From assembly GCA_024279425.1 (NCBI GenBank), contig JAJRRO010000114.1, forward strand, positions 1-55,191: a DNA stretch of 55,191 nt, read 5' to 3'. The position numbers were made by a program, and so were the translations under genes. Source of the stretch: Bacteroidota bacterium (GTDB lineage Bacteria > Bacteroidota > Bacteroidia > Flavobacteriales > Flavobacteriaceae). The notes beneath the pieces are model-generated. The model searched no databases, was not told the origin of the DNA, and saw only the letters and a program-made list of their open reading frames with translations. This document shows, piece after piece, positions 1 through 55,191 of the stretch. How positions within the stretch are numbered: position 1 is the stretch's first letter; every line of letters begins with the position of its first letter.

Positions 1-57
1 GGTTAAGTTCATGGTAAGATTTGGGGAAAAAGGTGGGGCAATGCCCCACCTTTTTAT
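1..57 (+). repeat. tandem leader+hairpin repeat, copy 1 (possible sRNA/terminator)
   Basis: A conserved leader beginning GGTTAAGTTCATGG is followed by a terminator-like hairpin (GGTGGGGCA/TGCCCCACC, then a T run). The same leader recurs at about 204 and 410, and the hairpin stem differs between copies while staying paired. It could be a tandem small-RNA gene or a repeated terminator. The window starts inside this copy. Confidence 0.45.
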
Positions 58-189
58 TTTATGATAATCTTCAACTTCTCCACCTACGGTTATAGCTGCC
101 CAAAACCTTGCAACCGCATTTCAACCAAAGATCGGGGCGTTCATCCAAAACCTTTTTGCACCACTTAAGAATCACCTAGGTTTGTGGGA

Positions 190-261
190 CCATAGCATAA
201 GTAGGTTAAGTTCATGGTAAGATTTGGGGAAAAAAGGTGGGGCACTGCTCCACCTTTTTTA
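190..261 (+). repeat. tandem leader+hairpin repeat, copy 2
   Basis: The leader (CCATAGCATAAG, then GGTTAAGTTCATGG) is nearly identical to copies 1 and 3, and a hairpin with stem GGTGGGGCA/TGCTCCACC is followed by six T. It lies 203 bp after copy 1. The roughly 130 bp between copies contain no gene I can see. Confidence 0.45.
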
Positions 262-395
262 TTTCTATAATCTCATTATTTAACAGGTTTAAACCTACTT
301 TTTTCATTTCAGAATCCTTTTCGATTCAGAGTTATAAACCTAAAATTTGTTAAAAATTCTTTTTTATTCCCCACAATACCAGTAATTTAGTCCTG

Positions 396-465
396 CCATA
401 GCATAAGTAGGTTAAGTTTATGGTAAGATTTGGGACGAAAAGGGTGGAGACTTCTCCGCCCTTTT
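396..465 (+). repeat. tandem leader+hairpin repeat, copy 3
   Basis: Same leader as copy 2 from CCATAGCATAAG on, followed by a hairpin whose stem has changed to GGGTGGAGA/TCTCCGCCC, with paired changes on both sides, and then TTTTC. The paired substitutions suggest selection on an RNA hairpin rather than a decaying duplication. Confidence 0.45.
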
Positions 466-480
466 CTATTTTTTGTCATA

Positions 481-520
481 AAAAAGCCCCCTTGTAGACA
501 ATGCCTACAAGGGGGCTTTT
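481..520 (-). terminator. rho-independent terminator of sodA
   Basis: A long perfect stem (AAGCCCCCTTGTAG with CTACAAGGGGGCTT) around a 7-nt loop is followed on the minus strand by a T run. It lies 16 bp beyond the sodA stop codon. Confidence 0.85.
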
Positions 521-535
521 AGAGATGTATGCGAC

Positions 536-1144
536 CTATTTATTCGCGGCATAGAATTCAGCAACCCTATCCCAATTAATGACATTAAAAAATGCATTTA
601 TATAATCAGGTCTTCTATTTTGGTAATTTAGATAATAGGCATGTTCCCAAACGTCGAGACCTAAAATAGGATGCCCACCGCAACCGGTATTCGGCATTAA
701 GGAATTGTCTTGATTTGGAGTTGAACAAACTTCTACTTTGCCTCCTCCATGTACACATAGCCAAGCCCATCCTGAGCCAAATCTAGTGCCTGCAGCGGAA
801 CTAAACTTTTCTTTGAACGCCTCAAACGACCCATAGGCATCATTAATAGCAGCAGCCAAGCCTCCAGAAGGTGTGCCTCCACCATTTGGTGACATTACTT
901 CCCAAAACAACGCGTGGTTTAAAAACCCACCGCCATTATTTCTAACTGCCATATTTTTCATGTCCAAGTTGGTCAGAATATCTTCAATAGATTTATTCTC
1001 CAGATCAGTCCCTGCGATTGCAGCGTTTAGATTATTCGTATAACCATTATGATGTTTAGTATGGTGTATTTCCATGGTCCGTGCATCAACATGTGGTTCC
1101 AAAGCCTCATAGGCGTAAGGTAATTTAGGTAATTCAAAAGCCAT
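536..1144 (-). CDS. sodA: superoxide dismutase, Mn type
   Basis: A 202-residue cytoplasmic superoxide dismutase that converts superoxide to hydrogen peroxide and oxygen. Visible family features are MEIHHTKHH with metal ligand His27, FLNHALFW with the second His, and [10 protein letters not shown] with the Asp and His ligands. The Gly-rich NNGGGFLNH segment and the Gln in TPNQD favour the manganese type over iron. I chose the start at MAFELP, the usual N-terminus; an in-frame upstream ATG would add 19 unlikely residues overlapping the promoter. It has its own promoter and terminator and diverges from the addA-like gene. Confidence 0.95.
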
Positions 1145-1176
1145 AATTGTGTTTTTTATGTTAGAAAAATGTTGAT

Positions 1177-1184
1177 CAAATTTA
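1177..1184 (-). promoter_or_regulatory. sodA promoter -7 element
   Basis: TAAATTTG on the minus strand matches the Bacteroidota -7 consensus TAnnTTTG and lies about 33 bp upstream of the chosen sodA start. I did not find a clear -33 element at normal spacing. Confidence 0.45.
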
Positions 1185-1260
1185 CATTTTTTAACAAACA
1201 TATTCAGCTAATAATTTGTTAAGAACAATTTAGGATTATGTATTTTGCAAGTAAAAACAG

Positions 1261-4200
1261 GTGTCGCGTCATCCTTTTAAAATATATAATGCTTCCGCTG
1301 GCTCTGGCAAGACCCATACTTTAACTAAGGAATATCTCAAAATTGTCCTTTCCAGACCCCATGTCTTTGGTCAAATTTTAGCAATTACATTTACCAACAA
1401 GGCCGTAAATGAGATGAAACAAAGAATCCTGAAGAGTTTATATGAATTTTCCAGGACCTCACGGCTAGAAGACGCCTCACTTCTGTTCATTGATTTAATG
1501 ACCGAATTGAATTTTAATCAAAAAACACTTCAACAAAGGGCAAAAAAAACACTAAAGGACATTTTGCACAACTATGGGTTCTTTGATATTTCGACCATAG
1601 ACAAATTTACCCACAGGCTCATAAGAACGTTTGCCAAAGACCTGAAGTTGGCTCAAAATTTTGAGGTCGTTCTGGATACTGATCTTTTATTAGGCGAAGC
1701 TGTTGACCAACTGATGGAAAAAGTAGGTCAAGACAAGAAATTGACCAAAGTATTATTAGAATTTGCACTGGATAAAATCAGTGACGATAAAAGCTGGGAT
1801 ATATCTTTTGACCTTAATAAGATTGGAAAGTTACTCTTTAATGAAACCGATTCAGAGCATTTAAAAAAAATGAAAGGTCGAAAGATCGAGGACTTTTTGG
1901 AACTCCAGAAACTTACAAAAAAACAAATAGCGGAAAACAGGACTTGCTTGATACAAAATGCTTCCAAGGCCCTGGAATTAATTGAAAATAAAGGGCTTGT
2001 CGCTGAAGATTTTAAATCAGGCTATTTTCCCAAATTCATGATGAAGATAGAAAGCGGCACCCTTAGATTCGATTTTGGTGCAAGTTGGAAGAAGAATTTC
2101 GAGAATACACCTCTGTATATCAAATCTTGCCCAGATCAGACCAAGGTACTTTTAGATAATCTTCATCCAGAATTCTCTGACATTTTCAATAGCATCAAGA
2201 ACCTATTTCACCACACCTTGTTCTTGTTCAATATCTATAAGAATTTAGTGCCATTAACCGTTTTGAATGCCATTCATAATGAAGTGAAAGCCATACAGAC
2301 AGATAAGGGGCAACTGTCAATATCAGAATTCAACACAATTATTTCAGCAGAAATAAAAAACCAACCTGCGCCTTTTATTTATGAACGCCTTGGTGAAAAA
2401 TACCATCATTACTTCATTGATGAGTTTCAGGATACATCAGAATTACAATGGAACAACCTTATCCCACTAATTAGCAACGCACTGGAAAGTGAGGATTTAC
2501 AAGGACAAAGTGGCTCTTTGTTTTTAGTGGGAGATGCCAAACAGGCCATTTATCGGTGGCGCGGTGGAAAAGCGGAGCAGTTTTTAAATTTAGTCAACAC
2601 ACAGGAGATCCCTTTTATGATTTCACCTGAAGTCCATGATTTGCCTTCTAATTACAGAAGCCATGAAGAAATCATAAAATTCAACAATGATTTTTTTACT
2701 ACTACCAGTCCAATGCTGAACAGTCCATTGTACTCTGGCTTATTTGAAAAAGGAAATCAACAAAAATATACCTCAAAAAAGGGAGGTCATGTTCAGCTCA
2801 CCTTTGTAGATAAGGAAATACGTGAGGATTTGGACGCAATATATTGCCAAAATGTTCTCGATAACATAGAAACCATTCTAAATAAGGGGTATGCATACAA
2901 TGACATCGCTATATTGGTTAGGGATAATAAGCATGGCGTAATACTTGCCGACTTTTTGTCCCAAAACAACATTCCTACTGTTTCACCTGACTCTTTGCTG
3001 GTATCAAACAGTAAAAAGGTGCAATTTCTAATTAATCTATTGCATTTCAGTACGCATGAAGAGGATTTAGAGGCCAGTTATGACCTGCTTTATTTCTTAT
3101 CCGCCCAACAAGGTGACAAACACTCATTTATTAGTGATAATTTAAAAAATTTGGCTGAGTTCCTAAAATACAATTACGAATTTGATGTATCGATTCTTAA
3201 ACAAAAATCAGTTTACGATGGCCTGGAATATGCGATTATGAAGTTTGATTTAATTACCCATTCTGACGCCTACCTTACTTTTTTAATGGATATTGTCCTT
3301 GAGGTTGAGCAAAAGGAAGGGGCCGGTATTTTCACCTTCCTCGCTTATTGGGAAAAGAAAAAGGAGAAGCATAGTATTTCTGCCCCGAACAGTATGAACG
3401 CGGTTCAAATAATGAGCATTCATAAATCAAAGGGATTGGAATTTCCCATAGTAATCTTCCCATATGCCAATTCGCATATTTATAAGGAAATTGACCCAAA
3501 AATTTGGCTTGCTGTAAACCGCCAGGAATTTAATGGTTTCCAAGAGGTTTTGATCAGTAAGAAAAATGAGGTTTTGGAATATAATGAAGAGGCTGCCCAA
3601 GCCTTCAACGAAGAACACCACAAATTGGAGTTAGATGCCTTTAATATACTATATGTGGCATTGACTCGTGCCGTAAAGGGCCTTTACATAATTTCCCAAA
3701 AAAACAAGACATCAAAAGAAACAAATAAACCTACTCATTATTCCGATGTCTTCATTCATTATCTAAAAGAAAGAAATCTTTGGGACGAAACCAATAGAAC
3801 GTATACATTTGGCCAACTATCGATCAATGATACACATGAAAACTCAAATTCAAGTGAAAAAAGTATCCCCCATCAATATTCAAATAAAGAAAGTCCCAAT
3901 TTTAAGATAATAGCCAAGGCAGGACTGTTGTGGGATACTCAAAAAGAGGTGGCTCTTTCTCGAGGTAATCTAATCCATTATCTTATGGGACTTATTGAAA
4001 CAGAGGAGGATGTTGAAAAGGTCTTTGACAGACTTCAACAGAATGGAACCATTAGTGAAAAAGAGACCACTTCGCTTAAGGAAAAGGTTTACGAGGTCAT
4101 GTATAACCCCAAATTGAAGCAGTACTTTTCAAAGGGTGTTCTTGTTAAGAATGAAAAAGATATCATTACGGAAACAGGAGAAATTTTGCGCCCAGACCGA

Positions 4201-4374
4201 ATTGTAATCCAAGGCAATAATGCTACCATAATAGATTATAAAACGGGAAAGGAGAATATTAAATATAAATACCAACTAAATAAGTATGCCCTGGCTTTGG
4301 AAACTATGGGCTATACCATTGAGAACAAAATCATAGCCTATATAAATGATAAGATTACTATTGAATACTTTTAA
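1261..4374 (+). CDS. addA: AddA/RecB-like ATP-dependent helicase/nuclease
   Basis: A 1037-residue UvrD/RecB superfamily 1 helicase with a C-terminal RecB-type nuclease, the presumed AddA partner of the AddB-like gene at 7108. Walker A (ASAGSGKT) is at residues 12-19. Helicase motifs follow in order: AITFTNKAVNEMKQRI, FIDEFQDTSELQW, LVGDAKQAIYRWRGG, LPSNYRSHEEII, IMSIHKSKGLEFPIV and ILYVALTRAVKGLYI. The nuclease signature is LRPDRIV then IIDYKTGKE near the end. The GTG start gives the expected MSRHPFKIYNASAGSGKT beginning. The complex resects double-strand breaks for RecA and degrades unprotected linear DNA such as phage genomes. Confidence 0.9.
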   Translation: MSRHPFKIYNASAGSGKTHTLTKEYLKIVLSRPHVFGQILAITFTNKAVNEMKQRILKSLYEFSRTSRLEDASLLFIDLMTELNFNQKTLQQRAKKTLKDILHNYGFFDISTIDKFTHRLIRTFAKDLKLAQNFEVVLDTDLLLGEAVDQLMEKVGQDKKLTKVLLEFALDKISDDKSWDISFDLNKIGKLLFNETDSEHLKKMKGRKIEDFLELQKLTKKQIAENRTCLIQNASKALELIENKGLVAEDFKSGYFPKFMMKIESGTLRFDFGASWKKNFENTPLYIKSCPDQTKVLLDNLHPEFSDIFNSIKNLFHHTLFLFNIYKNLVPLTVLNAIHNEVKAIQTDKGQLSISEFNTIISAEIKNQPAPFIYERLGEKYHHYFIDEFQDTSELQWNNLIPLISNALESEDLQGQSGSLFLVGDAKQAIYRWRGGKAEQFLNLVNTQEIPFMISPEVHDLPSNYRSHEEIIKFNNDFFTTTSPMLNSPLYSGLFEKGNQQKYTSKKGGHVQLTFVDKEIREDLDAIYCQNVLDNIETILNKGYAYNDIAILVRDNKHGVILADFLSQNNIPTVSPDSLLVSNSKKVQFLINLLHFSTHEEDLEASYDLLYFLSAQQGDKHSFISDNLKNLAEFLKYNYEFDVSILKQKSVYDGLEYAIMKFDLITHSDAYLTFLMDIVLEVEQKEGAGIFTFLAYWEKKKEKHSISAPNSMNAVQIMSIHKSKGLEFPIVIFPYANSHIYKEIDPKIWLAVNRQEFNGFQEVLISKKNEVLEYNEEAAQAFNEEHHKLELDAFNILYVALTRAVKGLYIISQKNKTSKETNKPTHYSDVFIHYLKERNLWDETNRTYTFGQLSINDTHENSNSSEKSIPHQYSNKESPNFKIIAKAGLLWDTQKEVALSRGNLIHYLMGLIETEEDVEKVFDRLQQNGTISEKETTSLKEKVYEVMYNPKLKQYFSKGVLVKNEKDIITETGEILRPDRIVIQGNNATIIDYKTGKENIKYKYQLNKYALALETMGYTIENKIIAYINDKITIEYF

Positions 4375-4386
4375 CTCACAACAATT

Positions 4387-5580
4387 ATGTACGGAAAAAT
4401 CGAAGATTATTTGAAAAAAGAATTGGAGACCATTAAGAATGATGGTCTTTATAAAAAAGAACGCATTATAACATCGGCCCAAAGCGCTGTCATTAAAATT
4501 TCAACTGGTGAAGAAGTAATTAATTTCTGCGCCAATAATTATCTAGGACTTTCTTCGCACCCAGAGGTTATCCAGGCAGCGAAAGACGCTATGGATTCGC
4601 ATGGCTTTGGCATGTCATCCGTTCGTTTTATCTGTGGTACACAAGATATACATAAAGAGTTGGAGCAAAAGATAGCCAATTTCTACGGCACCGAGGACAC
4701 CATTCTTTATGCGGCTGCCTTTGATGCAAATGGTGGAGTTTTTGAACCATTGCTTGGGCCTGAAGATGCCATTATATCCGATTCACTGAACCACGCTTCT
4801 ATAATAGATGGCGTTCGCCTATGCAAGGCCCAAAGGTATAGGTACGCCAACGGTGACATGTCCGATTTGAAACATCAACTAAAACAGGCCAGCGCGAATA
4901 ACGCCCGTTTCAAAATAATAGTAACGGATGGTGTTTTTTCGATGGATGGTCTCCTAGCCCCTTTGGATAAAATATGTGATCTGGCCGAACAGTATGATGC
5001 TTTGGTAATGGTAGATGAATGCCATGCAGCTGGCTTCATCGGGGGAAAAGGCAGGGGAACGTTGGAAGAGAAAGGAGTTATGGGGCGCGTTGATATAGTA
5101 ACCGGAACACTAGGAAAAGCCCTAGGTGGTGCTATGGGGGGCTACACTACAGGCAAAAAAGAGATTATCGAAATATTGAGACAACGTTCACGACCTTACC
5201 TATTTTCCAATTCTTTGGCCCCAGCAATAGTCGGAGCTTCAATAAAAGTATTCGAAATGTTGGAAAACGATACTTCATTGCGCGATAAGCTACAGGGAAA
5301 TGCATTGTATTTCAAAATCAAAATGAAAGAGGCAGGTTTTGATATTATTGATGGTGAGTCCGCAATCGTCCCTGTAATGCTATATGATGCTAAATTATCG
5401 CAACAAATGGCCAATATGCTACTTGACAGGGGCATATATGTAATCGGATTTTTCTTTCCGGTTGTTCCAAAGGACAAGGCCCGGATACGAGTTCAGCTTT
5501 CGGCTGCGCATGAAATAGAACATTTAGACAAGGCAATTGCTGCTTTTATCGAGGTTGGAAGGTTATTAAAAATCGTTTAA
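4387..5580 (+). CDS. kbl: glycine C-acetyltransferase (2-amino-3-ketobutyrate CoA ligase)
   Basis: A 397-residue PLP-dependent alpha-oxoamine synthase of the length usual for Kbl. It cleaves 2-amino-3-ketobutyrate with CoA to glycine and acetyl-CoA in threonine catabolism. Visible signatures are [14 protein letters not shown] near residue 50, the HASIIDG segment, VDECHAAGF with the cofactor Asp/His, and [13 protein letters not shown] with PLP-binding Lys244. It starts 12 bp after the addA stop and is probably co-transcribed, though no functional link is evident. No threonine dehydrogenase gene lies in the window. An 8-amino-7-oxononanoate synthase is the main alternative. Confidence 0.9.
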
Positions 5581-5628
5581 ATGTCTCATTTCCTCCATAA
5601 AATGTGTTAAAAAAAACAAGAAGATGAT

Positions 5629-5659
5629 TTTGTTAATAATATTTAACAACTTACATTTG
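5629..5659 (+). promoter_or_regulatory. promoter of the OmpA-family gene
   Basis: TTTG at 5629-5632 and TACATTTG at 5652-5659 are separated by 19 bp, a good match to the Bacteroidota -33/-7 promoter (TTTG, then TAnnTTTG). The start codon lies 34 bp further on after an A-rich leader, as expected for an abundant outer membrane protein. Confidence 0.75.
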
Positions 5660-5693
5660 CAGCTAATAAACACTTAAACTAAAAATTTTAAAC

Positions 5694-7034
5694 ATGAAAC
5701 ATCTTAGCAAATTAATGCTTGTTGCCCTACTTGTAGTAGGTTTTAACAACATACAAGCGCAAGACGAGAACAACCCAATTCAGGTTAGTTTTGGGGTAAA
5801 TGCCATAGACGTATTTCCTACTGGTGATGTAAGTTCTTTTGGCAATCAGTTCTTTAATGCGAATGATCACTGGAACATTCTTCCTTCTATTTCTTATGTT
5901 GGCGTTTCTACATCTGTAGGGGATGGTTTTTCCGTTGGTGCTAGAGGTTCTTTAAATAAAATCAGCAAATGGGGTGATGAAACAGTTGCTGACCTTTCTT
6001 ATTATGCAGTAGATGGTACTATCAAATATAACTTTGCCAAAAACACGGTTATTGATCCTTTCATAGAAATAGGTGGTGGTTATGCTTGGATTGATGAAAT
6101 GGGTTCTGGTACGGCAAATGGAGGTCTTGGAGTTAATTTCTGGTTCTCAGAAAATATTGGACTTACATTTCAAACAGTATACAAGCACGCATTCGCGGAT
6201 GCTGGCACTAAACATTTCCAACATTTAGCAGGTCTTGCCGTTAAATTTGGTGGTTCTGATACTGATGGTGATGGAATCTATGATAAAGATGACGCTTGCC
6301 CTGAAGTAGCAGGTTTGGAAGCCTTCAATGGCTGTCCTGATGCTGATGGAGATGGTATCGAAGACAGTAAGGATAGTTGTCCAAATGCAGCAGGATCTAA
6401 AGAAATGAACGGTTGTCCTGATGCTGACGGTGATGGTATTGCTGATAAAGATGATGCTTGTCCTAATGAAGCGGGTTTAGCTGCCCTAGCAGGTTGCCCT
6501 GATGGTGATGGTGATGGTATTGCTGATAAAGATGATACCTGTCCTAATGAAGCAGGTCCGTCAGAAAACAAAGGATGCCCTTGGCCTGATAAAGATGGTG
6601 ATAGTGTTTTAGACAAAGATGACCAATGTCCTGATGTTGCAGGTACTGTTGCAAACAACGGTTGTCCTGAAGTTACTGAAGAAGTTCAAAAACAATTGAA
6701 CGACTATGCTAGAACTATCTTGTTCGATACCGGTAAATCTTCTATCAAAGCGGAGTCTACCTCGGTAATGGTTGATATCATCCAGATTTTGAGTGAGTAC
6801 CCAACTGCTAAATTTACTGTTGAAGGTCATACAGATAGCGTTGGTAGTTCAAAACTAAACCAAACCTTATCTGAATCTAGAGCTAATTCAGTTCGCGATT
6901 TCTTAATCGATAAAGGAATAGGGTCAAGCAGATTGTCTGCTATCGGTTACGGTGAAGAAAAACCTATCGCTACCAACAATACAAGAACGGGTAGAACACA
7001 AAACAGAAGAGTTGAAATCAACTTAGTCAAATAA
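5694..7034 (+). CDS. OmpA-family outer membrane protein with thrombospondin type 3 repeats
   Basis: A 446-residue exported protein. Residues 1-22 are a signal peptide ending in NNIQAQ. Residues about 25-185 form a beta-barrel-like region. Residues about 188-325 carry acidic DxDGDGI repeats with paired Cys (thrombospondin type 3, calcium binding). The C-terminal 110 residues are an OmpA-like peptidoglycan-binding domain ([42 protein letters not shown]). The protein would tie the outer membrane to peptidoglycan. It has a private promoter and terminator. The antisense open frame over the repeats is an artefact of their regular codons. Confidence 0.92.
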
Positions 7035-7064
7035 GTAGATTAAACAAAAACTCAAATAATCTTT

Positions 7065-7097
7065 AAAAGCCTTGACGATTCTGTCAGGGCTTTTTTT
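7065..7097 (+). terminator. rho-independent terminator after the OmpA-family gene
   Basis: AAAAGCCTTGAC pairs with GTCAGGGCTTTT around a 6-nt loop and ends in seven T. The addB-like start codon follows 10 bp later, so addB must be read through or have a promoter I could not identify. Confidence 0.8.
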
Positions 7098-7107
7098 ATT
7101 TTTGGTC

Positions 7108-9855
7108 ATGCATAGTTTTCTTGAGGAAATTGTACAGCAAGTCAATAGTGAACAGATTTCTTTGGAAAACACTGTTTTTATACTCCCTAGTAGGCGAGCG
7201 GGTACCTTTTTAAGAAATAACATTGCCAAAACAACGGGCAAAACTATATTTTCTCCAGAAATATATAGCATCGAGAGTTTTGTCGAGAATATTTCGGGTA
7301 TTACCTATGCAACAAATACCCAGCAATTATTTGAGCTTTACTATTGTTATCTAGAGCAAGGTAAGGGGGAACAGGACAGCTTCATTGACTTTTCAAAATG
7401 GGGTCAAACACTTTTACAGGACTTTAATGAGATTGATCGCTATCTAATCGACTCAGAAGAGCTACTTTCCAATCTATCGGCAATTCAAGAAATAAACCAT
7501 TGGTATGTTGAGGTCGAAAAGACCCAAATGATCAAGGATTACATTCATTTTTGGAATAATTTGAAAGGTTTGTATAAGCGGTTTAATAAAAAATTGCTGG
7601 ACAAAGGAAAAGGTCATCAAGGCCTGGTATATAGAGAAGCTTACAGAAATCTAGAATCTTATCTAGAATCAAACCAAGACAAGACCTACATTTTCATTGG
7701 TTTTAATGCATTGAATTCGGCTGAGAGCAAAATTATCCAGAGAATATTGAAAATACCCGATTCTCAAATCTATTGGGATATAGACTCCTATTTTCTAGAT
7801 GATCCTGTTCACGACGCAAGTTTCTTTATAAGGACCCATAGAAAAAACTGGGAGTACTTGAAGAAAAATGAGCTAAAGGGTATTAGTTCAAACTTTCTTG
7901 CAGAAAAGAACATTCAGGTAATCGGGGTTCCTAAAAACACTTCGCAAGCAAAATATGTTGGGTCATTGCTGAAAAAGTTACGCTTAGAAAGGGTATCCTT
8001 ACAAAATACATCCGTTGTATTGAGTGATGAAACGTTACTCAACCCATTGTTAAATTCGATTCCGTCTGAAATAGACAAAGTGAATATTACCATGGGGTAT
8101 CCGCTCAGCAAAAGCCCTTTTCACAATTTCTTTATGCAGTTTTTCGAATTGTATCATAATAAACAGCCGAACGGTTGGTACTATAAAAATGTATTGTCAT
8201 TTGTATCGAATCCTTTCACTTCCATGCTTTTAACATGTGACAATACCAATGTCGGAGACGAAATAAGCAAAACCGTACAAAGTAAAAACCTGACCTTTTT
8301 GGATATACCCCACATTATTCCACTAGAAAAGGGAAAGCAGGAAAAATTGTCATTGTTGTTTTTTCAGGGCAAACCCTCACCAAAGCTGTTTGTGGAATGC
8401 TGTTTAGAAATCATTTCAGAACTCAAGTTTAAACTGCAAGCATCGAAAAATGCACTGGCATTGGAAGAACTTTTTAGGTACTATGGTATATTCAATCAAG
8501 TTCTTGATTTAATTCAAGAACATGGATTTATTACAGACTTGAAATCACTCCAAGCATTATTTCAAGAGTTGCTTTCTTCAGAAACCTTGGATTTTCAAGG
8601 TGACCCATTGGAAGGTCTTCAGATAATGGGAATGTTGGAAACTCGAAACCTCGATTTTGAGACCGTTATCATAACTTCTGTCAATGAAGGCATATTACCT
8701 TCAGGAAAGTCCAATAATTCCTTTATTCCTTATGATTTAAAAAGAAATTTTGGACTCCCTACATTCAAAGAAAAAGATGCTGTTTATACGTATCATTTTT
8801 ATCGTCTGTTGCAAAGGGCCAAGAACATATATCTAATCTATAATACCGAACCCGATGTATTGGAAGGCGGCGAGAGAAGTCGTTTGATTACTCAATTGTT
8901 GACCGATGAAAACATAAATCATAACATTACCGAATGCATTGCCGTTCCTGAAATCGCACCTCAACCCAATACCAAAATGGGCATTGACAAGAATGATTCA
9001 TTAATGGCACTCATTCAAGAGCACGCGCGAAAAGGATTTTCACCCACCTCTTTAAGTAATTATATTAGAAACCCTATTGATTTTTATAAGCAAAACCTTT
9101 TGGGAATCAACGATTTTTTGGATGTTGAAGAAACAATCGCCGCCAATACCTTTGGGACCATTATACATTATACATTAGAAGATCTATATAAACCCCTTAT
9201 AGGAAGCATTATCAATGAGGAACTACTACTAAAGGCAAAAACCAAAGTCAATGAATTGGTAAAAATGCACTTTACCAAAACCTATTCAGATGCTACTTTA
9301 TTACGCGGCAAAAATTTAATCGCTTTTAATGTAATCATCAACTATGTTCAGAATTTTATTGATTTGGAAATTGGTACAACCAAAAACCATCAAATAAAAA
9401 TTTTGGGACTTGAACAAAAATTACAGCTAAAACTGGATTTCCCTGAATTGGATTTCCCAATACTCTTAAAAGGCAAACTGGATAGGATAGATGAAAAGGA
9501 TGGGGTTCTGCGAATTATCGACTACAAATCTGGTAAGGTAATGGCAAACCAAGTTGAAATAATCGATTGGCCAGAAATAACCAATGACTATAATCACAGT
9601 AAGGCCTTTCAATTATTATGCTATGCGCTTATGTACGATCAAAAAGGGAGCATCGACAAAATTGAAGCAGGTATTTTTTCTTTCAAGAACCTAAATGCAG
9701 GTTTGCTCAGTTTTGCGGTTAAAGAAAAAAGGAATAGCCGTACCAAGGACAAAACAATCACTTCTGAGACCCTGGCACAATTCACAAAGGAGCTGAAGAA
9801 ACTTATTCTAGAAATTTTCAATCCACATATCCCTTTTGAGGAGAAAGAAGTCTAA
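7108..9855 (+). CDS. addB: AddB-like PD-(D/E)XK nuclease / inactivated helicase subunit
   Basis: A 915-residue protein resembling the AddB subunit of the AddAB helicase-nuclease. The N-terminus (FILPSRRAGTFLRNNI) is where a P-loop would lie but lacks a functional Walker A. The C-terminus carries the nuclease signature KLDRIDEKDG then IIDYKSGK. The central NEGILPSG segment is typical of AddB/RexB. I chose the ATG giving MHSFLEEIV because the upstream in-frame codon falls inside the preceding terminator. It should work with the AddA-like protein encoded 3 kb upstream; the two genes are separated by kbl and the OmpA gene. Confidence 0.85.
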   Translation: MHSFLEEIVQQVNSEQISLENTVFILPSRRAGTFLRNNIAKTTGKTIFSPEIYSIESFVENISGITYATNTQQLFELYYCYLEQGKGEQDSFIDFSKWGQTLLQDFNEIDRYLIDSEELLSNLSAIQEINHWYVEVEKTQMIKDYIHFWNNLKGLYKRFNKKLLDKGKGHQGLVYREAYRNLESYLESNQDKTYIFIGFNALNSAESKIIQRILKIPDSQIYWDIDSYFLDDPVHDASFFIRTHRKNWEYLKKNELKGISSNFLAEKNIQVIGVPKNTSQAKYVGSLLKKLRLERVSLQNTSVVLSDETLLNPLLNSIPSEIDKVNITMGYPLSKSPFHNFFMQFFELYHNKQPNGWYYKNVLSFVSNPFTSMLLTCDNTNVGDEISKTVQSKNLTFLDIPHIIPLEKGKQEKLSLLFFQGKPSPKLFVECCLEIISELKFKLQASKNALALEELFRYYGIFNQVLDLIQEHGFITDLKSLQALFQELLSSETLDFQGDPLEGLQIMGMLETRNLDFETVIITSVNEGILPSGKSNNSFIPYDLKRNFGLPTFKEKDAVYTYHFYRLLQRAKNIYLIYNTEPDVLEGGERSRLITQLLTDENINHNITECIAVPEIAPQPNTKMGIDKNDSLMALIQEHARKGFSPTSLSNYIRNPIDFYKQNLLGINDFLDVEETIAANTFGTIIHYTLEDLYKPLIGSIINEELLLKAKTKVNELVKMHFTKTYSDATLLRGKNLIAFNVIINYVQNFIDLEIGTTKNHQIKILGLEQKLQLKLDFPELDFPILLKGKLDRIDEKDGVLRIIDYKSGKVMANQVEIIDWPEITNDYNHSKAFQLLCYALMYDQKGSIDKIEAGIFSFKNLNAGLLSFAVKEKRNSRTKDKTITSETLAQFTKELKKLILEIFNPHIPFEEKEV

Positions 9856-9856
9856 T

Positions 9857-10570
9857 CTACTTTTTATCGGGTCTACTAGGTCTTACTTCAATTTTACTTG
9901 GTAACGTCCGCGGGTGCATTCTTAACAAATCCAACACCAATTCACCGATATCTTCCGGCTGAATCTTCCAAGCATCTTTTTCCGAGGGCTCATTATTGTT
10001 AAAATGTGTTGCCACCGATCCTGGCATTATGGTAGAAACCTTAATATCGTATTTACGAAGATCCAACATGGCTGCTTGGGTGAATCCAACCACTCCGAAT
10101 TTGGTGGCGTTGTAGCCAGCTCCCTTTGCAAAGAAATTTGTGCCAGCAAGACTGGCCAATGTAATATAATAGCCTTTAGACGCCTTTAAGGCTTCAACAG
10201 ATGCCTTTAGGGTATGAAAAACACCATTTAGATTTGTATTTACCATATCGTGCCATTGATTTTCTGTCATTTCATCAATAGCTGCAAAATGGCCTACACC
10301 GGCATTGGCGATGACAACATCCAACTGGCCCCATTGATCCAAAATTGCTTTTACGGCGTTACCTTCATCTGCAAATTTGGTAACATCTGACTGTATAGCA
10401 AGTACGTTATCTTCATGCTCCAATTGTTTCGCAGCTTCTTCTATTGTCCTTAGGTCCCTGCCACCAATGGCTACTTTCATCCCAGCTTTGAGCAATATAT
10501 GGGCAACACCATATCCTATACCTTTAGAACCACCTGTTATATAGGCAATTTTATTGTTTAATTCCATCAT
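9857..10570 (-). CDS. SDR-family NAD(P)-dependent oxidoreductase
   Basis: A 237-residue classical short-chain dehydrogenase/reductase. The Rossmann cofactor motif TGGSKGIG is at residues 12-19, NAGVGH near residue 90, and the catalytic segment LASLAG...YNATKFG supplies Ser, Tyr and Lys. It most resembles 3-ketoacyl reductase-like SDRs; the substrate cannot be told from sequence. It is convergent with addB (2 bp between stops) and diverges from tRNA-Ala. Confidence 0.9.
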   Translation of the reverse strand: MMELNNKIAYITGGSKGIGYGVAHILLKAGMKVAIGGRDLRTIEEAAKQLEHEDNVLAIQSDVTKFADEGNAVKAILDQWGQLDVVIANAGVGHFAAIDEMTENQWHDMVNTNLNGVFHTLKASVEALKASKGYYITLASLAGTNFFAKGAGYNATKFGVVGFTQAAMLDLRKYDIKVSTIMPGSVATHFNNNEPSEKDAWKIQPEDIGELVLDLLRMHPRTLPSKIEVRPSRPDKK

Positions 10571-10661
10571 ACTGTAATTTAATGTTTTTTAAATAGATCC
10601 AAGAAAACGATTATAGGATTTTGATAGGTTCTTAAAAAGTATTTCCTTTGCCGCAGTCAAA

Positions 10662-10739
<78 letters not shown>

Positions 10740-10743
10740 CCTT

Positions 10744-10769
10744 AAAACCCCTATATATAGGGGTTTTTT
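10744..10769 (+). terminator. terminator downstream of tRNA-Ala, element-derived
   Basis: AAAACCCCTATA pairs with TATAGGGGTTTT, followed by more T. Because it lies inside attL it belongs to the element and replaces the chromosomal terminator now found beyond attR. Confidence 0.75.
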
Positions 10770-10808
10770 CGTTTCTACACCAAAAATAATTGCTGCTTAA
10801 TTTGCTAT

Positions 10809-10862
10809 TAATACCTTAAAAACCTTACTTTCAGGTATTAATTCAGGCATTATTTAGGCATT
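10809..10862 (+). promoter_or_regulatory. left arm-type integrase-binding repeats (inferred)
   Basis: Three direct AGG(C/T)ATT units at 10832, 10844 and 10855, about 12 bp apart, and an inverted unit (AATACCT) near 10810 lie directly upstream of the integrase start. The same unit occurs twice near the right end (52529 and 52540). This matches arm-site layouts of tyrosine recombinases and could also autoregulate the integrase gene. Confidence 0.55.
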
Positions 10863-10868
10863 TTTATT

Positions 10869-12002
10869 ATGGAAATCAGCATTAAACTAGACGGTAGAAA
10901 TTCGGGCGAGACTCCTAAGGGATTCCCCATTGTCATTGAGGCTAACAGCAGTTACCAACAAAAAAGGTGGAGAACTGGATATCATTCTAAAAAAACGGAA
11001 TGGAACGAAAAATTGTGCCAACCGCGAACAAAACACCCCGATTTTTATGTTCTGAGTGACAAGATAACGTTTTTAAAGGAGCGAATCGCGACTACTTTGA
11101 AGGAAAATAACCATCGCCCTTTGTCGATGATGGAGGCCAAGCAAATCATTTTTAGGACTGAAAGCCTGTTCTTTTACGATTCAACGATTGCAAGTTTTCC
11201 AGAAGACTATAATGGTACATCCAGGTTTGCTGTAGAAAGTTTCAATGTATTCTCCCCTGGTCTTAAATTCAATGAAATAAACAAAAAGATTGTGCTTGAT
11301 TACCGAGATGATTTGCTTAAAAAGAAAAGAAAACCATCCGGTGTGGATAGCTATTTAAGGTCGTTACGAGCAATATGGAATAGGCTTTCAAATGAGAAAA
11401 ACCCATTTAGCAGTATTTCGGTCGAGATACCGGATAAAATTAATACTGTTGCTACCCTTGACGACATGCGGAAATTGAGGTCTGCCAAGCTCAAACGTAA
11501 GCCCGTTGGCAATGGAGGCTATTTTAATTACAGAAATTATTGGTTATTGATGTTCTACCTAGGCGGTATTGATCCTGAAGCGTTGGCAAAACTTAGATAC
11601 GATGAAAACGTGCAGGGTAATCATATACACTTTAACAGGGACAAAGGCAGGTCAAAGGCCGCATGTAGAACTATAATTTCTAAACAGGCATTCGAAATTT
11701 TAAAGCAATATAATTGCAAACCGTATTTGGTGCCAATTTATAAAAGCGCAAACTACAACACGTTTAGGTCAAATTTTACGGAGCGCATGAAGAAATTGAG
11801 TATCATATTGGAGCTATCTACACAATTAAGGCCTAAGGGAGCACGGTACACCTTTATAGACCGCGCGCAACAATTGTTGATCGACGAACGTATTACCGCT
11901 CAAATTGTTGGCCATAAAAGACGAACTACAACTAGCCTATATTCCAACGATTTTCCTCAAAAGGTACAGGACGAGGCTCATTTAAAAATAGTATCGATAT
12001 AA
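10869..12002 (+). CDS. int: tyrosine recombinase (integrase) of the element
   Basis: A 377-residue phage-type integrase. The N-terminus (residues 1-105) looks like the arm-binding domain, a SAM-like core-binding domain covers about 110-195, and the catalytic domain follows. KGARYTF supplies the second-box Lys/Arg, GHKRRTTTSLYSND the His and nucleophile Tyr358. The position expected for the first catalytic Arg reads YLGGIDPEALAKL (Gly232-Gly233), so that Arg seems to be missing or shifted. It lies just inside attL and points into the element, so it is the obvious enzyme for integration at tRNA-Ala; the HTH gene at 22893 may be its directionality factor. Confidence 0.9.
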   Translation: MEISIKLDGRNSGETPKGFPIVIEANSSYQQKRWRTGYHSKKTEWNEKLCQPRTKHPDFYVLSDKITFLKERIATTLKENNHRPLSMMEAKQIIFRTESLFFYDSTIASFPEDYNGTSRFAVESFNVFSPGLKFNEINKKIVLDYRDDLLKKKRKPSGVDSYLRSLRAIWNRLSNEKNPFSSISVEIPDKINTVATLDDMRKLRSAKLKRKPVGNGGYFNYRNYWLLMFYLGGIDPEALAKLRYDENVQGNHIHFNRDKGRSKAACRTIISKQAFEILKQYNCKPYLVPIYKSANYNTFRSNFTERMKKLSIILELSTQLRPKGARYTFIDRAQQLLIDERITAQIVGHKRRTTTSLYSNDFPQKVQDEAHLKIVSI

Positions 12003-12114
12003 CCTTCTTAGATAGCTTTCTAGTGGAAATATTCTAGACAAGAATAAAAAAGCATTGTCGGAGTTCAATAAAAACCTAAAAATGGGTTAGATTGGAATCT
12101 TAAAAGGGAATTGA

Positions 12115-12471
12115 TTAGTCTATATCTTCACTAATAGACACTTCGTTTATTCTTTCCACTAACCTGTTTACCGCTTCAGGTTTAAGAGTGTTAATTGGGT
12201 AATTTTCTACAATTTGTTTTCTCTGGACAAATGCCAATAAATGACATCTAGCTTGACCGACAATTTTGCCTTTTTTTTCAAGCATCGAATCATCAATTTC
12301 AAATGAAAATAAGTCTGTTCTATCAACAGAAGTTATCATGACACAGATAAATGTGTCATCACTATTATGTACATCATCATTTGAAATTATAATTGCAGGA
12401 TGGGAAGCATTAGATTTAGAATAAGGTAAGTCGAAAAAGACCATTATAATATCCCCTCGTTTAAATGCCAT
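12115..12471 (-). CDS. MazF/PemK-family mRNA endoribonuclease toxin
   Basis: A 118-residue protein of MazF/PemK length and pattern: FKRGDIIMVFFDLPYS at the N-terminus, HPAIIISND, a central MITSV beta strand and GQARCHLLAF in the second half. These toxins cleave mRNA at short motifs and are held inactive by a co-encoded antitoxin. It starts 3 bp after the stop of the 148-residue gene upstream, which has no resemblance to the usual MazE but sits where an antitoxin would. Cassette-type context. Confidence 0.8.
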   Translation of the reverse strand: MAFKRGDIIMVFFDLPYSKSNASHPAIIISNDDVHNSDDTFICVMITSVDRTDLFSFEIDDSMLEKKGKIVGQARCHLLAFVQRKQIVENYPINTLKPEAVNRLVERINEVSISEDID

Positions 12472-12474
12472 TCT

Positions 12475-12921
12475 CTAACTTGAATAAACCGCATTTAATT
12501 TACTTATTCCATCTTTAAACTCCTTTGGAGTAGAAGAAATATTTTTCTCTCTATAAATCTTTCTATGAAGTTTTGACTCTATCTTATAAAGACACTTTTG
12601 GGTGTACTTTACCCTGTCTTTGACTTCTTTGCTTTCAAAGTAATCAAAGGAAGCTATATTCTTTGTGATCTTATCAAATCTTACTACAGCTAGAGTTATG
12701 TTCTCGATTACACCTTGAGCTTGTTTAGCATTTAGCTTTTCAACTCTATTCATCATGCCTTCTAAAGCAAGTATGCAATAATCTAATTCTTTAATGACTT
12801 TATTAACCGCCTTTTCCTGAAGAGAGTCAATAAACGACAGAAACCTAGCTGTTATGCCAGCTCTATAACTAGTTTTAGCAACAGGGTCGATAAAATGTCC
12901 TATGTCTGCAGTTAAGTACAT
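12475..12921 (-). CDS. unknown helical protein upstream of mazF-like toxin (candidate antitoxin)
   Basis: A 148-residue protein I do not recognise. It is rich in Lys, Glu, Leu and Ile and looks mostly helical, with no membrane segment or DNA-binding AbrB/RHH motif. It is the first gene of a two-gene unit, 3 bp before the MazF/PemK toxin, which is the normal antitoxin position. It is longer than most MazE antitoxins. Antitoxin function is an inference from position only. Confidence 0.6.
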   Translation of the reverse strand: MYLTADIGHFIDPVAKTSYRAGITARFLSFIDSLQEKAVNKVIKELDYCILALEGMMNRVEKLNAKQAQGVIENITLAVVRFDKITKNIASFDYFESKEVKDRVKYTQKCLYKIESKLHRKIYREKNISSTPKEFKDGISKLNAVYSS

Positions 12922-13170
12922 TACTTTTGGTTAAAAGGTATTTGTAATATAAGCAATAATACGTTTTTGTTCTAATAAAACAACAACTATACCAATAATA
13001 TTAACAATTGGTCAACAATGATAGTTAATATATAATAGACGGTTAAAAACGCATTTTATTACATTTTTAACAAAATATTTAGCTCTAGCATCAGTTAAAT
13101 TAGTTGTTCTACCAATACTAAAAGCAAAATCTATACCATTAAATACATAATTATCACTTTGTGTCGGTCG

Positions 13171-13226
13171 CAACACGGCATACATGTTGGGTCGTGCCGA
13201 CCACACGAATGCTTAGTTATTAGGCA
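13171..13226 (-). repeat. attC-like palindrome, type A
   Basis: On the minus strand it runs from TAACTAAGCATTCG through GGTCGGCACGACC to GCCGTGTTG, a hairpin with AAC near one end and GTT near the other. It lies 8 bp beyond the stop of the HEPN gene. Near-identical copies are at 18710-18763 and, in the opposite orientation, at 54519-54571. The rest of the gene-free stretch 12922-13170 is AT-rich with no gene I can support. Confidence 0.55.
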
Positions 13227-13233
13227 ACGTTTA

Positions 13234-14100
13234 TTACTTTTTCTTTTTGGTTCTTCCTTCATACACATTACCGACTACTTCATAGTTTTCACCTTTATCT
13301 TTCCGTATCGGAAATTCCTTTTCTTTCCCAACAATCCAAGGCCATAGGGGATTGGTATTATTCAATTTATTCTGGTCGTAGAAAAACCGAATTATTGCTT
13401 CAGAACAGTTGCAAATATTTGCTATATCCTTTTTAAAGTAACGTTTATAAAAGTCGGTGTGTTCTATCGATTTTTGATGTATTATGTTGTGTCTATAATC
13501 TTCTAAATTTTTAAAGTACGCCCATGTCTTTGTCTTGTCGATTTTAGGTGTGCCATAGATATTAGTTAAAATAGTTTTCAGCTTAGTTTCTAAATCTATC
13601 CACCTTTCAATAGCCTTCTTGTCATACCTTTCATCTATTCCTTTATTGTGTACTTTTTGGATGTGATGATAATTTGAAGGTATGCTTAGATTGGCAAAAG
13701 CTTCTAATGCGGTATAAGCGAAAACAATACTTGTCTGGATTTCCTCTACATAATCACAAAAATCGCTTGACTTAGCCTTTAAGAAAGGGATTTTGTCTTT
13801 AGCCTCTGATAAGGATATAGTGGTATTGGCAGGGTTAAGTTTTTCTTCATAAATTACTTGAGCCCTTTTAAAGGCTTTGCTCGAAACAGATAGTAATACA
13901 CCAACGTTGTTGGGCAGAAAGTAATCAAGTTTCTTTCCTCTAATTGAAATTTCGTCCGTATCCTGAAGAACCATGGTACCAAGTTCTTCTGAATCTTCAA
14001 GGTCGACAACAACAGAAACAGGTTTTCGAATTCGCTGATCAAAGATTTCGTAATCCTTTGGATCAAGATTCATTATTACAGAGTGCTTCCCTTTATTCAT
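13234..14100 (-). CDS. HEPN-domain protein, probable defence/toxin RNase
   Basis: A 288-residue protein with an N-terminal beta-rich part (residues 1-85) and a helical C-terminal part. The second part contains YRHNIIHQKS, in which Arg203 and His208 form the Rx4H motif of HEPN ribonucleases, preceded by the SIVFAYTALEAFANLSI helix typical of such proteins. HEPN proteins commonly act in abortive infection or toxin-antitoxin systems by cutting RNA. No partner antitoxin is adjacent; the gene is followed directly by a type A attC-like repeat, so it appears to be a single-gene cassette. Confidence 0.6.
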   Translation of the reverse strand: MNKGKHSVIMNLDPKDYEIFDQRIRKPVSVVVDLEDSEELGTMVLQDTDEISIRGKKLDYFLPNNVGVLLSVSSKAFKRAQVIYEEKLNPANTTISLSEAKDKIPFLKAKSSDFCDYVEEIQTSIVFAYTALEAFANLSIPSNYHHIQKVHNKGIDERYDKKAIERWIDLETKLKTILTNIYGTPKIDKTKTWAYFKNLEDYRHNIIHQKSIEHTDFYKRYFKKDIANICNCSEAIIRFFYDQNKLNNTNPLWPWIVGKEKEFPIRKDKGENYEVVGNVYEGRTKKKK

Positions 14101-14106
14101 CTTTTA

Positions 14107-14226
14107 ATGTTGGCCAACTTATTTATATCTGCATATTTTATACGCTTATTTCACATAATTGGGTGGCTATACGCAGTTTTATATGGTTTTGACTCATGTC
14201 TATTGCTTTAAAATGCCACGTTAGAG
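14107..14226 (-). repeat. attC-like repeat, type B
   Basis: This intergenic stretch shares long blocks with 16721-16873 and 17440-17556 (CTTATTTATAT, TGCATATTTTATACGC, AATTGGGTGGCTATACGCAG, TATGGTTTTGA). It contains CTGCATA/TATACGCAG pairing and ends near CCACGTTAGAG. It lies between the DUF2971 and HEPN genes. Confidence 0.5.
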
Positions 14227-14295
14227 GGGCTTAAATGGATTCGGTCTTGTCAAAATCAGGGGTTGTGCAACGGTTACCGTTATTAGCCACAGTTT

Positions 14296-15105
14296 TTAGA
14301 ACGTTATGTTTCTAAAGTCCAACCATCTTTTTAATTCCGATTCTTTTAGAGGATGATTTTCAGAATATTTTGAAATCATACTTTTATATTTCGCAAATTG
14401 GAAGGAATCGAGTCTTGGATTTGCAATTATTTCAAACTTCAATTCCTTTAAGTCGGGTAGAATAAATTTAAGACCGGATATGTCTAAAATTTCTTTCATA
14501 AACCCAACAATTCTATATTCCGTTTCGTGTTTAAAGGCAATGTGTTTTCTAAACGCTGAAAACTTTATCAAAGATTCCTTTTCTTTGAAAAGCATATTAT
14601 CATAGTTTTGGTATTGTACTGTGCCTGCCAATAGTAAATCAATTTTTTCTGTTTGGTCTTTCTGTAATTTTATCGAGTCTCTTATTAGCTTTTGAAAATA
14701 TTTTTGTTCAAATTTTATAACGAAACCTGATTTTCCATAAATATCCCACATTGCAAATGATTCAACATCATTTAAAATCCAACAACTAACAAATCTGTGT
14801 TTTTGCTTTCGGACAAGAGTTTTTTGAAGTTCTCTCAACGCAAAAACATTATTCTGAATTGTCTCGTCCCATTGACTATCTGAAATATCCGGATTTGCAT
14901 CTTCAGGTTTGCTGAGCGTCTCACTTCTTAATTTAAGCTCGTTGATATCATAAGGTTCAATGTTTTCGAGGTTGTCCTCGAATTTATCAAGACGAGCAAG
15001 ATAGATGCTATTCGTTTCAAGAAAATCAACAAGTTTTTCAATCGTTAAGTATCTATAAACATACTTTTCCTTAATTTCTTTTGTATGATAAGTGTCCCAT
15101 TTCAT
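14296..15105 (-). CDS. DUF2971 family protein
   Basis: A 269-residue protein with the features of DUF2971: an N-terminal YRYLTIEKLVDFLETNSIYL, then LDKFEDNLE, a central FVSCWILND...FAMWDIYGKSG...VIKFE, and a late HETEYRIVGFM. The family is widespread in accessory and defence-island DNA and its biochemical role is not established. It stands alone in its cassette. No membrane segment or signal peptide. Confidence 0.75.
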   Translation of the reverse strand: MKWDTYHTKEIKEKYVYRYLTIEKLVDFLETNSIYLARLDKFEDNLENIEPYDINELKLRSETLSKPEDANPDISDSQWDETIQNNVFALRELQKTLVRKQKHRFVSCWILNDVESFAMWDIYGKSGFVIKFEQKYFQKLIRDSIKLQKDQTEKIDLLLAGTVQYQNYDNMLFKEKESLIKFSAFRKHIAFKHETEYRIVGFMKEILDISGLKFILPDLKELKFEIIANPRLDSFQFAKYKSMISKYSENHPLKESELKRWLDFRNITF

Positions 15106-15245
15106 TCAATTGCAGTTGGTTGATTTAAATTGTGGCTAACTCGTTAAATCCGTACTAAATATACTGTTATCCCCTTTTAAATTTCGGTATAACAGTACAT
15201 TTTGTTCACGTTTTTGATTTAGAATATTGGTAATGGTTTTCACCA

Positions 15246-15298
15246 ACCCCAAAACGCCCCACCCAAAAATGGGTTGGTCGCCTTTTGGCGTCTATTTT
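15246..15298 (-). repeat. attC-like palindrome, type C
   Basis: CCCCAAAACGCC, an ACCCAAAAATGGGT hairpin core, then CGCCTTTTGGCG give strong self-pairing. It ends 1 bp before the stop of the metallo-beta-lactamase-fold gene. Related copies: 17586-17637, 18636-18700, 19335-19388, 20062-20112, and fragments near 12085 and 54215. Confidence 0.5.
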
Positions 15299-15299
15299 C

Positions 15300-16205
15300 T
15301 TAAATATTCAATGTCCCTAAATAATAGCAGTCATATTTATTTGTCATATAATCATTTTCTAAAAAATCAACTGAATAATTCTCATTTGAAACATAAATAT
15401 GAATCTTATTGCCAATACAATCAAGTATTATATCACCAGCAGAATTTTGCGTGATTTTATTGTAAGCATCATATCCAGCATAATCCAAATTTTGTGAAGG
15501 TGCTTCACCCATAATTATAATATCAGGATTCATTTCATTTAACCAATCATTTGGAACTTTCCCACTTTTTCTTCCGTGGTGTGGTGCAAATAATATATTG
15601 ATTTTTGGAAAAGAAACTTCATTGCGAATATTTTCCATAAATTCTGTTTCCAAATCACCCATCCACAATACTGTTGCCCCATCTTCAATACCGTACTTTA
15701 TTATCGGAGAAATATTATTTGGACTTTCTCCATTTTTGACGTTTTCTAATTCTGTTTTAAAGTATTCATTGCTTGTATTTGGCCATAAGATGTTAATTCC
15801 AGAACTACCAATAAATTTTCCATTATTATCGTTTCCGCTTTGATTCATCCATTTCCGCGTACACCCTTTGCTTAGATAAAATGCCTTTGTTGAATCTCTT
15901 AATTCACAATAGCGAGTAAAAGAATCTGTATCATCATCCTTTGTGGCTTCATTTTTAACACAATAAAAATTCACAATATTCATTCTATCATCAAGATATT
16001 CAATTCTACGAATGTGATCATCATCTGGATGAGTTGAAATAAACCTTGAAATATCTTTTCCGTTTGATTCACTAATCAGTTCATCTACGATGTCTTCTTT
16101 GCCTTCTTCCGATAAACAACAGTCGATTGTTGTGAAATTCGAACTGCCGTGGTTGATATAAAACATATCACCATTTCCGACGGAAAATGATTTTATTTTA
16201 CTCAT
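15300..16205 (-). CDS. metallo-beta-lactamase-fold hydrolase (ComEC-like)
   Basis: A 301-residue soluble protein with a metallo-beta-lactamase fold. The metal site HPDDDH follows the ComEC-type HxDxDH pattern (residues about 59-64), and WMGDLETEF and FAPHHGRKSG carry the later ligands. ComEC-like soluble hydrolases often degrade nucleic acids or nucleotides. It follows a small membrane protein gene by 1 bp, so the two probably function together, perhaps as a defence pair with a membrane effector. The substrate is not determinable from sequence. Confidence 0.75.
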   Translation of the reverse strand: MSKIKSFSVGNGDMFYINHGSSNFTTIDCCLSEEGKEDIVDELISESNGKDISRFISTHPDDDHIRRIEYLDDRMNIVNFYCVKNEATKDDDTDSFTRYCELRDSTKAFYLSKGCTRKWMNQSGNDNNGKFIGSSGINILWPNTSNEYFKTELENVKNGESPNNISPIIKYGIEDGATVLWMGDLETEFMENIRNEVSFPKINILFAPHHGRKSGKVPNDWLNEMNPDIIIMGEAPSQNLDYAGYDAYNKITQNSAGDIILDCIGNKIHIYVSNENYSVDFLENDYMTNKYDCYYLGTLNI

Positions 16206-16206
16206 T

Positions 16207-16698
16207 CTATTTACTCTTTTCTTTGTGATGAATAACTCTTTTAACTATATAGGCAGTTTGTTTTTTAAATGAAAAAATAAATAGCACTATCAATGAAATA
16301 ACTAGTAAATAAGGCAAAATTAACTTCAGAAAATTAAAGTTGTCCGATAAAATGTTATATAATTTTGAAACTAAAAGTACAGTGAACAATGAAATAAGAG
16401 TTCTGTACATATTATTGACTTCTGATAATAATTCAATCTTATCATCTTCTTTTGAAGCACTTATAAAATCAGAGTAATTTGCAAACACAGCCATCTTTTT
16501 CAAGATAGGCTCAATTAATAATGAACCTATTCTACTTATCACTAATCCGATGAAATAATATAAAAAAGCGCCTATAAATATATTCTCTTGAATCATATTA
16601 TAAGTAGTGATTTTATTTATTATTATTACATACAATACTCCAGGAAATAGGTAATTGAATAAGTTATATGACGATATTTTTTCTATTAGTTCTTTCAT
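16207..16698 (-). CDS. small multi-pass membrane protein paired with the MBL-fold hydrolase
   Basis: A 163-residue protein with four likely membrane helices: NLFNYLFPGVLYVIIIN, FIGAFLYYFIGLVIS, LISLFTVLLVSKL and LPYLLVISLIVLFIFSF, with a charged central loop and a Lys-rich end. I do not recognise the family. It is the first gene of a two-gene unit with the hydrolase 1 bp downstream. A type B attC-like repeat lies just upstream. Confidence 0.6.
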   Translation of the reverse strand: MKELIEKISSYNLFNYLFPGVLYVIIINKITTYNMIQENIFIGAFLYYFIGLVISRIGSLLIEPILKKMAVFANYSDFISASKEDDKIELLSEVNNMYRTLISLFTVLLVSKLYNILSDNFNFLKLILPYLLVISLIVLFIFSFKKQTAYIVKRVIHHKEKSK

Positions 16699-16720
16699 AC
16701 TTTCTGCTCTTTCTTACAAT

Positions 16721-16873
16721 GAACGCCATCTTACTTATATGTGCATATTTAATATGCTTATTGCCCTTAATTGGGTGGCTATACGCAGTTTTTTATGGTT
16801 TATCTGAGCTCATGTTTTTTTCCTCGAAAACCACTAAACCCCTTATGAATTAACAAATTGTTACATGGCGTTC
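16721..16873 (-). repeat. attC-like repeat, type B, with 9-bp terminal inverted repeat
   Basis: A 153-bp stretch bounded by a perfect inverted repeat GAACGCCAT (16721-16729) and ATGGCGTTC (16865-16873). The interior shares blocks with 14107-14226 and 17440-17556. Ends of the form AACGCC/GGCGTT are what large chromosomal-integron attC sites such as Vibrio VCRs show. It is the best formed member of type B. Confidence 0.55.
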
Positions 16874-16953
16874 TTTTTGCATTTTATTGGTCTGTTTCTT
16901 TTCGAAACTTCTGTATGCAAAAGGTTAACTTCATTTCTACAGGGTTATAGTGA

Positions 16954-17085
16954 TTAATCTCCTTTCTTATGCCGGTGTGGCTTTAGTGATGGCGTATTTC
17001 CAGGGGTTTCCTTATTATCTCGTTGTCGTCTGTCTGGTTTCCCTGTTGATTTAGCAATTCTTTTTGGCCCTTTTTTAATTCCCAT
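16954..17085 (-). CDS. 43-residue basic peptide, family of two in this window
   Basis: A short ORF encoding a very basic, Pro/Gly-rich peptide (MGIKKGPKRIAKSTGKPDRR..., ending HRHKKGD). A second ORF at 19113-19253 encodes a related 46-residue peptide: both have IKxGPK near the start, PDxxRR in the middle and LKPHxHK or similar at the end. Conservation between two cassettes argues that both are real genes. It lies 26 bp downstream of the zinc-finger-like gene. Function unknown. Confidence 0.55.
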   Translation of the reverse strand: MGIKKGPKRIAKSTGKPDRRQRDNKETPGNTPSLKPHRHKKGD

Positions 17086-17111
17086 AATCTTCCTTTTTAA
17101 ATTAATTTAAC

Positions 17112-17390
17112 CTATGTTACAGGAACAAGGTCATTTTCCCACGCTTGGTATTCTTCATTATCTGGTTTATTATTATCGCTGTAACAGATAGGTAATATAT
17201 ATTCTTTCCCACCTTCTCCAGACTTGATAACGTGTCCACCAACATCTGCATTTCCATTGCAGCTAAGGACTTCACAAGTAGTTGCTTTTTTGCTCTTTTT
17301 ATTTTCCCAAAAGTCAAGCCAGCTTGTATATCCTGTTGGCGGGGTATTGTCTGCTGTTCCTTTTTTGTTTTTCACTTTGATGTAACTCAT
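17112..17390 (-). CDS. small HNH-like zinc-binding protein
   Basis: A 92-residue protein with the arrangement CEVLSCNGNADVGGHVI and YILPICYSDNNK. It recalls a family of small HNH-like proteins with a CxxxxC, ADVGAHV and VPxCxxHN pattern; here the final His of the HN pair is replaced in the YSDNN segment, so nuclease activity is doubtful. It is followed by the 43-residue basic peptide gene in the same cassette. Confidence 0.55.
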   Translation of the reverse strand: MSYIKVKNKKGTADNTPPTGYTSWLDFWENKKSKKATTCEVLSCNGNADVGGHVIKSGEGGKEYILPICYSDNNKPDNEEYQAWENDLVPVT

Positions 17391-17439
17391 TATTTCTGTT
17401 TATAATTATTGTTAATGAAAATTAGTTTCTTTTTATTGT

Positions 17440-17556
17440 GCCCAACTTATTTAAATGTGCATATTTAATACGCTTATTCCCCTTAATTGGGTGGTTATAC
17501 GCAGTTTTTTATGGTTTTGACCACTCATGATTATTGCTTTAAAATGCCTCGTGGGC
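17440..17556 (-). repeat. attC-like repeat, type B
   Basis: Begins GCCCAAC, an exact match to the RYYYAAC attC box, and ends CGTGGGC, which pairs with it except for the central triplet. The interior blocks are shared with 14107-14226 and 16721-16873. Confidence 0.5.
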
Positions 17557-17585
17557 TTGCCCTGAGGATTCTTCACTATTTGCTA

Positions 17586-17637
17586 CCCCCAAAACGCGTA
17601 GGTGGCTTTTTGGCGTAAATTTTCCTTTAATGAATTG
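17586..17637 (-). repeat. attC-like palindrome, type C
   Basis: CCCCCAAAACGCG, GGTGGC, TTTTTGGCGTAAATTTTCC: the same layout as the copies at 19335 and 20062. It ends 6 bp before the stop codon of the 69-residue gene. Confidence 0.45.
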
Positions 17638-17642
17638 ATCAT

Positions 17643-17852
17643 TTATTTGAACTTTCTTCGATTGCTGTTTTCTAATAGAGCTTTTCTAACTATTTCAGCC
17701 TTTTCCTCACTAACATTTGTCAAAACAACTGAATTACCTGAAAAGGAGTCTTTCAATATAATTTCAACATCATTTTCAGTCAAGTATTTATTATCTTGCA
17801 AATTTTGTAGAATGGCAGAGTACCGTTCTGTACTAAAATCTTTATCCAACAT
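17643..17852 (-). CDS. small hypothetical protein
   Basis: A 69-residue soluble protein, unrecognised, predicted mixed alpha/beta with a C-terminal basic tail (NSNRRKFK). It lies 20 bp after the 74-residue gene and both share the AATTGATCAT-like downstream context of the array. Probably co-transcribed. The overlapping plus-strand frame has no supporting features. Confidence 0.5.
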   Translation of the reverse strand: MLDKDFSTERYSAILQNLQDNKYLTENDVEIILKDSFSGNSVVLTNVSEEKAEIVRKALLENSNRRKFK

Positions 17853-17872
17853 ATTTAATTGTTTATTATCCT

Positions 17873-18097
17873 TTATTTAAACTTTGATTCTATTAATTGA
17901 TGTCTCCCAATCAATTCATTTAATTTATCAACCATGAATTTGAAATTCTTGGATATAACTACTGGCTTACCGTTTACACGAATTTTAAATGCGCTAAACC
18001 CTTCTATTGTTTTGGCATAACTTACATTGGCTTCTACAGTTTCATATTGGTCCATGTATATAAAACTTTGACCATTCTTTAATTCTAATTCAGACAT
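17873..18097 (-). CDS. small hypothetical protein
   Basis: A 74-residue soluble protein, unrecognised, with alternating hydrophobic residues suggesting a small beta sheet followed by a helix. First gene of a two-gene cassette with the 69-residue gene. No motif allows a functional guess. Confidence 0.5.
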   Translation of the reverse strand: MSELELKNGQSFIYMDQYETVEANVSYAKTIEGFSAFKIRVNGKPVVISKNFKFMVDKLNELIGRHQLIESKFK

Positions 18098-18153
18098 ATT
18101 GGTTATCCTTTATTTAAACTTTCGAGAGTTGGATTTTGAATTTTTATAGTACG

Positions 18154-18573
18154 TTAGGATTTTTTCTCCAGCTTTAAATTTTCCAGCCAGAACAATTCCG
18201 ATTCCAGGAAGACCAAACTGGAATTGTTTTCCAACTTAGCCTTGCTGTTATTAAAGTTCAAACGATGATTTTGGTCAATGTCGGATTTTGAGTCGGACAA
18301 AAAAAGAATCGCTTTATTTTTATAAATCCACCCGCCCTTTCCTTTCTCATTTCCTGTTGATTGAACTCCCTCATAGTCTTTCAAAGATTGCTTACTTTGT
18401 TGCTTCCAATACTGGTTAAATAGAAAAGTGCCATTCTCTTTTAAAATTAAGATATATTGCTGGGACATACCATTATTATCTTTTTTCACGTAGTATTCCC
18501 CAACATACTTAGAAGATTGTGCGCATGATGTTAAACAGGAAATTAAAATAAAGAAAGTCAGTCTAATTTTCAT
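18154..18573 (-). CDS. small predicted lipoprotein
   Basis: A 139-residue exported protein. Residues 1-17 (MKIRLTFFILISCLTSC) form a lipoprotein signal with Cys17 as likely lipidation site. The remainder contains YVGEYYVK and ENGTFLFNQYW, patterns seen in small beta-barrel lipoproteins of Bacteroidota that record substrate or stress states. Function unknown. Confidence 0.65.
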   Translation of the reverse strand: MKIRLTFFILISCLTSCAQSSKYVGEYYVKKDNNGMSQQYILILKENGTFLFNQYWKQQSKQSLKDYEGVQSTGNEKGKGGWIYKNKAILFLSDSKSDIDQNHRLNFNNSKAKLENNSSLVFLESELFWLENLKLEKKS

Positions 18574-18635
18574 TGCTTTTTAAGTTTTTAGAATGTGTTA
18601 CAACAATTGTATAACATCATTGATCCTATCCCGCT

Positions 18636-18763
18636 TATAGGAACCGCCTTTTTGCCGAATGTTCACTACCCCCAAAACACCCATGCCAAAAATATTTGAC
18701 CGGTTAAGTCAACACGGCATTCATGTTGGGTCGTACCGACCACATGAATACTTAGTTAGTTAG
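18636..18763 (-). repeat. attC-like compound repeat, types C and A
   Basis: A type C block (18636-18700, CCGCCTTTTTGCCG and CCCCAAAACACCCATGCC) is followed by a type A block (18710-18763, CAACACGGCATTCATG, GGTCGTACCGACC, CATGAATACTTAGTTAG). On the minus strand the type A block begins near AGCTAAC and ends near GTTGACT, close to the RYYYAAC and GTTRRRY boxes. It follows the DUF3892 gene by 11 bp. Confidence 0.55.
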
Positions 18764-18773
18764 CTGTAGTTTT

Positions 18774-19088
18774 TTAAGGTGCTATCCAATCGAAATTAAT
18801 CAAATTAGCTAAATTGTCAGTTTTAGTATTGTCAGGGTCAGACCTTAAATATTTACCATTACTTCCATTTACCACTTCTACGTTTTCACCTATTTTCCAA
18901 AAAGAAGTTGAATAATTCCAAACCCAAGTAACAGCGGAATTTCCATTGGCCTCTAATAGCTTTATGGCATCGGTTTTTGATTTTTTTGATGCTCTAGTAA
19001 CTGTTTTCCCTTTAACGGTATGAAAAGCATAATGCGTTATTACCTTATTACTGTCTTTCCATACTCCTGAAATTCTGTATTCTGCCAT
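18774..19088 (-). CDS. DUF3892 family protein
   Basis: A 104-residue protein matching the DUF3892 pattern: YRISGVWKDSNKVITHYAFH at the N-terminus, SKKSKTDAIKLLE, TWVWNY then WKIGENVEVV, and YLRSDPDNTKTDNLANL. The family is small, soluble and uncharacterised and turns up in accessory regions. It follows the 46-residue basic peptide gene by 24 bp and is followed by attC-like repeats. Confidence 0.75.
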   Translation of the reverse strand: MAEYRISGVWKDSNKVITHYAFHTVKGKTVTRASKKSKTDAIKLLEANGNSAVTWVWNYSTSFWKIGENVEVVNGSNGKYLRSDPDNTKTDNLANLINFDWIAP

Positions 19089-19112
19089 AGTATTTATATT
19101 TTCTTAATTTCT

Positions 19113-19253
19113 TTAATCATTAGGTTTGTGTTCATGAGGTTTTAATCCATGATGTTTTGGTTTAGTCTCTGGTCTCACTCGTCTTGTTTTGTCAGGTGTT
19201 CCATCTTCCTTTTTTGGCTTTGGCCCCGGTTTAATCGCTTGTATTGTCTCCAT
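19113..19253 (-). CDS. 46-residue basic peptide, paralogue of 16954-17085
   Basis: A short Pro/Lys/His-rich peptide (METIQAIKPGPKPKKEDG..., ending PHEHKPND). It aligns with the 43-residue peptide at 16954 through IKxGPK, PDxxRR and LKPHxH. Both sit beside a slightly larger cassette gene, which suggests a conserved accessory role, perhaps nucleic acid binding. Function unknown. Confidence 0.5.
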   Translation of the reverse strand: METIQAIKPGPKPKKEDGTPDKTRRVRPETKPKHHGLKPHEHKPND

Positions 19254-19334
19254 GATATATATTAAATAGTTTACCTCTTTTAAAGTAGTTAATCATAATT
19301 ACAGCCAACAATTGGATAACATCATTGATGCTAC

Positions 19335-19388
19335 CCTGCTTATAGGAACCGCCTTTTTGGCGTAAATTCTCCTTTAATGAGTTGATTC
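19335..19388 (-). repeat. attC-like palindrome, type C
   Basis: ACCCTGCTTATAGGAACCGCC then TTTTTGGCGTAAATTCTCC, closely matching the copies at 17586 and 20062. Downstream of the DUF4145-like gene. Confidence 0.4.
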
Positions 19389-19422
19389 CTAAACTGAACA
19401 TAGGCTTACTTTTATTTCGCTT

Positions 19423-20023
19423 TTATTCTTCATCTTTTGCCTTTTCAATTCCGCTTTGAACTCTTGAGGGCATTACAAATAAAAATTGAGCCAAAGCCAT
19501 AGTGAAATCAATAGTTTTTTGAGCATCATTTTCGTCAGGTAAGTCAGCTTCGTCATCAGCGTGTCTTTGGTCATTAGCATCTAATCTGACTTCGTGTGCC
19601 CATTCTGCCATCTTTTGTAATCAAATGAGCCTCGACAGCTTTATTTATCCTCGAATATAGATTTCCTTTTTTGTATCCTTTATCTTTAAGCATTGAGTCT
19701 ACTGAACTGGCAGAAAGCATTATTGAGCCAGCAGGTGCGTGTTTACTTTCAATTGCTTGATTCAGATACGCCTTTGCTCTTTCTGGAACAGAATCATCAA
19801 CATTTAAAGAATTTGGAAACATCTCTTGAATTACAGATTTATTTGGATATGCCCAAGCAGTAGTTACACCACCACATCTTTGACAGGAATATGTTTTCCA
19901 TTGTCTAACGTTGCCTCCAGAAAACGTTGCAGTTCTAAAATCTGAAACCATTGTTAGGTTCGGTTTATCAACGTTACAATGTGGACACCTTTCAATAATT
20001 AAGTTATTTTCTAATCTTGGCAT
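19423..20023 (-). pseudogene. DUF4145-like gene split by a frameshift
   Basis: Two adjacent minus-strand frames together make one DUF4145-like protein of about 200 residues. The first (20023 to 19574) has a zinc ribbon (CPHCN...CQRCGG) and a helical region. The second (from 19611) begins MAEWAHEVRLDANDQRHAD, the hallmark DUF4145 segment, and ends VMPSRVQSGIEKAK. The frame changes near 19612. It could be a mutation or a sequencing indel; I see no slippery heptamer. DUF4145 proteins are frequent in defence islands. Confidence 0.65.
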
Positions 20024-20061
20024 AGGTTTTTTTTAGTTTGCATATAACACTATGATTATTT

Positions 20062-20112
20062 GCCCAAAAATGAGTTGGTGGCCTTTTTGGCATAAATTTT
20101 CCTTTAACTAGT
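20062..20112 (-). repeat. attC-like palindrome, type C
   Basis: GCCCAAAAATGAG, TTGGTGGCC, TTTTTGGCATAAATTTTCC: GCCCAAAAA pairs with TTTTTGGC across the site. Lies 11 bp from the stop of the secreted protein gene at 20123. Confidence 0.45.
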
Positions 20113-20122
20113 CAATTACTTT

Positions 20123-20761
20123 TTACCTCGTATAAGGTATCCTCCTTGAAACTTTTCTCATTAAAACATTGATCAGATCTTGTGCGTCTGAGCCAAGTGA
20201 GCCTTTTACCTTTTTGAAATAATTAACAACCAACTCGTCATCAGCAGTATTCATAAAATCCATATTCATAATAGCACTGCTTGTTGAGAACAATCCTCCT
20301 GTTATAACTACAAGTCCTATGGCCGCACCAGTCGACATTGGTTTAGAGGTTTCAAAAGAACCAGTGATAATTGTCTCAACTCCTAAAATTTTACCTAACT
20401 CACTTGGTAAATACTCGTCATACGAATGAATGTCGATACCATTTTTTTTCAAAAGGGCATTTGTTCTGGCTGGGTTTTGCACATTTACCAACATAGTACC
20501 TCTCTTTTTTCTGGTCAAAAACCAGGTATACATGGCTTTTTGTATATCTAATGCTTCGTTCTTGCACATATCCTCAATCTGTTCAGAGGTGAAATCCTTT
20601 AATTGTTTGGGTCTTAGTTTAACCTGAACAGCCATGGGCAGTATTGCCATGGTATTGGTATTTAAAACATATTCTTGGGCATTAGGGTGCACATAAAGCT
20701 TAGTTTGTGAAAAAATTGCTGCCGTAAAAAGTAAACTTAGGATAAGTAATGGTGTTCTCAT
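20123..20761 (-). CDS. hypothetical exported protein
   Basis: A 212-residue protein with an N-terminal signal peptide (MRTPLLILSLLFTAAIFSQ), which fixes the start. The mature part has LGKILGVETIITGSFETSKP, a pattern seen in CsgG/TolB-type secreted proteins, and a hydrophobic TGAAIGLVVITGGLF stretch. The family is not clear to me. It is the last gene of the leftward array; the 320 bp before the next gene hold an AT-rich stretch and an inverted CAACTT/AAGTTG pair (20984-21001) but no gene. Confidence 0.55.
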   Translation of the reverse strand: MRTPLLILSLLFTAAIFSQTKLYVHPNAQEYVLNTNTMAILPMAVQVKLRPKQLKDFTSEQIEDMCKNEALDIQKAMYTWFLTRKKRGTMLVNVQNPARTNALLKKNGIDIHSYDEYLPSELGKILGVETIITGSFETSKPMSTGAAIGLVVITGGLFSTSSAIMNMDFMNTADDELVVNYFKKVKGSLGSDAQDLINVLMRKVSRRIPYTR

Positions 20762-21081
20762 GTAATTATTGGTTTTGATTTGTGTAAAGGTTTTCACTCT
20801 CACCCAATATAACCATTTAACAAACACATTTTACATTTGAAAGATAAACCTATGTCGTATGTAGGTCATAATTATATTAATGTAAGGTATAAAAAAGGAA
20901 AACCTCAGAAAAAATAAGGTTATCGTTCAATAGTGTTATAAAAAAGCTTTTATATTGCCCTACCCAAACTAACCATTATTATTGACAACTTCTGTATAAG
21001 TTGACTCTCTCCTGCTTACAATATGTTCGTTTTGAATTTACATTTAAGGTAAGAATAGTATTAATCTTAAATGTATTCAAA

Positions 21082-21222
21082 ATGAAAAAAGTGTTTTTTA
21101 CAATCTTAGCGGCTTTTGCCTTGGTATTATTTGTAGCATCTTGCGACAATGACACATCAGAGGAAGACAGACTTTATGAACAAGGAATTGAAAAAGGCGA
21201 GATCAAAGAAGGCGACATATAA
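21082..21222 (+). CDS. small predicted lipoprotein
   Basis: A 46-residue protein: MKKVFFTILAAFALVLFVASC is a lipoprotein signal with Cys21 as lipidation site, followed by an acidic tail. Small lipoproteins expressed from prophages sometimes exclude superinfecting phages, but nothing here proves that. It overlaps the start of the membrane protein gene that follows by 47 bp in another frame. Confidence 0.6.
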   Translation: MKKVFFTILAAFALVLFVASCDNDTSEEDRLYEQGIEKGEIKEGDI

Positions 21223-21592
21223 AGAAATTTTATTGGCATTGCTGATATTGGCCATGTCATTCTTACCGTATTTACATGATTTCGATGTTTTTAAAGGGGT
21301 GAAAGGCTTTAGTGGTTTTTCATCCCTTCGTATTGGTATTTGGGCAACTTCACTTTTTGTTGTTGCTATTAGTGGCTGGGTATTTGCTTTTTTGGGCCAC
21401 AAAGGTAAAAGCTACCGTTTTGTGATACTGGCCCCCATTTTTATGTTATCATTTCAGTTGGCCGTATATCTATTGGATGCAAGAAAAACTACCATAAATG
21501 ATTTTAATTGGAAAGTAGTCATTAACCTAATATTTGCGCTTTTCATTATAGTATTCTTCTATTGGAGAAAATCTAAACCCAACAGCGAATGA
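21176..21592 (+). CDS. multi-pass membrane protein
   Basis: A 138-residue protein with about four membrane helices (EILLALLILAMSFLPYL, IGIWATSLFVVAISGWVFAF, FVILAPIFMLSFQLAVYLL, VVINLIFALFIIVFFYW) and short charged ends. I chose MNKELKKARSKK as start because upstream residues are coded inside the lipoprotein gene. Unrecognised family. Forms a unit with its neighbours, overlapping the next gene by an ATGA. Confidence 0.6.
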   Translation: MNKELKKARSKKATYKEILLALLILAMSFLPYLHDFDVFKGVKGFSGFSSLRIGIWATSLFVVAISGWVFAFLGHKGKSYRFVILAPIFMLSFQLAVYLLDARKTTINDFNWKVVINLIFALFIIVFFYWRKSKPNSE

Positions 21593-21750
21593 GTATAAAA
21601 TTGTTGGCAGAATTTCAACTGTACCAATCCAAAAGAGATAGCTATACAGAAGAAGAAAGGAAAATCATTTTAGCTGAATTCCGAAGGAAATTAAAATCTG
21701 ATATGGGAAATGGCTTAGAAGGATTCCTTGATAAGATTAATGACCTATGA
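21589..21750 (+). CDS. small hypothetical protein
   Basis: A 53-residue charged helical protein (MSIKLLAEFQLYQSKRDSY..., ending FLDKINDL). Its ATG overlaps the stop of the membrane protein gene (ATGA), which supports translation coupling. Unrecognised. It is convergent with the repressor gene. Confidence 0.5.
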   Translation: MSIKLLAEFQLYQSKRDSYTEEERKIILAEFRRKLKSDMGNGLEGFLDKINDL

Positions 21751-21776
21751 TATAAATTACCTTCAATTTGTCTACC

Positions 21777-22268
21777 CTATTTTTTATCAACTTTTTCTTT
21801 TATTTCCTCAGTCAACAAACTAAGGTTTAGCAATGATTTACCGAGAACATCTTGGCCGTTGGTCAATTGGGATAGTTTTGAATTAATGACTTTATCAATA
21901 GTTTCAGGCAATTCTGACTCCAAAAACTTTACCCTATCCTGCAACATTACGATCAATTGATCTTTATTTACAGCACCGTTCTCACCATTTTTCCCTTTCA
22001 TCATGTCCGTCTCGTTTTCTTTCAATCTATAACCTGAAAGCTCACGCTCCAAATCTTTAATGTCACCAAACACCAATGTATCCAGGCTTAAATTAAATTC
22101 TTTCGATATAGAAAAAAGTTTGTCGACGGGTGGTTTTGCAATGTTATTTATCCAGTTACTTACATTTTTTCCTTTAGTTCCTATCAATTTACCAAAATCA
22201 TCTTGACTAAGATTCCGATACGAAAGAAGAAAACTAATATTCTGTGTCAAATTGTAAGTAATTGCCAT
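21777..22268 (-). CDS. HTH (XRE/CI-like) repressor of the element
   Basis: A 163-residue regulator. Residues about 8-65 form a helix-turn-helix of the XRE type (NLSQDDFGKLIGTKGKNVSNW), followed by a Lys/Glu-rich and probably coiled-coil C-terminal part, rather than a peptidase domain, so SOS-induced self-cleavage is not evident. I prefer the start at MAITYNLTQ because the longer version would code across the operator. It diverges from the early operon at 22347 with an operator between, the standard arrangement of a lysis-lysogeny switch. Confidence 0.75.
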   Translation of the reverse strand: MAITYNLTQNISFLLSYRNLSQDDFGKLIGTKGKNVSNWINNIAKPPVDKLFSISKEFNLSLDTLVFGDIKDLERELSGYRLKENETDMMKGKNGENGAVNKDQLIVMLQDRVKFLESELPETIDKVINSKLSQLTNGQDVLGKSLLNLSLLTEEIKEKVDKK

Positions 22269-22293
22269 TAAAATGGAATTTATTAGCCATATA

Positions 22294-22326
22294 ATGGGCT
22301 TAATGCCCATTTAATTGCTAAGTTTG
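22294..22326 (+). promoter_or_regulatory. operator and early promoter in the repressor/early-gene switch
   Basis: ATGGGCTTAATGCCCAT (22294-22310) is a perfect palindrome around a 5-bp centre, with a related GCCATATAATGGGC just to the left. TAAGTTTG at 22319-22326 matches the TAnnTTTG -7 element of the rightward early promoter, which places the palindrome over its -33 region. The repressor from 21777-22268 is the likely ligand. Confidence 0.6.
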
Positions 22327-22346
22327 TTCTATCAAAGTAATAAAAA

Positions 22347-22649
22347 ATGATCACCATCAATGAAAAATACCTGATAAAACGCAACATTTTGTTGTTCAAT
22401 AGGCTTTACAACAAAATAATGTTAGATGGTAAAGTACGAGAAGGTATACAAGCGGTTGCCGATGAATCTGAATATTCTTATGGTACGGTACGGCATGTAT
22501 ATTACTACAAGAAATATGCCTTTAGCCCGTGGAACATATTCGATGAAAAGACCGGTAAAATTGTCGGCACCCGCACCATAGAGGAAATTGTTGACGAGGC
22601 CAAAAGGATACTGAAAGAAGATGCAGAACTAGAAAAACAATCAGCATAA
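22347..22649 (+). CDS. first early gene, HTH-like regulator
   Basis: A 100-residue protein with a probable helix-turn-helix (GIQAVADESEYSYGTVRHVYYYKKY) and an acidic C-terminus. It is the first gene right of the divergent switch, the position of Cro-like or antirepressor proteins. Its stop overlaps the start of a 25-codon ORF (TAATG). Confidence 0.6.
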   Translation: MITINEKYLIKRNILLFNRLYNKIMLDGKVREGIQAVADESEYSYGTVRHVYYYKKYAFSPWNIFDEKTGKIVGTRTIEEIVDEAKRILKEDAELEKQSA

Positions 22650-22726
22650 TGTATAGCACCAACAAAAAATACCGATCAGAGGAAAACATCAACAATAAGT
22701 TACCGATACCACCATATCCTACTTAA
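22649..22726 (+). CDS. 25-residue putative peptide
   Basis: An ORF of 25 codons (MYSTNKKYRSEENIN..., ending PIPPYPT) starting on the last base of the preceding stop. It could be a translation-coupled leader or chance. It contains one CAACAAAA site. Low confidence. Confidence 0.25.
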   Translation: MYSTNKKYRSEENINNKLPIPPYPT

Positions 22727-22764
22727 AAGCGGAAGGTTGTACCACCCGTCTCCCATAAAAAAAT

Positions 22765-22790
22765 GAGGAGGTGGAACCAACCGCCTCCTC
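22765..22790 (+). other. GC-rich hairpin in the early leader
   Basis: GAGGAGGTGG and CCGCCTCCTC pair around a 6-nt loop, without a T run. It sits in the 166-bp gap before the excisionase-like gene and may be an attenuator, RNA-protein site or operator; no gene is visible in the gap. Confidence 0.4.
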
Positions 22791-22892
22791 GTGTTACCCC
22801 TTAGACCACCACCACAAATTAATGCAGCAATGACCTAAGTCCGGTCAGGGCCACCACAGCCCTTTCCGTATTGCTAAAGTAGCAAAAATAGT

Positions 22893-23114
22893 ATGAACAC
22901 CATTACCCAAATACGAAAAGCAGACTTGTACGTCGGCACCGAAAAAGCAGCGGTGTTGTTGGACAAAAGCGATTCTTGGGTAAAGAAGAACAGAAGCAAA
23001 TTCCCCTTTGTATTTAGACGTAAAAATGGGGGCCGCTTATTAGAATATGAGATAAGTAGCGTACTCGAAGTTTGGAACAAACTACAACTAATGAGGAAGG
23101 CAACAAAAACATAG
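22893..23114 (+). CDS. excisionase-like small HTH protein
   Basis: A 73-residue protein with VGTEKAAVLLDKSDSWVKKNRSK, a MerR/AlpA-type winged helix pattern typical of phage excisionases and small transcription regulators. It could be the directionality factor for the integrase at 10869 or an early regulator. Preceded by a GC-rich hairpin and followed by a terminator-like hairpin. Confidence 0.6.
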   Translation: MNTITQIRKADLYVGTEKAAVLLDKSDSWVKKNRSKFPFVFRRKNGGRLLEYEISSVLEVWNKLQLMRKATKT

Positions 23115-23154
23115 ATCATCAACAAAACCGAGGGGAAAGCAATTGCTTAACTCT

Positions 23155-23197
23155 TAACCGCTCCTGGCTTTTATAGTTCCCCTTCGGGAGCGGTTTT
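23155..23197 (+). terminator. terminator-like hairpin
   Basis: AACCGCTCC pairs with GGGAGCGGTT and is followed by TT and an A-rich stretch. It lies between the excisionase-like gene and the next early gene. Confidence 0.5.
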
Positions 23198-23211
23198 AAA
23201 AACCATTTCAT

Positions 23212-23409
23212 ATGCCAGAACAGTCAACAAAACCGCCAACAAAATCACCAACAATAATTCAGAACCAACAAGCCCATATTGTAAGCCTAATCGAAATGAG
23301 GGATATCTATCCCGAAGGCAAAGACCACTGGAATATTCTGATCAACCACATTAAGGGCATGCAACGCCTCCAACAAAAACAATCTTCACTTAAAACCATA
23401 ACATCATGA
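23212..23409 (+). CDS. small hypothetical early protein
   Basis: A 65-residue hydrophilic Gln/Thr-rich protein (MPEQSTKPPTKSPT...). Its stop overlaps the next start (ATGA). It contains three CAACAAAA octamers within 150 bp in different frames. Unrecognised. Confidence 0.5.
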   Translation: MPEQSTKPPTKSPTIIQNQQAHIVSLIEMRDIYPEGKDHWNILINHIKGMQRLQQKQSSLKTITS

Positions 23410-23858
23410 GTACAGAATCAGCCAATTTATGCACGGTCATAGCGGTTATTACCTATCTCTTATTTCTGGCTTTTCCACTTTTAAAATCTAGAACCCTGAA
23501 ACTAAGATCTGCCTTTCTAAAAAAAATAAATAACAAAACCCCTGATAGGGGCCAAGACCCACCACCCGAAAAAAGGCGGTTCTACTCAATGCACCGATCT
23601 AAGGGCAAGCCTAAGGGGATTCCCATACCAACGCTAAAAGTACAAATGCAACAATTGGTCGCTACCTGCCAAGCAACAAAAAGTCAAATGGTAGTACTTA
23701 TCCACGACAATCAAGAGATAGAGACAAGGGCTGCAATTGTTGGTGATGACCTGGATCTAATAAAATTGTTGAGCGATGCTTCTGACAAGAGCGAATTGAT
23801 CGACGAAATCTTGATGATCATCTCTAAGCACTACGCCGCTAAGTATCAATCGAAATGA
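23406..23858 (+). CDS. hypothetical early protein with N-terminal membrane anchor
   Basis: A 150-residue protein with one membrane helix at about residues 8-26 (CTVIAVITYLLFLAFPLL), a basic linker (GKPKGIPIP) and a soluble C-terminal part. Overlaps both neighbours by ATGA junctions. Unrecognised. Confidence 0.5.
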   Translation: MSTESANLCTVIAVITYLLFLAFPLLKSRTLKLRSAFLKKINNKTPDRGQDPPPEKRRFYSMHRSKGKPKGIPIPTLKVQMQQLVATCQATKSQMVVLIHDNQEIETRAAIVGDDLDLIKLLSDASDKSELIDEILMIISKHYAAKYQSK

Positions 23859-24307
23859 AGAGGGAAGAACTACAAAAGGAAATCGCCGAACTGTTGCGAC
23901 CTTATCCAGGCACCGAGACCATGTACGAAGGTGATAATGTTGTTGCCGCATTTTTAAGTGACCAAAACGCCAGGTCTGCCATACTTAGGTTTGCATCGCA
24001 ACGCAATTACAAACTTGCAGAAATCGGGAGTTCACACCTGGTTGTTTGTCAACGAAAACGAAAATCCAAAACCCTTAAGAAAGAAGTCCCGATCCTGGAA
24101 AACCAGCTTCGTGAAATAGAGGTATTCGGGGCCACTGAGGTAATCTACGAGAACACACATATCAACAAAATTGACCAGGCCATAAAATCTTTGATGGCAG
24201 TAGATAAAGATGTACCACATGCTGCATGTATGCAATCGGCAACAGAACATACCATTTTGCGCTTGCAGAACGTAAGGGATCAATTAACTAAAACCATCTA
24301 CGTATGA
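23855..24307 (+). CDS. hypothetical early protein
   Basis: A 150-residue soluble alpha/beta protein, unrecognised. ATGA junctions with both neighbours put it firmly in the early operon. No motif to suggest function. Confidence 0.5.
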   Translation: MKREELQKEIAELLRPYPGTETMYEGDNVVAAFLSDQNARSAILRFASQRNYKLAEIGSSHLVVCQRKRKSKTLKKEVPILENQLREIEVFGATEVIYENTHINKIDQAIKSLMAVDKDVPHAACMQSATEHTILRLQNVRDQLTKTIYV

Positions 24308-24615
24308 CCAATACCGAAATTTTTAGACAGCAACAAAAACTAAAGGGAGTAAACGGCGTACGAACACCCTACTTGCCCAAAGTGAACAAGAAATTGATTG
24401 GCCTCTACATTGATCTGGGTAAATCTCCTTCCATTGCAAGGGTCATAGATAAAACATTAAAGAACAAGACAATTATTCGCATTTGGCTCCGCGAAGAAGA
24501 AAAGGCCAACATTGTTGTGAACATGCGGATAAAGGAAATGTTCAAACACTTTCCTAAAGCAAAATTCCCCGCCGACTTTGAAGGCCCGTTTATTCAAATT
24601 GAAATTCCACTTTAA
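24304..24615 (+). CDS. hypothetical early protein
   Basis: A 103-residue basic protein (pattern LPKVNKKLIGLYIDLGKSPSI..., IIRIWLREEEK) with a proline-rich C-terminal end. Possible DNA-binding small protein, unrecognised. ATGA overlap with the upstream gene. Confidence 0.5.
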   Translation: MTNTEIFRQQQKLKGVNGVRTPYLPKVNKKLIGLYIDLGKSPSIARVIDKTLKNKTIIRIWLREEEKANIVVNMRIKEMFKHFPKAKFPADFEGPFIQIEIPL

Positions 24616-24616
24616 T

Positions 24617-24865
24617 ATGACAGACCAGGGAAAAGAAGGTGCCAACAAAAACGATACCACCGAGCGTTTGTTACGACAACAATTTGCAGGTCGAATCACG
24701 GACAAGGCCATCAAGAGCGATACCAATTGGTTCGTTTGGGTCGAAGGCGTTAAAGACCCAGAGTTGATTTCCGAGATCAAATATTTCGCCGCTACCCATC
24801 AAGTAGGTTTTGAGAACTACAAGGGCATCCTCAGAATCGGGAAGCTGGCACATGAATTAATATAA
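24617..24865 (+). CDS. hypothetical early protein
   Basis: An 82-residue soluble protein. I chose the ATG one base after the preceding stop rather than an upstream in-frame ATG inside the previous gene. Unrecognised. Confidence 0.45.
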   Translation: MTDQGKEGANKNDTTERLLRQQFAGRITDKAIKSDTNWFVWVEGVKDPELISEIKYFAATHQVGFENYKGILRIGKLAHELI

Positions 24866-24877
24866 ATCATACCTAAA

Positions 24878-25096
24878 ATGACAAAGCAACAGATTATGAT
24901 CAAGAAACTAAAAAAACTGAAAGGAAAATTAGTTACCCAAGAGTGGGATGTAGAGGAACTACAGGAAGATCAAAGGAGTATCCGAAGAAGGCTTCGAAAA
25001 GCGGAGAAGAGACTGGAAGTTATAGTCACTTGTTGCACACTTATTATTATGGCCTTGGCAGCATATGGCTTTCACATAGCCTTCGTACTCAAGTAA
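24878..25096 (+). CDS. small coiled-coil/membrane protein
   Basis: A 72-residue protein: residues 1-48 are a highly charged coiled coil (KKLKKLKGKLV, EDQRSIRRRLRKAEKRLE), residues 49-70 a membrane helix (VIVTCCTLIIMALAAYGFHI). It could be a lysis regulator or membrane tether; unrecognised. Confidence 0.5.
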   Translation: MTKQQIMIKKLKKLKGKLVTQEWDVEELQEDQRSIRRRLRKAEKRLEVIVTCCTLIIMALAAYGFHIAFVLK

Positions 25097-25151
25097 CGAC
25101 ATAAAATCATCAAACTAAATTTTTACTGCATCCCCGCAATAAAAACACAGA

Positions 25152-26993
25152 ATGAGCAACAACAATCCTAGAAGAAGCACACCGGAACAGACGTTAGGCA
25201 AACTGTTACAACAGTACCCCAACGTCGAGAAAACCTTCCAGTATGTGCACGTTAACCGCGAAAATGGCGACGAATACCCACTATGGGCCACCTACCCATT
25301 GTTGACCAAACAAGCCAAACGCCTCACCATTGCAGCATACGGTATATATGTAGAAGGCTACAACAAAAAGGTTCGCCTAGAACGCAAGAAAGTAAAGAAA
25401 CACAATGCGGCTTTAGCATTGATTCTAGAAAAGCTTGACCCTGAACAGGTAAAGCTGAAGCAACGGCATTTTTTGAGTTGCCACGGACATAACGATGTTT
25501 GGGAATACAACAAAAAGGTTTTTGAGCACAACAAACGTTTTGAACAGATCATTCCGCTTAAATTACCCCAGACCATAAAACAGGCTACCGAAAAAGTGTT
25601 CACTTCGCTTTTATGGGCATACGCGGCCCAGCTGTTAAAATTGAAGAAAGGAAAGGTTGCCAGCAACATTACACCCTACAGTCGCGAGGTGAATACGATG
25701 GAGGTCAACACCAAGCATTTAGAGAACCTCAAAGGCGACTTTGGCCTATACATATTGCATTGTTGCCCGGACACGATCTTAAACCATAAGAGCCGCCTGA
25801 TCGAAGCCGGGATCCTGGTAAACAATACCTTCCATAGTAGCAAGCGAGGCACCACGCACCACATTTGCCCTGAGATCTTGGTCGTTTTCGATGAATTCGA
25901 AAAGCAATTTGTTTTCACTGATAATCAGTTGATTAACATCTGCAATCCTGAGATCTTTAGGGATGTATTCATATCTACTTCATCAATTATTAAACCAACA
26001 GTTAAGAGAGTTGTTGATAGCCCAACAACTCTGATACGGAAAAAAAACGCCGAGGACAGTTTGTCTACCGATCAGGAGAAAGCTGTTTTTTTAAGAGACC
26101 ACTTTCCTACGGAAAATACTAGAGCAGACCTGCCGTCGGCTACTGGAGCACCGAGAAAAAAAGCAATTTCGGCGGAGCCGCAAGAAAAAAAGGGAGAATC
26201 GCCCGAAAAAAAGGATTCCGGCGCAAAAATCATCCCGCGAAACGGAACAGAAACGGAACACACTTCGTATCTGAGGTCGCTTTTGGTGGTGTGGAGTGTT
26301 TTTGCCAACAATTTGGCTGCCAAGAAATACGAAAATCACAAACCCGTACCCTACGATGTTCTAAAATATGAGGCCATGAACGGCAGCATGGGCCGTATCG
26401 ATTTTAGGGAATTGTTGATTACGGAACTTTTGAAGACCTTTTCAAAGATCTATGCCGATCACCCACGGTTCATTATCGTTTTTGCCGGTGAATGGTACAA
26501 TACGATCAAACTTTGGTTATTGAGTGGTCAATTCATGAGCGGTGACGGCAATGTGCTGTGCAAGGATACTGCCCTAAAGGAATATCGAAAATTTCTTTTC
26601 GCATTCACGGATCGTTCGTTTGGAGCGTATCCGGTAGCTCGGCGTTCAAAATTCGTTCCTGCAAGGCCCAGTACCTTCCTTGATCCTGATCTAAAAACAC
26701 CAGGTACGTTCATGTATCACTACAGGGCCGTGGAAGAAAATGTTGTCAAGAAAATGCATGCTGAAAACAAGCTACGGGCCAAAAAGCGAAAAAAGGCAGA
26801 ACAGAACCTGGCATACACCAACAATTTACGAAAACTGAACAGGGCCATTGCCCAATGGTACAATAGCGGCAGTGATTTTGCGAAACTGTTCAACTACTCC
26901 CAGAACAATATGCCGCCCAACCTACATGCCGACCTACCTAAACATCTGGATAATTTTTTCACCAACCAAAAGAAGTCCTATTTGAGTGCTTGA
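25152..26993 (+). CDS. large early protein, candidate replication initiator
   Basis: A 613-residue protein, the largest in the early operon. Residues about 165-260 look like a winged helix (DTILNHKSRLIEAGILVNN, then HHICPEILVVFDEF). A low-complexity charged linker (APRKKAISAEPQEKKGESPE) spans about 300-355, and a conserved-looking helical domain with several Trp and Tyr residues follows. I do not recognise a catalytic site: no P-loop, polymerase or primase motif. Size, position and winged-helix character suggest a replication initiator or partner. Unassigned. Confidence 0.5.
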   Translation: MSNNNPRRSTPEQTLGKLLQQYPNVEKTFQYVHVNRENGDEYPLWATYPLLTKQAKRLTIAAYGIYVEGYNKKVRLERKKVKKHNAALALILEKLDPEQVKLKQRHFLSCHGHNDVWEYNKKVFEHNKRFEQIIPLKLPQTIKQATEKVFTSLLWAYAAQLLKLKKGKVASNITPYSREVNTMEVNTKHLENLKGDFGLYILHCCPDTILNHKSRLIEAGILVNNTFHSSKRGTTHHICPEILVVFDEFEKQFVFTDNQLINICNPEIFRDVFISTSSIIKPTVKRVVDSPTTLIRKKNAEDSLSTDQEKAVFLRDHFPTENTRADLPSATGAPRKKAISAEPQEKKGESPEKKDSGAKIIPRNGTETEHTSYLRSLLVVWSVFANNLAAKKYENHKPVPYDVLKYEAMNGSMGRIDFRELLITELLKTFSKIYADHPRFIIVFAGEWYNTIKLWLLSGQFMSGDGNVLCKDTALKEYRKFLFAFTDRSFGAYPVARRSKFVPARPSTFLDPDLKTPGTFMYHYRAVEENVVKKMHAENKLRAKKRKKAEQNLAYTNNLRKLNRAIAQWYNSGSDFAKLFNYSQNNMPPNLHADLPKHLDNFFTNQKKSYLSA

Positions 26994-27008
26994 TCAAATC
27001 TATAGACC

Positions 27009-27341
27009 ATGAACACCATAACCATTGAAAGTAAAAAGAAGTGTAAATGTGCCAACAAAAAGAGCATGGGCCAATCGTGCAGTAATTGCAGTCGTTACAA
27101 AATGGTGTTCAATCTTAGAAGTGACCATGCCGGGTTAAAAGTAATCGGAAAAGGGGGCGGGTTCGTTAACCCTGCCATATGGTGTTTTCTTAGGCAGAAC
27201 AAACGGACAATGGAAAAGGTTTTTGCTGAAATGTTGGGCCGTGTAACAAAGCATCCCAAATTGGCCAGCCTCTATTTCGGAAGCAACAATATTCGATTAT
27301 ATGACCGTAAAACAGACCAATTTTTGGAAAAAAGTTCATAA
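27009..27341 (+). CDS. small Cys-rich early protein
   Basis: A 110-residue protein whose N-terminus contains CKCANKK and CSNCSRYK, a likely zinc knuckle, followed by an alpha/beta part. Unrecognised. It ends 2 bp before the first of two GATATC sites spaced 54 bp apart. Confidence 0.5.
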   Translation: MNTITIESKKKCKCANKKSMGQSCSNCSRYKMVFNLRSDHAGLKVIGKGGGFVNPAIWCFLRQNKRTMEKVFAEMLGRVTKHPKLASLYFGSNNIRLYDRKTDQFLEKSS

Positions 27342-27343
27342 AT

Positions 27344-27403
27344 GATATCGATTTAAGGGGAGCTCACGCCCCATCACCGGAGACCGGCGGACAAAATGAT
27401 ATC
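27344..27403 (+). repeat. pair of GATATC sites spaced exactly 54 bp
   Basis: GATATC occurs at 27344-27349 and 27398-27403, 54 bp apart. The second is preceded by AGACCGGCGGACAAAAT, which matches in inverted orientation the sequence around 51176-51199 at 23 of 25 positions. A larger array with the same 54-bp step lies at 51122-51343. This is one of two such clusters in the window, both inside the element. Confidence 0.7.
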
Positions 27404-27412
27404 GTTTCAAAT

Positions 27413-27435
27413 GTCATCCTGAGCGCAGTCGAAGG
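27413..27435 (+). repeat. dispersed flavobacterial repeat fragment
   Basis: GTCATCCTGAGCGCAGTCGA and a few more bases match a sequence I recall as common in intergenic regions of many Bacteroidota. It is next to the 54-bp-phased GATATC pair. Its function is not known to me. Confidence 0.4.
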
Positions 27436-27449
27436 GACAACAAAAACCA

Positions 27450-27821
27450 ATGTTACAACAAGAGATCAAAATAACCGAGATAAGCATAAACGATAAGCAG
27501 ATCGTAGCTGAGGCCATTGATACATACGGCAAGGTTCTTCAAAGTAGATATTTGGCCGATAGTGACGATCGGGGTCAATTGTTACTGTTCAGTATCTCCC
27601 AGAATTGTTTTCACCAGTTCACCATCTTGTTCAATAGTAAAAAAGTGCTTGCCATGAGCAGCCAACAAAAACAGGAGCAATCCCGAAAACTTACCCTACT
27701 CACCCATACGGCATTGGTGGCCATTTCGGCCTTGCAACACTACCAAGAAGAAACGAACGACCCCTATTTGCGCAGCCGTTGCGATGTATTATGGAACAAG
27801 TTTGAAAAGCAAATTGTATGA
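27450..27821 (+). CDS. hypothetical early protein
   Basis: A 123-residue soluble protein, unrecognised, followed with an ATGA overlap by the DnaA-domain gene, suggesting a replication-related partner. Contains one CAACAAAA site; another lies in its 5' leader. Confidence 0.5.
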   Translation: MLQQEIKITEISINDKQIVAEAIDTYGKVLQSRYLADSDDRGQLLLFSISQNCFHQFTILFNSKKVLAMSSQQKQEQSRKLTLLTHTALVAISALQHYQEETNDPYLRSRCDVLWNKFEKQIV

Positions 27822-28402
27822 CCAACAACAGAAACCATTTTTGTCCTAAATGCGATAGGAAAACGGAGCAATTCAAGCAATTCAACCTTGATCTGGATGC
27901 TACGGATGAAGACTTTGTTTGGTTCTGTAAATCGTGCAACAAAACCGTTCGAAAAATCACCCAGAAACAGTTAAAAGACATCTTTCAGCGCAAGAGCCTG
28001 GACAATCTAATCTTTCATATCGCTCAATACTTTACCATCGATGTCGCCGATATACGCAGCAGCAACAAAAAGAAGACTATAGTCCTGGCCAAACATCTAT
28101 TCAGCTATATGGCCATACAATTAGATTATGGCAGTACCAGGGAAATAGGTCGTTTTTGGGGTCGCCCACATAATGCTGTTCAGTTGGGCCAAAAAGTGAT
28201 TTCCCTAAAACTTGATAAGCGCGAAATACGGGGCCATGTGATTGCAATCAGCAACATCATTGAAAACACGGACAAAGTATTGCTGTTTAAAAAGATACTC
28301 AGAAAAACCCCTAAAGAAGACCTCCCGAAACTGATAGACCACATCAACAATTTCAAAACCTGCAGTAACGCTGAAAATTTACGATACAGAACAGATTCAT
28401 AA
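27818..28402 (+). CDS. zinc-ribbon plus DnaA domain IV protein
   Basis: A 194-residue protein. Cys9, Cys12, Cys37 and Cys40 form a CxxC...CxxC zinc ribbon. Residues about 62-150 match the DnaA C-terminal DNA-binding domain: DNLIFHIAQYFTIDVADIR, a helix-turn-helix, then REIGRFWGRPHNAVQLGQK in place of DnaA's LGRDHSTVLHA. DnaA domain IV binds DnaA boxes, so this may mark the element's origin or hijack host initiation. It has no AAA+ domain. Confidence 0.7.
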   Translation: MTNNRNHFCPKCDRKTEQFKQFNLDLDATDEDFVWFCKSCNKTVRKITQKQLKDIFQRKSLDNLIFHIAQYFTIDVADIRSSNKKKTIVLAKHLFSYMAIQLDYGSTREIGRFWGRPHNAVQLGQKVISLKLDKREIRGHVIAISNIIENTDKVLLFKKILRKTPKEDLPKLIDHINNFKTCSNAENLRYRTDS

Positions 28403-28417
28403 CTAAAAACCCGACCT

Positions 28418-28897
28418 ATGGAACACTATCGAGCAAAGGCCATCGCCAAAGAAGTATTGAACACCTTAGTACCGCATTGCGATAAAGTCGCCATTTCTGG
28501 GGAATTGGCCCAAAAGAAACCTGAAATTGACCGTATTGAAATTGTGGCCATTCCCAAGTTCTACGATACCGGACTTTTCATGACCGGAGTGGCATTGATC
28601 TTAAATAAACTTGCACCGATCCAGGGAGCCTTGCCCAATTTCTGTATAGTACGAATGTTGCCAGAGGGTATTCCTCTTCATTTCTACAATTGCGACCACT
28701 ACAATTATGGCTACATATTGGCCTGGGGCAATAGTCCAACAAAATATAGAACTATCATAAAAAGTAACTGGATAAAAAAGGGCTACGATTGCAAGGAAAG
28801 GCATTTAACCTGTGACGGTAAAAACATTCAAGTGCCCGACGAACATAGCTTTTTCAAACGCATAGACATGCCGTTCCTGGAACCTGAATTGAGATAA
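28418..28897 (+). CDS. degenerate DNA polymerase X-type nucleotidyltransferase-fold protein
   Basis: A 159-residue protein with the layout of the pol X palm: AIAKEVLNTLVPHCDKVAISG, then IDRIEIVAIPK where active enzymes have a VxDIEIV motif, and late VPDEHSFFKRIDMPFLEPELR, corresponding to the PTExxxFxxLGLPxxPPExR end of phage members. Here the canonical Asp is Arg39, and the GSxRR stretch reads GELAQKK. Probably a catalytically dead relative with a structural or regulatory role in replication. Confidence 0.55.
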   Translation: MEHYRAKAIAKEVLNTLVPHCDKVAISGELAQKKPEIDRIEIVAIPKFYDTGLFMTGVALILNKLAPIQGALPNFCIVRMLPEGIPLHFYNCDHYNYGYILAWGNSPTKYRTIIKSNWIKKGYDCKERHLTCDGKNIQVPDEHSFFKRIDMPFLEPELR

Positions 28898-28954
28898 CTT
28901 TGAAGAACTGGACTAGGGCTTTTCATAGGAGCCGCTGTTGTAACCAGTGTTTTT

Positions 28955-31417
28955 TTATATTTCTTCGTAAACTTCGTCCTTATCTAAAAATCCGAATTCT
29001 TCAATTTGAGGCAATATCTTACTTCCCAATCCATCAGTTGCAATTTTCAATTTGTTCAATTCGTCTGCACCTAAATTATGTTCGGTTAAACTTCTTCTTA
29101 TTTGATACCAACCTGCGTCCCAAGTGTCAATTTTCCAATTTTGAGTTACCATTTCGTTCAAATGAGAATAGAAGAATTTATATACTTCTTTTGCTTTTTC
29201 TAAAACGTTTTTGGCTTCTTCTGATAATTCGTGCTTGTGTATCCATTTTGCAACAAACCTATCTTCATTATTTGACAATTGTTGTCTGAAATCAGGGTCT
29301 TTTACTTCCCATTTTTTCAATTCTTCAATTTTAAAAGGAAAGAAGTTATTTTTTATTTGATAAGTGTTTCCTAGATATTCAACATTACTCAACGAGGTAG
29401 TTTCGTTAGATGAAGCAAACAAACTCCAAATAACACAATCATTAATAAAATCCTGCGTCAGTTCTGTTTGTGGAACCAAAAATTGATTACGGTCATTTAG
29501 CCAAGTTGGTTTGGGAATTTTTCTAACTGCGTGTAATATTAAAGCTTTTTCAAAATTATCTTTATTTACCGTAAATGCCCCAGCACTAACACTTGGCGAT
29601 GATAAAATTACTACATATTTAGAGTTTTGAAAGTCATTTCCTTTACTGCAAATTGAAGCTAGAAAGTCAGGTCTTGCCCTATGTCGTGTGTCTGTGTTAT
29701 TAGCTCTTACAGATATACCATTACTCAATGGAGGTAAGATAAAATCATTTGAATTCTTAGGTCTTTCAAACCATTTATTAATTACATCATCTTTATCTAT
29801 AAGTTGTAGATGTTTTGTTCCAATAGTTTTTGCAGAATCATCTGCTATACCAATTGCAATAGATTTTTGTTCTCTTTCTTTTGACAAATTCCAAAGCAAG
29901 AAACAAATAGGATATTTACCTTTTACACCATTAAAATTAGTTGACTTAAATAAAAAACCACTTTCATATTTGTAATTGAAGAATCTATCTCTGTATGCAA
30001 CACTATCAGGAGCATTAAGGTATTTAAGTTTTGAAAACATACCTAAATATGTTTTTTGTGGTAGTTCGTGAGATAACCTGAACATAAATTGAGCAAAAAG
30101 TTCTCTCTTTACGTGCCCTGTATTCTCGTTATCCATTAATACTTCAACCTTTGTTTTGCTAACACCTTTTTTTGACTCTCCTTTTGCTCCTCCAACTTGA
30201 GCAGTTGCGAAAGGTGGATTTATATAAACTAACCAAGTAATAGATTCGTCCTTTAATTCATCACGTAATTTTTTTGGTAATTTCCAATTTGGTTCAAAAG
30301 GTAAATTGTCTTTTGTTAAAAGGTATTCAACATCATCATTTAAATAATCATACTGAAAGCAATTAGCATTTGGGAAAACCTTTTTAAGGTGGTCAGCTTC
30401 ACTTGCATGAAGTGTTGACATATACAAGTATTTATAGGATTCAGCGGGTAAATGATATTCCAAATTTCCTGTACCAGCTGCCATATCCCAAATGCGATAT
30501 TTTCCAGTTTTATACCAATTTTCACCAAGAACCTCTCCAATGTAATGAACTGCTTTTTTTCCGAATCTTAATGGCGTGTAAAATTCCCCTTCAAATCTTC
30601 GTTGATTTTCATCAGTTAATCTGTCTAGTTTAGCGTGGATACCATTAATAGTATCTTGACTTGTAACATAATCATAAACTTCCCAAAAATAATTGTAGTC
30701 TTTCATTAAGACTTTTTGGGTTTTGGAATTTTTGTCTTCGAAGGTGAAAACAACACGACTGTTTTCTCTATCAACGATTACTTTGTCTTTTTGAATATTA
30801 GATAAAAAGTAAAATGAATCCTTATAGCCGTTTACAATATACTTACCTAATATATTTTTCCAATGGTCAAAAACAGCTTCAAAGTTTTCTTCGCTAATTA
30901 TTTTTTTATCGCCAAAATCCATAATCATTTGTGGATTTAAAGCGTTGTCAAGGTTCTTTTTAAAAGCAGAATGTTCTCCTTTTAGATAGATTCGGTAAAT
31001 GTGTAATTTACTAGTTTCAGGTTCTTTTACAAGATGGTCAATTAACTTAGGGTCAGGTTTACTTGGCGGTCTTTCCCAGTCATAGGTGTCATTCGAATAA
31101 TAACTAGACCATTTATTAGTTTCTGTTATTGAAGCTTCATTTTTGTCTGCTAAACACAAAAAGTATGGTATCATTTTTTGTGCATCTCCATATTTTAATC
31201 TCCTAATATAATAAAGTGATTGGGCTAAAATTGTCGCTAACGCCTTAAGGTTCTGAAAATTCTTGTCATACTTGAATTCGAATAATACTTGTGGTGTATA
31301 TAAATCGTGTTTGTCAGCTGTATCATAATCTATTTTGAAGTATTTCGCAAAAATTGCCTTAACTGTTTCTTCAGTTTTGGCCACTTTTAATCTACTTTTA
31401 AATTCTTCAAATGTCAT
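28955..31417 (-). CDS. type IIG-like restriction-modification enzyme (N6-adenine methylase fused to nuclease)
   Basis: An 820-residue single-chain enzyme. Residues 40-50 contain VLFEFKYDK with Glu47/Lys49 as a PD-(D/E)XK nuclease candidate. The methylase domain has DMAAGTGN (residues 311-318, AdoMet binding) and INPPFA (NPPF at 400-403, catalytic). The C-terminal third is probably the target recognition domain. It is AT-rich and points against the surrounding operons, so it looks like an inserted defence gene, a moron. A 26-bp palindrome lies 38 bp upstream of the start. Confidence 0.8.
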   Translation of the reverse strand: MTFEEFKSRLKVAKTEETVKAIFAKYFKIDYDTADKHDLYTPQVLFEFKYDKNFQNLKALATILAQSLYYIRRLKYGDAQKMIPYFLCLADKNEASITETNKWSSYYSNDTYDWERPPSKPDPKLIDHLVKEPETSKLHIYRIYLKGEHSAFKKNLDNALNPQMIMDFGDKKIISEENFEAVFDHWKNILGKYIVNGYKDSFYFLSNIQKDKVIVDRENSRVVFTFEDKNSKTQKVLMKDYNYFWEVYDYVTSQDTINGIHAKLDRLTDENQRRFEGEFYTPLRFGKKAVHYIGEVLGENWYKTGKYRIWDMAAGTGNLEYHLPAESYKYLYMSTLHASEADHLKKVFPNANCFQYDYLNDDVEYLLTKDNLPFEPNWKLPKKLRDELKDESITWLVYINPPFATAQVGGAKGESKKGVSKTKVEVLMDNENTGHVKRELFAQFMFRLSHELPQKTYLGMFSKLKYLNAPDSVAYRDRFFNYKYESGFLFKSTNFNGVKGKYPICFLLWNLSKEREQKSIAIGIADDSAKTIGTKHLQLIDKDDVINKWFERPKNSNDFILPPLSNGISVRANNTDTRHRARPDFLASICSKGNDFQNSKYVVILSSPSVSAGAFTVNKDNFEKALILHAVRKIPKPTWLNDRNQFLVPQTELTQDFINDCVIWSLFASSNETTSLSNVEYLGNTYQIKNNFFPFKIEELKKWEVKDPDFRQQLSNNEDRFVAKWIHKHELSEEAKNVLEKAKEVYKFFYSHLNEMVTQNWKIDTWDAGWYQIRRSLTEHNLGADELNKLKIATDGLGSKILPQIEEFGFLDKDEVYEEI

Positions 31418-31454
31418 ATTTCAATCTTGGATTTACACATTGGGCACAACAATT

Positions 31455-31480
31455 GTATATAGGTCATATGACCTATATAC
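31455..31480. promoter_or_regulatory. 26-bp perfect palindrome upstream of the R-M gene
   Basis: GTATATAGGTCAT followed directly by its reverse complement. It lies 38 bp upstream of the R-M start and about 150 bp from the neighbouring gene's stop. A controller-type operator is the simplest idea, but no controller gene is adjacent. A related AAAGGTCTAATGACCTTT lies near the right end of the element (about 52583). Confidence 0.6.
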
Positions 31481-31629
31481 CGCGATATTTGCGTGTAAAG
31501 AAAAGACTCCCCATAACCACACCGCAAATATAACTACACTAAAAGTAGTATAATTAATACTAAAAACTCTTGAATCACTCACTATTATAAGTGTACTGGA
31601 CCACAACCCTATTTTATGAGTTGCTGGAT

Positions 31630-32058
31630 CTAGCCAGGGACAACTTCACCGATCATCTCAAGGAACGTCATTATTTCGGTAGGCAACAAATAGCGTTTGC
31701 GAGTGGCACCATCAAGTGGTATACCCCTACATTGTGAAATGGTTTTGTTGATGACCTTGGAGAATTCCGGCGCACTTAAGGTTGGGAACAACAAACGTAG
31801 TCTGGTCTTGTTCATCCGGTGCGAACCAACATCCAATACCTTGGCATAATTGTTCAAAGGTTCTCCGATAGCCTCCAAAAAAGCAATGACCTCATTACTT
31901 TGCAGGTATTGTTTTTGTTTGGCCTGGTCTTCACTAATGTCCCTTTTTTCTGCAATGATCGGGTTTATTTTGTTGGCGAATTGTTCCCCCCGCATGGGCT
32001 TCAACATTCGCAACAATTTACCCTTACTGGTACGGTAAGAAGAAAAACTCAATATCAT
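31630..32058 (-). CDS. hypothetical protein divergent from the late operon
   Basis: A 142-residue basic helical protein, unrecognised (SSYRTSKGKLLRMLKPMRGE, later TISQCRGIPLDGATRKRYLL). It diverges from the transglutaminase gene with two tandem 20-bp repeats between them, a place where a late-gene regulator would be expected. Its coding strand carries two CAACAAAA sites, like core element genes and unlike the cargo, so it belongs to the backbone. Confidence 0.5.
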   Translation of the reverse strand: MILSFSSYRTSKGKLLRMLKPMRGEQFANKINPIIAEKRDISEDQAKQKQYLQSNEVIAFLEAIGEPLNNYAKVLDVGSHRMNKTRLRLLFPTLSAPEFSKVINKTISQCRGIPLDGATRKRYLLPTEIMTFLEMIGEVVPG

Positions 32059-32130
32059 GGTGGTGGTTTATGGTAACTCCTACAAATATCCTAAAAAACA
32101 CCAACAAAAAGAAAGGTCAACATCGATTTT

Positions 32131-32170
32131 CGAGCGAAAGCGTACCGTTTCGAGCGAAAGCGTACCGTTT
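32131..32170 (+). repeat. two tandem 20-bp repeats upstream of the late operon
   Basis: CGAGCGAAAGCGTACCGTTT occurs twice head to tail (32131-32150 and 32151-32170), about 62 bp before the transglutaminase start and between two divergent genes. A third partial copy may begin at 32171 (CG). Likely operator or activator site of the late promoter. Confidence 0.6.
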
Positions 32171-32231
32171 CGTAACAATACGCACACAACAATAAATCCA
32201 TCCTTCGTAAAATTTGACTTGGTTTTTAATT

Positions 32232-34115
32232 ATGAAATTTTGGTTTGGAAACCCTGAGACTTTCTCAACAAAAAGTCTCAGGGAAAATCAAAGAAAAAAG
32301 GTCATTGAAATTGTGGATTACGAAGATTTGAACATTTATTTAAAAAGGCCGCTCCAAAAAGGAACGCAGTACCAACGATATTTTAAACATAGTAGTTGTA
32401 CTCCTTTTTATATGGGTAAGAGCGACACCGCTTTTACGGTTCGGCAAATGGCCAAAATGGTCTATAAGAACAAACCGCACACCAAGGCCTTGGCCCTGGG
32501 CGAATTTGCCAACAAAAGCTTGGAGCGCACTTGTGAAGAAATACATTCATTTCTTTTTGATCACGTGCAGTATGAACTGGACGGTGAAGATCAGCTACTG
32601 AAAAGTCCGCAGTGTACCTGGGCAACCAGAACACAGGGAACAGATTGCAAGAGCTATTCGATTTTCGTAAGTACCATTTTATGCAATTTGGGTATAAAGC
32701 ACCACCTGAGACGGGTGAAGCAGATAAACCCAGATTTTGCACGAACCAAAAAGGGTATTGACCCTGGTTTATGGTCGCATGTGTACGTAGTGATCCCCAA
32801 AAACCAACAAACCATGAAAGCCGATAATGAACATGATTATTTCATTATCGATGCAACGGTAGAAGGCAACAAAGAAGTGTCCTTCTCCAAGAAACACGAT
32901 ACACCTATGACGAAGGTCAGTTTAAGACATTACGGTTTACAATCTCCCCTTATTAGGGGCTTGTCTGGTTGTACGTGTACCGAAATTGTCCAACCCGTCA
33001 AGACTACAATACCAATTGTTGAACAGTTAGATCCAATTATCACCCAACTGATCGAACCTGTATTTGCGCAGCCAATAGACCCATTGATCGTTGAGCCGAT
33101 AACTACAACAACAAGGTCAGGTTCAGGGAGCGTTGCTACTCGAAGAACCATATCTACAACTTCGACCCGATCAAATGTGCAGACCCAGAGAGGTAGCCAA
33201 CACTTAGAAGGTCGCGAAGCTCTACAAAGCCCTTGGCTATTGCATGGTCTTGGTTTATATGGTTTGAGCGAATCGAACAAAAGTACGTCTCAGATTGCAG
33301 GTGACTATACTGGTTTTGCACTTTCTTTATTCCAAGCGGGTAAACAAGGAGGCGCGTACAACGAGGCCTCAATAACCCAAGGCACTAAACAACAGCGGTT
33401 GGATGCTATAGGCCAAACAGGCTTTACATCATCGATAATAAAGGCCTCAGGTGCAGGTGCGGCAGCATTTACATTTGGCATATCTGCATTAGCGACTCTT
33501 ATACCCTCTCAATGGTACGAAAAAGTTTTGGGCCAATTGTTCAGTGGTGGCTTTTCGTGTATAGGCTCTAGTTGGACACCAAAAAAAGCTTTGCAAGTTG
33601 CCGAAATAGAGAACGAATTTCTTCGTAACGAGGCGATGGGGGTCATCCAAAAATTCCAAACGGCAACAGTGGTGGAAATAGAGCAGGCCATCAACGGTTT
33701 TGTTGAGTATTTCTATTCCATTCGAAGTGTTGAAAGGGATTGGGAAAAGACTACCGCTAAAAAATGCACCAAAAAGGGTTTGGTGTTGATGATAAAAACC
33801 CTGGACGAAGGGTTTAAAGAATATATGGCCATGCTCACCCAGGCCATAAACACGGCTGGGCATACTTTGGCAAAAACGGGTAAGACCAAGACGGTAAAAT
33901 ACCCCGCCGAAGCACACACAGGAAGGCATGCGCTTACCCAAAAAGTGCCACAATATGAGATTATTATCAACCCAGCCGTATTAGGACAGATCCAGGCAGA
34001 AGAAGCGGCAAAAGGGAACAACCTACCTATAGAGGGTCCAACAACAACAAAATTCAAAACATCTAGTGTCGTAGGGATGGCCGCATTGGCCGCTCTCGCC
34101 TATATAGCAGTTTAA
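32232..34115 (+). CDS. transglutaminase-like cysteine protein, first late gene
   Basis: A 627-residue protein. Residues about 60-215 form a papain-like transglutaminase core with Cys139 in GTDCKSYS, His183 in WSHVYVV and Asp207 in FIIDATV, an intact triad. A Pro/Thr/Ser-rich stretch (about 255-310) follows and the last 18 residues (SSVVGMAALAALAYIAV) look like a membrane anchor. Such domains crosslink or cleave proteins and could process virion proteins. I start at the ATG giving MKFWFG; the upstream TTG codon is less likely. First gene of the long rightward operon. Confidence 0.7.
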   Translation: MKFWFGNPETFSTKSLRENQRKKVIEIVDYEDLNIYLKRPLQKGTQYQRYFKHSSCTPFYMGKSDTAFTVRQMAKMVYKNKPHTKALALGEFANKSLERTCEEIHSFLFDHVQYELDGEDQLLKSPQCTWATRTQGTDCKSYSIFVSTILCNLGIKHHLRRVKQINPDFARTKKGIDPGLWSHVYVVIPKNQQTMKADNEHDYFIIDATVEGNKEVSFSKKHDTPMTKVSLRHYGLQSPLIRGLSGCTCTEIVQPVKTTIPIVEQLDPIITQLIEPVFAQPIDPLIVEPITTTTRSGSGSVATRRTISTTSTRSNVQTQRGSQHLEGREALQSPWLLHGLGLYGLSESNKSTSQIAGDYTGFALSLFQAGKQGGAYNEASITQGTKQQRLDAIGQTGFTSSIIKASGAGAAAFTFGISALATLIPSQWYEKVLGQLFSGGFSCIGSSWTPKKALQVAEIENEFLRNEAMGVIQKFQTATVVEIEQAINGFVEYFYSIRSVERDWEKTTAKKCTKKGLVLMIKTLDEGFKEYMAMLTQAINTAGHTLAKTGKTKTVKYPAEAHTGRHALTQKVPQYEIIINPAVLGQIQAEEAAKGNNLPIEGPTTTKFKTSSVVGMAALAALAYIAV

Positions 34116-34141
34116 TCTAATAGTAATTTAATTTTTTCAAC

Positions 34142-34591
34142 ATGAAAGTAAAAGCAGCAAGTTTAAAAAAAGTCGGTGACGTAAGCACGACAATCGCTGG
34201 TGGGGTTCTTGGGGCTGCGGCCTCTAGAGGTGCTGCCGGACTGATCCCAGGAGGTGTCCTTGTAAAAGGAGCATTAGCAGCATTGGCAATTTATGGTGCA
34301 GCCTCCATTTCTGGCACTGATGCAGGTGCCGACCTCGCCAAAGGTGCATTGTTTGGCGTAGCCCTGGAACAGGGCGGCGAAGTCATTATTGATGCGATAC
34401 AACCTTTGGTAGCACCCATTTTAGAGGGTGAAACGAGCACCTTAAAGGAGTTCGGAAAACGGGCCTTTGGCCTTGCGGGGGGTTATGAATACCCAGCAAC
34501 AGAATACATTCAGCCGCGACGACCAGTGGAGCAATTGGGCAACCCTTATCATAGGGGAAATCAAGGTCATAGCACCCTAATGTTCGGGTAA
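34142..34591 (+). CDS. Gly/Ala-rich membrane protein, candidate virion membrane protein
   Basis: A 149-residue protein dominated by Gly, Ala, Val and Leu in its first 90 residues (TTIAGGVLGAAASRGAAGLI, then VKGALAALAIYGAASI), followed by a polar proline-containing tail. Composition like this is common in small membrane proteins of tailless viruses. Unrecognised. It is followed by an A-rich, AT-rich leader of the next gene. Confidence 0.55.
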   Translation: MKVKAASLKKVGDVSTTIAGGVLGAAASRGAAGLIPGGVLVKGALAALAIYGAASISGTDAGADLAKGALFGVALEQGGEVIIDAIQPLVAPILEGETSTLKEFGKRAFGLAGGYEYPATEYIQPRRPVEQLGNPYHRGNQGHSTLMFG

Positions 34592-34657
34592 TCCGACCTT
34601 ATAATTATCAAAGAATATTCAATTTAAAATAAATAGTAAACACAAAAAACAGTAAAA

Positions 34658-35245
34658 ATGAAAAGTCTTCAAATACATTTAGCAGTAATACAGTTCTTAA
34701 ACTTGATTATCGGTCATCTTCCAGACCAGATTGCAACAGCGTTGAGTGTCAATAAATTGGTACTCGACCCTTTTGACCTGTATATAGCATTCGATATTTC
34801 GGGTGCAGGAGCAGGTGAGACCACCATAATGGATACGGACACCAAGAAACTGGTAGGGGTATGTTCTTTTGATCCAGACGGCCAATTGAACGACAACAAA
34901 GTAGCAGTCTTTGAAGAAGCGGTTGTTTTATGTGGTAGTAATGTAGCGGCGGGTGTTGATGTTAGAACACTGGCATTTACACAGGTTATGCCTGTTGAAG
35001 TTGCTAATTCTGAAATCGTGATATATCAAAGGGGTCAAGAGGTTTTGCGGTCACCTATGAGCCAATTGAATGGTAAAGTAGGCAGTAGCTCAAGACCAGA
35101 TGTGTACCGAGAGTTGAAAAGCCCACGTTTCCTTGTTCCTAATGAAGATATCACCATCAAGGTCGAAGTACCTAAAGGAATTACTATCCCTGTAGGAACG
35201 TATATCAAACTCCTTATCCCTTCATTGATTACCCGCAAGCTGTAG
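34658..35245 (+). CDS. beta-rich protein, candidate major capsid protein
   Basis: A 195-residue protein without cysteine clusters or membrane segments. Alternating hydrophobic strands throughout (VDVRTLAFTQVMPVEV, EIVIYQRGQEVL, ITIKVEVPKGITIPVG, YIKLLIPSLI) suggest a single jelly-roll or similar sandwich. It is preceded by a long A-rich leader and followed by a strong terminator, the pattern of a highly expressed gene in the middle of a structural operon. I infer a capsid role from position and these features; no family is recognised. Confidence 0.5.
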   Translation: MKSLQIHLAVIQFLNLIIGHLPDQIATALSVNKLVLDPFDLYIAFDISGAGAGETTIMDTDTKKLVGVCSFDPDGQLNDNKVAVFEEAVVLCGSNVAAGVDVRTLAFTQVMPVEVANSEIVIYQRGQEVLRSPMSQLNGKVGSSSRPDVYRELKSPRFLVPNEDITIKVEVPKGITIPVGTYIKLLIPSLITRKL

Positions 35246-35270
35246 TCAACAAAAACACCATTTAGAATTT

Positions 35271-35306
35271 AAAAGCCCTGCCTGAATATGGGCAGGGCTT
35301 TTGTTT
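35271..35306 (+). terminator. intra-operon terminator after the capsid candidate
   Basis: AAAAGCCCTGCC pairs with GGCAGGGCTTTT around TGAATAT and is followed by GTTT. It lies 25 bp after the stop. Partial termination here would raise the 195-residue protein above the downstream genes. Confidence 0.75.
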
Positions 35307-35323
35307 AACACAAAATCAATCTC

Positions 35324-35668
35324 ATGAATATCAAGTATAGAAAAGCTGAATTAACACTGGTGGCAGGACAAACTTCGGTAGATAAGCCGCTTAGTTTGCC
35401 CCAAGGCGAATGCCGGGCAATGACCGTATTCAATCCCAAGGCTGGTCCTGATGAAATCGTGGAATTACATGTTCTCGATAATGGGGCAGACCTTATTGAA
35501 CCAATGGACTATCGATTGAGTGAAAAAACGACCCATGGGAGGTTCTTGGATTCTTGGCGACAAATGAGTTTCGATTGTGGTCGTGATACCATTATTCGCA
35601 TTACCACGGCGGTTGCTTTGGCTGCTGATGTAAAGGTTCAGGTGGTTTTTGCCATAATCACAAAATAG
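35324..35668 (+). CDS. small beta-rich protein, candidate minor capsid protein
   Basis: A 114-residue protein built of alternating polar/hydrophobic strands (KAELTLVAGQTSVDKPLSL, IVELHVLDNG, TIIRITTAV, VKVQVVFAIITK), compatible with a small jelly-roll. Directly downstream of the terminator. Unrecognised; structural role inferred from position. Confidence 0.45.
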   Translation: MNIKYRKAELTLVAGQTSVDKPLSLPQGECRAMTVFNPKAGPDEIVELHVLDNGADLIEPMDYRLSEKTTHGRFLDSWRQMSFDCGRDTIIRITTAVALAADVKVQVVFAIITK

Positions 35669-35671
35669 ACT

Positions 35672-36013
35672 ATGTACGAGATTTCACTTAACACCAATAT
35701 TATTTCAGCTGACGATTCAGGCTATGAGATTACGGGCATGATAAACCCAGAATTTCATAATGATGGTGATACTGATGTTGTAATCCAGAGTCAGGTTATT
35801 GCCCCTGGTCAAAGCTTTGGAGCGCAGTTTCCAGATAAGGTGTTGCGTGGTACAGTGAGTATCAGATTTGTAGAGGCACCAGGAGTATCTATCAACAAGG
35901 TCATCCTTCACTTTGGGAAATTTATCGGTGCGTATACGAATCCACAGACCGGATTGGCATATACCCTGGAACAAAAGCAAGTAATAGCCGCTCATAATTC
36001 TAAATGTAACTAA
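35672..36013 (+). CDS. small beta-rich protein, candidate minor capsid protein
   Basis: A 113-residue protein with strands such as SLNTNIISADDSGYEITGM, DVVIQSQVIAPGQSFG and VSIRFVEAPGVS, resembling the preceding gene's product in size and style. Starts 3 bp after it. Possibly a pair of capsid-type sandwiches; unrecognised. Confidence 0.45.
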   Translation: MYEISLNTNIISADDSGYEITGMINPEFHNDGDTDVVIQSQVIAPGQSFGAQFPDKVLRGTVSIRFVEAPGVSINKVILHFGKFIGAYTNPQTGLAYTLEQKQVIAAHNSKCN

Positions 36014-36024
36014 CCCCAACAAAG

Positions 36025-37035
36025 ATGCATAAGGAACCTAATTACTTAAGCGAGTGTCAAAAATGGGAAGACTTTCTATGGGCATCCCCTTTGCACTTTT
36101 TGCGAATCAAAAGAGGTTTGAAAAACGAAAATGGCACCTACCTAAGAGGTGAATATCCAAACACCACAACCTATATTTTCGCTGCTGATGTATTTCGCTC
36201 ACATGATTCTTTTCAGAGCTATCTGAATGAAAAAATCGGGTCTCAAAAATTGACGGCGATCACAATTCTGCCCAGGAAAAAGAACGGAACCGGAACACTA
36301 TTAGTCGAGGGTTTTTCAGATAAAGATTATGTCACCTATAAAATTCTAAAAATGTTGACTGATGCATCTAACAGCGATACTCAAGTAACAACAAAAAAAA
36401 CGGTATCAATGACACCTGAAATAAAGAGTGAGCCAATCCCTCAGCCAGTCATCCCGTCACCAATGCACCACTCAGTTTCTTACCCTGTCCAAAATCATAA
36501 TGGATTGGCAGCAGCAGCAATGCAGGGAATGGGTGGCCCAGCAGCAACAGCACAGGCTGCGGGATTGGGCATGTCCCAATTCGTGGAGCTTCAAAAGAAT
36601 GCTGATCGCTACCAGGAAGTAAAGGATAAATACAATAAGCTTAAAGAAGAACACCATGCATTGATCTTGCGAAACCGCACCTTGGAAACTGATTTGTCAT
36701 CAGCCGAAAAGGCGAAGGAATTGGCCGTACTGGCAGAGCAATTGAAGAAGAGCAACTTCTTTGATAGTCAAGCTGCCGAGAAAATGACCGATGCTTTACC
36801 CGCATTATTTGAAATGATCACAAACAAAGCTGGTGGACATGCCTCTACTGGTTTGAACGCTCCAAGCGGTCTTAGTGCCGCAAAATCCGATTTTGTTGGC
36901 TATTTGGCTGACCAAAAAGTTACCGATGAAATGATGATGCCCTTGACCTCGGTTATGTATTTGCTGGCCCATGTACCCAATTACCCTACGGCATTAGAAA
37001 CCCTAAACCAACAATATGGCAATCAAGACAATTGA
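36025..37035 (+). CDS. coiled-coil protein, possible scaffolding or assembly factor
   Basis: A 336-residue protein: an N-terminal alpha/beta part (residues 1-115), a Pro/Thr-rich linker (120-150), an Ala/Gly-rich segment (AAAAMQGMGGPAAT), then a coiled coil around 190-245 (QEVKDKYNKLKEEHHALIL) and a C-terminal helical part. Layout recalls scaffolding proteins, but no family match. Overlaps the next gene by 20 bp. Confidence 0.45.
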   Translation: MHKEPNYLSECQKWEDFLWASPLHFLRIKRGLKNENGTYLRGEYPNTTTYIFAADVFRSHDSFQSYLNEKIGSQKLTAITILPRKKNGTGTLLVEGFSDKDYVTYKILKMLTDASNSDTQVTTKKTVSMTPEIKSEPIPQPVIPSPMHHSVSYPVQNHNGLAAAAMQGMGGPAATAQAAGLGMSQFVELQKNADRYQEVKDKYNKLKEEHHALILRNRTLETDLSSAEKAKELAVLAEQLKKSNFFDSQAAEKMTDALPALFEMITNKAGGHASTGLNAPSGLSAAKSDFVGYLADQKVTDEMMMPLTSVMYLLAHVPNYPTALETLNQQYGNQDN

Positions 37036-37207
37036 GATCAAGCAAACCAATCCTTTCGATAACGCCAAAAGGGAAAGAATCATGAACATGATCAATGGAT
37101 TGAACAGTACGCAGTTGAAAAACATGGAATACCTGGTGAATTCGCCCAAGGCCATTAAAGCGATCAGCAGCGACTTTTCATTTGTAAAATTAAAGATGTT
37201 CCTGTAA
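37016..37207 (+). CDS. small hypothetical late protein
   Basis: A 63-residue soluble helical protein (FDNAKRERIMNMINGLN). Overlaps the end of the coiled-coil gene and the next start (TAATG). Unrecognised. Confidence 0.45.
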   Translation: MAIKTIEIKQTNPFDNAKRERIMNMINGLNSTQLKNMEYLVNSPKAIKAISSDFSFVKLKMFL

Positions 37208-37809
37208 TGGAAAAAGGAAAAACAGCCACCAGAAAAATAGTGGACACAGTTAGAAAGACGGCCACAAAGGCCGGAGCTTCCGTCGTCAAGAATCCTATTT
37301 CGCTTTTATATGTCGGAGGTGGGATTTTGGCTGTTATCGCAGCCTATAAATTGGCGAAATGGGCTAAAGATGCTTCCGATACTGTATCTGGTGACAATAT
37401 CGACAATACTATTCCAGTAAGGGTTATACCAGATACTTCCAGGACAACCATAACCAGAAATGAGGCACGCAATTTTGCCAGTCAATTGTTGACGGCTTTT
37501 AATTGGAAAGGATTTATGCTGTTACCATATCCGCATTATGGGGAAGGAACGGACAACAATGTTGTAAAATCGATATTCGACCGCATCAATAGCGAAGATT
37601 TTAAAGTGATGTACCAGGAATTTGACACCAAAGATTACAATGGTTATAGCTCACCACCTTCGAATATTGGAGGCGGTATTCAAGATGCTCTTGGTATATC
37701 TGAAAAACGGGATTTAGTCTACTGGTTACGCTCAGAACTTGACTTTTTTGATTTCAGTCTTAAAAAGCGAGTAAAGGAAATAGTAGAAGGGGCCGGATTT
37801 ATATTTTAA
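37207..37809 (+). CDS. late membrane protein
   Basis: A 200-residue protein with a basic N-terminus, one membrane helix at about residues 33-52 (LLYVGGGILAVIAAYKLA) and a soluble C-terminal region of about 140 residues (GFMLLPYPHYGEGTDNN). Unrecognised; TAATG coupling upstream. Possibly a virion membrane protein. Confidence 0.5.
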   Translation: MEKGKTATRKIVDTVRKTATKAGASVVKNPISLLYVGGGILAVIAAYKLAKWAKDASDTVSGDNIDNTIPVRVIPDTSRTTITRNEARNFASQLLTAFNWKGFMLLPYPHYGEGTDNNVVKSIFDRINSEDFKVMYQEFDTKDYNGYSSPPSNIGGGIQDALGISEKRDLVYWLRSELDFFDFSLKKRVKEIVEGAGFIF

Positions 37810-37815
37810 AAAACT

Positions 37816-38478
37816 ATGGAAACTGACGCTTTAGAACGGTATTTGGAAAGTATAGGTCACAATGGGCCATACACTACTGACACGCATAAGTGTGGGTGTA
37901 CAAACAACATTTCGACTGCAATAGCTGTGGAACCCATACGAACATCGAACCTGGTAAAATACGATGCCCCATTAACCAAGTCACCCGAAACGATTTTGCC
38001 TTCGGGAAATCGTGTAGATGGCGGTGCCATAGAAGCTGAAATTTTGCCAGTAATTCAGGAAGTTCCAAGTCGAGTTGTAATTGATGAACCTTTATTTGAA
38101 AGGACACCTTCAGTTTCGATCGACCCACTCAATACCATGGTCGGGGAAGTTTCTGTCATTGTTCCTGAAATCGTTCAAGATACAATTGTCACAGATTTTG
38201 TTGATCCATTTGGTAGGACTATTTCTGATTTACCATTGACCGTTACCATCCCCCGGACTTTGACAGACGAATTGCCAATACCCAATATAGATCCAGGGGC
38301 AATACCACCCGCAATTGAAGAAAACCTAAAAACCTCTACCGGAGCGCAGCCGAAGACCACGAACACGGTGGTAAGTAAAAAACCGTCTAAGGCCGGTGGC
38401 TGGCTTTTAGGGCTATTTGTTACGGGTATGATCGTACGTCAATTCATGAAATCGGGCAAGCCGGATAAGAAAGATTAA
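37816..38478 (+). CDS. tail-anchored late protein 1
   Basis: A 220-residue protein with a long acidic, Pro/Val/Ile-rich beta-type region and a single membrane helix close to the C-terminus (GGWLLGLFVTGMIVRQFM), ending in GKPDKKD. N-terminal segment has a CGCTNN motif. First of five consecutive genes with this C-terminal anchor. Confidence 0.5.
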   Translation: METDALERYLESIGHNGPYTTDTHKCGCTNNISTAIAVEPIRTSNLVKYDAPLTKSPETILPSGNRVDGGAIEAEILPVIQEVPSRVVIDEPLFERTPSVSIDPLNTMVGEVSVIVPEIVQDTIVTDFVDPFGRTISDLPLTVTIPRTLTDELPIPNIDPGAIPPAIEENLKTSTGAQPKTTNTVVSKKPSKAGGWLLGLFVTGMIVRQFMKSGKPDKKD

Positions 38479-38518
38479 AGCGGTTCCCCCCTGATCGGAA
38501 ACCATTAAAAAAACGAAT

Positions 38519-38890
38519 ATGCAAACATTTCAAAATACGCTAAGACTACCTGATAATTTCGGTGAATTATTGAAGGGCCGAGATATCTTGGATGGTGTTT
38601 TGTTGTTTGAAGGTGACCCAAGAGCAGAATTGAATTCAGGGCCATTGCCACCAAGGCCACCATTGCAAATCGAGGTGATTACCCCAGAACAATTACAGTC
38701 GATCGCCAAACAGGTCGAGCAACAAAAAATCGATGCTGCCAACCGAACGGGGCCAAAACAATATTTCAAGGCACCAGACCCGAACAAGGATTCGAGTATG
38801 GGGGTGGTTGCGAACGTAGTATTAGGAGTATTGGTTTTTGGAACTATCGTGTTCATTGGAAAAAACAAGGTTAAAAAGGTGAAACTATAA
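38519..38890 (+). CDS. tail-anchored late protein 2
   Basis: A 123-residue protein: N-terminal soluble segment with a Pro-rich stretch (NSGPLPPRPPLQ), a Gln-rich helix, and a C-terminal membrane helix (GVVANVVLGVLVFGTIVFIG) followed by KNKVKKVKL. Unrecognised. Confidence 0.5.
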   Translation: MQTFQNTLRLPDNFGELLKGRDILDGVLLFEGDPRAELNSGPLPPRPPLQIEVITPEQLQSIAKQVEQQKIDAANRTGPKQYFKAPDPNKDSSMGVVANVVLGVLVFGTIVFIGKNKVKKVKL

Positions 38891-38892
38891 TA

Positions 38893-39246
38893 ATGTACAG
38901 AATGGTGATTCATAACGGACATATCAAAGACCAGTACGGTCAACCATTAATAGGTGCCCATATAGTTTTAAAGGGCAACCCAACGATAGGAACCATCACT
39001 GATTTTGACGGTAATTTTCAAATCAGCGGTTCTGAGGGTCAAACATACATGATAGGTCATTTAGGCAAAAAGGCTACTGAAGTAACGCTAAAAAACGGGA
39101 TGCCGTCAGGGCAGTACATTTTAGTGGATGATGCATTCGTACTTGATGAATTTGTGGGTACGGCCCTCAGGAAAAGGAAAAATGTGTTGCTTTCGATTTT
39201 GAGCCTGGCAACGATTTTATTTATAGGAAACAGAATATTCAATTAA
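38893..39246 (+). CDS. tail-anchored late protein 3 with carboxypeptidase-regulatory-like domain
   Basis: A 117-residue protein. Residues about 5-80 match the carboxypeptidase-regulatory-like beta sandwich (IKDQYGQPLIGAHIVLKGN, TDFDGNFQISGSEGQTYM). The end is a membrane helix (LLSILSLATILFIGNRIF). No signal peptide, unlike host TonB-dependent receptors that carry the domain. A paralogue lies at 39695. Confidence 0.6.
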   Translation: MYRMVIHNGHIKDQYGQPLIGAHIVLKGNPTIGTITDFDGNFQISGSEGQTYMIGHLGKKATEVTLKNGMPSGQYILVDDAFVLDEFVGTALRKRKNVLLSILSLATILFIGNRIFN

Positions 39247-39251
39247 CGATT

Positions 39252-39689
39252 ATGAGATACTACGGAAAATACAAAGGGCTTAATGGCAGTAGACCGCAGC
39301 TTACAAAAGTTGAGACGATTACGGCTCCTATTTTCGTACCTGACCCTACACCTTTTGTAGCTCCGTTACCTAGTAATGTTTATGTACCTCCGGTAGACAA
39401 CGGCAATAAATGGTATGATGTGTTGGCCGACTATTTGCCAAAGGTGATAGACTTTGCCAAACCCCTTATTCAATCCAATCAAAACAACGGGCCTATATAT
39501 CAAACACCAGGGATATTTTCAGCACCAGGGAACAACCAACAAAATACCGTTGTGGACCGGAACGCAAAAAATGACGGTACTGGAGAAGATAAAAAGAAGG
39601 GTCTCGGAGATATTATTTCTGAAAATCCAATCGCCACGACCATAGGTGTTTTGGGTCTAGGTTTTTTAGGATTCAAATTTTTAAAATAA
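39252..39689 (+). CDS. tail-anchored late protein 4
   Basis: A 145-residue protein with a Pro-rich N-terminal part (FVPDPTPFVAPLPSNVYVPP), a linker containing PGNNQQNTVVDRNAK, and a C-terminal membrane helix (ATTIGVLGLGFLGFKFL). The linker peptide recurs in the N-terminus of the polyvalent protein at 47966 at about 80% nucleotide identity. Unrecognised. Confidence 0.5.
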   Translation: MRYYGKYKGLNGSRPQLTKVETITAPIFVPDPTPFVAPLPSNVYVPPVDNGNKWYDVLADYLPKVIDFAKPLIQSNQNNGPIYQTPGIFSAPGNNQQNTVVDRNAKNDGTGEDKKKGLGDIISENPIATTIGVLGLGFLGFKFLK

Positions 39690-39694
39690 TAGCG

Positions 39695-40294
39695 ATGTCA
39701 AAAATAATCCATAGCGGTCGAGTTGTAGACGAGAGTGGTCAACCTTTGGTAGGTGCCCATGTTTTGACTGTGAACAGTAATCCAAAACGAGGTGTCATTA
39801 CTGATGCCAACGGCAATTTCAGTGTTGACGGTAGTTTACACGAGGTTTTCGAAATTGGTTTTCTGGGCTTTGAATCTCAAATTTTTAGGCTTGATAAATA
39901 CATGGGCAAACAGACCTACAGACTAAAAGAAGATGCCTACGAATTGGATGGATATACGGGTACACCTTCTAGACAGTTGCCACCCAAAGTTGACCGCAGA
40001 ACCGATACTGAACTTTGGAACATTTTCGGGGGCATTGCAGACGGAATTTTGACCAACGCGAATGTGTTTACACCAATTCAAGCAAGACAAGCACAATTTA
40101 AGGTAGAAACTACAAGCAATGGCCCTGTACTTTTTACGAATCAGATCAAGGCGGGAGATATGGCCAAAAGAGTGCCAACTCCTGAAACTCCTAAAGGTGG
40201 TTTTAAAGATTGGCTGAACAACAACCCCTTAACGGCGGGTGGCCTTTTGTTGGGAGCCTTGGCCATAGGCACATACTATTATACTAATAACTAA
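39695..40294 (+). CDS. tail-anchored late protein 5 with carboxypeptidase-regulatory-like domain
   Basis: A 199-residue protein. Residues about 5-85 form a carboxypeptidase-regulatory-like sandwich (SGRVVDESGQPLVGAHVL, TDANGNFSVDGS), a middle soluble part follows, and a C-terminal membrane helix (PLTAGGLLLGALAIGTYYY) ends the protein. Paralogous to 38893-39246. Might form spikes or host-envelope contacts. Confidence 0.6.
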   Translation: MSKIIHSGRVVDESGQPLVGAHVLTVNSNPKRGVITDANGNFSVDGSLHEVFEIGFLGFESQIFRLDKYMGKQTYRLKEDAYELDGYTGTPSRQLPPKVDRRTDTELWNIFGGIADGILTNANVFTPIQARQAQFKVETTSNGPVLFTNQIKAGDMAKRVPTPETPKGGFKDWLNNNPLTAGGLLLGALAIGTYYYTNN

Positions 40295-40299
40295 CCACA

Positions 40300-40536
40300 A
40301 TGGCAGGTAGGGTAAGCAAAAACAGTAAAGGATACAAAGATTGGCACGGCTACCGACTGTACAAAACTAGCGGTGGTGTATTGCCATACCCAGAGCCAGG
40401 AGATGAAATTAAAGGTCGTGGTGATGGCACACTAGAAGGCGGCTGGCTGGTACACTTAGAGGCAACAGCGAATATCCCCGACATTGCCTTGGCGGTAGAA
40501 GGAGTTAACTATAAACTTTTAACAAAATTCCCATGA
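40300..40536 (+). CDS. small hypothetical late protein
   Basis: A 78-residue soluble protein with a Gly/Asp-rich centre (PEPGDEIKGRGDGTLEGG). Overlaps the next start by ATGA. Unrecognised. Confidence 0.45.
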   Translation: MAGRVSKNSKGYKDWHGYRLYKTSGGVLPYPEPGDEIKGRGDGTLEGGWLVHLEATANIPDIALAVEGVNYKLLTKFP

Positions 40537-40811
40537 ATGCACAAAATTTAATAATCGCAGCGATCGCCATTGGCCAAATAGCCCTTTGGGTTTTTGTCAT
40601 TTACCAATTCAAAAAGAAAAGAAGTAGTGATGCCATAGAATCTAGCGATTCATTGCCCGAATTAAATAAAGAACCCGAAGAGGCTTTAAAATCAATAGAA
40701 AAATTAAGGGAAGAAACCCCGATAGTTTCAATTGACAAGAACAATATAGCGTACCTCCATACCAGGGATGGTCGCGAAATACACAAGTATCAACTAACAC
40801 GAAAAAAATGA
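40533..40811 (+). CDS. small protein with N-terminal membrane anchor
   Basis: A 92-residue protein with an N-terminal membrane helix (LIIAAIAIGQIALWVFVIY) and a charged soluble region. ATGA overlaps on both sides. Unrecognised. Confidence 0.45.
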   Translation: MNAQNLIIAAIAIGQIALWVFVIYQFKKKRSSDAIESSDSLPELNKEPEEALKSIEKLREETPIVSIDKNNIAYLHTRDGREIHKYQLTRKK

Positions 40812-42724
40812 AAAAGTTAATTCTACTCGCAGTATTACTGATTGGGTATATAGGCCAATCACAGATTTATATTGGTTATGCCATAAATGGCAAAAAGACA
40901 AGCGCCCAAATTGCGGCCATTGATGTAAGCAATACCAGTTACATATACACGGCCTATGATACCGATTTGGGGTATGAAGTCATTAATAGTGGTGCTGGTT
41001 GGGGGGCTAGATATATTGCTTCGGGTGTGACATTATCAGGAAACAATACATTCACAGGAACCAATACCTTTCAACAAAGCACAACTTTTGATGTCAGAAA
41101 CGATGCCGTAAACAACAACATGACGTGGAAAGGTAACGTTGCTAGTGGTTTTACACGACTTTATGTCGATTACAACGGAAATGGAAGTGGTTTTTCAAAC
41201 CTAGATATTTATTCAAATGATATAAAATTTAATAATGTAAGTCTTTTAAGCAGCGGCCTAGCGAACATAGTAGAAGATATATCACCTCAATTAGGTGGTA
41301 CACTCGATGCGCTTAAAAATAATATCATAGATGTAAATACTTTTGAAATTGAAAACAGTTTGAGTACGCAAATAATGAGGCAGAATGTAAGCGGTGATTA
41401 TTATGACTTACAACCTCTTCTTAACGCTGTGCCAGGGTCTACACTCCAATACAGTTTTTCGGCTGATAAATGGCAGTTCTTGGGAGCTGTGCAAATGTTC
41501 GCTATTCAAGGCGGTGGTAATCAAATGGTCACCGTTGATAATAATGGTAATATTGGCGCGCAAGCAATCCCAAGCGATAACTCCCTATCCCAAACAAACC
41601 AGGTCATTGTCAACGGCACAACGAGGGCTATCGACGTGCAGCCCACTGGAAAATTGGAAATCACGGTAGGTGCCCAAAAAGTCATAGTGGTAGACGGCCT
41701 TAATAGTGGCGTTGTAGAATTTCCTTTAGGGATTGATTTTAATAATACTTTAAGCGGGTTAACTGCTAATAAGTATAAAGAGGCTATCGATGAAGTTCAG
41801 GGAAATGTTGGCGCAAACGGCACGTCGATTTCTGCCAACGCATCTTCCATTACGGACAATTCCAATTCTATTACAACATTGAACGCTGTGAGTGCATCCC
41901 AGTTTGGGTTTAAGATATTAGCGGTAAACCAAACAGCCATTGCAAATGATGCTCTTGATAGCTTGATAGTAAAATTGAATTACGATAATGAAAGTTTTAC
42001 TATTCCTAGTGGTGTGTTTTCCGTAGGTCAATCAATACGAATTTCAAGACATAAGGAAGCTTTAAACGAAGTTAGAATAATTCAAGGTTCCGGGGTTGAT
42101 ATTTTTGGAGTTACGGACGGCTATTTACTTGGAGCTTATCCATCAGCAACCACAATTACCAGGACAAGCTCGGCCACGGGTCCGGAACAATGGGAAATAG
42201 AAGATTATTTTGATAAGACAAATATAGTTGATTGGACAAGTTGCACGGCCGACCCCAATGAATTGTTCACCACGGCCAATGCGGCCAGTGACCCCAATTG
42301 CAACGAAACGAACGGATTTGCAGGAGTATCCGAAGGCTTGCCAACCGCAAACGTAACAGTAACTGCTGATTCAGGCACAAAGAATGTTGGGGATTATTCG
42401 CTCAAGATATATGCAGACGCCAGTTCATCTTCGTTCATGGAAATCAGTATAAGTGTGGAAAGTGGAAAGACCTATACATTTACGGGCGATTTCATCCAGA
42501 CTATAGGAACAACAGCAATAGTGCACACGACCGCAGGGGGTAGTCTTGTAACGGGCGAACCGTCTTTTAGTGCGATTTCCGAAGGCACCTGGGGGAGTAA
42601 AACATTCACGATTGTGTGCACAAGTACTGGAACTCTTGATATAGGCGTATATGCTGCAAATAGCGGAACAATAGGCGATACTGTTTTTGCGGATAATATT
42701 AGCATAATATGGGCAACTACATGA
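40808..42724 (+). CDS. exported spike/fibre-like protein 1
   Basis: A 638-residue protein with an N-terminal Sec signal peptide (MKKLILLAVLLIGYIGQSQ), then Asn/Thr/Gly-rich repeats (SGNNTFTGTNTFQQSTTF) that resemble fibre proteins of flavobacterial prophages. The C-terminal part (about 500-638) looks like a carbohydrate-binding beta sandwich. Probably the receptor-binding or shaft part of a spike. A signal peptide on a fibre-like protein is unusual in tailed phages. ATGA overlap with the next gene. Confidence 0.55.
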   Translation: MKKLILLAVLLIGYIGQSQIYIGYAINGKKTSAQIAAIDVSNTSYIYTAYDTDLGYEVINSGAGWGARYIASGVTLSGNNTFTGTNTFQQSTTFDVRNDAVNNNMTWKGNVASGFTRLYVDYNGNGSGFSNLDIYSNDIKFNNVSLLSSGLANIVEDISPQLGGTLDALKNNIIDVNTFEIENSLSTQIMRQNVSGDYYDLQPLLNAVPGSTLQYSFSADKWQFLGAVQMFAIQGGGNQMVTVDNNGNIGAQAIPSDNSLSQTNQVIVNGTTRAIDVQPTGKLEITVGAQKVIVVDGLNSGVVEFPLGIDFNNTLSGLTANKYKEAIDEVQGNVGANGTSISANASSITDNSNSITTLNAVSASQFGFKILAVNQTAIANDALDSLIVKLNYDNESFTIPSGVFSVGQSIRISRHKEALNEVRIIQGSGVDIFGVTDGYLLGAYPSATTITRTSSATGPEQWEIEDYFDKTNIVDWTSCTADPNELFTTANAASDPNCNETNGFAGVSEGLPTANVTVTADSGTKNVGDYSLKIYADASSSSFMEISISVESGKTYTFTGDFIQTIGTTAIVHTTAGGSLVTGEPSFSAISEGTWGSKTFTIVCTSTGTLDIGVYAANSGTIGDTVFADNISIIWATT

Positions 42725-44715
42725 GAAGGTTAATTTGGTTAATGGTTTTAGTCCCGTTACTGTCTTTTGGTCAGACAATTCGGGAGGCAACGGCTACAGG
42801 CGCGGGAACACACGACGGGACATCGGTAGCGAATGCCTGGAGTTATGCGGAGGCTTTTGCACAGGCTACTGGTCACATGATAGTTAACATGAAGGCTGGA
42901 AATGATGTCACTAATGGCTATAACATTCCGAACAGTGGACTATCCGCAACGCAAAGATTGCATTTTAGAGGGTATAAAACTGCCGCAGGGGATGTAGTTA
43001 GTTCAAACGGCTCAACATTTGTTCGGACAAATACAAGCACTTTCCCCTCATCTTCAGATATGCCTTATCTGGACGGCCCTGATTTGGCGGGAAAATATGG
43101 TGTAATCATTTCTGGTAGTTATATAACCGTCGAAAATATACAGGTACGGGATTTTGATTGGGGTTTTATTTCGTCTGGATTGGATGCTAAAATGATTAAT
43201 GCTATAACCTATTCATGTAATTCAGGTTTTTTGCTCAATAGAAGTCTAAACGGTGGAGTATTGGAAAACTCATACGTTCTTAATTCTGGAAACACAGGAA
43301 TAAATATACAAGGTGGAAAGGACTATACCGTCAAATACAGTCAAGTACGGACGGACGACCCCGCCTCACAGTTTCCAAACGACCCTAATCCATTGATTGG
43401 ATATTATTTCGCTACGACTTTGGGGGCCAGGAACAATATTATAGAGAACTGTACGGCATATAGAATCCCAGCAACAGGTGGCGGAACCTATCACCAAGGA
43501 CACGGATTCGTTGGAAAAGCCGATAGTCAAAATAATATTTACAGAAACAACACGGCATACAATACTGGTATTGAGGTCAATTTTTCGGATGTTACCAATA
43601 ACACTTTTGAGAATATAAAAATCTATGGAGAATATACGGCCAATCCTGGACAGTTTTCAGCAGGGATAAGAATCATTAATGGAGCTTCAGGAAACACCTT
43701 TAAAAATATTTATATAGAGGACACGAGGTATGCATTCAACTTCCATGACTTTGACGACGGTTACACGCCTAGTCCTGATACCGATGCAATCGAAGGAGGG
43801 CATGACAATGATTTTATCAATGTGGTTGTCAATGGTATGAATACATTGACAGCCTACACGGAGTCACCGGCGAGCAATGCTGTGTCGTCCAACAATACTT
43901 GGTACAATTGTACTTTCTATAATTCGACAGGTGGCGGTGGGTTGATAAATGGCCAGCAAGTAGTTACGAATGAAAATTTTATCAATTGTGTTTTTGACAA
44001 TTTCGACAACCCTTATATGTCGGACATTTCTGGGAATGGGTCATTAGGTTTAACTTTTCAATACACCAACTTTTCAAATAATAGCTTTACCACTCCAACA
44101 GGCACAAACATAACCACCCATGCACCTAGCTTTGTAGGTCCTTTGACTTCGGATGTAGGCTTTAAACTGCAATCAGGTAGTTTGTTAAAGGATATAGGAA
44201 AAACCGAGGTTCTGGCAAATTCAGATTATGAAGGTAATTCTAGGCCCGCAGGGTCAAGTTTTGATTTAGCGGCCTTTGAAGAGGGTTCTGGTGGTGGTGG
44301 TGATGTAACCGCACCCACCGAAAGCAACGTAACAGTAAGTAATATAAGCGATACTAATGTAGATATAGACTTTAATGTAGATGAAGGGTCTTATTTTCAT
44401 GTTTTTTATGACACTAATACAGGTTCTGCCACACTATCGGTTGACGAGAATACATTAGTTGATTACCCTAATTCAGGGTTTGATTACGATTTAAGCTTTC
44501 CAACTTTTGTATTAACAAGTTTAGGTGATTGTTCGGGATGTAGTCCCTTAATTTCAGGAACAACCTATTTTTTTAGGATAAGGCTTGAAGATGCTGCGGG
44601 GAATGTAGGCGCAAGTTCGGAATATTCATTTACAACAGCTGGAAGTCCATCAGAACCAACCCCACCTACTCTAGGAGGTGTTAAGAGTCGATTTTTAAAA
44701 CGTAAAAAAATGTAA
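42721..44715 (+). CDS. exported beta-helix spike-like protein 2
   Basis: A 664-residue protein with a signal peptide (MRRLIWLMVLVPLLSFGQ), a right-handed parallel beta-helix (short repeats such as NSGNTGINIQGGKDYTV and NGASGNTFKNIYIEDTR) up to about residue 500, and a fibronectin type III-like domain near the end (TAPTESNVTVSNISDTNVDI). Beta-helix proteins of this kind act as polysaccharide-binding or degrading spikes. The last residues are basic (GGVKSRFLKRKKM). I start at the ATG overlapping the upstream stop. Confidence 0.6.
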   Translation: MRRLIWLMVLVPLLSFGQTIREATATGAGTHDGTSVANAWSYAEAFAQATGHMIVNMKAGNDVTNGYNIPNSGLSATQRLHFRGYKTAAGDVVSSNGSTFVRTNTSTFPSSSDMPYLDGPDLAGKYGVIISGSYITVENIQVRDFDWGFISSGLDAKMINAITYSCNSGFLLNRSLNGGVLENSYVLNSGNTGINIQGGKDYTVKYSQVRTDDPASQFPNDPNPLIGYYFATTLGARNNIIENCTAYRIPATGGGTYHQGHGFVGKADSQNNIYRNNTAYNTGIEVNFSDVTNNTFENIKIYGEYTANPGQFSAGIRIINGASGNTFKNIYIEDTRYAFNFHDFDDGYTPSPDTDAIEGGHDNDFINVVVNGMNTLTAYTESPASNAVSSNNTWYNCTFYNSTGGGGLINGQQVVTNENFINCVFDNFDNPYMSDISGNGSLGLTFQYTNFSNNSFTTPTGTNITTHAPSFVGPLTSDVGFKLQSGSLLKDIGKTEVLANSDYEGNSRPAGSSFDLAAFEEGSGGGGDVTAPTESNVTVSNISDTNVDIDFNVDEGSYFHVFYDTNTGSATLSVDENTLVDYPNSGFDYDLSFPTFVLTSLGDCSGCSPLISGTTYFFRIRLEDAAGNVGASSEYSFTTAGSPSEPTPPTLGGVKSRFLKRKKM

Positions 44716-44726
44716 AATAGAATAGG

Positions 44727-45035
44727 ATGAAAAAATGGATTGAAACATTGTCAACAGGTCAAAAAATATTGGTTAGGACATTCTTCTTTTTATTGGGAAT
44801 GACCCTATTGGTCATTGTCTTTTATGCCGGGGGCATGGAAATGCTATTGCTTACCGAAAAAAAAACCGACTGGACTGCCATGCATTCCATTTTTGCAGGG
44901 TCGGGTGTCGTTTGTATTGCTATTAGTCTCGCACTAAGTAGGCTTACATCGGTTTTTGATGTTGTGATTCAAGGCGGGAAAAAGCTTATTGGAATACCTT
45001 CAAAACCTAAAAATAGAGAAAACGACAATGTATAG
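44727..45035 (+). CDS. small membrane protein, possible holin
   Basis: A 102-residue protein with two membrane helices (ILVRTFFFLLGMTLLVIVFYA and FAGSGVVCIAISLALSRL) and a basic C-terminal tail. Size, position just before an amidase and topology fit a class II holin. Unrecognised by family. Confidence 0.5.
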   Translation: MKKWIETLSTGQKILVRTFFFLLGMTLLVIVFYAGGMEMLLLTEKKTDWTAMHSIFAGSGVVCIAISLALSRLTSVFDVVIQGGKKLIGIPSKPKNRENDNV

Positions 45036-45225
45036 ATTTTTGGAAATACAACCAGATTTGAAACCCCTTTTTATAGGGGTGATCGGTCTTTTGTCCAGCC
45101 TTATCATTGAGGCCGTTTCCGGCGACCCAATTTTTGTAGTGCTCAAATATTTGGCATTGATAATCCCGATCGCATTTACCCTCCATCGATGGTACATTAT
45201 GATCAAAAAAAATAAGAAAAAATGA
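45028..45225 (+). CDS. small membrane protein, possible holin/antiholin
   Basis: A 65-residue protein with two membrane helices (LFIGVIGLLSSLIIEAVSG and YLALIIPIAFTLHRWYIM) and a Lys-rich end. Overlaps the preceding gene and the next one (ATGA). Holin-like. Confidence 0.45.
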   Translation: MYRFLEIQPDLKPLFIGVIGLLSSLIIEAVSGDPIFVVLKYLALIIPIAFTLHRWYIMIKKNKKK

Positions 45226-45350
45226 AAAATTCATTCTTAAGATTTTGGAACCGATTATCCCAGTTGACCACCGAATTTAACTTTTGGTTTTATACGCACT
45301 TGGTAGCGGCTTTATTATTAGGCTTGGCTCTCCATGCAATATTTTATTAA
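45222..45350 (+). CDS. 42-residue single-membrane-helix protein
   Basis: A 42-codon ORF beginning on the preceding stop (ATGA): a basic amphipathic N-terminal helix (MKNSFLRFWNRLSQL) and a membrane helix (HLVAALLLGLALHAIFY). Too short for automatic gene calling but tightly coupled. Probably part of the lysis or virion membrane set. Confidence 0.45.
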   Translation: MKNSFLRFWNRLSQLTTEFNFWFYTHLVAALLLGLALHAIFY

Positions 45351-45360
45351 ATCAAGATAA

Positions 45361-45960
45361 ATGCAAAAACTCATTCCCATATTGGATAATGGCCACGGCG
45401 GCATTATCAATGGTAGATACCAAACGGGGGGCAAACGCTCTCCAAATTGGGATATGGGTGTTTTGTATGAAGGTGCTTTTAACCGATGGATAGTTAACGG
45501 CATTATGATGGTGTTGGATCAATTGCAAATCCCTTACTATCATGTTTCACCGGAATTAAGGGATGTATCATTGAATGCCAGGGTTGCGAGGGCTAATAAA
45601 ATATATCAGGAAAACCCGAATACTTACCTGTTATCCATTCATGCAAATGCAGGTGGTGGCGAAGGTATTGAGGGGTTTACAAGTGTGGGAGATACTGCTA
45701 GTGATCCTATTGCCGAACGCTTCCTTGAAGTTCTAGAAAACGACCTTCCAAAAGAAAAAATGCGCTTTGACAGATACTCGGACGGTGACAGGGACAAAGA
45801 GGCAAATTACCGGGTACTTTCAAAAACCAATGGCAGGGCCATATTATTGGAATTGGGTTTTATGGACCACCCCGAAGATTACAAAAGACTATGGGATCCC
45901 TGGAACCGTCAAGAAAAAATCAATTCGATTGTTCATGTGATCAAAGAACTACACGTATGA
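45361..45960 (+). CDS. N-acetylmuramoyl-L-alanine amidase (Amidase_3), endolysin
   Basis: A 199-residue zinc amidase that cleaves the bond between MurNAc and L-Ala. Zinc ligands are His12 in LDNGHGG, Glu37 in LYEGAF and His94 in LSIHANA; the catalytic Glu is in ILLELGFM near residue 168. No signal peptide, so a holin or membrane failure is needed for access, consistent with the small membrane proteins just upstream and the Rz-like gene downstream (ATGA overlap). Confidence 0.85.
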   Translation: MQKLIPILDNGHGGIINGRYQTGGKRSPNWDMGVLYEGAFNRWIVNGIMMVLDQLQIPYYHVSPELRDVSLNARVARANKIYQENPNTYLLSIHANAGGGEGIEGFTSVGDTASDPIAERFLEVLENDLPKEKMRFDRYSDGDRDKEANYRVLSKTNGRAILLELGFMDHPEDYKRLWDPWNRQEKINSIVHVIKELHV

Positions 45961-46556
45961 AATGGCCAATCTACATTTTAATTTTTGTTGTCTTAAGTGC
46001 AATTGCATATTTGGGTTACGACTATGCGGAAACCAAGCAAGAAAATAAGCACTTAAAAGCAAATCAAAAAGAGTTGCTTTACGAAAATGAAACCTTGGTA
46101 ACCAATCTAAACCTTACCCAAAAAGAACTTTCAGAATTTGTAAAAATACGTTTCCCAGCTTTAAAAGCAAAAATAGATAGTGCGAACATTAGATCCCGAA
46201 CTATTGAAAAAATAGTTGTCCAAAAAGTAATTTACAAGGATACAACGAGCCGTAAAACTGATTTGAAACCAGTTGTTGAAGCTATTCAAAAGGGCATTTA
46301 TATAAAAGAGCCTTTTGCCGATATCTCCCACTGTATGATTATTCGAGGTTTTGTTGAATACGATGGTAAAAAGATGAACATAACGATCTCAGATCGTGAA
46401 TTTAAAAGCATCAATCAGGCTGTAAGTTATTGGGAGCGCAAACAATGGAAGTTATGGTTTATTAAGTCCAGATGGTTTGGAAAAAAAGAAATAAAGGTTA
46501 CTGTTTTCAATAGTTGTGGGGAAAGTAAAACAGTAGTCGTTAATAGAAAGGAGTAA
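45957..46556 (+). CDS. Rz-like spanin / membrane-anchored coiled-coil protein
   Basis: A 199-residue protein that begins MKWPIYILIFVVLSAIAYLG, an N-terminal inner-membrane anchor, followed by a coiled coil (ETKQENKHLKANQKELLYEN and further heptads) and a basic globular C-terminus. The architecture is that of i-spanins, though it is longer than typical Rz. I start at the ATG overlapping the amidase stop rather than an upstream codon in the amidase gene. No overlapping o-spanin is evident. Confidence 0.55.
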   Translation: MKWPIYILIFVVLSAIAYLGYDYAETKQENKHLKANQKELLYENETLVTNLNLTQKELSEFVKIRFPALKAKIDSANIRSRTIEKIVVQKVIYKDTTSRKTDLKPVVEAIQKGIYIKEPFADISHCMIIRGFVEYDGKKMNITISDREFKSINQAVSYWERKQWKLWFIKSRWFGKKEIKVTVFNSCGESKTVVVNRKE

Positions 46557-46557
46557 A

Positions 46558-46926
46558 ATGATGGCAACAAAATTGAACTATAAGCAAGTGGCATTCCAGG
46601 CAGCAATATATGCTTTTGCCTTCGGGATGGTGAATAAGCTAATGGCCCCTAAAAAAAGAATAGGGCTTGACATGAAGACTCTTGCTTTTCTGCCCTTGGA
46701 GCACCAGGCCATATTTGCTGATCATGTAACGGTAGAAAACGCAGGTAGTTCTATTTGGTTGGTTGAACAAATGGCCAATCAGGACACCGAAGACCCGAAT
46801 TTGTACAAAGACATCAACAAAACCAGCATTGGTAATTTGGCCTATATAGCTATTCACGGGAGCAACGAGCCAGCCCGTAAAAAAAGTCTAAGGATATTGG
46901 AGAACATTAAAAGTCTTTGGGCGTGA
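46558..46926 (+). CDS. hypothetical late protein
   Basis: A 122-residue protein with a hydrophobic N-terminal helix (VAFQAAIYAFAFGMVNKL) and a soluble remainder. Sits between the Rz-like and M23 genes with a GTGA overlap to the latter. Unrecognised. Confidence 0.45.
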   Translation: MMATKLNYKQVAFQAAIYAFAFGMVNKLMAPKKRIGLDMKTLAFLPLEHQAIFADHVTVENAGSSIWLVEQMANQDTEDPNLYKDINKTSIGNLAYIAIHGSNEPARKKSLRILENIKSLWA

Positions 46927-47408
46927 TAAACAAAAAGCACATAGCAATTGGTACGGGTGTAGGTGCCGTTATCTTGTGGCTTGTTTTTAAGACGAAAGCC
47001 AAGTTTCATCAATTGGTCAAAGGTCAAAAAGTCCGGGGTGATGATGCATATGGCAACGGTGTTTTTGGCGCACCAAGAACCCATGATGGTGACCACAACG
47101 GCCTTGACATTGTTGCTCAACCAGGAGAAGCAATTTATAGTCCTGTTGATGGGAAAATAAAACAATATTCTTATCCCTATCCCGATAAATCATTTTCCGG
47201 ATACCATTTATTGACCGACAAATATTTGATTAAACTTTGGTATTTAGCGCCAACACTACATCCAGGAGATCTGGTAAAGGCAGGTCAGGTGATTGGTTTT
47301 GCCCAGAATTTGGGCGCACGATATCCTGGAATAACAAACCATGTTCATATGGAAGTCTGGGATTTAAGGAAAATGAATGTAGCTATTGATCCAGCATTAT
47401 TATTCTAA
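46923..47408 (+). CDS. membrane-anchored M23 (LytM-type) peptidase
   Basis: A 161-residue protein starting with a membrane anchor (HIAIGTGVGAVILWLVF) and carrying an M23 endopeptidase domain: His58 and Asp62 in HNGLDI and a later HVHME. It would cut peptidoglycan crosslinks. The start I favour is GTG overlapping the preceding stop. In tailless membrane-containing phages a small membrane-linked lytic enzyme often sits in the virion and opens the cell wall on entry; that role is inferred. Confidence 0.75.
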   Translation: MINKKHIAIGTGVGAVILWLVFKTKAKFHQLVKGQKVRGDDAYGNGVFGAPRTHDGDHNGLDIVAQPGEAIYSPVDGKIKQYSYPYPDKSFSGYHLLTDKYLIKLWYLAPTLHPGDLVKAGQVIGFAQNLGARYPGITNHVHMEVWDLRKMNVAIDPALLF

Positions 47409-47438
47409 TCGGAGAGTAACTTTTAAAATATTCGAACT

Positions 47439-47894
47439 ATGAAAATGAAGTATCTATTATACGGAGCTTTGGCCCTAGTGGGCATTTCCGCAATCAGAAC
47501 AAAGGGTTTTGAGATCAAAGAAGTGTTGCCGCAATTAAAGGCAACGCTTAGTGCTATTCGTAAGGTAGGCTTTTCAAGACAGGGCATTAACGCCATGATA
47601 GATGTTACGGTTAAAAACCCATCCAACAAAGCTTTGAATGTTGCTAGTGCCGGAGCGGTCACTATTAGCAAATTATTGGTCTATGACCGTCAAAACAATT
47701 TAGTGGCAACAGCGGCCCCAAATATCAATGCCCTTAGTATTCCGGCAGGTGGAGAAATAGTATTGAAGAACATTCCTTTGGAAAGCACCTTTAAAGGTAT
47801 TGTCAATTCTCTTTTAGGAGGCTTTAGCACCAACCCCGATGACTACAGGATAGAAGCCGAAATAAACGCTTTGGGCACCATGATAACGGTATAA
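47439..47894 (+). CDS. LEA14-like (WHy-domain) membrane-anchored protein
   Basis: A 151-residue protein with an N-terminal hydrophobic anchor (YLLYGALALVGISAI) and a beta-rich domain with KNPSNKALNVASAGAV and IPAGGEIVLKNIP, the pattern of LEA14/WHy domains. Such domains are found in stress and some secretion or virion proteins. Role in this element unknown. Confidence 0.55.
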   Translation: MKMKYLLYGALALVGISAIRTKGFEIKEVLPQLKATLSAIRKVGFSRQGINAMIDVTVKNPSNKALNVASAGAVTISKLLVYDRQNNLVATAAPNINALSIPAGGEIVLKNIPLESTFKGIVNSLLGGFSTNPDDYRIEAEINALGTMITV

Positions 47895-47965
47895 ATTACG
47901 TTGCTGGCCAGCAACTTCAAAATTGGCGTTAGGATACTGACATCTAACTTAAAGAAATCCCCAAT

Positions 47966-49168
47966 ATGAAAACTGCGATACAAAAATTCAATGCTTTAAA
48001 TGGAAAGACCGTTACAAGAAAGGAGTTGCTTGAGATAAAAGAATTGGCAACCTCCCCGGATCAAAAAGAAGTTGTGAAGCGTATTGATGAACTATTACAA
48101 TCGCATCCTAAAAAGTGGTTTTCGATGAAGGCCGATACTTTTCAAATCCAATTAAAGTCAAAGGTCAAATCTTCAACACCTGGTGGCAACAAACAAAATG
48201 CCGTTGTGGACCAGAACGCGAAAAAAGGTGATACTGGAGAGCGGGGGTTAGGGGCTGGGTTGGATGAATTGCATGGGCTTGAATGTTTTAATTTATTGGA
48301 TTTTCACCCTGGTCAATCTTCACTCGACCCAATAGGATTGGCTAAAGCTGTTTCTTCCGATGATATATATCAGACCATTACAGATAGCATTGTAAAAATG
48401 CTGGAAAAGGAAATTGATTGGGAGAAGGAATGGAACCCCGGCCAAAACGGATTCCTTTACGCTTATAATTTTGACACAAAGAAACCCTATAGAGGTATCA
48501 ATTCGATAATGTTGGGGAGTAAATACATATTTGACCCATCAGAACCGTTGTTGGAAAACCCCTATTATCTGACCTTTAACCAGATAACCAAAAGAAATGG
48601 GAAAGTGAAAAAAAGGGCTAAAGCACATTTGGCCATTTATTTCACAAAACTGTATCACTACCAACAGGGTGAACCTGCATTGGAATTTGGCACGTATGAC
48701 CGAAAAAAAATGATCGCTTTCCTTAATAAGAACAGAAGCAAGATTTCACTTTTTAAAAAGTTGACCGCCGAACAGATTGCCGACCAAAGTTATCTTCCCG
48801 TTCTTAAATATTACAATGTTTTTAATGGTGCCGATATCGAAGGGGTCGATTTTGACCTGGACAACTTTAAGGGAGCTGGTCAGTTGAAATCAGGAAAACA
48901 GGAAAAACCAGAAAAACTGGAAATTTCCGAGGCAATCATCAATAGCTATCCCAAACCAAGTCCTACGCTTAAATATGGGGGCAATAGGGCATTTTTTAGA
49001 CCAAGCTCCGATTTGGTGCAAATGCCCAATATTGAACAGTTCAAATATGTACAGGCATATTATACAACTTTCTTTCATGAACTGATCCACAGTACGGGCA
49101 GTAAAAAAAGGTTAGATCGGGTAATGGGCAAAAGTTCGGTGACAAGGACTACGCCTTTGAAGAACTGA
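47966..49168 (+). CDS. polyvalent protein, N-terminal part: ArdC-like domain and zincin peptidase (frame-disrupted)
   Basis: The first 400 codons of what looks like one gene continuing to 51000. After a 60-residue helical start comes a PGGNKQNAVVDQNAK linker, then an ArdC N-terminal-like domain (ITDSIVKMLEKEIDWEKEWN, YRGINSIMLG, YLTFNQITKRNGKVKK), then a zincin peptidase with FHELIHSTGSKKRLDR (His371 and His375). The frame shifts near 49131-49136: the expected FGDKDYAFEELIAELGASF continues in the -1 frame. A deleted T in a TTT run explains it best. These polyvalent proteins are carried by phages and conjugative elements and are thought to enter the host with the DNA. Confidence 0.7.
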   Translation: MKTAIQKFNALNGKTVTRKELLEIKELATSPDQKEVVKRIDELLQSHPKKWFSMKADTFQIQLKSKVKSSTPGGNKQNAVVDQNAKKGDTGERGLGAGLDELHGLECFNLLDFHPGQSSLDPIGLAKAVSSDDIYQTITDSIVKMLEKEIDWEKEWNPGQNGFLYAYNFDTKKPYRGINSIMLGSKYIFDPSEPLLENPYYLTFNQITKRNGKVKKRAKAHLAIYFTKLYHYQQGEPALEFGTYDRKKMIAFLNKNRSKISLFKKLTAEQIADQSYLPVLKYYNVFNGADIEGVDFDLDNFKGAGQLKSGKQEKPEKLEISEAIINSYPKPSPTLKYGGNRAFFRPSSDLVQMPNIEQFKYVQAYYTTFFHELIHSTGSKKRLDRVMGKSSVTRTTPLKN

Positions 49169-49224
49169 TCGCTGAACTTGGGGCCAGTTTTTTAAGTGCC
49201 GAATCAGGTATATTACATTTCACC

Positions 49225-51000
49225 ATGCGTAATAGTGCAGCCTATATAAAAGGGTGGAGAAAGAACCTTTTGGCCATGGTCAAAAAAGATAATCGCTTTT
49301 TCTTTAGGGCTGCTAGTAAGGCCCAAGCCGCTGCCGATTTTATGTTGCAGAAAGATAAAAATGGAAAACCAAAGTATTTGAAAAACAAGGATGCTTTAGA
49401 GAAACCAGTATCACTATTGGATCAAAGGAAACCGGTTAAAAAACTTACGTACCAGGAAATAGAGGAAATTGGCAAAGAGTATGGGAAAGATATACTTTGG
49501 AAAAAGCCGATTGTCGATTACATCAAAGAAGTTTTGAAGGAAAAGAAAAGGCGCGATAATATCCATAAATCCGTATTCAATAGAGACAATAAAAAGTCCA
49601 CCCCCAAAAGAAAGGTTACTGCAGGAAAGCAATTGGGACTTTTCGGCACAATTCCTAAAAACCCAACGGTAGAATCCGCATTGGCCTATGCGGATAAACA
49701 TCTGGTAGGTACATCGATTTATCATGCAGATGTGCAAAAAAAGGTAGTTTTCACGAAGCGGGGAATTAAAAAAGCCCTGAACGGTACCGGTAGAGTTACC
49801 AGAACTCGCATACAATTGGTATTCATTGCCAAAGACCTATTAAAAAAGGCCAGGCTTCATAGCAGTGAAAAAGATAAAAAACGGGCCAAATCCGGTAATG
49901 TTTTTCATACCCTTAGAACCAAAGAGATTTTCGACGGACAAACTTTTGAAGTGATCATTAAGTTAAAGGAGTCCACCAATGGAACTATTTATTACGATCA
50001 TACCGAAATACAACTAAAAAAGCAACTTAGCGTACCGCATGAAGTTCCCAATGGAAAATCAAAATCGTTAAGACGTGCCAAGTTGCCTTCCGAGAACAAA
50101 GTTACAAAAACTGGGCCAAAGCAAAAAAAAGGGTTGAGCCAACCTATAGTATTGGACGCGGGAACTTCACTTAACCCCGTTCAGCCAAAACGGGCGGCAC
50201 ATAATGGGGATGCTGCCGCTTCCGTTTTGGAAATCCCTGTAATTTCGGAAGAAGTCAATCCAATTCCCCAGGTTCTGGACATACCTACAAAAAAACCGTT
50301 GCCAGCTCGCGTAAATCCCAAATCAAAGAAAGTACTCAGTAGTGGCGACTTAATGAACATGCATTTTGAGAGTTTGGACTTCGACGGTGCCTGGGCGGAA
50401 TTTATGCAAAACCCTGCAAAGAACATGCGATTAGCCATAAAAGGAAAGCCAAAAAATGGTAAAACATCAGGTAGTGCCACTTTTGCGAATTATTTGACCA
50501 GGTTTGGCAATGTGCTATATAATTTCGTTGACCAGGGCTTTAACAAAAGCACTAAGGATATTTGGCAGTTGGCTGGTCTCGCGGACAATCCCAGAGCCTT
50601 TGCTTCCGATATAGATAATCTGGAAGAATTGGAGCGGGAAATTGCCACTGGAAACTATCAATTTGTATTCATAGACATGATCAATGATTATATTGATAAA
50701 AGCGGAATCGGCCCCCAAGAATTTAAAGATCGGTTCATTAAAAAGTATAATGATGTAAGTTTTATGTTGGTGTTCGAGGTTACCAAGTCAGGAGATTTTA
50801 AAGGCAATCAAAAGTGGACACATCTTGTAGATGCCATCGTGGACGTTGAAAATTTTGTCATGTACAATAAAGGCAGGTATGGTATGGGCCACTTTGTGAT
50901 TTGGCCAGAAGGTTTGAAAAGGCTAGACCCAAAAAAGTATGCCGAATTGATTGGTAAAGAAAATGAACAGGAGGTATCTGGCCCAACAGTTTTGTTTTAG
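49225..51000 (+). CDS. polyvalent protein, C-terminal part: LPD3-like and RadA-like ATPase domains
   Basis: Continuation of the preceding frame; the open frame actually starts at 49135 and would give about 1011 residues joined. It contains a further peptidase-associated segment, an LPD3-like domain (KKVVFTKRGIKKALNG...EIFDGQTFEVIIKLK...YYDHTEIQL), a charged linker, and a C-terminal RecA-fold domain: Walker A GKPKNGKT (50443-50466), Walker B FVFIDMIND, and EVTKSGDFKGNQKWTHLVDA, which follows RadA/Sms-type ATPases. A packaging or DNA-protection role is possible. A terminator follows. Confidence 0.65.
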   Translation: MRNSAAYIKGWRKNLLAMVKKDNRFFFRAASKAQAAADFMLQKDKNGKPKYLKNKDALEKPVSLLDQRKPVKKLTYQEIEEIGKEYGKDILWKKPIVDYIKEVLKEKKRRDNIHKSVFNRDNKKSTPKRKVTAGKQLGLFGTIPKNPTVESALAYADKHLVGTSIYHADVQKKVVFTKRGIKKALNGTGRVTRTRIQLVFIAKDLLKKARLHSSEKDKKRAKSGNVFHTLRTKEIFDGQTFEVIIKLKESTNGTIYYDHTEIQLKKQLSVPHEVPNGKSKSLRRAKLPSENKVTKTGPKQKKGLSQPIVLDAGTSLNPVQPKRAAHNGDAAASVLEIPVISEEVNPIPQVLDIPTKKPLPARVNPKSKKVLSSGDLMNMHFESLDFDGAWAEFMQNPAKNMRLAIKGKPKNGKTSGSATFANYLTRFGNVLYNFVDQGFNKSTKDIWQLAGLADNPRAFASDIDNLEELEREIATGNYQFVFIDMINDYIDKSGIGPQEFKDRFIKKYNDVSFMLVFEVTKSGDFKGNQKWTHLVDAIVDVENFVMYNKGRYGMGHFVIWPEGLKRLDPKKYAELIGKENEQEVSGPTVLF

Positions 51001-51023
51001 AATTTGAGTTAGTTGGTTAGTTG

Positions 51024-51057
51024 AAAAAGCGATGCTCTAGGGTGTCGCTTTTTTTTA
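51024..51057 (+). terminator. terminator at the end of the late operon
   Basis: AAAAAGCGA pairs with TCGCTTTTT around TGCTCTAGGGTG and is followed by a further T run. It closes the rightward operon. Confidence 0.8.
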
Positions 51058-51121
51058 TTGATTCAATGATAACTATGAACCAAACAAATTCAAGGGGGGG
51101 GCTCTATTCTAGGGATGGTTC

Positions 51122-51343
51122 GATATCGATAGTTATCCCGGTCTTTGGATTTTTCGAGTGAGAGCCATGTAAAATGATATCATTTTGTTCGCCGGTCTTC
51201 ATTGGCCATACATGAGCTGCGGTAAAATCGATATCATTTTTTCATCCGGACAGCGATTTTCTGACAGAATTTTTGATGCAATCGATATCATTCTTCTTCC
51301 TGGTCTTCGCCATGGGGTAATGAGTTGGTTACGTTTCGATATC
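51122..51343. repeat. five GATATC sites phased at exactly 54 bp
   Basis: GATATC occurs at 51122, 51176, 51230, 51284 and 51338: four successive steps of exactly 54 bp. The first four are followed 16 bp later by CCGGTCTT or a close variant, and the middle three by CATT plus a T/C-rich run. A degenerate GATAAC sits one more step to the left (51068). The last sites run into the end of the minus-strand gene at 51288. Candidate iterons, partition site or operator array. Two more sites with the same step are at 27344 and 27398. Confidence 0.8.
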
Positions 51344-51602
51344 GTTTAATGTTGTTTTCAAGTTCTACTAGGGTCTTGGAGCTTTTATCACTTATGCTTT
51401 CCATACCCCGTTCCAATAAATATGCCTTCGCTCTGAGCATTGCATTGTCATCTTGCAGGTTTTCGATTATACTTTCCTGGTGCTGAAACCGCAATAATAC
51501 CTTAAGTACCGCATTGGCCGTTGTCTTTTCGTCGAAACGAGACTTGGCGTAGTTTACGGCATCCTGGTATTTTTGTGCTATGTTTTTACAAAGGATGTTC
51601 AT
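51288..51602 (-). CDS. hypothetical coiled-coil protein
   Basis: A 104-residue helical protein (ENLQDDNAMLRAKAYLLERG, ELENNIKRYRNV) with an acidic end. Its last codons overlap the phased GATATC array, so the gene may be regulated by, or encode a ligand of, those sites. Unrecognised. A CAACAAAA site lies in its 5' leader in sense orientation. Confidence 0.5.
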   Translation of the reverse strand: MNILCKNIAQKYQDAVNYAKSRFDEKTTANAVLKVLLRFQHQESIIENLQDDNAMLRAKAYLLERGMESISDKSSKTLVELENNIKRYRNVTNSLPHGEDQEEE

Positions 51603-51666
51603 TATTAATTTTATTACCGGAACACACCGGACTTTTTGTTGTTACTCGAGAACTGCATTTTTAGCG

Positions 51667-52380
51667 TTATGGTCCTGATAGGGCATTCATGAAATAGCTG
51701 CGTTCCAAAGCGGTCATTCGCTCAAATTTTTTAGTCAGGTGCTTGCGCTTACGTTTGTAGTCGTGGCGTTCACGATAATCATTGCCCATGTATCTATAAT
51801 CATGGAGTTCTTTGGGAGGTTCATAGTTGAAGTAAACCGTTTCGGTGGCCATGCCGTGCCTGGTCTTTGCTTCAAAACTAATTTTGTTCCAACCTTTTAG
51901 ATTTGACTCATACACCTTGTTATCGTAGGTACTGATCAAAACAGGTGAGCAACTAAAATTGTTGGCCCTTTCCAATATTTCCAGGTGGTCGGCTTCGGTA
52001 AGTTCATAAGGATAGCGATGTTTGCTTTTACGGTCTTCAGGTCGATACGTAGGATCCAGGTAATGTACAACATGGTGTTGATCCATGTTAATGTTCAGCA
52101 CATCCCGCCAATCCGTAGTAAGGAAGTTGGTGTTAGGGGCGAAAATGTCGAGCGTACTGGTCTGTTTCCAGTAAATCTCCCAAGCTTTGACAACATCTTT
52201 ATTAATGTCGTTCAAATACCAATTCTGACAAGGTTTAATGTTTCGGGTAATGCCACAATGGCCTAAAAAGGGAATGACCAGGGTGTTGTGAGGCGGTATC
52301 AGGTTAATGATCTGCTGGTAAGTTCCAGACCCGCCTTTGCCTCCGAAATAGCCTTCGAGGGCGTTGACTTTAAAACTCAT
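51667..52380 (-). CDS. D12-class (Dam-like) adenine-specific DNA methyltransferase
   Basis: A 237-residue methylase with YFGGKGGSGTYQQIINLI and PFLGHCGITRNI (AdoMet region), and YLDPTYRPEDRK, where Dam enzymes usually have DPPY; here it reads DPTY. The C-terminal end is basic (DYKRKRKHLTKKFERM). It could protect element DNA against restriction or regulate timing. It lies alone at the right end, pointing inward. Confidence 0.75.
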   Translation of the reverse strand: MSFKVNALEGYFGGKGGSGTYQQIINLIPPHNTLVIPFLGHCGITRNIKPCQNWYLNDINKDVVKAWEIYWKQTSTLDIFAPNTNFLTTDWRDVLNINMDQHHVVHYLDPTYRPEDRKSKHRYPYELTEADHLEILERANNFSCSPVLISTYDNKVYESNLKGWNKISFEAKTRHGMATETVYFNYEPPKELHDYRYMGNDYRERHDYKRKRKHLTKKFERMTALERSYFMNALSGP

Positions 52381-52528
52381 AATGTGGTGGTTTCGGTAAC
52401 TTTAGTTTTAGATCCCGCAACGCTTAAAAAAGATGTGTATGATCAATCACCTACATTTTTGACGTTACGATATCATGGTAATACGAAAGTAGAAAAATAT
52501 TTCGAAAATCTCAAAAGATTCAATGATT

Positions 52529-52547
52529 CAGGCATTATTCAGGCATA
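52529..52547 (+). promoter_or_regulatory. right arm-type integrase-binding repeats (inferred)
   Basis: CAGGCATT at 52529 and CAGGCATA at 52540, 11 bp apart and about 62 bp from attR, share their unit with the three copies upstream of the integrase gene. Expected for the P' arm of a tyrosine recombinase. The remaining gene-free sequence to attR shows only an AAAGGTC/GACCTTT inverted repeat near 52583. Confidence 0.5.
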
Positions 52548-52608
52548 ATACATATTGAAATCTTTATAGAAGGCTATATATAAAGGTCTAATGACCTTTT
52601 TGAAGTTA

Positions 52609-52656
<48 letters not shown>

Positions 52657-52667
52657 ATAGCAGTAAG

Positions 52668-52700
52668 GCTTCAAGAGTTTTTAACTTTTGAAGCTTTTTT
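52668..52700 (+). terminator. original chromosomal terminator of tRNA-Ala
   Basis: GCTTCAA (52668-52674) pairs with TTGAAGC (52688-52694), followed by six T. It lies 12 bp after attR and would have followed tRNA-Ala before integration. Confidence 0.65.
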
Positions 52701-52959
52701 AATTTGCACGCAAATCATGAATAAAATTAAGTTTGATATTGATTGATACAAATTAGCTTAATTTGATGATTCTTCACCCCTTAAAGAATGCTTATTTTGT
52801 AAAAAGCCTTTAAAAACTAATTAAAGAATTAAAAGTCCCGTAAAAGGTTAATTAACAAGAATACTAAAAGAAGCCAGGAATGGGACACTTCCAAGACTGA
52901 TATGCGGTACTTTCAGAAGAGTACCATAAAATGACCATTTTAAGGGACCGATTTTTTTT

Positions 52960-53068
52960 AAACAAAAGCTTAAATTCGTAGTACTAAAGGGTAAGGCTAC
53001 AGAAGGAGGTAAAAAAGCTAATCCAAAAATAGATTCTTCAAAGTATGTTATAAAATTTAACTTTTAAA
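52960..53068 (+). pseudogene. C-terminal remnant of an unknown gene
   Basis: An open end reading KFVVLKGKATEGG, then KKANPKIDSSKYVIKFNF before a stop looks like the last codons of a protein, without an upstream gene body. The 52701-52960 stretch before it is AT-rich with no gene I can support. Probably debris from rearrangement next to the tRNA site. Confidence 0.3.
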
Positions 53069-53082
53069 TAAAGGTAGAAACT

Positions 53083-54111
53083 ATGATAATCAGAATTTTA
53101 GTGTTGTCCGCGATTTTTATACACATCGTCAGTGGGCAGAAAAATGAAAAACAAGAATTAGTAAACAATAATACTAATACCACTTTGCGGATGCAAAGTG
53201 GGGAGAGGGTTACCTGGAATCCAGAGCTCGAAGAAATGGAGTTTAATCTGTCGCATTTGTCTGGATTGATAAATTTTAGTAAGAGCCACCACTTTAGCGA
53301 GGTGCGACATACACCTTCGAACATGCTGATTAGTCCTGATGGAAGTGGAATGGAACATGTCGGTCTATTAAACTTTTTTCGTGTGTTGATTAGTGGTGGA
53401 TACTTGACCGAGCTCAGGGAAGAAAAGCCGCTCGTAAAACCGGAGAAAGATGGAGTCACTCTCACTTGGTTGCCCACGATTCGACGTCAGGCAAAAGTGA
53501 CCATCAGGTTTACTTTCCGCGAACCGAACATCATTGACATGGATATGTCGGTGGAGACTCTGGCCAATTATCCTGGTTTCGAGATTTTGCTGTCGGCCTA
53601 CCTCGCACCGGGCTTTGTATCAGGGGCTTATGTCGCCAAAGAAGAGTTTGGACCTGTGGTACCAGAGCAGATTCGCATTACCGACCAACCCATGATTCAC
53701 GGCGTATGGCCATTCTTTCCCCGGGATGAAGCCGGGGCCAATGTGCTCACCGATGGACGCCACCAAAAAGGCCGTTGGTACTGGCGGATGGCAGTCGGAC
53801 GACGCTACGGCATGCCTATGGCATTTTTTAATAAAGGCGACGTCGATGTTCTAGTAATGGGACGCCCGGAAGATGTGTATGCCGTCGGCGCCACTTACGA
53901 AGGAGATCCAGAAACCGACGACATTGCCGCACACCGCAGTCTCTATCTTTCCTTGTTTGGTGAAGATCTCGTTGCTGGCGAAGGGCGACGAACACAAATG
54001 CGAATGATCATCGGAAAATTTGGAAGCGACCCGAATAAACATGCTTCCCTATACGAAGCATTTCTCAATGATGTAAAGTTAAAGCCCCGCTTTCACGAAA
54101 GCACCCCATAA
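53083..54111 (+). CDS. secreted protein of unknown family
   Basis: A 342-residue protein with a signal peptide (MIIRILVLSAIFIHIVSG). The mature part is beta-rich with many aromatic residues (WPFFPRDEAGANVLTDGR, GRWYWRMAVGRRYGMPM) and might be an aldose-epimerase-like sandwich acting on carbohydrate. From about 53210 its base composition is clearly richer in G+C than its neighbours, which suggests transfer. I do not recognise the family. Confidence 0.6.
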   Translation: MIIRILVLSAIFIHIVSGQKNEKQELVNNNTNTTLRMQSGERVTWNPELEEMEFNLSHLSGLINFSKSHHFSEVRHTPSNMLISPDGSGMEHVGLLNFFRVLISGGYLTELREEKPLVKPEKDGVTLTWLPTIRRQAKVTIRFTFREPNIIDMDMSVETLANYPGFEILLSAYLAPGFVSGAYVAKEEFGPVVPEQIRITDQPMIHGVWPFFPRDEAGANVLTDGRHQKGRWYWRMAVGRRYGMPMAFFNKGDVDVLVMGRPEDVYAVGATYEGDPETDDIAAHRSLYLSLFGEDLVAGEGRRTQMRMIIGKFGSDPNKHASLYEAFLNDVKLKPRFHESTP

Positions 54112-54262
54112 CATGAAGACGACTCTATCAAATGAATTAGAGGATTTCTTTGAGAAGAATCAACAAATGAACGAATAGATTATTAATTGCCGAATTAATG
54201 CCAGAACGAAAACCCTTTCCAAAAATGGGTTGGTGATACTAATGGTGAGAATCATGAACAAT

Positions 54263-54527
54263 TAATGTCGGCTTTGGTAATGTAGTAAACAAGAAAAATG
54301 TGTCGATAATTCTGAAAGCCAAAGATGGTTTTAAAACTTACACGGCACTTACGAACCTTGACGCAAGGGATCGGCAGCCTGATTTGGACAGCAGGGCTGA
54401 CAATACCGCCGCATGGCGTGATTTGAACTTCTCACTTGACGTGGGCACATTTGGTGTGATGCCTCGTGGTGACTATGATATTTACTTGAAGATCAATAAT
54501 CCTAAAGAAACTAGCGCTAATAACTAG
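54263..54527 (+). pseudogene. fragment of a DUF4832-type glycoside hydrolase-like gene
   Basis: The frame NVGFGNVVNKKNVSIIL...LDARDRQPDLDSR...VMPRGDYDIYLKINNPK, extending upstream of the GTG at 54300, resembles the C-terminal domain of DUF4832 proteins, but the body is missing and a 21-codon orphan ORF (54113-54178) precedes it. The stop codon lies inside the attC-like palindrome. Likely a gene remnant. Confidence 0.5.
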
Positions 54528-54571
54528 GCATTCGAGTGGTCAGTACGACCCAACATAAATGCCTAGTTATT
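54519..54571 (+). repeat. attC-like palindrome, type A, outside the element
   Basis: AATAACTAGGCATT (54519-54532) and AATGCCTAGTTATT (54558-54571) are a perfect 14-bp inverted repeat; the centre carries GGTCAGTACGACC. Same family as 13171-13226 and 18710-18763, in the opposite orientation. Its presence in the flank shows the family is not confined to the element. Confidence 0.6.
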
Positions 54572-54589
54572 ACACACCGTATTTATTCA

Positions 54590-55038
54590 TTTTTAGTTCC
54601 TTGGGCGGTACCGCGCAAGGAATTAAGTTTCAGATATTGTTTTGGCGAGAGATAACCAAGGGCCTTATGGGGCCTGTCGTGATTATAATCGTCCATCCAT
54701 TATTTGTGTCTGTTCCCTTGCCTGGTCGATGTCCTCGAAGATGAACCTGTTTAGCGTATCGCGCCTGAAACTTCCGTTAAAACGCTTCACGAAGGCATTT
54801 TGGCTGGGTTTGCCGGGTTGTATGTACTTGAACTCGATATCGTGCATCTTGCTCCATGTTGCCGTTAGGTCGGCTATGAACTCCGGTCCGTTGTCCATGT
54901 GTATCCTCTTGGGTTTTTTCCTTCGGTTCAGTAAATGGTCAGGCACCCATACCACCCGGTTGCTGGTCAAGGAGAAGTCCACCTCGATATGCTGGGCCTC
55001 CCTGTTGTAATCGTCCATGATGTTCAGTGCCCTGAAGA
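54590..55038 (-). pseudogene. remnant of an IS3-family transposase (orfB integrase core)
   Basis: The minus-strand frame carries FRALNIMDDYNREAQ, KPKRIHMDNGPEFIADL and QNAFVKRFNGSFRRD, the IS3-type DDE core. The catalytic Glu expected in NAFVERFNG is Lys, a frameshift of one extra A follows QTQI (near 54696), and the N-terminal part is missing. The C-terminal codons (HDRPHKALGYLSPKQYLKL) continue in another frame to about 54590. A dead copy. Confidence 0.75.
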
Positions 55039-55040
55039 TC

Positions 55041-55191
55041 GCCATAAACTTATTATTGGTGCTTAACCGTAAGGATGTAATGGGCGAATACAAGAACTCG
55101 ACTTTTCAAAATATATTGGCCATAGTGGGGTTTGTATTGATTTGCGTTTTGGTGTATCTTATGTACGGTAAATTAATAGGATATTTTACTA
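55041..55191 (+). pseudogene. 3' part of an NRAMP-type metal transporter, truncated by the IS remnant
   Basis: The plus-strand frame AINLLLVLNRKDVMGEYKNS, then ILAIVGFVLICVLVYLMYG matches the C-terminal end of NRAMP divalent-metal transporters (N-K-x-x-MG-x-x-x-N followed by a last membrane helix). The upstream body is replaced by the IS3 remnant at about 55040 and the window ends before the stop codon. Confidence 0.6.

Follow-up and report, generated by a model that had tools for sequence, protein, structure and literature searches.

The window analyzed here, by which we mean the whole 55,191-nucleotide stretch of DNA, carries what we describe, with reserve, as a prophage-like element of ~41.9 kb that is integrated at a tRNA-Ala gene and is possibly tailless. 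The tRNA-Ala lies at 10663–10739, and the 48 nt of its 3′ end (10692–10739, plus strand, the attL side) recur as a perfect copy at 52609–52656 (plus strand, attR), which sets the extent of the element. Within these boundaries lie an integrase-like gene (10869–12002, with sub-threshold Pfam integrase matches, E = 6e-4 and 0.004), an HTH repressor gene (21777–22310) with the early genes to its right, up to 28.9 kb, and a late operon spanning 32214–51000, which also encodes ArdC-type, amidase, and M23 peptidase domains. The last gene of this operon (49225–51000, plus strand) encodes LPD3 and ATPase domains with a RadA-like profile match, and served as our marker for finding relatives. It is followed by a terminator-like hairpin (51023–51054, plus strand), by the array of GATATC sites that is our main subject (51122–51343), by a 104-aa ORF (51288–51602, minus strand), the 3′ part of which extends into the array, and by a gene resembling D12-class adenine methyltransferases (51667–52380, minus strand). 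We note that motif IV of the latter reads DPTY instead of [DNS]PP[YFW], and that the protein, judged by this motif, is possibly altered or inactive.

Of nine element proteins searched against both Pfam and PHROGs, five remained without a match in the two databases at E ≤ 1. For one of these five (34658–35245), structure prediction gives a beta-rich model (pLDDT 72) with weak matches to the capsid proteins of SH1 (TM about 0.45) and P23-77 (VP17). Phages of the Salisaeta icosahedral phage 1, P23-77, and SH1 type have two single-beta-barrel capsid proteins (PMC6356626). The element may share a beta-rich capsid-like candidate with these tailless phages; however, the fold matches are weak and concern a single modeled protein, the top-ranked PDB matches are cellular proteins such as furin, and the ATPase of the element matches RadA. 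We found no description of this family of Flavobacteriaceae prophage-like elements, and neither such an array nor such an element is named in the open-licence PMC papers searched; in PMC7911831, GATATC is mentioned solely as an absent 6-mer.

The array consists of five GATATC sites on the plus strand, at 51122–51127, 51176–51181, 51230–51235, 51284–51289, and 51338–51343, which delimit four cells, u1 (51122–51175), u2 (51176–51229), u3 (51230–51283), and u4 (51284–51337), with the fifth site closing the array. Recounting in the sequence confirmed the exact 54-bp steps reported by an earlier, sequence-only reading of this DNA, as well as its view that the phasing is beyond chance: of 200 Markov-shuffled versions of the window, 117 had an equally spaced chain of two GATATC sites (spacings of 15–500 bp) as their longest, and 83 had no chain beyond a single site. 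When the right half of the element was scanned for phased motifs in general, period 54 reached a score of 0.79, compared to 0.58 in the best of 5 shuffles. The same reading held that four of the five sites are followed 16 bp later by a common motif or a one-step variant of it. This is correct for u1 and u2, which carry CCGGTCTT (at 51138 and 51192), and for u4, which carries CTGGTCTT (at 51300), one change away, whereas u3 has a degenerate CCGGACAG, three changes away. Site 5 has no tail behind it, and the +16 motif is a property of the intervals between sites. The degenerate GATAAC that had been pointed out one step to the left, at 51068, is indeed in phase, but it has no tail and we do not count it as a copy. 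TGAG recurs at +37 (in the same counting as +16) in cells u1, u2, and u4 and in the second locus described below, and is missing from u3. Only at site 2 is the A/T-flanked dyad perfect (AAAATGATATCATTTT); it is imperfect at the others.

The sequence-only reading placed the array where the late operon ends, and this is correct. More precisely, it lies 3′ of the hairpin, between this operon and the convergent minus-strand genes and away from gene starts. A role as operator of the minus-strand gene, which had been among the suggested functions, is disfavored because the array sits at the 3′ end of that gene: the last site is inside the 3′ part of ORF 51288–51602, and the array is not upstream of it.

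Searching the host genome with the array returned one further significant place, 27340–27413 on the minus strand, at 76% identity. This second locus, which emerged from a similarity search rather than a pattern search, is an inverted repeat of 51166–51239 (74 nt, 76% identity), and lies ~23.7 kb from the array in the opposite orientation. It comprises one inverted cell (27344–27403, minus strand), with two GATATC sites 54 bp apart (27344 and 27398), the tail CCGGTCTC at +16, and TGAGCT at +37. Any GATATC pair 54 bp apart occurred in 1 of 400 shuffles, and GATATC-N10-CCGGTCT in none of 400; the looser GATATC-N10-C(C/T)GG is present five times in the window, each time within the array or the second locus. 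The existence of this inverted locus strengthens the view that the phased DNA sites form a genuine array, the part of the earlier account that stands, while none of the roles proposed there has been established.

The second locus sits between two early genes, just past the gene for a 613-aa winged-helix-like protein (25152–26993, plus strand) and its neighbor, in a gap of 108 bp (27342–27449) that also contains a REP-like sequence at 27413–27435. The latter, GTCATCCTGAGCGCAGTCGAAGG, is found at 12 places in the host genome with at most one mismatch, its own place included. The gene order 25152–27009–27450 recurs in relatives, and in all 8 comparable loci, that is, those with recognizable homologues of both 27009 and 27450, the homologous gap measures −4 to +11 bp, compared to 108 bp in the window. 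By eye, four more loci (L142, L147, L148, and L149) have an ATG within about 15 bp of the stop, and in another (L136) there is nothing clear after the stop. Because the 108-bp stretch is missing from all 8 comparable relatives, the second locus appears, most simply, to have been gained in this lineage.

The five cells available for comparison, four from the array and one from the second locus, are conserved unevenly. GATATC is invariant in 7 of 7 copies, a figure that is inflated in that GATATC itself helped to define the copies and that GATAAC at 51068, although in phase, is left out, and 6 of the 48 interior columns are invariant. Mean interior identity is 0.46, compared to 0.26 ± 0.02 after permuting the letters within each cell, and interior distances amount to 0.76–1.65 substitutions per site in nine of ten pairs, with 0.40 in the tenth (u2–B). 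Cell length is constant, with no base gained or lost in any of the five cells. Since GATATC and length are kept while the interiors are ~46% identical, the site and its spacing look constrained, and we infer that they have been selected while the interiors drift. Comparison of u2 with the second locus gives blocks of identity along the cell of 22/24, 4/12, 6/8, 2/5, and 11/11 (with block limits chosen after inspection), an alternation that is as expected if the cell offers separate contacts, although the cells probably also share an ancestor. The cells also show a weak self-dyad (0.33 vs 0.25, p = 0.016), on which our conclusion does not lean.

Similarity that extends across much of the 54-bp repeat (0.46 vs 0.26 permuted) would also be left by a relic, an old tandem repeat or REP/MITE-like insertion that has no present role and is decaying, generated by duplication of the 54-bp unit or by repeated insertion of a small GATATC-ended unit, with one copy moved in inverted orientation to 27.3 kb. 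The position of the second copy in a 108-bp insertion beside a REP-like sequence, where passive insertion is possible, fits this account, as does the lack of the array in the searched relatives. So, too, does the fact that 54 bp corresponds to 18 codons: a plus frame is open over sites 2–5 (51173–51349), the second locus has an open plus frame over 27311–27496, and the cells resemble each other at the residue level in two frames. However, the two open frames run in opposite directions relative to the cell, no single frame stays open in the two loci or through all five sites (on which grounds we also rejected a tandem coding repeat), and the codon-phase identities of 0.50/0.48/0.42 are without a strong third-position signal. 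In addition, neutral decay to ~0.46 should not spare GATATC in seven copies, or length in five of five cells. We regard a relic as doubtful, although it ranks first among the rival accounts.

To place the array among relatives, we used the ATPase and the 613-aa early protein. ATPase matches at E ≤ 1e-8 occur in 21 of 397 family genomes, the window's own included, many of them partial; ATPase-domain loci in GTDB genomes number 15 at 46–62% identity (14 from a named genus and one from a "Bacteroidia bacterium"), and IMG/VR provides three weak loci. Six records are common to the 15 GTDB loci and to a set of 10 ATPase places, and we count 15 distinct ATPase loci. The 613-aa protein matched 17 of the 396 other family genomes, from 16 of which 17 loci were taken, the weak G426 being left out; one of these Rep-like loci contains a masked stretch. 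Some of the ATPase relatives keep the late genes in order. The array is absent from all of the 15 distinct relatives' loci found through the ATPase, and neither a GATATC pair at 54 bp nor a tailed site is present in these 15 loci (264 kb) or in the 17 loci of the 613-aa protein (299 kb). Most of the fetched loci span ±10 kb or less, such that the ATPase loci cover the array position and mostly not the early cassette, and the Rep-like loci cover the early cassette and mostly not the array position. The whole-genome search across the family, which was for the exact triple GATATC only, therefore matters: among the 397 family genomes, a triple at 54-bp spacing is present in the window's own and in no other. 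The phased-motif scan likewise scored at most 0.63 in relatives, compared to 0.60–0.65 in shuffles and 0.79 in the window, and further loci, including the 17 Rep-like ones (scanned without shuffles), contained nothing comparable, their high values looking like tandem repeats.

In IMG/VR, triple GATATC at 54 bp occurs in 40 loci, most of which resemble tandem repeats and some of which (e.g., L025 and L034) resemble chance, and none of the 40 has both a C(C/T)GG tail and a partner 54 bp away; GATATC-N10-CCGGTCT-N15-TGAG occurs there in 7 loci, none with GATATC at +54. IMG/VR scans with proteins 34658, 25152, 32214, and 27818 returned no relative, and the searches of the phage and plasmid record sets gave no match. 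A DNA search of 12 genus genomes gave weak matches (up to E = 1) in all, with E < 0.02 at the element's own two loci only, and among 395 order genomes only the element's own genome matched at E ≤ 1e-4. Sequence shared between the early cassette and the tail of the element scores 56.8 bits in the window, compared to a maximum of 34.0 in 40 shuffles. The corresponding values are 28.3 vs 31.1 for the Bizionia element and 41.1 vs 35.4 for the Cochleicola element, the latter from a gapped, AT-rich alignment of 60% identity that we distrust, and in the Pustulibacterium element the comparison (without shuffles) gave only the element's own end overlap. Because the relatives' loci and the other family genomes lack the phased sites, the array is, by these sequence comparisons, a lineage-specific feature. 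The sequence-only reading had named beforehand, as the finding that would speak against it, homologues with the same genes and no phased sites, and this outcome occurred: the relatives examined share genes with the element and have no phased GATATC sites. This counts against an essential family-wide role and not against a lineage-specific one. If the array is what we propose below, it also suggests that such arrays can be gained within one lineage and are dispensable to relatives.

Separately, we note that one relative's contig of 34,930 bp (L076, L077) has ends that overlap by 46 bp, and probably represents an element of this family in circular, extrachromosomal form, and that another locus (L139, 14090–14721) has dense CCGGT-rich short repeats near a contig end, in which we saw no resemblance to the 54-bp cell.

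If a protein occupies these sites, two products of the early cassette are candidate binders. The first is the 613-aa protein, which is winged-helix-like around residues 187–255 in our reading of its model (pLDDT 69.6, pTM 0.39) and Rep-like at best. Its best fold match is 4pql, a DNA-binding protein N-terminal domain (not significant, E = 0.21), which we take to be plasmid RepA; single members of its family show sub-threshold HTH matches, and the protein itself has a sub-threshold ParBc_2 match (E = 0.052). As the 17 loci of this gene elsewhere (mostly ±10 kb) lack a GATATC pair at 54 bp, either the protein has undergone a change of specificity or the binder is another protein. The second candidate is a 194-aa protein (27818–28402, plus strand) in which Pfam recognizes a DnaA C-terminal domain (E = 3.4e-10). 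No homologue of it turned up in 328 other family genomes (E ≤ 1e-10), in the fetched ATPase or Rep-like loci, or in IMG/VR. Within the searched sets it is thus restricted to its own element, in parallel to the array, although this is a single case. DnaA boxes are not enriched (16 found vs 18.0 expected).

The binder could also be encoded elsewhere, with the element exploiting sites for the protein of a helper or another replicon. SGI1, an integrative element, is reported to hijack the parABS of its helper (PMC10954446), and no element protein is an obvious binder. However, exact matches to the 15-mer dyad pattern AAANSGATATCATTT in the 5.27-Mb host genome number 2, both of which are within the element, and the searched plasmid and phage sets contain no record matching the array, leaving hijacking with a very slim chance of being correct. 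Allowing up to two mismatches, the dyad pattern occurs 162 + 193 (355) times in the host genome, compared to 117 + 126 (243) for a backward-read control; since it is commoner than the control, a host protein with a loose site stays among the conceivable binders.

Taking these observations together, we tentatively propose, as the likeliest single role although short of a probability, that the array provides cooperative docking sites for an element-encoded protein, which would either link the array to the early cassette by bridging or be titrated between the two. In this model, the five sites would be bound as double-stranded DNA by a dimeric, cooperative protein, most likely encoded by the element itself. 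The GATATC dyad with its A/T flanks would be the main contact, with CCGGTCTT and TGAG as secondary contacts within each 54-bp cell, and the fixed spacing would stack adjacent complexes in a constant geometry. The inverted cell at 27344–27403 in the early operon would then be the regulatory partner of the array: protein on the five-site array and on the two-site locus would bridge both, or be shared between them, and thereby hold back the early/replication cassette or set its timing, much as auxiliary operators or the "handcuffing" loci of plasmids do. Were this correct, the element would provide a compact two-locus control site in a poorly known, possibly tailless Flavobacteriaceae prophage family, and the cell could serve as DNA bait for a regulator of that family. 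A bolder version, to which we assign a small chance, is that GATATC–CCGGTCTT–TGAG over 54 bp represents a new kind of long-period, multicontact cell, and that the two inverted loci, bridged by a dimeric protein (perhaps the DnaA-domain protein 27818–28402), switch the element between integrated and replicating states.

The placement of the two loci could alternatively reflect a local role in transcription, with the array acting as a roadblock or terminator aid and 27344–27403 as an operator or roadblock within the early operon. The array does lie between convergent genes and 3′ of a terminator-like hairpin, and the second locus between two early genes (promoters of this bacterial group are outside the coverage of the promoter scan). 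Nevertheless, a roadblock would need fewer than five phased sites, the late operon is already followed by a terminator-like hairpin, and the repressor region (about 22270–22347) has its own ATGGGC..GCCCAT-like dyad and, by eye, no GATATC, which also led us to turn down the sites as CI operators. A purely local role in transcription is, in our assessment, unlikely.

Among known systems, the architecture resembles that of F plasmid sopC or of remote inc repeats, although this is an analogy. F parS has twelve 43-bp tandem repeats with ten 16-bp inverted repeats (PMC6238139), and sopC and the array both have several palindromic sites at a fixed tandem period, which bind protein in sopC and putatively do so in the array. 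This parallel, together with the terminal overlap of the 34,930-bp contig, as in a circular replicon, would suit a centromere-like partition site of an excised extrachromosomal form, as the sequence-only reading had suggested. However, the period is 54 rather than 43 bp, and the 5 + 2 sites are divided over two inverted loci with diverged interiors. No ParA or ParB is recognized at the Pfam cutoff in the 52 element ORFs, the sub-threshold ParBc_2 match above being the nearest to one, and the element, being integrated, is passed on with the chromosome. With the examined relatives also lacking the array, we consider a partition site distinctly improbable.

A second comparison is with the iteron/inc control loci of plasmids such as P1, which are similar in having two separate site clusters per replicon, one of them beside a Rep-like gene; here, two GATATC sites follow the Rep-like 25152/27009 genes. 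Iterons are direct repeats of about 20 bp, and a 54-bp period is longer than usual. The sites of the array are instead palindromes 54 bp apart, the initiator (Rep-like) identity of the neighboring gene rests on a nonsignificant fold match, and the Rep-like gene loci of relatives (17 loci from 16 genomes) are without a GATATC pair at 54 bp. Both iterons and handcuffing are mentioned in PMC7157519. A CRISPR array is alike in its alternation of a ~25-bp repeat with a ~30-bp variable stretch; however, the repeats here are not near-identical (their cores are ~65% identical), no Cas family is above the Pfam cutoff in the 52 ORFs, and there is an inverted single-cell copy elsewhere, and we rejected this reading.

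Finally, the array adjoins the late operon, the att site, and the methyltransferase-like gene, as would a pac-like site for the initiation of packaging, possibly a methylation-sensitive one. Against such a site, no terminase or portal is found at the Pfam cutoff (52 ORFs) or in PHROGs (20 proteins), the ATPase profile match is to RadA, and the methyltransferase-like gene has DPTY in motif IV. Moreover, in an Aequorivita locus (L092), the ATPase and methyltransferase genes occur in the same order, followed by an integrase-like gene (by eye), without the array. A packaging site is thus very unlikely.

Other readings were set aside on their own results. As a structured RNA, the 341-nt region folds no better than shuffles (z = +0.75 and +0.54 for the two strands, with 80/100 and 69/100 shuffles folding as well), an alignment of the five cells in the plus sense folds at −1.6 kcal mol–1 with two-sided changes in 0 of 6 pairs, and Rfam has no match at the array, the tRNA being its only match in the window. 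In the case of integrase arm sites, arm-like TTCAGGCATT repeats are found beside attL and attR, at 10830–10866 and 52526–52546, and the array ends about 1.2 kb inward.

The element has further repeats and cargo in its remaining parts. A perfect 20-bp tandem, TTTCGAGCGAAAGCGTACCG, is present in 2.2 copies at 32128–32172, just 5′ of the first late gene, and is a possible activator site of the late promoter. In the left part, a gene for a PemK/MazF-like toxin (12115–12471, above the Pfam cutoff, E = 1.2e-11) lies near the integrase-like gene, and PADLOC gives candidate defense matches to PDC-S31 (14296–15105, E = 9.6e-17), PDC-M48B (15300–16205, E = 5.8e-145), and PDC-M48A (16207–16698, E = 8.2e-64), from which 14296–16698 is probably defense cargo. 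Three 94-nt direct repeats at 14100, 16712, and 17428 (the second and third with 81% and 87% identity to the first) are arranged around the cargo genes, and are perhaps cassette-type recombination sites.
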